DNA from: Muricea muricata
Taxonomy: Eukaryota; Cnidaria; Anthozoa; Malacalcyonacea; Plexauridae
Direction: 5' to 3'
Assembly: GCA_963855995.1 (NCBI GenBank)
Contig: OY979718.1
Coordinates: 38,501,059 to 38,565,058, forward strand
DNA length: 64,000 nucleotides
In this document: positions 1 through 64,000 of the stretch, one piece after another
How the letters are laid out: the number at the start of each line of letters is the position of its first letter
How positions within the stretch are numbered: the stretch's first letter is position 1
Notes under the pieces: generated by a model
What the model was told of the DNA's origin: nothing
The model's input: only the letters and a program-made list of their open reading frames with translations
The model's database searches: none
Position numbers and translations under genes: made by a program

Positions 1-45
1 GAGGCATAAAACATATATTCAGATTTATTGACGGTTTTCGTAATT

Positions 46-990
46 GGCCATAACGAAAAAGATGGGCAGAATACATTGCGGGCGTCAAGCAAAAAATGAC
101 CGAAAAACTTACCAGGAAGAAAAGACGTACGGTCATAAAACTAACAAAACAAAGAAAATGTGACCTTTTCTCTTTAGCACTGCGGAAAAACGTCTGCGCA
201 TGCGCGTGGACAAAATAAAAATGGCGGGAAGTTTAAATTCGTATCGAAGACATAAATTAAAACATTTTATGTTTAAAGGCAAGTGTGCCAAATAAAATAA
301 TATGATGGACGGGTAGACTAGATGTTCATTGTAACTCTACTACTATTTAACTATCAAAATAGTACAATTTATGTGAAAAAATGTTGTTTTAGGGAGGCAA
401 GATTTCCAACATTCGTGCAAAAATATAGAATTCGAAACTTTAAATGAGAAAGTTAAAAAAAATCTCTAAAAGTTAAGGATTTGAACCCACTCAAATTATA
501 GCGAAGACCAGAGTTTAAACACTAAGTTGACGATAATTTTTAGTGCGTGGCGACTAACATTTTTTTTTAAATGAAAACTCCCGATATCGCATTAGTAAAC
601 AAACAGGCTACAGAACACAGGCTACAAATATTTCGCACAATAAATTTATTAACAGTCACCCTTGGTTCTTTTGCTTGTATAATACTGTTTCTTGAACATG
701 TAGGCTATAATTATTTCTATTTCTTATCTTTCCACATTCATTATTTTCTGTCAGTTTTACAGAAAAAGCACTCATGTAAGTTATTCCGTTTCGCCTCTTT
801 TTTGAGTCTTCCACAACCTTCGGAACACTTCCACACCACGTTCGCAAGGTAAAATTCAGTAAAGCTGACGCAGGCGCAGACATTTTTTCCCACATTTTTT
901 CAGACATTTTTCTCTTATGCTTGTCCTTCAAACTATTTCCGACCTCGATGCATGCTGGTAAAATGTACATCCGCCATCTTTTTCGTTACG
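46..990. mobile_element. Longer member of the aacgaaaaagatgg family
   Basis: ggccataacgaaaaagatgg near 46 and the inverted catctttttcgttacgg ending near 990 bound a 940-bp interval; taattg occurs just outside each end. It includes a tRNA-like relic at about 465-525. No transposase. Confidence 0.6.
465..525 (-). repeat. tRNA-like (SINE) relic
   Basis: On the minus strand a B-box-like GGGTTCAAATCC follows about 45 nt after TTAGTGTTTAAACTCTGG. Decayed; not a functional tRNA. Confidence 0.4.
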
Positions 991-1092
991 GTTAATTGAG
1001 TTCTTGTGATTGGTCCAAAAGACGTTCGCAAGTACACAACTTATTTTAAGCTCGCACAAAACAATTGCACAAAATACGAGTACTGCATAGCC

Positions 1093-1184
1093 CAATCTCG
1101 TACTCAGAGCCCAGTTCCTCTTGGCCGACTAACGAAGGGCTTCGTTCCTCGGCCAAGAGGAACTGGGCTCTGGGTACGAGATTG
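1093..1184. mobile_element. 92-bp foldback MITE with 9-bp TSD
   Basis: CAATCTCGTAC...GTACGAGATTG arms (about 34 bp each) form an almost perfect hairpin. Direct repeat tgcatagcc flanks it at 1084-1092 and 1185-1193. Fragments with the same ccctgggtacgaggttg end occur at 14460-14490, so it is a dispersed family. Confidence 0.88.
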
Positions 1185-1187
1185 TGC

Positions 1188-1240
1188 ATAGCCTTATTTT
1201 CTCGCTACACTAGCGCTAGAAAACAAACGAAAATAAGGCT
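1188..1240. repeat. Short hairpin agccttattttc / gaaaataaggct
   Basis: A 12-bp perfect stem around a roughly 25-nt loop directly right of the 92-bp foldback, whose target duplication overlaps its left foot. Suggests the foldback inserted at or near the end of an older inverted repeat. Confidence 0.6.
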
Positions 1241-3666
1241 CTGCTAACAGGTTACCGGGAATATTGAATTCTCTATAAACAAAACGTGACTCCAACTCAA
1301 AAATTCCGATTAACTTTAGTATGGGTTTTACCATTTAGTTGTTACTGAACACGTTTGGAACGTTTTGAGAAGATTACTATCCGATGGACAGCGCTATATT
1401 CACCTTTGATATGTGCACCCGACCCCGGTAGAAGAATGAGTGCTTTTTAAACGCTGCCTACATACCTACTTCAATTGTTCGTCAGTAATCCTCACTCCAA
1501 TATTGCTTAATGCTAGGTATAAGGGTAGGCTTATCAAAATGGTATTTTTAAAATGCAGTCAATATCCATTATTATATTGAAATTAAAAACTAAGGATGGA
1601 TTTATAATTCCCGACTTTCGAGATTCAAAATTAAATTAATTTATTTTTTGAGGAGGTTTTCTAGTAGAATTTTTCAACTTTTAACTATTTAAGTCGAAAT
1701 TCTTCGAGACTTTTCCACAAGTTCTATTTCAGAACCATCCTCAGAGATATAAAAAAACTAGATTCATATTAATCTGAATTCAGATCAATATGAATTTAGT
1801 TGTTCCACAAGTTTCATCTAAATATTTACTCAAGGTAAATAACCTGATTATAACCCGTGGTACATCAGAGAAAACCGACTCAAAAATAAATTAAAGTTAG
1901 ATCAACACTTCGAACGGTCGGTATAAGTGATCCTGAAAAAGCTATTATATCCCTGTAAAAAAGCTATATTTCCGTCCTCGCTGTAAACTCTCGCTTAATT
2001 ATTCTGGTCGTTTCGGCTTGTATATATAATTTATATGCCGCATGTTATGCACTAGAAGTGTCTAGAAAATGATTTTCGTAGTGCATCGATCTATGGACTA
2101 TAAGAACTGAAATGTTTTTGTGGGAACTAACATTTTGAAGCACGCTGAATTCAAATCCGAAGAGTTCCTGCACAATATATGGACCCGCAGTTTTCTTACA
2201 AACTGTTATTTTATCTTAACTAATGTCAGGACAATTTTTTTTGTTGATATTTTTCAACGACACGAATGGCACACGGCTGTGTAACTCAAAATGACTAATT
2301 CCTGTGAACCAGTCCCACATTTAACAAAAAACCCCTTGGTCTTGTGCTTGGATTATTTTGAATTATGTAAATTTTAGCGCGCTGGACGTAAACAACATAT
2401 TTCGTCGACAAGTTTGGAAGGGTACCGATATTACTTTCTAAAATCGTCAGTTTTGTTTCCATCTTTATAAAGTCACAAGAACGTTCAATGTCAAGTCTTT
2501 AAGCTATATCTTTGGGCTGAGAAATAATTTCTTACGATCAAACTTCGTGCAACGAAGAAAAATGCCAACTTATAATGATGGTCAGCATTTAAATTTCCAA
2601 CACAGTCTTTGATTCGTAATTTGAGAGACGATTGTCATCTACAAGTAAATTGCTTCACCAGCAGTGAGTAGTGGAGTAATTTATGAAGCGAGAGTGAGCA
2701 CGCAGGAAAACGGCGTGGTGACAAACTACATCGGTATGACAGCGAACGACTTTAAAGATATACGGAGTATGTATATATATATATATCCGTATATATCCGT
2801 AGAGCTTTAGTTTGGAGGAGGGGTATATTTATGTATAATTCGTGTAATGCCGGACTCTGTCTCCAAATTCATTAGGGAACAGAAATTTAGCCAATGGGAT
2901 AGCAATTTGCCATTTCCTTTCTACTCCAATCCAACCCACTGACCATGCTTTCAGATATTTCTAAATAGATCTACGGTTTTACAAATGCATAAAAGATAGA
3001 ATTGAATTCTCTAGCTGTAGACTATTATTTTTAACTTACCAAAGTCGTGCTCTGTTTTGCGCTTGATACTATCTTGTGCCCTGTCACATTCTGAATGCAT
3101 TCACACTGACGCTGTCACATCAATAAATATGCAAATGTAATGAACAGGAGAATTGTACTTCATTAAGATGCGAATTACATTGAGTTCGAGACTTATTAAC
3201 ATGGCACTAGTGAGCGGGCTAAGCGAGAGTAAGACGTTGAGACAGCACGAGATACTGTAATATTACGTATTTTCAAGAGGAAAAATATACGTATTTTCAA
3301 GAGATTAGATTGATATATACCACCTGTTCTGTTTATCCAAGCGTTAAGCTGATATGGCTTTATATGTACTGATCTAAAGCTGTGTAATGATATGATTATG
3401 TCATGCTAAACAACGGAGTAAGCCTATGTTAGTGTATCTCAGCAACTGATCTATATTATAAATGTTAATTCTGCCGAACAGCACGTGCATAGCCAAGCCA
3501 AATGGGAATGTGCAAATTTGTGTGTCAATTATGCCCCGAGCCTTCATTTACCGAAAGGAGTTGCAACTTTAATTTAAAACTTGCGTACAGTGACAGCCAA
3601 ATAATGCCATTTCACATTGAAGTGTGAACAGCTTGTAGAGAGTTATATATTATGACACCCGAGGCA
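1241..3666. other. No gene seen
   Basis: AT-rich, short frames only. Includes a doubled tacgtattttcaagag near 3265-3305 and the AT microsatellite. Confidence 0.4.
2768..2792. repeat. AT microsatellite
   Basis: tatatatatatat tract with neighbouring repeats of atatccgtat. Confidence 0.9.
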
Positions 3667-3673
3667 GGGCATG

Positions 3674-3850
3674 TTGTAAAACGCGGAGTGGAGTGGACTT
3701 GTAAAACGCGGAGTGGAGTGGATTTGTAAAACGCGGAGTCAAAAATTTGTAAAACGCGGAGTCAAAATTTGTAAAACGCGGAGTCAAAAATTTGTAAAAC
3801 GCGGAGTCAGAATTTGTAAAACGCGGAGTCAAAATTTGTAAAACGCGGTG
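3674..3850 (+). repeat. Minisatellite, unit ttgtaaaacgcggagtcaaa
   Basis: About 8 tandem units of 21-29 bp forming the left inverted terminus of the 3.7-5.3 kb element. Confidence 0.95.
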
Positions 3851-3898
3851 GTGTGACACCAACAGGCCTAGGCAACAACCAGCGCCTTCCAACGTGGT

Positions 3899-4333
3899 AT
3901 GACACCGTCGACAAGCGACGCCCTTCAACGTGGTTTCGCACCAACATATATTAGCCATAGCCAGCGATCACCAATTGATCCAATATATCAAGCCCAAACC
4001 AACCCTCTAACCTACCAAGCCCAGCAGTCCAGTCCAGCAAGACAGAAACCAGACTTCGGTTTAAAGCCAGGAGGTGTTTTGCCTCCTCCACCAAATGATC
4101 TAGTAATGACTACTAGGTTGCACAGGAAATACTATAAGGATGGGCAGTTACAAATATCACCAACCATCTCGTCAGTCTATCTCCATGTCAACTCGTGTTG
4201 TGCACGAGCAGCCCAACCAGACTTCACACTGGCATCGTGCCACTTACCCAACGATTTGGTTCCATTTCTTCAAACGGAACACTACGATCTAATATATGCA
4301 AAATTAGGACTCAACTTTGCACAGAACTTGTAG
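3899..4333 (+). CDS. 144-aa ORF inside the inverted-minisatellite element
   Basis: Starts MTPSTSDALQRGFAPTYI, is Pro/Gln-rich in the first half, then has TTRLHRKYYKDGQL and NSCCARAAQPDF, ending NFAQNL. Not recognised. Its position between the arms suggests a transposon-encoded or captured fragment. It could be the last exon of a spliced frame; no partner found. Confidence 0.3.
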   Translation: MTPSTSDALQRGFAPTYISHSQRSPIDPIYQAQTNPLTYQAQQSSPARQKPDFGLKPGGVLPPPPNDLVMTTRLHRKYYKDGQLQISPTISSVYLHVNSCCARAAQPDFTLASCHLPNDLVPFLQTEHYDLIYAKLGLNFAQNL

Positions 4334-4621
4334 ACAATATTCTATAATGCCAATCGTGAGTTTAGACGTAGAATACTAAAACATTTGATGGGCATCTTAA
4401 GGATAAATCAGTGAGTGCATGTGATGTAAAATTATATTGAAATTTAATTTTAAAAAGACTGACAATTAGGAAAATCGAAAGCGTCCTCTTAAAAGCATGT
4501 TTCCCGGCTACGGACAATCTTAGTCTAGGAATGATAGTCTTAATTCTTTCCATTGTTGTGTTTTGTTTCGTTATGTTTGTAAAATAGAACTAATTAAAGA
4601 TGTATGATATAACGCAATCTG

Positions 4622-4866
4622 CCATGACAAAAAAGATAGCGGATGTCGATTTTTCCATAATGCATTGCCGTCTGAAATCGTTTAAAAAGGCGAATATATT
4701 AACGCCTTTTGAAGAACAGACAGGACACAATAGGTTATTTTCCTACTTGTCCTAAAATTTGAATCCATTTGCTTTGCTTCGTGTCATCCTTTTGCAGCTA
4801 TTCATACTTGATAACCGCAATGCATTTTGGTAAAATCGACATGTCGCCATCTTTTTTATTACGGGA
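4622..4866. mobile_element. MITE of the aaaaaagatggcgga family
   Basis: caaaaaagatagcggatgtc and the inverted gacatgtcgccatctttttt bound about 245 bp. The same terminal family occurs at 46-990 and as a fragment at 59865-59930. Nested in the 3.7-5.3 kb element. Confidence 0.7.
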
Positions 4867-4954
4867 TGGGAACCTCGACGGGTTACATTGCTGGTCTTCA
4901 GCCATATAAAGTAGTATACTGTAATAGAATGACATTAGTTGTTTTAAAAATTTT

Positions 4955-5305
4955 GACTCCGCGTTTTACAAATTTTGACTCCGCGTTTTACAAATTTTGA
5001 CTCCGCGTTTTACAAATTTTGACTCCGCGTTTTACAAATTTTTGACTCCGCGTTTTACAAATTTTTGACACCGCGTTTTACAAATTTTGACTCCGCGTTT
5101 TACAAATTTTGACTCCGCGTTTTACAAATTTTGACTCCGCGTTTTACAAATTTTTGACTCCGCGTTTTACAAATTTTGACTCCGCGTTTTACAAATTTTG
5201 ACTCCGCGTTTTACAAATTTTGACTCCGCGTTTTACAAATTTTTGACTCCGCGTTTTACAAATCCACTCCACTCCGCGTTTTACAAGTCCACTCCACTCC
5301 GCATT
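4955..5305 (-). repeat. Minisatellite, same unit inverted
   Basis: About 15 tandem units of ttttgactccgcgttttacaa, the reverse complement of the array at 3674-3850. Unit variation is limited to T-run length and a few substitutions. Confidence 0.95.
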
Positions 5306-5489
5306 TTACAACATGCCCAGAGGGGCAGCTTAGACAACACGCCAGTGTTGATATCAGGTTAGACCACTGGGTTAGACTAATCAACTCCACAAATCCATAG
5401 ACTAGGTAGTTGGGAACTACAATATTCCGGTGAAAACCATTACTATATAAAAAAAACTGGAAGCTAATTAACTCCCTAGGAGAAATTGA

Positions 5490-5770
5490 AGCATGCTGAA
5501 TTAAGTTTTTCCGGGTTTTGAGTTAAACCACTTAACGTCAAAGATTGGGCAGTATTTCGCATTGAGGCTATTAAAAAGTAAAAATTTTAAGCGGACTTGG
5601 TAAAACGGAATTATTTGGTACTACACAGAAAATTTCCCGTACTTTGTAAAATCGCGGTTGTCATCGTATTTTAAGTATTTCTTTCTTGCTTGCTTGAAGT
5701 TTTGAAATTTTTATACTAAATACAATGCTTCAATTTGACGCAGGACATTTGACACAAACGAATTTACAAA
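5490..5770 (+). repeat. Dispersed repeat related to 11650-12060
   Basis: Shares ttgagttaaaccacttaacgtcaaag, gaggctattaaaaagt and later segments with the MITE in the AMPD intron at 11.6-12.1 kb, in the same order. Confidence 0.55.
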
Positions 5771-7274
5771 CCATAACATCACTTTTTAAATCAATGTGAA
5801 AACATTAAATCTCGCTAAGTTTCTGGCAAAAAGGTGTGAACCACGCCGACAAAACAAAGGCACTGAATACATATACTGTATATATACATCAAAAACCTAC
5901 CACTACAGTCTGTTTCATCCAGAAGGAATCTTCAAGTGGAAGACAAATTTCGAAAACATGCGAGCTTCTTTTATGCTCAAGGAAGAAACGTTGGCGTGTG
6001 GGTTTTCAAATAGCATGCATTCCTTTTTTGTTTAGGTTGTTTACCTGAAATCTTTTTTGTGTTGGCTATTTTCGATCTTTTGCTAAGTAAGCTAATGTTT
6101 TTTCTTCCAAAATACTAAGTTTTTCCTCTGAACATAAATTACATTTTTTGGATCCTCCCGCGTAAGAAATAGATTTTTTTATTATTGACCACTTCCATGG
6201 TGAAATCTGGTGTTTTTTTCAAGTTCCAAACATGTTTCGAATGTTCCGTTTCGTTTGAATATTTTTTGTGGGTGAAACATTTGACATGATTCCTGTATTA
6301 CTCTTTAAATGTGCTTGAAATCATGCCAATGTATATAGTGCTTCGTGTTCTGTCTGGATGAAGACTGTCTATAATAGTGTTAGGTTTTTGAGGTATTTTT
6401 GAGGTGCATTGAGCACTCTTTTGTATTTTGCATACCAAAACTAACTCATAAAACTATTTGTACAATGAAATTTTCTGCATATTATGTACACTACACAACA
6501 AGAAATTTTGAGTCCGCAGTATAACAGGACTAAACAGCAAATTATGCGTGGCAAAGTACTTCATTTCCCCGGCCTGAGTGGATTTTTAAGAACGAAGCAG
6601 TACACATATATTGAGTTACGTGCGCGGACCCACTTCAGCACGGGAAAATGAAGAAGTTACCATAATTATGTTTTGCTACCCACATTGTTCATGGGTTATT
6701 GATTCACGTCAGTCGTTAAATCTCGATTTTCAACCGATTCAAACGATTTGTATTTTCATGTATACAAAATTATCTTAACCCTGTCCCTAACCAACACTAG
6801 TAATGTGCATTTAAAATATTTTACTGGTCTTGTACAAATTCGGATTGGGTGCCATGTTGTGCCCTTATTAATAACACAAACTTTAGTAAGCCGCCGACCA
6901 AAATTGATAACGAACAAGACATAACGTTGTTTTTTAGCCTGAATTAGGTGCAATAATGCTAAATGATATTGTTGACAATGAAAACGGATAAAGATGTTTC
7001 ATTTGTAGCGGTAAACTTTTAGTTTCATAGTCTTTGATAATGGTTTCCGTAGAGGAGACCGAAACGTTAGACAAAAGTATTTAAACTTTTTGTTAATCTG
7101 GAAGAACAAATAAATAGTAAATTGTTGACAATGCCCGCAACAAAAAATTGTGCGATCGTGTTTTTAGAAACATTGCAGCTAAGTTGTTCATTTTTTGTTT
7201 TGTATATGGATGTATGCGCCGCAGTTCTCCGCCCCCAAAATAAAAACCCTGTAGTTAAAAATACTCGCGAAGAA
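5771..7274. other. AMPD 3' flank, no gene seen
   Basis: Contains the AMPD 3' UTR immediately below 7275; no clear polyadenylation signal was picked out. At 7030-7085 a block with gaggagaccgaaacgttaga resembles the conserved ends of dispersed retroelements. Nothing else supported. Confidence 0.4.
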
Positions 7275-23566
<16,292 letters not shown>

Positions 23567-24651
23567 GTTGTCCCTCTATCAATGTCGTCTGACCCCACAA
23601 ATTGATTGTCTGGAGAGAGAATGGAATGCAGGCATGTTAAAACAAATACAAACCACAGTGTAAAATTGACCATATGGCAGACACTTGTGAAACAAAAGTA
23701 ATCATTTGTTTGCGAGTTGTTGGGATGTTAATCAGAAAACTAAAATTAAGTTGATTTCAGGTAAACTGGAAATTAAAGTAATATTCTCTGAACCCAACAA
23801 AACAGGGGGGGGGGCATTAGGTGGCCTGCTTTGGAAGACATGACGATCCGAGCTTACGGATCGAAAACTTTGCGGAAAATCAATTTATGTGGTGTTTCCA
23901 CAAAATTATACTTTGATTGATAATAACCATGCAAACATACAAGAAACTTAGAATGGTGCCGTTTAACAGACATGGACGTGTTAGTTTAATTTTTCTTAGT
24001 TAGACAAACACATTTGTTCAGCTTGCTTGCGTAAAGGACCATGATGTGTATGTGTTTTGAAATGCTCCTGTGGTGCAATACTTACAAGTAACCTACTTTT
24101 CTTAGGTTAACGTACCACAGCATCACTGTATATTACCTTGCCCACTAAGACACTATGCACGGCCTTTTCATGATGCTTCATTAGGGGTACCAAACTGGGG
24201 TAATATGGGGGTGCATCCCCGCTATACCATGTGATCTATGGATGGAACTTGGAGGGTCTGCATAAAAGCCAATTTACATGAATAACTGATAATTATTTCC
24301 ACTTATCAGCAACAGGCAAAATTTGAAATGTGATGTTCTTACACACATTTACCCAACCACATGTGCCAGAATAAGAATTAGATGACTTGTTGTATAGTGC
24401 AAATGACTTAATAATGGATGTGTTGTCACACACAGTACCTGTGCTACAATGATGTTAATCTATATTTTTGTCAATTTGAGAGCAAGGAGGAACATTCAGA
24501 GATTGAGTTTACTACCCTAAGCACAACAAAAACACTGATGAAGGAAACAAAGTTTATAAAAATAAACAGATTTAGGTTTACATAAAGGAATATCAAAATG
24601 CCATATAATAAACTACTTATTAACCATAGTTGCTTGGTCTTTACAGGAAAA
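23567..24651. other. AMPD upstream region
   Basis: Should hold the AMPD 5' UTR and promoter. No TATA box or further coding exon is convincing. Contains a G10 run near 23806. Confidence 0.35.
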
Positions 24652-25204
24652 TAGGGTTGGGCGATATTTAAAAAATTAACTCACGATTATTGTCATGGAA
24701 AATATCACGATAATCGATAATATCGCGATTAATGAAATAGAAATGACCATTGTTTTCAAGTGCAATTAATATCAAAGCATGTATAAACTTGTATATAATC
24801 TTATATTAAAGACATATCAACAACAGATTAAAGTAATATGAAGGCTTTTCCTTCACTAATATTTTCATAACTGTTGTAATATAATGTGTACTGTTCAATT
24901 TTATTCTATGTTTTGTGGAAGGAAAACTAAATTATGAACATGCAGTACAACTACTACAAAAAGCAATTACAATTTGCCTTGTTAATACACTTTTTGACAG
25001 TTTATTTGTTGCTGGAATACAAAGATGCTTTCTACTTTTTTTAGGATTCTGCAAGTTATATACATATTTCCAAGCAATATCACGATATTCATCGAACATG
25101 ACGATAATTTCGATAAATCGTCACTAAAGTTTTTAGCTTCGGTAAGATAATCGCGATTGGAAATATCACGATTAATCAAAATATCGAAATATCGCCCAAC
25201 CCTA
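24652..25204. mobile_element. MITE with TAGGGTTGGGCGATATTT ends
   Basis: Left TAGGGTTGGGCGATATTT and right reverse complement bound 553 bp full of cgataatatcgcgatt-type palindromes. A matching target duplication could not be read, so the superfamily is left open. Confidence 0.75.
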
Positions 25205-27418
25205 CTTGGAACTACGCTAATGACAATTTAGCTTGCACATAGTTTGTCCAGGATACTCAGTTGGCGACCAAGTATAAAGTATATATAATAAATACACCGT
25301 AAAAAGGAGTACAAGCTTGTGTACAAGCTAAATATGCAAATGAAGAAAACATGTTACCGGTACATATCAGATGTCACCCCACTATAAAGCCAAATGGAAC
25401 AAATATAAACCCAAAATCTAGCCTTTAATTACAATTTTATTTATATAAGATACAGTTTACAACATATTAATGTGAATGTAATCTACGGTATGTAAACAGG
25501 ACTCTGTCAACAATGTTCATGGCTCGTGACGTTGTCACGGGGTACATCGCTCAGGGGATGATCCTAATTTTCGCAGTAAATATAAATAAACCATCTCGCA
25601 TCTTAATCTTAGTAACAACATTTTGAAAGCTTACCTCAAAGTTGGTATTCTAATCCGGCTCCTCACCTTAACAAATGGGTAAAATACGCTGAGGGTCCAA
25701 AGCTTTTTGAATATTTATAAATTGTCCATCTAGACAGTAGCACAGGTATTCGTGCTGACCAAAAACTTTCGTGACCTGACAGGCAGTCCGACCGCAGCAG
25801 CACTTGTACAAAATACGTAATACAATAGGCGAATTAACCAACGTCGTTATGGAATGCAACGGAGCTGAAATAGCATGGAAAATGACATTAAAAGGACTCG
25901 AAGTTATGCAATATTTAAATTTCCAGGTCAAGTTATAAGGTCAAAATGAAATCGAATTTTCCTAGCATAAAGGAATTTTTTCACTATCATATAACCTTGT
26001 TATCCCCTCCTTATCCTTACCCTTTTTATGTTTTAATTATTATCCTTGTCTGTGAACAAAAAATAACTGAAAATCTCGTGTGGTGAAGATTTTTATAGTT
26101 CAATATTGCTTTCAATTTAGCTGTTGTAAAACAATCGGCAATGACCCCGTGTGTACATACCGTTGAGTCTCGAAAGTAAGTGCCCCCTCGAAAGTACCCC
26201 CCCCCCCTTGCGTAATGGAGCTGCAGGTGGAAAAGAAACTCTCTAAACCATATATGTATGTCAGTATGCTCCAGCACGGACCTAAACTTGCCGAATTTCG
26301 AAAGTAAGCACTGTCTTCCATTAAAAAATTTCACTGGGCGCCCTGCTTAGTAAGCCAGACTGCAGAGTAGGGCAGTTTTCGTCAAGATCTTGGGTGCGCC
26401 AAAGACCAGAATCTGGGTGCGGGTGCGCAAAAATGGTCAGGTGCACCAGGAAAAGTTTTCCAGGTGCGCCAAAGTATATTTAAGTGTGCCTAAATATTTA
26501 AGGACTGCATTATATTTCAAAGCTTAGTTATAGTGTAACTAATTGTGAACATAAAAAGTGAAAATGAAGTGTTTCTGAGGTCTTCTAAAACACCAGACGA
26601 AGTCGACTAGGCGCGGCAGGTGCCCTGAAATTCTATAGACAGCCCATTTTTTAGATCAAATATTAATTTAAAAATGGCAAAAACTAATTTTATCGCCCGG
26701 AGAACAAACAGAAATTAGAAAAAGAAACAGTACATGTAGGCAATTCGTTCCATCTTGTGAACTGGAGAAAGATTAATTTGATCAATAGATTGAATGAAAT
26801 TTATGGGCACATAAAAAGTTGATAATGCCGTAATAACAAATGACAAAAGATAAAATAAGAACCGTTTGAGCTGAATTTCGGACTAAAAGGAATTGTTGGC
26901 ACGCCTAAAATATGCCGCCATTCTGGCGACATAAAGGACGGAGAAAAGAACGCAAATAGTTTGAACAACGAAAACCAGCAAAAAAATGTGGTTCTCGTCC
27001 ACAGGAACATTGTGTCCAGGCAAAAATTTACAAGTAGTTCTTATAAAAATAGCGTATGTCGGAATTTTAATTATAAATGATTTCCTCCTGGGGTTCATCA
27101 TGAACAACTTAATTATTGTTATGGTGGCTATGTATTGTCGCATTCATATCGGTTTCCCTATGAATATCTGACAAAAGATAGTGACCATGTGAAAAGATAG
27201 TGATTAATGACCATGCATTTAATTTAAAAAGTCGGTTGATTGACTCCAATCTAAATACAATGGCCCGATTTATAATAGAGACAGATGATCCGTCTGCACG
27301 AACTTGGGCAAAAAATTTAATGTAATTTAATTCAAAAATTTATATATATTGCGCGTCTTGCATAGAGAGAGATATATCTGCTCGCTCGCGCATTACATGA
27401 TATTGGAATGTCACACTA
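25205..27418. other. Mostly non-coding, repeat fragments
   Basis: Apart from the candidate Cys-rich exon, holds low-complexity ggtgcgcc-type repeats (26380-26490) and a C-run repeat (26180-26215). An 86-codon minus frame at 26883-27143 with a hydrophobic C-terminal segment has no recognised family. Confidence 0.35.
25668..25931 (-). CDS. Candidate Cys-rich exon, unrecognised
   Basis: An 87-codon minus-strand frame, possibly beginning after an acceptor (ATGCTATTTCAG) near 25864, contains KCCCGRTACQV, FGQHEYLCYC and ends QRILPIC followed by a stop. The Cys clusters and the absence of low-complexity sequence make it more protein-like than most frames in this window. No partner exons were found and no family is recognised. 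Confidence 0.2.
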   Translation of the reverse strand: MTWKFKYCITSSPFNVIFHAISAPLHSITTLVNSPIVLRILYKCCCGRTACQVTKVFGQHEYLCYCLDGQFINIQKALDPQRILPIC

Positions 27419-27557
27419 ATTGATATCTTTGTCATCAAGTTGCATGTGCTAATTGGAAAAGTAGGACAAACATCAGTTGTAGGCTTATACTTATAGCTAG
27501 TATAGCGCAATCACGATATTTAAAAGCGTTCTATAAGCTCGGGTTACTCCTTATAAT

Positions 27558-27758
27558 ATGGATAAAGACAGTTTAGAAAACATGTTCAAGGCCATGAAAA
27601 TGTCAGAATTGAAAAAGTTTCTGCAGGATCGCGGAATTACGGTAAATAGTTATTTAAAGCCTGACCTCGTGGCTATTGCTTGCGCTGTCGAGGAAATGAA
27701 TTTCCCGCCACAATGTCAGACCACTGAGGCAGAAGAAAAGCTTAACATGTATGGTTGA
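27558..27758 (+). CDS. SAP-like 66-aa ORF in left arm of inverted pair
   Basis: Opens with MDKDSLENMFKAMKM and contains a predicted helical SAP-like core (residues about 16-48). It follows a conserved upstream block also present in the reverse copy. Probably the N-terminal remnant of a transposon-encoded DNA-binding protein rather than a host gene. No downstream catalytic domain is present. Confidence 0.35.
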   Translation: MDKDSLENMFKAMKMSELKKFLQDRGITVNSYLKPDLVAIACAVEEMNFPPQCQTTEAEEKLNMYG

Positions 27759-28189
27759 CCATTTGTTTCAAAGTGGGTTCGTGATACATGGGCTCTAATC
27801 TAATGTATATTTTTCACTAAACACTTTTAACGGGTATATATGTGTCTTTTGGACGCGTGTATATGCGTATTTTTGACGCGCATGTATATGCGCTTTTCCT
27901 AAACACGCATATATACGGGGGTACAAAACACGCATATATATGCTGCAAAACACGCTTATATTTGCGTACGAAACACCCATATATCTGCGTACCAGTGAAC
28001 TGCGTGTCTCATTGGAGGGCATTACCAATTCGACGCAAAGGATTTTGATCAGAAAGCTAGGAGAAAAGCAAGGTGGAATGGTGAATTATTGTAAGATATT
28101 GCACATTAAAGTGAAAAATTTACGTTAGATTAGAGCCCATATATCACGAACACATTTTGAAACAAATAGGCAACCATACATGTGCATTT

Positions 28190-28383
28190 TAAGCTTTTCT
28201 TCTGCCTCAGTGGTCTGACATTGATTGTGGCAGTAAATTCATATCCTCGACAGCGCAAGTAATAGCCACGAGGCCAGGCTTTAAATAACTATTTACCGTA
28301 ATTCCACGGTCCTGCAGAAACTTTTTCAACTCTGACATTTTCATGGCCTTGAACTTGTTTTCTAAACTGCCTTTATCCATATT
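28190..28383 (-). pseudogene. Frameshifted second copy of the SAP-like ORF
   Basis: Reverse-strand duplicate of the ORF at 27558-27758. It starts MDKGSLENKFKAMKMSELKK and retains the core, but a CAAT duplication near the end moves it into an early stop. Base changes relative to the other arm show that the duplication is not very recent. Confidence 0.55.
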
Positions 28384-28700
28384 ATAAGGAGTAACCCGAG
28401 CTTATAGAACGCTTTTAAATATCGTGATTGCGCTATACTAGCTATAAGCCTATGGCTACAACTGATGTTTGTCCTACTTTTCCAATTAGCACATGCGAAA
28501 TACCCCCCGCGACGCTTGATGACAAAGATATCAATTTATGAATCGTCCTACAATAAGTCAAAGAGCCAACAAGGCTACGATATATTAGTTTTCCTAGTTA
28601 TGACAACATGACGGAAAAGGGCGCAGCCCGAGTGACTATTAAGCATTTAAGTTTCACGAGCGATGTTAAATCTCATATCGCACGAGTAACCATTCATTAA

Positions 28701-29087
28701 CTATCTTGTCTCATGACACACCCACAACAAATGAGGACTTTTACATATTGGATGACGATTTAGATAACAAAAGCACATACATACATTCTTTGCTTTTCTT
28801 GTAGCTTGTCATTTAAAATAAACTTTTCATTAAATTACCATTTAATTGGTCATGCAGAAATGTTTTAGCTGACAACTAGTTATCAGTATGTGATAAGTAT
28901 TCATCAGAGTGTAATAAGTATTTATCAGAGTGTGATAAATACTTATTTGAAAAGTGATAAATTTTTATTCCATATTAATGACCATTCTCTTTTCAAAGCC
29001 ATGCCCACTTGAGGGTTTTTTATGCCGTTGAATATGAGATTTAGCATGTGTCTGGAAACAATGAGTTGTGAGTGTGTCATGAGACAG
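28701..29087. mobile_element. Inverted-terminus element flanked by TTAA
   Basis: gtctcatgacacacccacaac near 28708 is mirrored by gttgtgagtgtgtcatgagac ending near 29085; TTAA occurs at 28697-28700 and 29088-29091. The interior contains direct copies of gataagtatttatcagagtg. Terminal match is imperfect, so the boundaries are approximate. Confidence 0.55.
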
Positions 29088-30150
29088 TTAAAATTGGAGC
29101 ATTTCTTCAGAAAAACGTTCTTATTGAGAAAAATATACGTTCGCACAATGTTTTGAATAGCTTAAACTCAATCAAATTTCTTGAAATTTTAGACAGCAGT
29201 AAAACACCTAATTTCTACCAACCAACTCGCTTGTGTTTATACTTGACGGATGATCTTTCAGACGGATGATCCGTCTTATTGCTAAGACCCCTCAAGATAT
29301 CATATTTTTTCTTGCTTGCTTGGCTTTAGATATGTTCTCAGAGAGCTAAAAATAAGAAAATTGCAGGTATGTTCCAGAGGGTTGTATTCATAGTTTTCGA
29401 GAATTCCCGAGACCGGTAACGGTAAGGAATTTTTAGAAGTTTTGAAAGAAATTCCCAAATTTGTTTGTCAAGGAAAACCCCGACTCCAGAGGAGGAATGA
29501 GGGTCTTCCCAGGATGCATTGCGCTCATTAATATTCAAAAATAGAATTTTTCATGGACGCTTGGCAGAAAGTAGTTGAAATACATTGCGATTTTTGGCAA
29601 CGAAGATCTTAATTTTTTGAAGGTATGTCTTGACACTTGATTTTTATAGTGAACATATTGCACTACTTTTTACTTGTTTTGTTTAAGAACTAATTTTGTG
29701 TTATGTAAATTAGCCATTGTATTCATGACCTTTTCGGGTCAGTGTACACGCCACAAAAATAGCTTTGAAACAATGCAGAAGCTAATTCGGTTTTTTAAAC
29801 AGAAAATAAAAAAAAAGCACGGCATCGAATTACGGATGCTCTATTCTTTCTTTTGATACCTTAAAACACGAGATAGCTCCACAATAAATCGGTGTAATCG
29901 CGGTTTGAAAATGGGTTATTTTTGCTATTTTGTAATGCCGATGGCGGGGAAAGACCGCGTGGTAATCATTATGGCGCGAATAACACTTCTGTACATTGCC
30001 TCTATTATTTTTATAATATCTGCCTAATTCTTGTTACAATATCTCAGTTTAAACTTAAAGTCACTTACAAGATTCATTATGATGCTGTGTAACTGTATCG
30101 ACTTTGAATTTTTATTTTATTATAGATATCGTGTAGTTTGGAGTATAAAA

Positions 30151-30720
30151 ATGGAATCGGATAGTATCAGCAATGCTGCTGCCATTGCTGATAAAGAAAA
30201 TGATATTGCTAAGCGTGTGCACACTTCTAAAGGTGATACACCAGGGAAACCTAAAAATAAGGCACCAAGACTATCTCGTAAGAAGTATCCAAGATCTAGT
30301 TGGGCTTTGTTTCAGAGTCCTGGAAAATCACCAAAGGTAAAAACATAATAATACTCTAGTGCAACTGGGCAAGTAAAGTGCAAGCATGTATTATTGAAAA
30401 TGAGTTAAGGGGATTAGTACATATACTGTACCAATCTGGTACAAAGACATGTTCTAAATATTGTTGCTTTAATCATTTTACATTATTGTTTACATTGTAG
30501 TCTCCAACTAGTAAACAGTGAGATTAACTCCTACAACGTCTCCAGTGAAACTTCATAGATGGACCTTTGAAAAAGATAAAGCATTTATTGAATTTATATC
30601 AATTGCAAAAACGGATCCAAAGTATGGAAAAAGTTCTTTCAAAGAATGGCCAGCATTTAGTGAGAAGAACAGTTTCTGGGATGATGGTGCAAACCAACAT
30701 TCTCCTGTCATGGACAGTGT
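30151..30720 (+). CDS. Candidate partial gene, SANT/trihelix-like segment
   Basis: An ATG at 30151 follows a good acceptor (tattttattatag, ending 30125) and a possible 5' UTR exon with donor at 29621 (TTGAAG/GTATGT). It opens a Lys- and Ser-rich stretch starting MESDSISNAAAIADKEND, usable to a donor at 30336 or to an earlier GTAAGA donor near 30280. A second open block from about 30519 reads HRWTFEKDKAFIEF ... FKEWPAFSEKNSFWDDGA. The spacing of aromatic residues resembles Myb/SANT-like or trihelix DNA-binding modules, which is an inference. The phases join only if the earlier donor and the acceptor ending at 30518 are used. The 3' end is not visible because a hAT-type element starts at 30801. 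Could be a decayed transposon-derived gene. Confidence 0.35.
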
Positions 30721-30800
30721 GACAAAGACCTATAATATATGCACAATTTCATTGGACATTTGCATTACAATTTGACAGAAACATGCAGACGTGATTGTTT

Positions 30801-31545
30801 TAGTGCTGTGCAAACTCCGGTTTTGTCACCTCCGGCTCTGGCTCCGGCAAAAAAAACTCCGGCTCCGGGAAAAAAACTCCGGCTCCGGCAGAAAATTTTA
30901 GGCTTGTGCAAATTTGTCAAAATTGGAAATTTTTACAGTTTAAATTGGAAACGCCATCTTTGTTTTTTATTTAACACTTCGCATTCTTCGCATTAACATT
31001 TTGTAATATGCATGATGCACGGTATTGTATTTGCAAAAACAAGACGCAAGGTCAATGTGCATGGTTAAAACTTTTTATTATCAAACTTAATGAAAGCAAG
31101 TTTACCAATGTTTCCTGTTACAATGTTACCCGCCAAAGGAAAGACTCTGCTCTCAGACCTTACTGATGAGGGTAATGTTTCAGTTATTCTTTAAAACACA
31201 TAATCGACCTTTCATGTTTACAATAATGTCAATATTGTATGCATAGCGTTGCAGCGTTTGATGAAATTTTTAGGTAAAATTTTCACATGCTTTACCGTCT
31301 TGCGGACGTCACAGTTATACAAAAATAACATAAAATACCATAATTATAATTTGTATGTTTGTGTCAAGTTGTATTGGGCTGTATTTACTTTTTCTTTGAT
31401 GGAGTAAGTTTTTCGTTGATCTATGATAGAAGTTTGCAGCACAAATAAGTGCTGCCGGAGTTTTGCCGGAGGTGAACAAACTCCGGCTCCAACTCCGGCA
31501 AAATAGGGCAAAACTCCAGCTCCGGCCCTCCGGTGCACAGCACTA
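30801..31545. mobile_element. hAT-type non-autonomous element with 8-bp TSD
   Basis: Perfect 12-bp terminal inverted repeats TAGTGCTGTGCA, flanked by the 8-bp direct repeat gattgttt at 30793-30800 and 31546-31553. The subterminal parts on both sides are GC-rich repeats of ctccggctccgg. 745 bp with no transposase. The 8-bp duplication and TIR form fit the hAT superfamily. Confidence 0.9.
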
Positions 31546-31553
31546 GATTGTTT

Positions 31554-33266
31554 GTGGTAACAGCTGCATAATTCCATCCCAGTTTTGAATTGTACATGTA
31601 GAAAAATACTTCACTTGAAGTGCATGCTTTAAATTTCATCACATGCTTATTTTTAGTGTGCAGTAAGTCAAAAAATAGTGGTATCAGTGAAATACTTTAG
31701 GCATCAGATGGCACATGCAAACATCATGCATTCATGCAAATGATTACTATTTTAGAGGCGTACCAAGTATGTATTTTCTCTAGAATGTTTTAACACTTCT
31801 TGTAAAATTCATAAATGATTAATAAGCTAATTACCCAATAAATGAACCATATTTATGTCACATGATATCTTTTTAAACCCCAATACAGGTCAACAATCTG
31901 ATAAAGCTATGTCCTAGTTAGTATTCTTAACCTTTGATACAGCTATATCCTAATTAGCATGCATTTATTGACAAAAATGTTCCTGATTAATATTCATATA
32001 TTGGTTGCGCACGAAACAAATAATATTAAGCTGATGATATTTCACATCATTACCTATTGTTTCACATTCGTTACCTATTCGCGGCAGATCTGTATGGGGA
32101 TTTACAATGGCTCGTGCTACGTGCTTGCCATTGTAAATCCCCATACAGATCTGCCGCTCGTATTTTATCTATTACATAAAGAGCAAAAGCATCACATATC
32201 CCATTATACACCATTCATGTGTACTGGTGGAATGATTGTAATGCAACACTTTGAAAATGTTTTAATGTCTTTGCATTTATTTAAAAAATATTTTATTAAT
32301 ATTAAATTCATTGCCTTGTGGCTTCTAAATCAATTAGTACAGTAAATAATAAAAAATTTCCAACAATAATTACAGAATTAGGGTTTATTAGAATGGGAAG
32401 AACATTCAGTGCAAGTAAACCTGGTTCATGAAACAAATCCCACCATGAAGCAGTTCCCCACATACTTCACATGTTGCTTAATATGCTTATAAGTTTTTTG
32501 TAATAATCATGATAGACATTAAATTGTTAATGTTTTGTTTGAACATTGTCAGCCCCCAAATTAAATATGAACTTGTCACATGTCATTGACTGATAAGAGT
32601 ACCACATAAGTGGAAATTCTTGTTTGCCTTTCAAAGGTTACTTTATTCTTCCTGTTTATGGAAGAATTTTTTTATTTCTTCCTACATTTTTACATACAAA
32701 TACAAATAGACACACATGAGAGAGCAAAAGAAGGCAAGACAAGTAAATTTAATAATTTATCAGTCATGACTGGTGAACCTTTTATATCTATTTTGAGGCC
32801 TCAGGCCTGTGCATCACCATACAAATAATACAACCCTTGCAAATGGTTTATGCAGTCCACCATTGCATGATACTGGTAGTCAGTATTGGTACTTAGTGTT
32901 ATTCAATAGAGTGTCTGTAAATACACAAAAAAACCCAACTGTTGCTAGAGGTTCCTTATGTCTATAGTGCACCACATCCAATATTTTGTCATGTCCATAC
33001 ATGTTTAAAACTTCTTGATGTTCACCATATGTCCACATTGTCCTGATCTTCATACCAGACCAAATTCCTGCACATGATACCTTATCCAGTTGTTCCTTGT
33101 GTCCATACTATGCATATCCACCACATCTCTGAAAAAACAAACAAGAAAAGTAGAATCTGTAGAAAAGTAGAATCGATTGTGGCATTAAGCACATGCTCAT
33201 TGTATACTGGCGAAACTAAAGAGTTCATTGCCAATAGGGCAAGTATTGCAGTTAATATAAATTTGA
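31554..33266. other. AT-rich intergenic region
   Basis: No coding exon supported. Contains the perfect hairpin at 32081-32157. May include the 3' UTR of the minus-strand gene ending at 33267. Confidence 0.4.
32081..32157. repeat. Perfect 31-bp-stem hairpin
   Basis: Arms 32081-32111 and 32127-32157 are exact reverse complements (gcggcagatctgtatgggga plus 11 more bases) around a 15-nt loop. No target duplication seen. Confidence 0.95.
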
Positions 33267-33744
33267 TTAACTGGATACATCAGCATTAATGGTTTTAGTT
33301 AACCTATTCAGCATCAGCACTCTTTTCGACAAGTAAAATTTTCTGGTGTTAAACAATAAAATGGAGGGTGTATTGCTACAGTCAGTTGCCTGACATAAGT
33401 CAACTGGAGGAAGTACATTATCCAGTTTATCATCTTCAGTATCTGAGTATGTGATAAAATATCAAACTCCCACAAAATAATATTACTGAATAGTTTTTCA
33501 CCTCCATCTCGCTGGTCATTAGGGTCAAAGAACTGCATATTAAATAAAACATGTGTACAGTGGGTGTGCAATATATAAATATACAATGACAATATGAATA
33601 CAAAGACCACTCAACTTCTCACACTAATATCTAGTTTCAATATAATATGCAACCCATCAGTACAATTGAACCTATAAAATTATTTACCTTAAAAACACGA
33701 CTAGAATGCACTACCAGTGTAGGACTATCGCAATCAACGAACAT
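33267..33744 (-). CDS. Small unrecognised gene divergent from OAF (3 exons)
   Basis: Exons in transcript order 33744-33688, 33532-33502 (a 31-nt microexon) and 33442-33267 join in frame (phases 0 and 1) to encode 87 aa, beginning MFVDCDSPTLVVHSSRVFK, continuing FFDPNDQRDG and ending at TAA. The middle is acidic (DTEDDKLDN) and followed by PPVDLCQATDC. An in-frame TAA sits five codons upstream of the ATG. The donor after the microexon (GTGAAA) is weak, and the last exon contains possible donors (AG/GTTAAC near 33288), so the stop shown could be intronic and the protein longer. I do not recognise the family. No signal peptide or membrane helix is evident. The start codon lies 397 bp from the OAF start on the opposite strand. 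Confidence 0.55.
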
Positions 33745-34141
33745 TTCGTCAATATTTTAATACGCCGTTAACCATCGATCGGAAAAGGGCAATCTACAGA
33801 CGTTCAAACTATCCATGAGCTAACATGAACTTCACGATATTCGAGTTCAACACACGGTAATCCATCAGGAATCAAGACCAAAGGCTGTTTTGATACACAA
33901 TGAACAAGTAAAAGCTTGTTTTCCACGAATGGTGCGAAAATGCGCCATTTTTTACGTGATATTCCACGAGTTGCGAATTCAGCGGAAGCCAACCGAGAAA
34001 TGACGGCACATACCGAAAAATCGATAATATGTAATGAACCGCCCATCGGCGCGTTGCATTCTGGGAAGATCCTCACTCCTCCTCTGCCCCGACTCTTTTA
34101 CGAGAATTTCCGAAAGAATGCTTCCAGTTTAAACTTTAAAA
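33745..34141. promoter_or_regulatory. Putative bidirectional promoter / 5' UTR interval
   Basis: The 397 bp between two divergent start codons are richer in CpG (GCGCCATTTT, CGAACATTTCG, GGCGCGTTGC) than surrounding intergenic DNA. No TATA box is convincing. Both transcripts must begin here or in a 5' exon inside it. Overlapping ORFs exist on both strands (plus 33916-34281, minus 33804-34076) but lack family similarity and run through the OAF signal peptide region in another frame. Confidence 0.4.
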
Positions 34142-37100
34142 ATGTTGGAAAGAATGTTTATACGATCGTTTTGGTTCTGTATAATGCTTGTAAATATCCA
34201 TCTGTCATATCAAGAACTTGTTGTAAACGTGAAGACAAGGGGTGGACAATATACACAACAACATCTAATGGCCGACCCTGAAAAAGATATTGTCGTGATT
34301 GACTTTACTATGCCGGACGGAGCAAAAACTACGACATTGATTGATTTCTCGAAGGTAATCATTTTTGTTCCGCTAACCTATTAAGAACAAAAGTAATTAC
34401 ACAGTCAATCTAGAAAACATTGGACGGCTATGTTGACATTTTCACACAGTGCAAAATTAAATTAGGACATTTGTTCATTTGTGGATTGCCGACATATATA
34501 GGGCCGAGTTCCATTTATAATTGTTATATAGCTAGTGTCAAAGTTCAATTTTTCTGTCTCTTGATTGGACAAAAGCGCATCACGTGCCTGTCCACAAAAC
34601 GTCATGTTTAATCAATTGCTATGGCGACAAGGCAACTGGTCAACATTAAAACATTTTTTGACCGGGCAACATTAAAACATTTTTTGACCGGGCAACATTA
34701 AAATGAGTGAAGAGCACATGCGCTTCAACCGTAAAGCTCCAAAGTTCATTCAGAGTTTGCTGTTTTTGAAATTTTAGTGTATTATTTACACTTTAACACA
34801 TATACTATATAACAAAATACTTATTGACTGAGACCTCAGGAAAGCAGTATGTTTTGTGGACCCTCGACTGTCGATGTTTCCCTCGGCTTCGCCTTGGGAA
34901 CATTGGCAGTCTCAGGTCCACAAAACATACTGTTTCCCTTGGTCTCAGTCAATAAGTGTTAATTATATAGCTATAACCTATAAATCGATCACAGACCTAC
35001 GTTTTGCCGCCTGACAATTTTTGGGCTGGGTTAAATCATTGTACAAAATACAAAGTGGGCAGAACATGCTTTTGACAACATTTTATTAGACCTATGTTTC
35101 ACGCTAGCCCGCCAAAAATTGTCAGGCGGCGAAACGTAAGTCTGTGATCAGGCTATTCAATATCCAACATGGCAACCCTCCCCCCCCCCCCTGTAGATGA
35201 GCTTCAAAATTTTTTACCCCTTAAGAAAAAGAGAGCAAAGTGCCGACACAAATTTGGAATTTATCACCTTACCCCTGAGAAAAGTTGCAAAGCTCAAAGG
35301 AAGCCGACAAGCACAAACGTCAGAAGTTTCTTTCGCAAGGGGGGGAGGGCATTGAATGGAATGACCCATATCAAGATTTTAGTTATACACTATTCTAAAA
35401 ATGATTTCTCTATTCTCAGTGGTATAGATTAAATTCCTGAAACTTTTTAGTGGGGGCGGGTGGTGGTATGTTTGCACTGCACAACCAAGATGTTGGGCCC
35501 ACAATTTTAATGTCTTCTATTTTTTATTACATTTTGTAAATCTCTGGCACCTAATTTTTAAAACTTTCCAGTCTGGCATGGTGAGTACAAAATCATGAAA
35601 GCAGTAGTAACACATACCTGCACAGTAGAATGTAACTTTAAATTTCGCTTTATCACCTCATTTAAATTTTGAACTGTGCTGAATGTTTAGTGAGATGATT
35701 GAGTTTCAAAACTCAGTTTAAGATTGTGCTTTTAGGACTTTTTATGGTCCAAAACATTCCCTAAAATAACCTGGTGACCAATTAATAAATCAGTATATAT
35801 AGTATGTTTTTATTACTCAGTCAAATATCAATATATACTTTGTTTTGCAAAATATAGAAGATGATCTACAAGTTTACATCACTAACTTACTATTTGTAGC
35901 CAATAAATGTAAAGAGACAATTAAATCAAAGTGAGGTTTATTCCATCTATGAAGGTTGCCACTCAATATTTGAACAAATAGAGCCCTCACTGTTGTTCCA
36001 TTGGATTTTCGATATATTGAAATGTCATATAAAGTGTCAAATTTTTTTATAAACAATTGCTTTTTAACGGCTGTGTAAATGTGAGGAAATATCGTTTATG
36101 TACTGTACATAATGTCAGATAACTCAGATTAATATGAACTTAATATGACGTTACTAATTATTTGCTTTTTTACTCCAGAGACTACAAGTGTTGAAAACAA
36201 CAGTCCTTGGTGAGATGGAAAGGGGAGAAAAACCTATTCATACGTTATGTTTTGTGTTAAAATTTACTCCTAACGAGTTCATATCTTCGGATGCAATGTC
36301 GAAGTTAAGACAGGTAAATTAAAGAAATTAATTGTCTGGTTTGCTCAGTGCTCAGCAAACTAGTTAGTTTCTTGCTAAGTAAAAGTAAAAAGAAATACTT
36401 CAATTTTTACGCATTATGTGTAAGTAAAAGAAAAGTATTGGCAAAATATACTTAAGGTGGCTTGATATAGTAATACTCACAAGTAAAGACGGCATGCACC
36501 AAATTTAATGTTTATTCACACAAATCGTCTTATGTACCGGTATCACGTTAACAAACAGATACATAAAACATCGAATACTGCATGTTATGTGAGATTCTGA
36601 CGTCATTTTGCAAGTAAAAAAATGCAAACTGAATGCGAATTTACTAATTGCTAACGTCATTAAAAAATTCAGTTTTTGAAACTGAATGTGCTATATCTCA
36701 ATTAATCTCCTTATTTTGCACGGTGACCTATCTTCAAATTTTGTACGCAGTATTGTACCACAAAAGTCTTGCATTATACAAAAAATAAAAAATTTCTATT
36801 ATGTGGAAAATATGTTTTTCAAGAAAACAGTATTTTCGTTTCAAAAAATTGGCGTTATAGATTTTTAAAATTTTGCACAATGTTAGTCTATGATATTTGT
36901 AGCATGATGCGAAGAAAAAATTGGGGGTCACCGTACTTCTTTCAGACTTGGGCAACAAAATACATTGTGTCTGAGAAAAATTCATATGCAAGTGTTGCCA
37001 TAGCAATGGAGCATTGGCCATCAAAACAGCCATAATTTGAAAGAACATATGTTAAAATACATGAACAATTCAATATGGACTTATTTAAGTTTAACAGTGC

Positions 37101-39530
37101 AAAAATTAAAAGTGTTAAGTAAACTATAGCTTAATTTTTTGACTGTATCGAGCCACCTTAAGTGATTTCAATCAAGCACTATTGAAACGTTCAGAATTTA
37201 GTAGAACATTTATTTGGGCGGTAGTAAACAGGAGGTAACAGCCCCAAGCTACAGTGTGGCTTAGCCAAGCACGTTCTCATTGTAAGTTTAAACTTTTACT
37301 TCAACAAATTATAACAAAAGTAGCGAAGTAAACAAGTAAATATTAAACGAAAATCGCACTTTGTTACAAGTAAAAAGTAGTTCATAAAAAAATCAATTTT
37401 TTCCAAGTAAATACATATTTATTACTTAGTTAAAGTAACGAAGTAAATCTATTTTGTTATTGGCTAACGTAAACTTTCAACAAAAGTTTACGAGTTTAGA
37501 GTTTGTGGTTTACTTTTTCACTCTACCATTCAAACCTTTAGAAAAATCCAGACGCCATTCGCATACCTGAAGAAGAACTGAAAACAGAATTTTTTGTTAT
37601 GGAAAACGAGATTCCGTTGACAACTTCTGGACAGTTCAGTGGTCATGTTCATCATATGTGTGGAGACGCAGATAAAATATATACGAGCAAAGAGAATATC
37701 GAAGCTATTGCTCAGGGTAAGGGTTTTAACACTAATGTATTCCTGTAGAGTAATAAGATAAAATAGATACACAGCAGTCTTGGCCGAAAAGGGGGGGGGA
37801 GACGAAAACGTTTGCCTCATGTAAAAATACTCGTGGAGATGGACGCCGTAGCATATTTGATTTATATCGTTATGTTGCGCTCGTGATATCTCAATGGACC
37901 CCGCCTTTAACCTTTTAGACGAAATTTTGAAAAAATCGAAATAGGAAAAAAATAGTCCACGGCTTGAAAGAGCATCCTGAACTTAGTAAAATTGCAAAGT
38001 TTGGTTGTAAAATGTTGTAAACTATAGAAAATATAGCCTTGCGAAGTTGGCAAATTTTCTGTAGTTTTGTATTATCCGTGATAAATGAACACCCTAGGGT
38101 ATGGACTGGGTGTTATTTTCCACCCGTAATACAAATGCAACACAAAATTTGCCAAATTCGCAAGGCTATATTTTCCATATTTTAGAACATTTCACAACCA
38201 AACTTTGCAATTTTACTAAATTTAGGATGCTCTTTCAAAGATGTGGTAATATTTTTGCCTATTTTGATTTTTTTCAAAATTTCGTGTAAAAGGTTAAAGA
38301 CATTACGATATCAAAATATGACCTCAAAATATGATTTGTCGGTGGCGAGCAGCTCAATTATTCGTCGATGCCGAAGGCAGAGGCACGTGATTGATCTGCA
38401 AGCCACCGAGAGGTCACGATGTTTTTGCGAGAATCAAGTTCGATAATTGTTTTATCATTCTGTTACCAAGCTTTTTATAACTAGGACAAGCTTTTTACAA
38501 AAACCTTCTGAAAGTTCAGCGAACCAAACAACAATTGCTTACAAAATCGAAAACAATGTGCACCTTAGAGTACATATTATTCGTAGCTCAGAAGTGTTTT
38601 TAACAAGCGCGCATGCTCAAATTTTTATTTGTTGGTAAATTAACCAATAAGCATTAAGCTTGGATACAAAAACAAATAATAATCGTCCAAAAGCCGCCAC
38701 TACACCGACTGCAGCCTTTTTCATACAGTTCAAAAAAAATCATCATTGAGTTTTCCGAGCTGAGTGCTTGACTGTTTGTTTACACTGTGCTTGAGGCCAA
38801 ATTCATGTCATGCAAAAGAAATCAATATGTTCTCTATGAATTAGAGCCAATTTGACTTTTTTTTCTTTCCCAAAATAGCCCCGATATTTTCCAAAACAGC
38901 CCCACCTAAAGACCAAAACGGCAGTGTCGTTATCTGTTTTAGCCCTTTACGAGAGTTAAAATGGCCCGAAGAGTCTGGGAAAGCCGAATCGCTCCCCTGG
39001 GGCCAGCGTCTCGTATGTAGGTGCTGTTTTGACCCCAAAAAAGACCTATTTTGAGGTCACCGTTTTGGCCCCAATTTTGGGGTCGTTTCAGCCCTTTTAA
39101 ATTTACAATGTGTGTTTAAACGTTGCATCTGCGAGTGACTAAGCCCTCATGGTCGGAAATATTTTTAAATTTTTTCCTGTTAGAAAACGTTAACAAAGAA
39201 TGCAGTCTTAACATTACACTCTCGCATTTCATAGGAAGCGAGCAGATTTTCCAACACCTTGTATCTTCGGTCGTCGCTATCAGCAGTAATTCGTCTCTGG
39301 TACCCAGATGCAACACGGTGACGCAGAAACGTGACAAATGTCTCTGTCATTACGAATTCTGTTTGAGCTGGTATCCTTGCGCATTGAAGTATTGCGACGA
39401 TACAAACCAAGCTGGAGTGTCGTATCGCTGTGGTATAAAGACGTGCGGAAAATGCAGACAATTTCAGTATCATGTTAATGAACGTAACGATTGCTTCTGG
39501 GACACACCGTTCAACAACAGTGGCATATAG
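34142..39530 (+). CDS. OAF: Out at first protein homologue (OAF), complete 4-exon gene
   Basis: Coding exons 34142-34354, 36179-36313, 37542-37716 and 39184-39530 join in frame (phases 0, 0, 1) to give 870 nt, 289 aa plus stop; vertebrate OAF is about 270 aa. Residues 1-24 form a hydrophobic signal peptide, so the product should be secreted. The order of family features fits: an N-terminal beta-rich segment with TMPDGAKTTTLIDFSK, a middle block GEMERGEKPIHTLCFV and SSDAMSKLRQKNP, then a Cys-rich C-terminus with CLCHYEFCLSWYPC, ALKYC and YRCGIKTC, matching the conserved OAF pattern. In-frame TAA at 34130-34132 supports the start; a second ATG four codons later is possible. Intron 1 holds two foldback MITEs, intron 2 a 702-bp TTAA-flanked element, intron 3 a large inverted repeat. 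Role in cnidarians is unknown; Drosophila oaf was named for a developmental role near dpp. Identification rests on remembered family sequence. Confidence 0.93.
34641..34706 (+). repeat. Two tandem copies of a 31-bp unit
   Basis: caacattaaaacattttttg plus accgggc repeated twice with a third partial copy, in OAF intron 1. Confidence 0.8.
34819..34957. mobile_element. Foldback MITE in OAF intron 1
   Basis: acttattgactgagacc ... cagtatgttttgtggacc is mirrored on the right. About 139 bp with a roughly 45-bp centre; no target duplication resolved. Confidence 0.8.
34987..35149. mobile_element. Foldback MITE in OAF intron 1
   Basis: Arms of about 40 bp, gatcacagacctacgttttg and gccgcctgacaatttttgg, mirrored on the right with three differences. 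163 bp. Confidence 0.8.
36456..37157. mobile_element. TTAA-flanked MITE (piggyBac-like) in OAF intron 2
   Basis: Termini GGTGGCTTGATATAGTAA and the reverse complement GGTGGCTCGATACAGTCAA are flanked by TTAA at 36452-36455 and 37158-37161. 702 bp without a recognisable transposase. Because CTTAAG is itself palindromic, TTAA may instead belong to the TIR. Confidence 0.7.
37870..38310. mobile_element. Large palindromic element in OAF intron 3
   Basis: Arms of about 190 bp (aaccttttagacgaaatttt, gagcatcctgaacttagtaa, tatagccttgcgaa) mirrored with moderate divergence around a centre near 38095. Confidence 0.75.
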
Positions 39531-39591
39531 CATGATGTGTTTACAAAAACGAGCAGCTGTATTGACAGGGTTTCCCCGAAAACATGAGGCT

Positions 39592-39660
39592 TGGAGCTTC
39601 GGTGGCGAAGTGGTTAACCCACTTGCCTCTCACCTCTCACATTACGCATGTCATTACCAC
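39592..39660 (+). repeat. tRNA-derived SINE head fragment
   Basis: A-box-like tggcgaagtggttaaccc followed by cttgcctctcacctct, the form seen in tRNA-derived SINE heads; the B box is lost. Just 3' of OAF. Confidence 0.45.
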
Positions 39661-40389
39661 TGCCCCAGCCAGTACATTGCACCATCTGTGTATGAGGATT
39701 ACAGTTTACGATTATAATTCACTTTTTCAAATTTTACGCTTACTATCAGTATGTTTATTGTGAAATTGACATTGTTTTTCCGCTACGCTGATTGGTCACT
39801 GTGCCATTTTGATCTTTTCGTTCTTCAATGTGATTGGCTAGTGTTGTCTAAGTGGTCCCACTTAGTATAGACGCACTGAAATAACACAGCTGATTTGACT
39901 AGTTGCATGAACTGCATAAAAGTAGACTTGTACGTTGCGCTGCCGACTGGCTCTACTGTCCATTCTCTATAGTGTGGCTGCTACACATTGCATGGACCCA
40001 CAGTGAATGGCATATGCTGTTTTGGTGACCCTTCCCCTTGCGATGGAGCAAACTCTTGCCCAGAGTTCTATGAGTCTGCCTTCGGGGCTAGTCAACAGCT
40101 TTTTCCGTCTCCTGAGCAATACAACAAAAGATCGCAATGCACCTTGTGCCCATATTCTGTTCGGCAGGTGGAGTAAACGCCTTGGTAGAAGTCTTGTTTT
40201 ATGCAATTCTTTGGCCAAAGTAATGGCGGAACGGCCATTTCAATGTTTCTATTGGCCAAAAAATGAAATTGACTGGCCAGAACCTGCATAATGAACATGC
40301 ATAGTGCGACATGCGCAGCTACAAATACCTCATGTATTAAAAAAGGTTTACGTTCTGTTATACAGGAAGTTGATGAATTTTTAATCAAA

Positions 40390-42030
40390 TGAATTGAGCA
40401 ACTTTGATGATGCAATATTTTATTAACAATGCCATTGCAACAACAATAATTGTACATGTTTCAAACTTAATACAGACGAAGGTTAGCAACGAAATCTGGT
40501 CACAACTGTCTTCTTCAAAAAAGAAGATGGATCTTCAGTTAGCCAATTTGCTACAGACTATTTGCAAGTTGGCTATCACAGTCTTACAGACAGGGGATGA
40601 ATTTCTGCCTAAAACAAATGGTGTGACTATAACCAAAACTTAGCTTCTCGTCTTCTCGTCACTGGCTATGCTAGGTCATGCAAATGCTGAGCTATCTAGG
40701 CTTCGACGTGAGCAGATACGTTCTGCTCTTCGGCCTGAAAATTCCTATATTTGTAAGGCAGAGATTCCAAATGGCCCTTCGTACACACCTGAACCCAATA
40801 GATGCTTTTTCATTCAATGGACCGACATAAAATTGCATGCTTTCCCGCCATTCAGTGTTATTCCACCAGTAATACACAAAATATGTCAGAACCATGCTCA
40901 AGGAATAATAGTAATCTTCGAATGGACAACACAGTATTGGTATCCAAAAGTTATCCAACTACTAAAAGAAGCCCCAGTAAAACTCAAAGCAAGTACAAAT
41001 CTTCTTCAACTGCTACAAAACCCGCAGGCGGTACAGCCGTTACATGTCCATCTAAGCCTACAGGTGTGTCACTTATACGGGAAAGACTCGACCAACATGG
41101 CCTCAGCAGCGCAACTCAAAGAGAGGTCTTTATGCCGATTGGGTACCAGGAAACAATAATATTGTACCTATCTAAGCAGATAGGAGCGATATTAGGGAGA
41201 AAATCAACTCTCAAAACTTAACCCATGTTTGAATTTGTTTGAATCAGGGTTGGGATACAGTGCTTTGAACACCGCTAGATCGGCGTTATCGGCAGTTTTA
41301 CCTTTTTTTAAGCCTTGTTCCCATTTAGTCGTGAATGTCGTGATTATATCACAGTGATCGATGTGATAGAGTATGCATGCCGATCCACACTTAACATGAC
41401 TAATTTGAATACAGCCCACATTAGAAAAGGTAGCTCTAGACCATATCACATCGTCGAGAATGGTTTTGCTGCGACAGTAACGACCAAATGGAAACTTGGC
41501 TTTAATGGCATAAAATTTGGAAAACACCCACCACCGCGGTATAAAGCCATCTGGAATGTTGGTGAAGTCTTTAAAATCTAACGGCCCTAAAACAGGTTCT
41601 AGAATTATCGTTAAAGGACCTTACTTTAAAGTTAACCATGCTTCTCTGCTTACTCACAGCTCAGCGATGTCAAACTCTGCACTTTTTGGACATCAAATTT
41701 ATACAAGAATTAGAAGCAAAATACCACATAACAGTACTACAGAAATTAAAACAGTCTAGACCGGGCCAACATTTAGAACCAATTGTGCTGTTAGAATTTG
41801 TTCCAGACAGAAAACATTGTGTAGTTACTCATCTTCGAGAGCACTTTAAACGAAGGTTTTAAGAGGGAATAATAGTCAGTTATTGCTAAGCTATATAAAA
41901 CCTTTTAAACCAATGACTAAAGCAACAATAGCTAGGCGGGTTAAAACTATTTTACAACAAGCGGGTTGGTCTTCTAAACTTGCAAGAGATCATGAAGCCA
42001 GCGGGTTGGGCATCGTCGTCCACATTTGAA
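40390..42030 (+). mobile_element. Decayed DIRS-type retroelement (RNase H and tyrosine recombinase remnants)
   Basis: In order: a Gag-like piece (MLGHANAELSRLRREQI at 40668 onward), an RNase H-like end of the reverse transcriptase (AFPPFSVIPPVIHKI, TQYWYPKVIQLL, NPQAVQPLH; to about 41060), a YR-linker piece (IRERLDQHGLSS; near 41070), then tyrosine recombinase fragments with TAQRCQTLHFLD and SRPGQHLEPIVL (41638-41862) and TIARRVKTILQQAG (to about 41985). This order is that of DIRS elements. Frameshifts and stops break it, a large part of the RT is missing, and the HxxR site is replaced (DHEASG), so it is dead. Confidence 0.75.
41638..41990 (+). pseudogene. Tyrosine recombinase fragment of DIRS element
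   Basis: Carries the first catalytic Arg in TAQRCQTL and the DIRS-typical DIKFIQEL and FVPDRKHCV segments, stops at 41862, then continues as LLSYIKPFKPMTKATIARR in another frame. The expected HSVRG motif is degraded. Confidence 0.65.
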
Positions 42031-42649
42031 AAATTTTAAACCCACTGAAAATAATTAGTAATTTGGGTGAAGTTGTGTTAAATAGCGTAGTCAGTTAATC
42101 TACTTGCCTTGTTTTGCATTGATACTAATACAACATATTTGGACAGTTCTACTTTATTTCATATGAGCAGAACTTTGAAGTCTCATGGGACTGCGTAGTG
42201 ACGTAGACTGATGACAAGATAGAATTAGAAATTAAATGAAACTTACCTGGAAGTTGAAGTTTGATTATAAATTTCCTCCCTCTCCTTCTGTATACCTCCT
42301 TTTTTATGTCTTTTCTCTTTTTCCAGTTTTAAACACACTATTTTCTCCAGCTGGGGCTTTAACTGAAACGCTCTCCACGCAAGGTTTACCCTTCAGGGTG
42401 TATAAGTAGATGTAAGGGCTTTTGGTATGGTCATGTTTATTCAATCCTGACCTGAAGTACCCGTTCCAGTTAGATATCAAAGTTGGGAAAATAACAGTAA
42501 AAGAGCTGTGAGCTGATAAGAAGCTGCCAACACCATCAACAAAGTATGACGATCTTCAAAATATCGTTTGGAGTTTAGTTTCTTTGGCAAGCGCTAAATG
42601 TCTTCGGTTCGAGCCTTCATTACGTCCGTCAGTGTCAATGCTTAAGGGA

Positions 42650-44286
42650 CTTGTCAGAAATTAACATGGGGGGAGGGGGGGTAGAAACGTGGGGAGGATC
42701 ATAGCTTTTTAAGATCCTAAAAAAGGGAGGGTGAGGATAAAATGAGCTACTTTTAAGGGGAGGGTCATTCCAATTTATTCTTATGCTCGTGCAGTTGTTA
42801 GTACACAGTATAAATAGATTAGAAAAAAACAAGACGCCTGCTAAGGCGTTCACTCCGCCTGCCAAAACGAAAATGGGCACAAGGCTGTAACTAGAGCGTT
42901 TATTGGGGGTGGAGTATATATTCACTTATTTCTGTTGTGCCCAACGAACTCCTTTTTAAATCAGTTGTTATTAGGGTACCTTCCAAGGCATTTTAAGACA
43001 TTGTTAGCACATCTTTTGTAATGACTAAGATAACCAAAAATTAATGTCTCAGTGACTTGCCAGGCACTCTGCCCAGAGTCCTAGTAAGGTTGCATTTTTT
43101 AGAATTTAATTTAAATTAAAGACTTTCATAGTACATAATTATATTAAACAAGATTTTTTTGTCATAATACCACCAACATATGGCTGTTTTATTTTTGGGT
43201 AGTTGCAGGTAAAGAAAATTTCACTAAAATTGTATACAATTCATAAATATATTAACCTGATAGCATCATTTAAATCAATTCTGCAGCACACTACCTGAAG
43301 TCTCCACGATATAACTTGGTGGGAACTTTATACTAACATATGTATTTCTGGAATTGGAATGTTAAGTGTCTCTTACTTTTTATAAATGTATGAGATCCCA
43401 AATCATAGCAAATAAATCATTTTGCACGAAATATCAGCATCTCAACATAATGATAGGTATAGAAAACCGAGGAAAGAAATCACAACGAATACTTATCATG
43501 GAATGATGGAGTCTATCAAAATTTGCCGTTTTAAAACATTTCTGGAGCAACGTTTTGATAAAGAACCTTCCTGTCACTTTTTGTTAACTATTACATGTTA
43601 AAAATTGTGTTTTATATATAGATATTTCAGTAGAATTTGCACTTGATTCTTGTGTAGAATTTTCTAAATTTCCTTAAAAGTGGAAGGAAACACAAGAGAA
43701 AATGACGGAAACACGCTCTCAAAACTTCGCTGCGATACATCGCTCCTCGGTAAAGTTTCGCGGTGGAATTTGTCGTTTTAAAACATTTTGCATGAGAATC
43801 TTTGCACATAAAACCTTCTTGCGGTTTAGATGTTCTAGCATACATGTTTAAATGCGTGTTTTGTTGACATATCCCGCTAGAAATTGACTTTAAACGCCGT
43901 GTTTAGGTCTGCTAACGCGGCTTGTGCCAGCGGTATCACCCATGAGCGCTGCGCCAACTTGCGACACCGAAAAAAGGAAGAAACGGGGCGAATTTAAAAC
44001 TCCGCCTCGTCTACGGCAGGCGGAGTACTGTGTTATGCTTAGTTCAAATCTTTTAGAATGAAAATGCATTGAGTTTTATAGTGTAAACGTTTTATGAATC
44101 TGTGTAACTAAACTGAACTTTTGTATTAAATCACCTGATGATAGAGGGGAGGGTCATGGTGTTTCATGCTAAGCCCAAGGGGAGGGTAAGGAAATTTCGT
44201 TCCTATTGCTTAGATGGGTCACCTCATTTCCAACCTTAAGTTCAATATTTGCACCCCCCCCCCCCCTGTCAATTTCTGACAAGTCC
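42650..44286. mobile_element. 1.6-kb element with inverted termini and G-runs
   Basis: GGACTTGTCAGAAATT at the left and its reverse complement at the right are each followed inward by long G (or C) runs. Possible target duplication taaggg is imperfect. No transposase seen; short GC-rich segments inside contain ctccgcctgcc and its inverse. Confidence 0.65.
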
Positions 44287-44583
44287 GTAAGGGCACGTTC
44301 AAGTCTTTAATTAATAGAAGCAGAATCAATCCCGAGTGTAAATCAGGGGTCAAGTAATTGTACTGGAACTGTAAATGAAAAAAGCAAGGAAGAAAAAGTT
44401 GGCCAGCACGAGGTATATATACCTATACATTCGACTACAGTGTAGTGCGGAAGAGGAGTATGAAAATAACTGCTATTAATAGTAAACTTTGATGTCTCAT
44501 ATTTGTGGGAGGCGGAAGAGTTTATGCGAACGATTCTTCTTAAAGCATGAGAACCTTCAAACACTTAATGAATTTTACCCATA

Positions 44584-44939
44584 GATATCTCATATACACT
44601 AGATAATGCATCTGCATATCAAAAGTGAAGCCAAAAATCTCAGAGGTATCCCCTCAAAACAATAGGCGGCGGCCATATTGGTCGTTCCCACTCATAAAAA
44701 AACAACAAAGAAAACACTATACTATTCTGCGTTTGTGTATAAAATACTTTTTAGCTGTATAAAACAGGATTTACTATCAACTTTGCCCATTTCCGCAATA
44801 CAAAATACACAAATTATCATGCTCTGTGTCAACTCTGTGGGAACGACCAGCGCCTGCGATCTGGCTTCAATTTTCGCCTGCCCGGTGTGGGACCATCTAT
44901 TTTAGGGACATTTGCACCATCTAGTGTATATGAGATATC
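44584..44939. mobile_element. Mariner-type MITE with TA target site
   Basis: Perfect terminal inverted repeats GATATCTCATATACACTAGA, flanked by TA on both sides. A second internal inverted pair ggtcgttccca / tgggaacgacc lies further in. 356 bp. Confidence 0.8.
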
Positions 44940-45479
44940 TACGATTTTACCTAATAAATCCGCCGCTACATATGATTTGAGGAAAATGTAAATATAATAA
45001 TTATTTTTGTAAAACAGAACGTTTTAAGTCTCTTTTACCACAAATTATTTCGAAATTGAATTGTAACTAATAGTATTCATGTATTGATATTTTATCTTTA
45101 TTACTGGTGTAATTTAACCTTTGGTTACAAGATCAGTGGTTTTTCTAATAATAATGATAACAAAATCGCATCGTACCAGAGAATGTCTTACTCAAATTTT
45201 AATCCCATTCCTTGTTTATTGTTTTTTTGCCAATGAATCCCTGTCCCAGTACTTGAAATTCAATTTCCGCAGCAAAAAATAGGCAACTTCCAGTTCTCAT
45301 TTTATCCTTTAGGATTCCAGATATTAGAACTATTTAGCTATGCAAAACTTTCTCGGAACATGTCGACAAAAGTTGTAGGTGTTCTATATTTGCTTCACAT
45401 TTCTTTTCCTATTTCGTCGTCATTTTACCTGAATTTCCTCCAGATGTCTTCCTTATACCGTTGATGTCTGAGTATTCGG
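44940..45479. other. No gene seen
   Basis: AT-rich sequence between a mariner-type MITE and the palindrome. The palindromic similarity may fade out within its right part. Confidence 0.35.
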
Positions 45480-48430
45480 CCAAGCGGAGAGATTTTCAGC
45501 GAAGCCTTTCCATCGCAGATAAGCAGCAAATGACGTCAGATGATCATTGTCCTCCAAAAAATACCCGTATGTAAGAACGAAGCTAAAAAAAGATTTTAAT
45601 GCGCGGACGAGGTGTTATTAGCATCATTTCTAAGTCAGGTATTTCATCTACTTTTTTCCTTCTTTTTTACTTCGCCCGTGTTTTCTATTTTTGATTTGCA
45701 TGGTTATGAGCAAGAATAGACCCGTTCGTGATTTCATTGGCTAACATCTTTCCCTCCGTGGAAGAGTGGTAAAGGTAACTGTGTTCCTGATTGCCCACGT
45801 CGTTTGACTTTAGTTTTGGGTGTGGTTCGTCGACAGATCAAGTCCAACCGTTAAAATTCGTCACTCGCTCAGTTGGACAGATACCGATCGACGACCACCA
45901 AAAATTCAAGTCAAAGCTGTGAGCGTTGGGTGCAGGAAAACACAAGGCAGTAACACGAAGCAAACGTTATTTGCCTAGTGTTTTTTAACTAATATTCAAG
46001 AAAATTTCCTAAACTTGACTGTTGGGGACAGGTCTGTATACAGGGTTGGTGCAATGAAGACTTCTCGCTGTTATTTATCTTCGTTTAAGAAGACAAGTTG
46101 TCTTCGTCCAGAAATAACGGCGAGAAGACTTCAAGGCACCACTAAACCACTGCACTGTAAAACTACAACTACAGTGTAGTGGTTTAACTATATATGGCTG
46201 ACTTCTTCCTAAAGCTTATGGTAAAAGCATGGATGCGCGAACATTTTCAAAGCCTTTAAAGCAATTTGTTCAGGAAATAACCAAAGCCGTGTAGTCATGT
46301 TTTAAGTTGTTTAGCTAGCTATGTTTTATAGAAAGGTCTTTGTAATAAGCGAATTCGACGTTTGCAAATCAATAACTTTTGTCTTTTGACTTTCCGTGGA
46401 CTTTTCTTCTTTCTTGAGCGAGCTTTATGTGCCATTGCGTTCAGTGTCCTTGATATTGGAGTCATTTATTTATGGCCTTGGGTTTAATTCCCAAACACTG
46501 AATGGCAGTCTTCAGCCCTCTCAAGTAATGAGATAACATTGCAACAAGATGGCACTATGTATGACAGTACATAAAGACATTTTACTACCAACATGCAGGA
46601 AAGTTTGCATCGAGAATCAAAGCTTCTACATAGCCATGCACATCATATAGGGTACATCACAAATAAACTACAGAGTAAAATATATGCATCTCATTGATCT
46701 TAAAATAACCTTATCGGGGAAAACAGTTTTCTTCCTGTCGAGAAACATTGCTGCTCACAGCTTGTATATAACCAGGCATTTTATAGGTCATATCACAAGT
46801 AAACTGCAGAGTATATGCATGTCGTTGTCCTAAAACAAACCTATTACTCTTCAGAAAAACAGTTTCCTATCCACGAGAAAGCTTGACGCTCACCGCTTGT
46901 ATATAACCATTGAATGATACAAATTGAAGCGCACGATCTGTTTATTTCACTTTGCCAACTAACATGCAGCATTTTACAGTAAATTTACGACAACATATAA
47001 AATATATCTTAGAATGGCAGGGTGCACGCTAACGTTTTCACCAATTACAGCGGTGGACTATGCTAATACTATACAACGAACACAAATCTAATAAAAACAC
47101 GATATTTGACGAGACCTATTACGAGACTTGTCAACAACAAGACAAACATATAGATTTCCACGTTATTGGATCATCATATCTACGTTAAGCTTTGGCTTAT
47201 AGAATGTACTACACGTTTGTCGTTGTTGCGGCGTGAGTTACGTGTTGACAAATTGGTTACAGCGCGACAACGTAGTGCCATCCTGTTGCAATGTTATCTC
47301 ATACTTGAAAGAGCTGAAGACAGCCATTCAGTGTTTGGGAATTAAACCCAAGGCCATTAATAAATGACTCCTATATCAAGGACACTGAACACAATGGCAC
47401 ATAAAGCACGATCAAGAATGAAGAAAGCCCAGGGAAAGTTAAAGCAAACTTCGGATTCGCTTCTTGCAAAAACCTTGCTATAAAACATAGCTAAACAACT
47501 TAAAAAATGACTACACGGCTTTGATTTGGTAAGCGTTGTCGTCTTTAACACTTTCCTGAAAGAAAACACTTGTTTTAAAGGCTCTAAAGTGTTTGCGCAT
47601 CTTTGCGCATCCATACTTCTGTACCGTAAGCTTTGGGAAGAAGTCTGTCATATGTATTTGGCACAGTGTAGTGGTTTAGTCAACCACTACACTGTAGTTG
47701 TAGTTTTACAGTGTAGTGGTTTAGTGGTGCCTTGAAGTCTTCTCGTCGTTATTTCTGAACGAAGACAACTTGTCTTCTTAAACGAATGGAAATAACGACG
47801 AAAAGTCTTCAAAGCACCAACCCTACAGGTCTGTCCCCAACAGTCAAGTTAAGGAAATTTGCTTAAATATTAGTTAAAAACACTAGGCAAATAACGTTTG
47901 CCTCCTTGACCTCGCGGTACTGCCTAGTGTTCTCCTTTACTCCACGCCCAGCTTTGACTTTGAGTTTTTGGTGGATCGTCGACCGGTCTGGTCTGTCCAA
48001 CTGAGCGTGTGAAGAATTTTAAGTTGGACTTGGCCAGTCGACGAACCACCCAAAAGCAAAGTCAAACGATGTGGACAATCAGAAAGACAGTTACCTTTAC
48101 CTCTCGGCCACGGAGGGGAAGATGTTTGCAAACAAAAACTTAAACGAGTCTTTCCTTGTTCATCAGCATGCAAATAAAAAAAATTACAAAAACGCCCCTT
48201 ACCGGCGTTTCTTTTGCGAAATAAGTAAGTAAACTAGAAGTAAGGTAATTGGAGAATCATCTGAGTAAAAAAAAGGATAAAAAATACTTCATTCTCGCAA
48301 TAAAATCTTACTTTGAGCTTCGTACAAAGAACATTAAAGATTATACATACGGGTATTTGCTGGCGGACAATGGTTATCTGACGTCATTTGCTGCTGGTAG
48401 TCCAAGAAGAAGCTTCGAGAAAATATGTCT
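45480..48430. repeat. 3-kb imperfect palindrome with nested hairpins
   Basis: Left arm about 45480-46552 and right arm about 47276-48430 are reverse complements with substitutions and small indels. Shared landmarks include cagcaaatgacgtcagat, caaacgttatttgcctag, ttgactgttggggacaggtc, ccactacactgtagttgtag and gttgcaatgttatctcat. The spacer (46553-47275) contains a direct duplication of about 140 bp (cttgtatataacca at 46762 and 46896 region). Each arm also holds its own hairpins: gaagacaagttgtcttc inside cttctcg...cgagaag, and a gtcgac-centred pair. Confidence 0.85.
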
Positions 48431-48625
48431 GCTACGGTGAAGAATGTCCAAGCAACGGGTCTTGAAAACACCATACTCAAGGAGAACAAATACGGATTTA
48501 CTACGCAGAAATAACAAAAAAGTCTCACAGAAGCCATGTGGATGAAAATCGAACCAAGATGACGAAGAATTGGGGCAAAAATTGAGATGAAAAATAACGT
48601 GTTGTCGGACGAATTTAAAATCAAG

Positions 48626-50785
48626 ATGGCGTCGTCTTCTCCTAAAATCAACGCAACTAAAATCGTTCTAGTGAAGTTGGGCATCAACAATATTGGTATT
48701 CTAGTACACTTTAATTATTCTGCGTATTTAAAAGGTAAATATTTTAGTTATTAAATGTTACATTTTTGATAAAAATCAGGCCTGCATACCAGGTCGCAAT
48801 CTCAATTTTCTGTAATCAAATAAAAATCACTTTAATGTAATAATATAACTCAGTTTCGATTTCTCTCGCTTTCTCTAGCTCGGCGTAAAAGAACCGTTCG
48901 AAATGGAAAACTGGTCACTTAATTAAACAGAACTTCTAATTTCGAGGTAAGATAATTTGTATCTCAAGTCTGCGTCCTTTAGCTGTACAACTAGTTAGGA
49001 CTAACGATTTGGCATTAATTTTGTCAGAAAGATATTTTCAGTTGGTTAGAAGTTTCTAATTTTTCATACCTAAAATATTGCCTACATTTTACATAATCCC
49101 GCAGAGATACTGGGAAACAACCACGAGACAAATGTGATACGAGAATTCACGTCCACAAAGGAGATTCAAAAGCATTCGAGATGGTAAGAAAACCTAATAT
49201 TACTAAATATTTCATTATCTGTATTCTGCTCCCCCCCCCCAAAAAAAAAGTGACGTAACTTTCCATTAACATGAAAAATATGTCTCTAATAAAGTAATTT
49301 CTTTTTATGGGAATCTATTATAACTTACTTTCATTCTTTCTGCTGTTACTTGTTCTTTAAAACTTTTTGTGTCCACTGATACACTGCACTCTATACGTGA
49401 AATGGGAACTTCAGATTTTTAGTTCAAATTTAATAGGAATTCTTTGCTAGGGTCAAATGAAAATTCATTATGTTAGACCAATGTTAACAACTGAAATTAT
49501 AAGTGTTTACATGACTTTTGTACTGCGTTTCAATTGAACTACATGCAAATCTGAATTTCTTGATCCTTGCACTTCAGGCCCTCGTTTAATTTCGACATTA
49601 AATCCCCCTCCCTTTTCTCTAATTCAATCTTCTGTTTACCCCTTTATTTCTCACACTAGCCCTTCCAGGGTATTACCTCCTGATTTCACTTCAATTTTTA
49701 TCTTTTCACACACTTCTTACTCAAATTACCCCTCCTAGAGTAGCATCCCCTTTCGTCACCCAAATTCCATCTTTATCCTGTTTGCGCCCTTCTTTCTCCC
49801 ACTATCCATCCAATACTTGTAAGTTGTTCATTTGTCGTAGTTACAGGAGAATTATTCATTCAGTTTGACAATTACGTTTATATGATAACTACAGTGAAAC
49901 ACGACTCATTTTAATTCCGCCTCGTTACCAAGCCCTAGCATCACTAATAAGTTGCTGATATTTTACCTGATTTTATAATTCCAACCACCCTTTCAACATT
50001 TCGAAAACGGAGTACCCGGAGCAACGACTGTCAGCAGAGCGTTGATTAACTCCTCACATGGATGTCACAAGTCTGAAGTGGGGATTGAACCCACGACCTC
50101 AGAGGTGACAGGCGCTTGCTCCGAAGATTGCGCCACTTGGACATTAGTGTGCAAGATAACGCAATCCTACATGAGAAATTTAAATTCCCTGGCGTTGACT
50201 CGTGTTTCATTGACATCGTTGTTGTATAAATCAATTACTAAATAATTTTCTTAGCCGGATAGCGTCATCCATGTACCTGGGATGTTGCTCCACCCCAACG
50301 AAAACGCACAAAGATACTTTGCCTTTCTTTGACCTTTGTCTCGCAGCATTCCGCAAGAATGGATCACGCTATCCAGCAAATAACCTAAAATATTGAAACA
50401 TATCTCGCATGCATGAATGACCTTATTCTCAACAGAACACCACATGCTATTTCATTACTATTTTTCGTCACGTAATGAGACAGAGTAACCCAAATTTTAG
50501 AAATCGAGGACATTTTTGGGAGTCATTTTTAGTTGGTTTCCTATGTTATACAGTTCACTGATACGTAGTTTGTCCAATATAGTTTGTCCATGAATTTTCG
50601 TCCTCTCGGAGTTTTATCCTTTCATAATCCCCTGATATTCCACGCCTATAATAATTACTTAGTCTTCTGTAATATTTATGTAAAATTAATGCTATAATTA
50701 TTCATCTTTTGAAAGGATTCCAAGTGAAAAAAATTCAGTGCATGAAGCAAGGACAGAACAAGATGGGAAAGAAGTGAATTACTAA
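48626..50785 (+). CDS. Candidate small three-exon gene, unrecognised (85 aa)
   Basis: Exon 48626-48734 begins ATGGCG and encodes MASSSPKINA then a short hydrophobic stretch, ending in phase 1 at AAAAG/GTAAAT. Exon 49105-49183 follows acceptor tcccgcag and ends in phase 2 at TG/GTAAGA. Exon 50716-50785 follows a weaker acceptor (tttgaaag) and ends ...GKEVNY then TAA. The phases join exactly to give 85 aa. The C-terminal half is hydrophilic with many Glu, Lys and Ser. No family is recognised. The first exon sits just outside the large palindrome at 45.4-48.5 kb. A spliced non-coding RNA or chance alignment of splice sites remains possible. Confidence 0.35.
50067..50142 (-). repeat. tRNA-like SINE head (minus strand)
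   Basis: Reads on the minus strand as tRNA-like: A-box region agtggcgcaatcttcggagc and a T-arm gtgggttcaatccccac with a perfect 5-bp stem and B box GGTTCAATCCC. The acceptor stem does not close cleanly, so it is more likely a SINE head or tRNA pseudogene than a working tRNA. Confidence 0.55.
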
Positions 50786-51159
50786 TCGTGTCCATCACAA
50801 AATATCAAGATCAAAATTCTATCGCAATGTACGGTTTGTCAAAGTTATTCACAATCAAATATCCGTTTAGGAACCGTATTCTGAAATACTGGAAACTAAA
50901 TTTTAGTTTGCAGTATAAGTATTCTGAGTTAGTGTTTTGTAACATTAAGAATTTTCTTTTTATTTTATGATTGTCGACTGGATATGAGTGAGCTTGTTAC
51001 CTAATGGACCGACGTGATGCTCTATATATTAAAAGACAGAGAGAGAGTGCCAATCTGATGAAACCATGGACAGCATGACGATGCTTCAACCAAATGGAAG
51101 CCACGACGATCGAAAGATAGAGTGAATGTAGGTTTATTGATAAGACTTTAATCGAGCGT

Positions 51160-51332
51160 CGTTTTTTTCATGCGCCGAACCTAATAAAATTGAGTTCGAC
51201 AATCGAGCGAACTTAATATGTCGATCTAAATGTATGCAACAGTTTAACGTGAAGTATTTAGAATGATCGGGGAAAAGAGAAACTAGGGCACTTTATGCAT
51301 TACTTTTGGCGCATGAAAAAAGCGACGTTTGA
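51160..51332. repeat. Inverted-ended repeat
   Basis: cgtcgtttttttcatgcgcc and ggcgcatgaaaaaagcgacg bound about 170 bp. The outer atcgagcg motif resembles the duplicated unit at 51.9-52.2 kb. Confidence 0.6.
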
Positions 51333-51592
51333 CTTGCTTTAAACTATTACGTCGTACCGGATTTATCTTTGAAACTTAGTTCGGATTAATGCAATTATAA
51401 CTAGATTTAGCCCATGAAACAAACGCGTTCGACTATTGACTAAGTATATAATATTTGTACTCACTTTACCGGGTAAGCTTTTGTCGCTCCCCGTTTCCTT
51501 CTCAGTTCCAGTTCGAATTTTGTGTTTTGGTTTCCAACTAGAGAATGCAACATTTAATGACCAGTCCAGGGCTACAGTACATACAAGTAGTA

Positions 51593-51885
51593 GACTGGAT
51601 ATAGCTTCTATGAATATCAAAAGTGAAGCTTAATTTTACATGCAAATTTCACTTCCGGGGACCACAGAGGCCGTGTGATACAAATTTGTAAAGGAATACT
51701 TGGTGGGAAAAGAGCAAGAACGTACAATTTTGTAATATTTTAAGCACTCTGCAATTATTTATCATCATTGTTGTAGTAAACAAAGTTGTTTGTAACAAGT
51801 TTACATCACAAGTGGTCCCCGGAAGTGAATTTCGTGTTGTATAATTAGGCTTCACTTTTGATATCCACAGAAGCTATATCCAGTC
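51593..51885. mobile_element. Mariner-type MITE with TA target site
   Basis: Arms begin GACTGGATATAGCTTCT and include ttcacttccggggaccac in inverted orientation, with TA at both flanks. Arms about 75 bp, total 293 bp. Confidence 0.8.
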
Positions 51886-51901
51886 TATCATGAGATCAGT
51901 G

Positions 51902-52235
51902 GATTTGAGCCGTACGGACGAGATTTTTATCGAGCGATTCTTTTTCACCGACTAAATCAAAGTATAGGGAATGAAAAGTAGGACCACACAATTAAATTTT
52001 TTGTATCAACGCATGTCACATGTCATTACCATTATCTCAACCAGAGTTGATAGAGAAGATCAGAGTTGATAAAGATCATTTGACCATTTACGCGATTTGA
52101 GCCGGACGGACGCGATTTTTATCGGGCGATTCTTTTTGATCGAATAAATCAAAGTATAGGGAATGAACAGTAGGACCACACAATTAAATTTTTTGTATCC
52201 ACGCATGTCACATGTCATTACCATTATCTCAGTCA
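51902..52235 (+). repeat. Direct duplication, period 191 bp
   Basis: Two copies beginning gatttgagccg at 51902 and 52093 share ggaccacacaattaaatttt and gcatgtcacatgtcattacc. Confidence 0.85.
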
Positions 52236-52426
52236 GGCATTGCATTTTTTGGCCAATACAAAGGCTGAATGAAGTAGCTGGTCGTGGCCAGTAATTTCCT
52301 GATAAGATCGGCAAACTAAAATCGGGTATTTGGTAAAAAACACTGAGCACTTTAGTTTTTTGCCCCCCCCCCCAATTTCAGAAAATATCAGCCCAGCCCT
52401 GAACGATGTAACGCTCTGCTTTTTTT

Positions 52427-52739
52427 TAATTTTGGCAAATTAAAAGTATAAAACATGAAAACCACTTTCACTGGCGGCCGTTTTGAAAAAAATGCCAACC
52501 AGTAAATAATACCTCCTATTTACCAGTCAGGCAACCAATCAAAATGCTCGAAAACCATTATTTACTAACGAAATTAAAACTAAAACTAATTAGTATAATT
52601 TCTTTAGTAAATAATGGTTTTCAAGCATTTTGAGTCGTTGCCTGACAAGTAAATACGAGGCAATATTTACTAGTTGGCATTTTTTCAAAATGGCCGCCAA
52701 TGAGAGTCGTTATGATGTATAATACTTTTGCCAAAATTA
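52427..52739. mobile_element. Palindromic MITE
   Basis: taattttggcaaatt ... ggcggccgttttga ... gaaaaccattatttact mirrored around about 52590. Arms about 140 bp. Confidence 0.8.
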
Positions 52740-53093
52740 GCAAATGGAGAAAAATTGCTTTAATATAAACTCAAAGAATACAAACAAACTTTGATGTTAA
52801 ACTATCTTCAGGTAGCAGATCGTCTGCAAATACTTTATTAAATACTTTTTTCACTATTTAAAAATTATAAGTAAACTTTAGGAATCTTTAGAAGTAAATT
52901 GTATACATAAAAGACGACAGTGTACAAACTTTCTGATGTTTATTTAAATGTTTCGCCTTGCTGTATGCAAAAAATCCATTGCTGAAGACTGATTACTGGA
53001 AACCTTTGTTAGTAACTGGCGCAACTGTAATTTTCACTGCCAATAATTAATTGTTTGGTCATCGTAACTAATAGTTTCACCCCGCCCACGCGA

Positions 53094-53164
53094 CGTTTCA
53101 GAGTTAAAACAAATAGTTTCAGAGTCAAAACAAATAGTTTCAGAGTCAAAACAAATAGTTTAAG
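53094..53164 (+). repeat. Tandem 22-bp repeat
   Basis: Three copies of tttcagagtcaaaacaaatag. Confidence 0.9.
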
Positions 53165-53293
53165 TGGCCAAACTATGTAGTTATAACTTTTTAAAACTTG
53201 TTTTTTGCGAAGCGCTAAACGGTAGCTTGCAAATGATTGTATTCGCCTCAGGCTCAGTGATTATGGGAATAATCTTCGTCTCGGTGAGTATTT

Positions 53294-53640
53294 ACCATTA
53301 GTATTTTTACACAAGTGAACATAAGAAATCCGACGTTGTGACTGGTCCAATATGACGTGACATTCCTTTATATTCACCTACAGGTGAATATAACAGTAAA
53401 AACAAGTTTACAAAATGGCGACTAGCCGCCGTTTTGTACAAATTACGGACAAAGAAATAAACAAAATTAAAATAACTTGTGTAAAAATACTAAAACGATT
53501 ATTTGCCTCAGGCTCGGTGACTTTCGGGAATTATTCACCTCGACTTCGTCTCGGTGAATATTCCCCGATATTCACCTCGCCTTCGGCGAATAATTGTTAA
53601 ATAACACTTCGCCTTCGGCGAATAATTGTTAATTATCTAT
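53294..53640 (+). repeat. Dispersed repeat copy 1 with truncated ORF start
   Basis: Shares agtatttttacacaagtgaa and attcacctacaggtga with the copy at 59485. It contains an ORF (53415-53600) starting MATSRRFVQITDKEINKIK, similar in form to the N-terminus of ORFs in cryptons and related recombinase-derived genes of cnidarians (recalled, not checked), but the frame then runs into gaatattcacctcg repeats. Non-autonomous. Confidence 0.6.
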
Positions 53641-53663
53641 ACTGGTCAACATTTCTATTACAG

Positions 53664-53782
53664 ATAAAGCATGGGCAGCTGATCTGTATACGCCAAAGGT
53701 TGTAGATCCGATACAGACCGGATGCGAATGCTCCATCGTACTTATAAAATGTCTGGATAAAAACGTTCGTATTCTTTCATAA
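53664..53782 (+). CDS. Candidate terminal coding exon, unrecognised
   Basis: After a good acceptor (atttctattacag) an open stretch encodes KAWAADLYTPKVVDPIQTG, then CECSIVLIKC and a stop TAA, 38 codons. The acceptor phase (two bases completing a codon) matches the donor of exon 48626-48734, so it could be an alternative last exon of that gene. It could also belong to an unseen gene. No family recognised. Confidence 0.3.
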
Positions 53783-55978
53783 TCTCAAAGATATAAATGA
53801 TATTTGGTTACAAAATTAAACTTAAAGTTTATGTAAATCAGGGCAAAATCTTTATCCGATTTACAGATATTGATTAAAACTAAGCGGACATTATTAAAAA
53901 CAGTGTAAAGTATAATTTTGAGTGGAAGATTACCTTAAGCGACAATGATCCGCGCGCTCCGCTCCCTGAGTACGACCTTTCCACTTCTGTGCATATATTT
54001 TTACAATAGCATAGCTTGTAATTTATCGTAACTGTGATCTAATCGATTCTTTTCTTTCAAAAGGTGATGGGATGTGAAGAAACGTAAAAGAAAAAGATCA
54101 CAATGAATGATCCTGTATGACATTGACCCACAAACAACAACAATATTCAAGAATGACAAGACGTGACATTGGAATAGAAAGTAGTGGTAATTTACAAGTT
54201 AGTAGAGAACAAGATACTTATTATTAAGAGATCAAAGAGGGGATTAGGTTATTTTTTATTGTTTCTCACTGACAAAATTGTTTCTGGTTAAAAAAAAAGA
54301 GACAAATTGAGTGACCAGGTTGATACTTGAGTTAATGCGTGTGAAGAAATGAACGATATGGAATGTTTTAAAAGTTTCCAAGTTTTGAAAAATGACACTT
54401 TCGTTTGCTTTCAATTTTCAAGTTAAAAAATCAGGTGAAAATATAGTGGTCAATGATGACAGTGTTTCTTGACAGAAACAATACGTTCACGCACGCAAAT
54501 TGAATGAACATTGTCCTTATTTCTGAAAACAAAACAAAATAAAGCATGTCACTTATTATGTTGGATTAACGTTGAATAGAAGCATTGTGTCATTATCAGA
54601 TTAAATTCCCACGGGAATATACTATTTCTTTGTTTCTTAGTTCAATTTACCATACATGTGTACATGAGAAAATCAGTATGTATTCATTATATTTTTTTGC
54701 TCATTTTAAATTCCCATGGGAATATTTATTTTCATGGTAATTCATGGTGAAGACTTAAATTATAAAGAGAATCCTCTTTGACTTAAATATGATAAGTATC
54801 TTGGTCCTTTCGGGTTTGTTTTGGCAAGCAGGAACAATGAAACAATTAATCCATTGTTTTTGTGCACTAGAGCAAATTACGCAAGTGGTTTGAGAGCAGC
54901 TGCGTCGTACCATGCAAATGAAGGTGTTTCGGTTAAATAAGCATGAAAATTACGGTAAAGTCTCAACATATTTCGATCTATTTGTACTGTACCTAGCTGT
55001 GCGGCCCTTGAATTGCATTCTGAACCAAAATTCTTACAGACGAGTTATGAAAAAAAAACCTCAGGTGCGTTTCACCTTTTAAAGATTTTCAAATCAAAGT
55101 AATTTGTACTCTTTGTATTCTCATGCTTATTTCACCCAGCCTCATACATTGGTAAGGATTAGGTTTCTATTTGCTTCGGACCAGTTAACACAACACAAAG
55201 CCCATGCCCTTTCAGCTAAGATTTTTCATCTTGAAACTCGATCAAAAACTCAGATTAAGTGGGTTTAAGTAGCTAGAGATAACGTAAATTATTTTTATTT
55301 TGCTTTTTTGTTTATAACGTAATTTATTAGCTAAATGTATGGAATGCGAGGGTGTGCGCCGTGTGTAAGTTGCATGGGGTTATAGGCTTATTAAAGGAAT
55401 TAAAATTTTAGAAGTATGTTAAAAAACCAAAATCAATAATTGTTTCCAACAAAACAGATAAGTTTCAACAAGCTTGGTCTAGAATTTTCTTTTAAAATTA
55501 ATATTGTTAGGCACATATAACTGCTGGTTTATTGATAACAAAATGCGGGATAAGTTTTGTATTTTTCTGGCAAAGTAAGGCAAAAGTAAGTAGGCAGTTT
55601 ACCTGTTTGTATATGGGATCTTTGACGTTTCTGTTTGGCCTAGAATATCCAAATAAATTAAATTCAGTAGGCTTGGCATACTTTACCAAAATTTTAATTC
55701 TTTTAATTTTTGTATTTGGGTGGCAGTCGGGGTGGTGGTGGTGCATGTGGGTTTATCAGCTGTGAGTGACTGTGCGATAGTAAGGAATGTGGGGGTAACG
55801 AATGGAATGCAGGAGTTTAGGACCGAGGAAGACAGCTTAGAACTGAGGCAGGCAGGAAGTTGGTAGGATCAGCGGGGGGCACTTGTCATTTTGGCTTTGG
55901 GAATCAAATTTGCATGCTAAGTATTTAAGTCACTAACGTTAGTTGTTTTAATTTGTTAGGTATGCGCGGCTGCTCTCT
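53783..55978. other. AT-rich region without a supported gene
   Basis: Only notable features are palindromic attcccatgggaat-type motifs at about 54605 and 54710 and a GT-rich tract near 55725. Confidence 0.4.
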
Positions 55979-56156
55979 GGAGAAGATCAACTTAGCAATT
56001 TGCATTAGCATTTGCAAGGTTGGTCTTCTCTTCGCCGGCTACTCCGGCCAGCTCCCCGAGTGCTACTTCCACTGTAATTAAGTAGAAGTACTTATACTAT
56101 ATGTATAAGTACTTCTACTTAGGTGGAAGTAGCACTTGGGGAGCTGGCCGGGGTAG
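55979..56156 (+). ncRNA. Two adjacent hairpins, possible structured RNA
   Basis: 56039-56156 folds into a stem of more than 50 bp with a TATAT loop (aagtagaagtacttatac and its inverse) and outer arms ctactccggcc / ggccggggtag. Mismatches in the outer arms are G-U compatible on the plus strand. Immediately upstream, 55979-56030 folds gagaagatcaac with gttggtcttctc, again with G-U pairs. A foldback MITE remains the simplest alternative; no target duplication seen. Confidence 0.4.
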
Positions 56157-56164
56157 GAGGATTT

Positions 56165-57847
56165 TTTTTATTCAATTTCTCAATTCCCATGGGAATTGAA
56201 TTTCTAATTAAAAGGGGTCACATGTAAATTTTGTAAACAATTTATTGAAAAGAAGTTGTACAGATTACAATTTGAACAACAATAGAAAGAAATTAACTAT
56301 CACAAACTTGTACTTATTCAATAACAATAGAAGAAAACAGAACATGGCTGACATTGACATCGTGCTCAACACAAGCGAATGAACACAATGGTAAAGAACT
56401 TGGTTTTAATTCAAGTTTTCAAGATAAACATTTATACTTCAAAATAAATGATACAACTCTATATTAACTTTGATGAAGAAATATTACAGAGTTGTTTCAC
56501 AATTAGAGAAAATAAATGGCTTTATGATGGAATGAGACAAACAAAACATGCTTTATAAAACATTTATTGTAAAACTTTATGTTATCAAAAAATAAGACTT
56601 GTCTTTTGGGATGAATCCCACAAATTAAATTTTTGCAAGAGTCACAAAAATTAAAATATTTATCTTTAAAGGGCCTTGACATTTTGACATTATTTTATAA
56701 ACTTTACTTTTAAAAAAAATCGTTTCTAACGTAAAAAGAGGGTTTGTTTTTCAAGTGAATCTTCATGAAAGCCATATAATTCTCTCATGGCGTTTTTAAC
56801 CTGACAACAATTTAAGCTAGATAGAGATGACGTTGTTGTTGACAATATTAAATTTAAAATATATAAACGAACTTGGATTTAGCAAAACTGTAATGTAGAC
56901 GACGTTTCAGTCGAAAACGTTCTAATTATTTTGTGTTTTTCTAAATCTAACAGATTTTAATCAAGTTGGTTCTTATTTTTGTTTGTTCTAAGACTATTTT
57001 CCAAAAAAAATGAAGCTCTACAGCTCTCAACCATTTTACTTCCAAAATGTCGTTTCCGTTATATTTTAGCTATAACTGAATAAGTCTTTAAATGTCAATG
57101 TAACAGTGATATTTCTATTAAGTTTTTGTACAATGAGATGCATACAAAGACAAGCTTTTTTCCAAATGGTCATGGACTATTTTAAAATCCTGAAATGTCT
57201 TCGCCATTTGAATTACTCAAATGAACAAATATAATCCAGTTATAGTGAAATGTTAAATGAATCAAGCTACAAAATTTCAAACATCAAATGTCTCAAACAA
57301 TTGTTGGTTGTTGGGAAATTCACGGACCAATTTAGACTAAAAATTGTTGTTGTCAGGTAAAAACGCACTTATTCGAAGTATAGATTTATCTTTACTTACT
57401 TGTTGAACAGACCATGTTCAAAAGCCATGTAAACCTGTTTTCTTATATCATTATTCCTACTGTTGCAGAGTGGAACTTTTGAAAGTAAAGTTAAACTGAA
57501 GCAAACTAATTAATGCATTGTTGAAAGTTTATTTCAATTGCCTAACAAGACAAAATTTCCAAAAACATAAGTCAGTATAAAGTGAAAACGAAAATCAATT
57601 AAGGAAGTATGTTGTAATTTTAAAACTTTGAAATACCGGTACGTTTTCATATTCAAAGTAGTTCGCATTTGTAAATCAGATAGATTGGCTGCTCATTTTT
57701 TTTGACTAATCATTGCAACACTGCTCACTTCCTTACGAAGATCTTTCCTTTTGATTGTGTAGCAAGTTTTGTCATCAATGCAAAATCAGGTCTTGGTGCT
57801 TCAATTCAACTCAAATTCAAAGAAGTCCTACTTTAGCAAATATTTGT
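56165..57847. other. AT-rich, nothing recognised
   Basis: No ORF of interest on either strand. A palindrome aattcccatgggaatt sits at about 56180, the third such motif within 1.6 kb. Confidence 0.4.
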
Positions 57848-57851
57848 TTAA

Positions 57852-58275
57852 AGTGCATATGACACGAAATGTTATATTTCAGAATCATAGAATACATTGT
57901 GCAGTGATTATCACAGTGTAATTTACTTTTTAAAAACATCATGTTAAGGCGACTATTTAAACGTTTTAATGAATGACCGTGAGGCAAAAACTATCCCATG
58001 AATGGGAACAAGTTTGCACCAAAATGACCTCATGACGTTAGTGGTTTTACCCAGAGTCAAATTGAGTCAATCAACAGAAAATACATCTCATCAGTCACGT
58101 CATTTTGGTGCAATTTCGTTCCCAGTCATAGGACAGTTTTATGCCTTACGGCCACGTATGAAAACGTTCAAATAATTCCCTTGACATCATGTTTCTTAAA
58201 AATAAATTACTCTGCGTAAATCACTGCAGTATGAAGTCTGTATTCTAAAATACAAAATTTCGTGCCATATGTACT
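57852..58275. mobile_element. TTAA-flanked palindromic MITE
   Basis: Arms of about 190 bp beginning AGTGCATATGACACGAAAT and its reverse-complement partner AGTACATATGGCACGAAAT, with the centre near 58060. TTAA lies at 57848-57851 and 58276-58279. About 424 bp. Confidence 0.75.
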
Positions 58276-58279
58276 TTAA

Positions 58280-59484
58280 ACGCTTCAAAATGTTTATTTC
58301 AAATCACAAAGTTTGTTGGCTTTTTGCTTGTTTAAATTATTTTGTAGCGTAAAAGGCCTAAATAGTTTGTAAGAGTTTCAAAATGACAAATTATACAAAA
58401 CAATTTGGTTTTTCTTTTCAATTCACTGGAGAGATCATCAGGTTTGATTTACTTAGTTTTGTACAACAGCATTAGTCGGTTACTATGGGCACAATCTAAC
58501 CTTAAGTTTCTCTGTGAATGGAACCGAAGTACCCAGTACAAACCCATGGCTTAGTGATTAGCATTGGGCAAATAAAAAACTTTCTTGGGTCAGCTCAAAT
58601 GTTTAAGCAGTTATTTATATATAATAGGCAGTTAAAGAATCAATTTTGTGATTTTCAAATACACATTTTGAACAGCATAAATTCATATAAAACAGAAGAC
58701 GATTGAGAAGGTAGATCAAGTAAACCAAAGTATATTTTTCTTTTATTCATTTTGATAAACAAGTTCTGAAAAGTAAACTGTGTCAGCACAGAAAAGGTAC
58801 AAATTATTTGAATAGGACAATATTAAAAATATTTAAAATCATAATAAAATATTTTGGTTTCTTAAAAAACCATCTCAATGGTCTAAGACAAAAACAGTAA
58901 TATGGCAAAGACAAATAATGACAAACCGTTTTGCTTTGTTGTTTTTGTTTTTGTATCACTAGGGTAAAATATGATTGGTGAGTCTTTTGAAGAAAATAAA
59001 GAAATAGCTTTATCTAGACTGAAAAATCCAGACTGAACATCTGAAACATATTACCATGCTGCAAGATGCAACATGTTTTTTTTTGAAAACAAACTCAGTT
59101 TATCATTTTTGGCTTGCTTCAAATGGAAAATGTTTTGAAAATGAGATGTGACTTCCCATGATTTGTGGCAGCATGGATTTTTTTCTCTTCAATTGGGATA
59201 AAATCTATAGCTGGCACCAGCAACAATATAAATATTTTGAATCAACTAATACTGACATTGTACATTCTTTGTGGTCATTAAATTGGCACTGCCACTTGTC
59301 ACAAGTAAGCATACAATTTTCAAATCATTTCATACTTAAATTAAACAAGTTATAAAAATATAGACCTTTTAAATATTTTCCATCACCAGTGTTTGTTTCC
59401 AAGGCACTTGAAGGCAGTGGAACTTGAAATATAGGTCTAAAAATTCAAGAATATTATTGGTTGGAAATAAAATGAACCATATGT
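58280..59484. other. AT-rich, nothing recognised
   Basis: Short frames only, no splice-consistent exon found. Confidence 0.4.
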
Positions 59485-59725
59485 TATTAGTATTTTTACA
59501 CAAGTGAACATAAGAAATCCGATGTTGTGATTGGTCCATTATGACGTGACATTCCTTTATATTCACCTACAGGTGAAGGTGTAAAGGCTCGAGTGATTTT
59601 CGGGAAAGATTCACCTCGATTTCACAAGCTTGGTGATTTTCGGGAAATATTCACCTCGACTTCGTCTTGGTGAATATTCCCTGATAATCACCTTGCCTCT
59701 GGTGAATAATTGTTAATTGTAACAA
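59485..59725 (+). repeat. Dispersed repeat copy 2
   Basis: Same family as 53294-53640 but lacking the ORF start; contains repeated attttcgggaaatattcacc and ends ggtgaataattgttaatt. Confidence 0.75.
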
Positions 59726-59864
59726 TACTGTAAGTCAAAATTTTGCATGTGAAATGACTAGATCATAATGGACAAAAATGGCAGAAGATAAACAAAGTCT
59801 AGTCAGGTCTTTGCTAATGCACAAACACACACCATTCCTGTCCAACAAGAATTCACCATACCAA

Positions 59865-59930
59865 AAAAGATGGTGGCACGTCGATTTTACTAGAATGCAT
59901 TGTGATCTGAAATTGTTTAAAAGGAAACCT
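59865..59930 (+). repeat. Fragment of the aaaaaagatgg MITE family
   Basis: caaaaaagatggtggcacgt, then tcgatttt, gaatgcattg and ctgaaattgtttaaaagg match the left half of the element at 4622-4866. Confidence 0.65.
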
Positions 59931-60704
59931 ATTTTTTCACTTCACAAGTTTTCAGTGCCTGAAATAACTACAGTAACGCCCGTATATCTTATGTGTATCA
60001 TAAGCATATGTTACATGTATATATCATACACATATTCTATTTGTGCTAAATTAAAATAACACCTATCATACAAATATGTGTATCAGGTATGCAAATATTC
60101 TAAACAAAAAGGTACATATTACTACATGTCCACTGCATACATGTAGACCTCTATGCTATATTTCATTAAAATTCATTGATATTTCTATTAATAAAGATAC
60201 TAATTAAAATGACAAAATATATTGCAATATTAAGAGCCTGGATATGACCCCCAAGCTTGTCTCTGATATATGTGTCTATGCAATAAAAATTGTTAACATC
60301 AATAATATGTCGGCTCATTTGATGTATATTCATGCAGCTTTGCAAATTTGTAGAAATTTGACCAACAGAATGCATTCTGATAATTGCCTTGTATGGTTGG
60401 TAGTTTGTTATGCTTGCTAGCTGAGTTTCATACGGTAGGCTTCACCTTCCCATACATCCCACCCATTTGCATTGAAGTTTTTTATTGCTTAGCCTGCACC
60501 TTTTGCACTATGCTTGGCTGCTTGCCAGCTGTTTATCCAGGCTGCTTCCCTGTTTGCAACTGCTTGCAATTACTAACTGCTTGTGCATCTTGTTTGTCTC
60601 TCCATGTTATAAGTTGTGTGTACTGTATTCTGTCGCTGGTCTTTGTCTGTGTTCTCATCTGGTGCATTTTTGGGTCAGTATTTCAAAGGTCAACTTTCAA
60701 AAAA

Positions 60705-61332
60705 TTTAATCACAGTGTCCACATTTTCAAATTTTCAGGTACAAGTAACAATGAGGAAAAAAGTTACAACAAGTGGTATCTCCCACTAAGATTTTCCAAC
60801 CATAAAGAGACAAGTCCAAAGTTAGTTCATTCAAAACAGACCAGTGGTACAGTGATGCATGCAAAATTTCAACTGATTTTGATGCAAAATGCGAAGGTTC
60901 TAAATGAAGACAGGTAGCACATGCAAAGAGCCATTGTGAGACCAAAGGGGTAAAATCATGGACCAGCTAAAGCATAACTATAATGCATTTCCAGAACTCC
61001 AAACTAAGTTTTTTCATAAACAATGAGTCACTTGGTCCTTTCCACCAAGTTTCAAAGAATTTCATCACAGTTTCTACATTTTCAAAATTTCAGGTACAAT
61101 TAACAATGAGAAAAAAGTTACAACAAGTGGTATCTCCCACATAAGCTTTTCCAACCATAACACGGCAAGTCCAAAGTTACTTTATTCATAAGAGACCAAT
61201 AGTACAGTGATTCATGCAAAATTTCAACTGATTTGCGAAGATTCTAATTGAAGACAGGTAGCACACATGCAAAGAGCCATTGTGAGACCAAAGGGGTAAA
61301 ATCATGGACCAGCTAAAGCATAACTATAATAA
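60705..61332 (+). repeat. Direct duplication, about 350-bp period
   Basis: Two copies share aaaagttacaacaagtggta, ggtatctcccac, caaatttcaactgattt and gagccattgtgagaccaaag and following sequence. The second copy has small deletions. Confidence 0.9.
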
Positions 61333-62621
61333 ATTAATGATTGGCATATAACTGAAAGTAGGACAGTTTTTGAGGAACTTCCAAACAATATTGTGGAGTT
61401 GATCAAATGAGCTTCTCAATGTTACCAAATGAACTGACATCAACAGCAATTTTCAGGACTCATTCTATTGACACAGCTGTAACCATTATATACTGTACCT
61501 TTTGTTTATGATTTTGAATGAACCACTTTTTCATCATCAAAATGCACCATATATCTACAAAGATTTACGAGAATTTTGTTCAGGTTACAATTTTAAGGGG
61601 TTTTTAAAGTAATTTACACACAGTCCCTTAATCAATTTATCATGGGTCTGCCATAAAATATTTTATTGCATTTGAAAAGGACATGGCAAAAATCTAATGG
61701 TCTCTTGCACTAACTCTGGGTAATTTTTAAGACATTGCATAATTTCATTTATGAAGTTGCTTCAAACTTCAATTTAAGTAACTATGATTGCTCCATGAAC
61801 TTCCTGTATGCTCTTTAAGAAATCTACAACATTTCACTCACTAAGTATATACATTGTTATAGTTTTTTCAAATGTCAGATAATCTGTCACACCAAATCAA
61901 TTTGTGTTCCAGTCTGCAGAAAATGACCAGTGCATGCACAAGTTTTTTGTAAGTCCATCTTTGTTCAATCCAAAATATACCCATTGCATGTGAATGTGAC
62001 ACGGCATTTTTTATGAGACTGATGTGCAAGAAGGTTTAGCCAGTTCGCAGATATGCAAGAGAAATACTTTCATGCCCAGTGCAATGTGAGGAGGAAACTG
62101 GGCAACTGGGATATCAGCCTGGATGCATTCCATGTAAACTCCATGCCGAAGATACGCCAATATTTACTATTTTGTTATGCTAAATCCATACCAAAGATCT
62201 TCAGTGTTGAATGCATGGAATGCAGTCTCATATCAGGCACGCAATTTTGATATCTCCTATGTATTTTCTACTCAATTTTGTTAACTTTCCAGTCTGGTGT
62301 ACTAATATGGGAATGACTGAATGCAATACCATACACACAGTACTTTACTTTCTTTTGATGGGGTTTTTATCAAGTATATATTTTCAATACACTAAAATCC
62401 ATTCTATACAAGAATATGTGTTGCGACCAATTTTGTCAAATTACGAATTTGTGCAACTGGGGCAACATCAAAATATCTTTGGTATGCAAATTCCATACTC
62501 TGCTGCCTGGTTTTAAGCCACTCAAAAAACTCTGTAAATTTTTTACCCTTCTTAGTATATCATTATTAGAATAGAATATGATTAAACGAATAATTACAAC
62601 AATGTATCATGTAAAATATAC
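61333..62621. other. AT-rich, nothing recognised
   Basis: Short frames only. At 62070-62250 there are repeated ccatgccgaag / ccataccaaag-like segments but no convincing gene. Confidence 0.35.
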
Positions 62622-62629
62622 ATATAAAG

Positions 62630-63159
62630 CAGGGATGATTATAAGAAGATTTTTTCAAAACAAAAATCTTCTTAATTCTTATAATCATTATAAGAAGATT
62701 TAAGACAATATAAGAAGATTTTCGACTTTGAAATAAGAATGTGACGACATCATCAATTTACATCTAACACCCTATTACCCTAACCTAACAAGGGAAATTG
62801 TCACATTTAAACTAGAAATCCATTTTGAAAACTTTTTGTTTAAAAAACTTAAACACTAATGAATTGACTCTTTATTTACTATGTTTTAAAACCTAAAATG
62901 TACAAGTAACAGGGGATCTTGAAGAACTATATTTTAGCCGTTGTCCACTTCCATTTTAAAATGACATATAGAAAATTAAAATGAGTTTAATACAGTACTT
63001 AAAAAATTGAGATGAAAAAGTGTTAAAATATTTTTATTTAATGTTTATTTATTAACTTTATAAGAAAATATAAGAAGAATTTTCATCCAAATTAAAATCT
63101 TCTTAAAATAATATAAGAAGATATAAGAAGAAATAATATAAGAAGATTTTGCATCCCTG
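62630..63159. mobile_element. hAT-type MITE with 8-bp TSD atataaag
   Basis: Ends CAGGGATG and CATCCCTG, flanked by atataaag at 62622-62629 and 63160-63167. Subterminal sequence is built of repeated tataagaagatttt motifs in both orientations, including a tight hairpin near 62640-62700. 530 bp without coding capacity. Confidence 0.9.
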
Positions 63160-63287
63160 ATATAAAGCGAAGTAGTTCAAAACGTGCAACGTTTACAGCG
63201 AAATATGTCGCTCAGTTCAAGCTTGTTGCTCCCAAAAACAATCCCTAAAAGCAAAAGAGATATTCTGCTACAACAAAACATGTAAAA

Positions 63288-63506
63288 TGAAGCATTTTAC
63301 CTTGAAGTTGAACGAGGATTTAGACAAGAAACCTGTCGAATTTCAACAGAGACTTCCGAGGTAATTTTCGCCACGAGAAAGAATTTCGACCTTCGGAAAA
63401 CTCCGGATGGTAACGAAATAATCCGAAAGCAGCGCGCACATAAGTCGACAATTTCCGAGTAACAAGAAAGACCAAGCCATAGAAGCCACCAAAGGGACAT
63501 TTTCAA
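63288..63506 (-). CDS. Candidate first exon with signal peptide
   Basis: Minus-strand ATG at 63504-63506 opens a 69-codon reading frame starting with a hydrophobic leader (MKMSLWWLLWLGLSCYSEI) followed by CARC and a basic, Ser-rich stretch. It runs to a possible donor CTTCAAG/GTAAAA near 63300. Local GC and CpG content are higher than the flanks, as in the exons of the two real genes here. No downstream exons were found, so the product is unknown. Confidence 0.3.
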
Positions 63507-63627
63507 TAAAAACTTATCAAATATGACACATTAATTCCATCAGGTTTTAACCAGAAACGTACATTATTTTAACCAATTTTATTTCTAATTAACATGTTCA
63601 ATGAGGGTCTGCAGGCATGTTGATGTC

Positions 63628-64000
63628 TGCCGAGAGAATCGAACCAATCTCATTGGTAATTCACAGCAAAGCCTGTACCACTAGCCCACTCGTTCATGCT
63701 TGTGTAGTGGGTGGTACGCAAATTATTTACTTTAGCAAATTTTATTCTTAATTTTAAGGCAACATATTTGCAACAATATGAAGCGGGATTCGAACCAATC
63801 TAAATGGCAATTCAAACCAAAGCTCGTACTACTAGACCACTTGTTGAGGCTTGTGTAGTGTGAGGTAAATTACTGACTTTAACCATTTTTCAACCTCATT
63901 TTAATCAAGCCAAACGATTTTCAAATGTCTACAGCGAGATTTGAACAAATGTAGCTACTAATTCACACCAAAGCCTGTACCCCTAGACCACTAGTTTTTG
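63628..64000 (-). repeat. Three tandem tRNA-like cassettes, about 152-bp period
   Basis: Minus-strand tRNA-like units with B boxes at about 63636, 63787 and 63940. The middle one reads GGTTCGAATCC, a perfect B box, with an A-box-like agtggtctagtagtacgagc upstream; unit 3 is truncated by the window edge. Between units lies an AT-rich spacer containing ttaattttaag. Likely a tandemly amplified tRNA-derived SINE or tRNA pseudogene cluster. Confidence 0.65.

Follow-up and report, generated by a model that had tools for sequence, protein, structure and literature searches.

Interspersed segmental duplications are long blocks that lie in both orientations within a chromosome and have their edges in other repeats. 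The locus described here shows the same pattern of blocks and orientations, with breakpoints that are not pinned down; it was analysed in a window of 64,000 nucleotides (the whole stretch of DNA under study, C3:38501059-38565058 in a host assembly of 453 Mb and 74 contigs). The X-linked 1.688 repeats of Drosophila are short tandem units, scattered in many copies that gather on a single chromosome; the likeness lies in this distribution, whereas the unit here is long and complex and has a putative role at most. With the 3' transductions of LINE elements the locus shares a LINE on the left, common downstream DNA and varying left edges. In contrast to such transductions it includes copies that lack the LINE, has no common right ends among the copies traced and involves a unit far longer than is usual for them.

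According to the excerpts of their reports used here, Tetris (PMC4079207) and Galileo (PMC3573991) are foldback transposons, and Tetris also seeds tandem arrays (PMC4079207). Compared with what these excerpts describe, the palindrome in the window is similar in its long inverted arms with internal repeats, in its many diverged copies and in that no transposase was seen here, but it comes with kilobases of flank in every fetched copy, and no terminal duplication was seen (PMC4079207, PMC3573991). Among titles and abstracts on foldback elements, coral-genome palindromes, chromosome-specific repeats and large-plus-small karyotypes, none names this case.

We consider it probable, with some reserve, that the locus is a segmental repeat restricted to a chromosome and that an inverted duplication persists in it as a fossil, with the palindrome as a passenger. 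What resembles an odd transposon would then be a worn module within a long repeat. The puzzle is why a 17-20-kb unit reached 26 or more places on one of the three outsized chromosomes yet is rarely found elsewhere, and the interest lies in this chromosome restriction rather than in the palindrome itself.

Architecture of the palindrome

Comparing the region with the window by BLAST revealed one long inverted self-match joining the two arms, with 74.4% identity over 1163 columns (gaps counted) and 787 bits. In ten windows shuffled with an order-3 Markov model, inverted matches (<5 kb, E <= 0.01) numbered none in eight cases and one in the other two, the best reaching about 40 bits. The inner edges of the arms are sharp and the outer ones diffuse in the alignment. 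Arm-to-arm mismatches (149 of 1005 ungapped columns) are clustered, with a variance of 50-column counts of 25.0 against 12.2, the largest of 2000 permutations. A preliminary description of this DNA had outlined a palindrome of about 3 kb with opposed arms of about 1.1 kb, hairpins inside each arm and a tandem duplication in a spacer of about 720 bp, and this layout is borne out (Table 1). The two copies in the spacer, 46617-46774 and 46755-46909, are 72% alike in a direct match.

The hairpins of the left arm lie at about 45800-45925, 45937-45987, 46047-46141 and 46145-46186 and are mirrored in the right arm. Pieces of 501 nt from the two arms fold with z = -7.3 (left, 45700-46200) and z = -9.8 (right, 47660-48160), each relative to 100 shuffles. 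Since the same row occurs in both arms, the hairpins must have existed before the arm was duplicated.

Table 1. Positions of the features in the window
Feature	Position	Strand	Basis and remarks
Left arm of palindrome	45522..46560	+	inverted self-match and alignment; outer similarity fades to ~45500
Right arm of palindrome	47270..48395	-	inverted self-match and alignment; outer similarity fades to ~48417
Spacer with diverged tandem duplication	46561..47269 (709 bp)	.	direct match
Nested hairpin row, left arm	45800..46186	.	repeats and fold of 45700-46200
Hairpin row matching the left one, right arm	47663..48049	.	repeats and fold of 47660-48160
LINE 3' remnant, left end of unit in window copy	44511..45163	+	matches to L009 and others; split by insertion 44577-44944
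Private insertion with short inverted ends (44582-44610 / 44913-44941)	44577..44944	.	
Large dispersed repeat unit, window part	44511..64000	+	matches to copies A, B and C; private insertions; continues beyond window end
Block less variable between copies	55250..55499	.	98-99% in three copies versus ~94% around

The earlier view of an old feature, as opposed to an assembly fold, is upheld. With arms 16% apart and the same layout of two arms repeated at many separate loci, there is next to no chance of a fold or misassembly, an explanation for which no supporting point was found. The window is rich in inverted repeats, with 20 merged spans at E <= 1e-8 that total 12.9 kb including their spacers. 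This abundance, the long and internally repetitive arms and the lack of a Pfam-family frame among those tested would all suit a foldback DNA transposon that moved by itself and came by chance to lie within the repeat. We nevertheless regard such an element as highly unlikely, because homology continues past the right arm in each of the 20 fetched copies, none of which is thus a free element, and no target duplication was visible by eye at the diffuse outer ends (45500/48417). The preliminary description, too, had seen no standard transposon here, and a clean terminal-repeat edge, a target duplication and a transposase were all not found.

Many of the inverted-repeat spans in the window form full palindromes, 100-450 bp long, with the appearance of MITEs (miniature inverted-repeat elements); examples of spans are 13697-14338, 27418-28536, 37905-38299, 52427-52739 and 57846-58281.

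The larger unit and its chromosome distribution

The preliminary description proposed a genome-wide search for copies with common ends. Copies occur at 30 or more loci, and all 20 that were fetched have homology running rightward past the palindrome, over 760-3136 aligned bases in the compared range. The palindrome thus travels with its flanks. The coordinates of the preliminary description suit the palindrome and not the larger repeat that contains it, and its interpretation is partly supported; it overlooked that palindrome and repeat unit are different things.

Three copies traced further, A, B and C, measure about 17-20 kb each, with ends that are not fixed. Copy A begins near C3:35697104, and its similarity to the window holds as far as the window's end and carries over into the adjoining slice; on its right, short matches reach about C3:35715645 and a match to a related tandem array reaches C3:35717534, so that copy A totals some 18-20 kb. 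The unit in copy C (53.29 Mb) spans about 20 kb including insertions and extends to the point matching window position 63716 or slightly past it. Copy B (21.69 Mb) stops near window position 59488, at about 17 kb, and extends further left into the LINE. The right ends of these copies are unlike one another and fall within tandem repeats or insertions, or close to them. At the junctions of the unit, where left edges were judged by eye, no duplication junction, full junction pair or target duplication was resolved. The private insertion in the window copy is missing from all nine fetched copies that span its position (L009, L013-L017, L019, L023 and L025).

Tandem units of about 150 bp are seen at the right of the unit (window 63623-64000, L037:1-660 and L035:835-1387). 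They include stretches that by eye resemble tRNA promoter boxes; a tRNA gene search within the window found none.

With the left arm as query, at least 54 matches were obtained, corresponding to at least 30 loci (40 of 1774 candidates scored), of which 26 are on C3, three on C4 and one on C2. Within this scored set C3, which makes up 13% of the assembly, thus holds 26 of 30 arm loci, and these range from 16.7 to 60.0 Mb. The length-weighted probability of finding at least 26 of 30 on C3 by chance is about 3e-19, a value that overstates the bias, given a query derived from C3, the scoring of 40 out of 1774 candidates and copies that are possibly non-independent. The 20 fetched loci comprise 18 on C3 and one each on C2 and C4; counting the window, nine copies are in plus and 12 in minus orientation. 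A query from the right end of copy A gave at least 144 matches, 144 of 144 on C3 (39 of 592 candidates scored), and extends the C3 positions to 0.8, 3.3 and 4.5 Mb. Owing to the copies on C2 and C4, the restriction to C3 is not absolute.

Among the contigs probed, C1, C2 and C3 measure 124.2, 71.7 and 60.7 Mb, C4-C16 range from 11.6 to 19.2 Mb, and seven more are small. Three outsized contigs (124, 72 and 61 Mb) therefore stand beside thirteen of 12-19 Mb, and it is the third that holds most of the repeat loci scored. The fetched C4 copy, L028, lies at C4:353398-360449, and the other two loci on that contig map to 0.62 and 0.77 Mb.

Matches to the right end of copy A also recur at a spacing of about 8.6 kb at C3 4.52-4.54 and 58.04-58.08 Mb, near or adjoining copies of the unit. 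Ribosomal DNA was considered for these arrays and is unsupported, a 1.5-kb piece (about one sixth of the period) having no Rfam match.

One block of the unit varies less between copies than its surroundings (Table 1) and includes 108 identical columns across four sequences at 55289-55396. As it was chosen after looking and in four sequences, we treat this apparently slow-changing block as a lead only; an Rfam search at 55250-55500 gave no match even at a lax threshold. The long units and this block might serve as chromosome-specific recognition sites that mark C3 (for pairing, dosage or sex-chromosome chromatin), with the palindrome supplying dsRNA or a cruciform, a reading to which we give only a very slight chance.

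Order of events and route of spread

To order the events, arms were aligned wherever more than 750 bases could be matched, which gave 16 left and 21 right arms; the left arms of L023, L024, L026, L027 and L028 were dropped as too short. The resulting tree separates left arms from right arms as two groups (100/100), while branches within the groups are mostly short and unresolved. Left arms of different elements are on average 0.085 apart, and right arms 0.072. The mean difference between a left and a right arm is 0.162, both within the same element and between different elements. The grouping by side and the larger difference within an element indicate that the palindrome is older than the spread, and the equality of the two 0.162 values indicates that no arm-to-arm exchange has occurred since. 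The case of single-copy arms from one local inversion, also raised in the preliminary description, accordingly fails, as the arms are multi-copy and their divergence predates the spread. Judging from the short branches and divergences in the arm sequences, the unit apparently spread in a burst after the arms had diverged. The right arm of L028 branches outside all other right arms (100/100), so that a relative of the unit older than the other copies lies close to an end of C4.

At its left edge the window copy carries a LINE 3' remnant with a (TAA)n-like tail near 45137-45163, judged by eye. A Pfam search found RVT_1 left of the unit in copy A (2.5e-19); RVT_1 was called in L009 and L015, upstream of the common DNA. 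A LINE query gave at least 53 matches on C1, C2, C3, C4, C6, C7, C8 and C9 (40 of 71 candidates scored); with relatives on eight contigs, the LINE is a genome-wide family. In the left flanks compared, L010, L011 and L026 show no LINE and have another flank in common; RVT_1 is likewise missing from those of L010 and L026. Since L010 and L011 are near-duplicates (93%), these LINE-free copies represent at most two independent cases. The left edges vary: those of the window (44511), copy A (C3:35697104), L017 and L019 fall near the same place, and B, L012 and L020 extend further left. The gaps inside L012 and L020 were inspected by eye for splice-like joins, with nothing firm to show. A frame in L012 looks endonuclease-like by eye.

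These observations bear on a spread through RNA, in which a LINE transcript would have read through kilobases including the palindrome and been reverse-transcribed with variable 5' truncation, as an extreme form of 3' transduction. The reverse transcriptase directly on the left in several copies speaks for this route, as do the differing left edges. Several of these edges fall inside the LINE (window, copy A, L017 and L019), as 5' truncation would give, and this counts against our preferred explanation. However, L010, L011 and L026 share a flank that is not the LINE, the copies traced have no right end in common, B stopping where A and C continue, and the unit is far longer than usual transductions. 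Because the LINE belongs to a genome-wide family and some copies do without it, the LINE alone does not account for the spread, and we consider this RNA-mediated route unlikely.

The explanation we prefer, a segmental repeat with a fossil inverted duplication, runs as follows. A stretch of about 1.1 kb was doubled in inverted orientation around a 0.7-kb spacer, presumably by a single inverting event, and the hairpins common to both arms show that it already bore them. The resulting palindrome sat within a larger, apparently non-coding stretch. The whole stretch, about 17-20 kb in the copies traced, was later copied, probably in a burst. Copies are present in both orientations at no fewer than 26 places on C3, with a handful more on C4 and C2. 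As the likeliest route we infer segmental duplication at the DNA level, with breakpoints in the repeats of the unit itself (for instance the LINE on the left and the ~150-bp tandem repeats on the right). Since then the copies have decayed nearly evenly.

Constraint and decay in the arms

Measured against the majority base, the copies diverge by 0.050 (left flank), 0.045 (left arm), 0.042 (spacer), 0.038 (right arm) and 0.040 (right flank). Such near-even decay makes it most likely that the palindrome is carried along passively and does not work as a hairpin RNA. A functional long hairpin RNA, or a precursor cluster of small RNAs, would suit the strong folds of both arms, and some of the changes are in line with it. 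Paired positions diverge less than unpaired ones in the right hairpin row (0.032 versus 0.045), while the two differ little in the left (0.047 versus 0.052); compensated double changes number seven in the right row and none in the left; and the left-arm structure shows a deficit of broken pairs, with 10 of 1000 shuffles having as few. For the right-arm structure the deficit of broken pairs is not clear (137 of 1000 shuffles as low), and the seven compensated changes could come from common descent of few copies.

Against such a function, the arms decay at nearly the rate of their flanks, and among single changes in the hairpin rows those that break a pair outnumber those that keep it (98 versus 66 and 104 versus 61). 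Compensatory pairs between the arms show no excess in the analysis of one-arm structures, with 152 and 733 of 1000 shuffles as high, and the Rfam matches are below gathering scores. Taken together, we read the changes in arms and hairpins as passive decay with weak constraint at most, for which the less divergent right-arm pairs, the compensated changes and the left-arm deficit leave room. The pattern of change gives no clear support to a dsRNA or small-RNA role of the arms, and an encoded hairpin RNA or small-RNA precursor appears improbable to a high degree.

Several candidates were set aside. Covariation reported by RNAalifold for a two-arm structure came from a count biased towards kept pairs, and the one-arm control had no compensatory excess. 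Across the window no Rfam family reached its gathering score; microRNA matches were sub-threshold, well under the gathering scores, and the long hairpins of the window attract several unrelated families. For a coding function of the arms, the tested frames had no Pfam match other than one weak hit below the cut-off. Comparison of 45400-48500 with phage records gave no match, as did a search of viral contigs with three short patterns and one reading frame of the window.

Elsewhere in the window, 40644-41862 (+) holds broken frames that resemble DIRS-like or tyrosine-recombinase retroelements, none with a Pfam match above cut-off. The window also encodes a reverse-transcriptase fragment (Pfam), which together with the out-at-first domain points to an animal host, and an exon with an out-at-first C-terminal domain lies at 39120-39530 on the plus strand (OAF_C, 1.9e-23).
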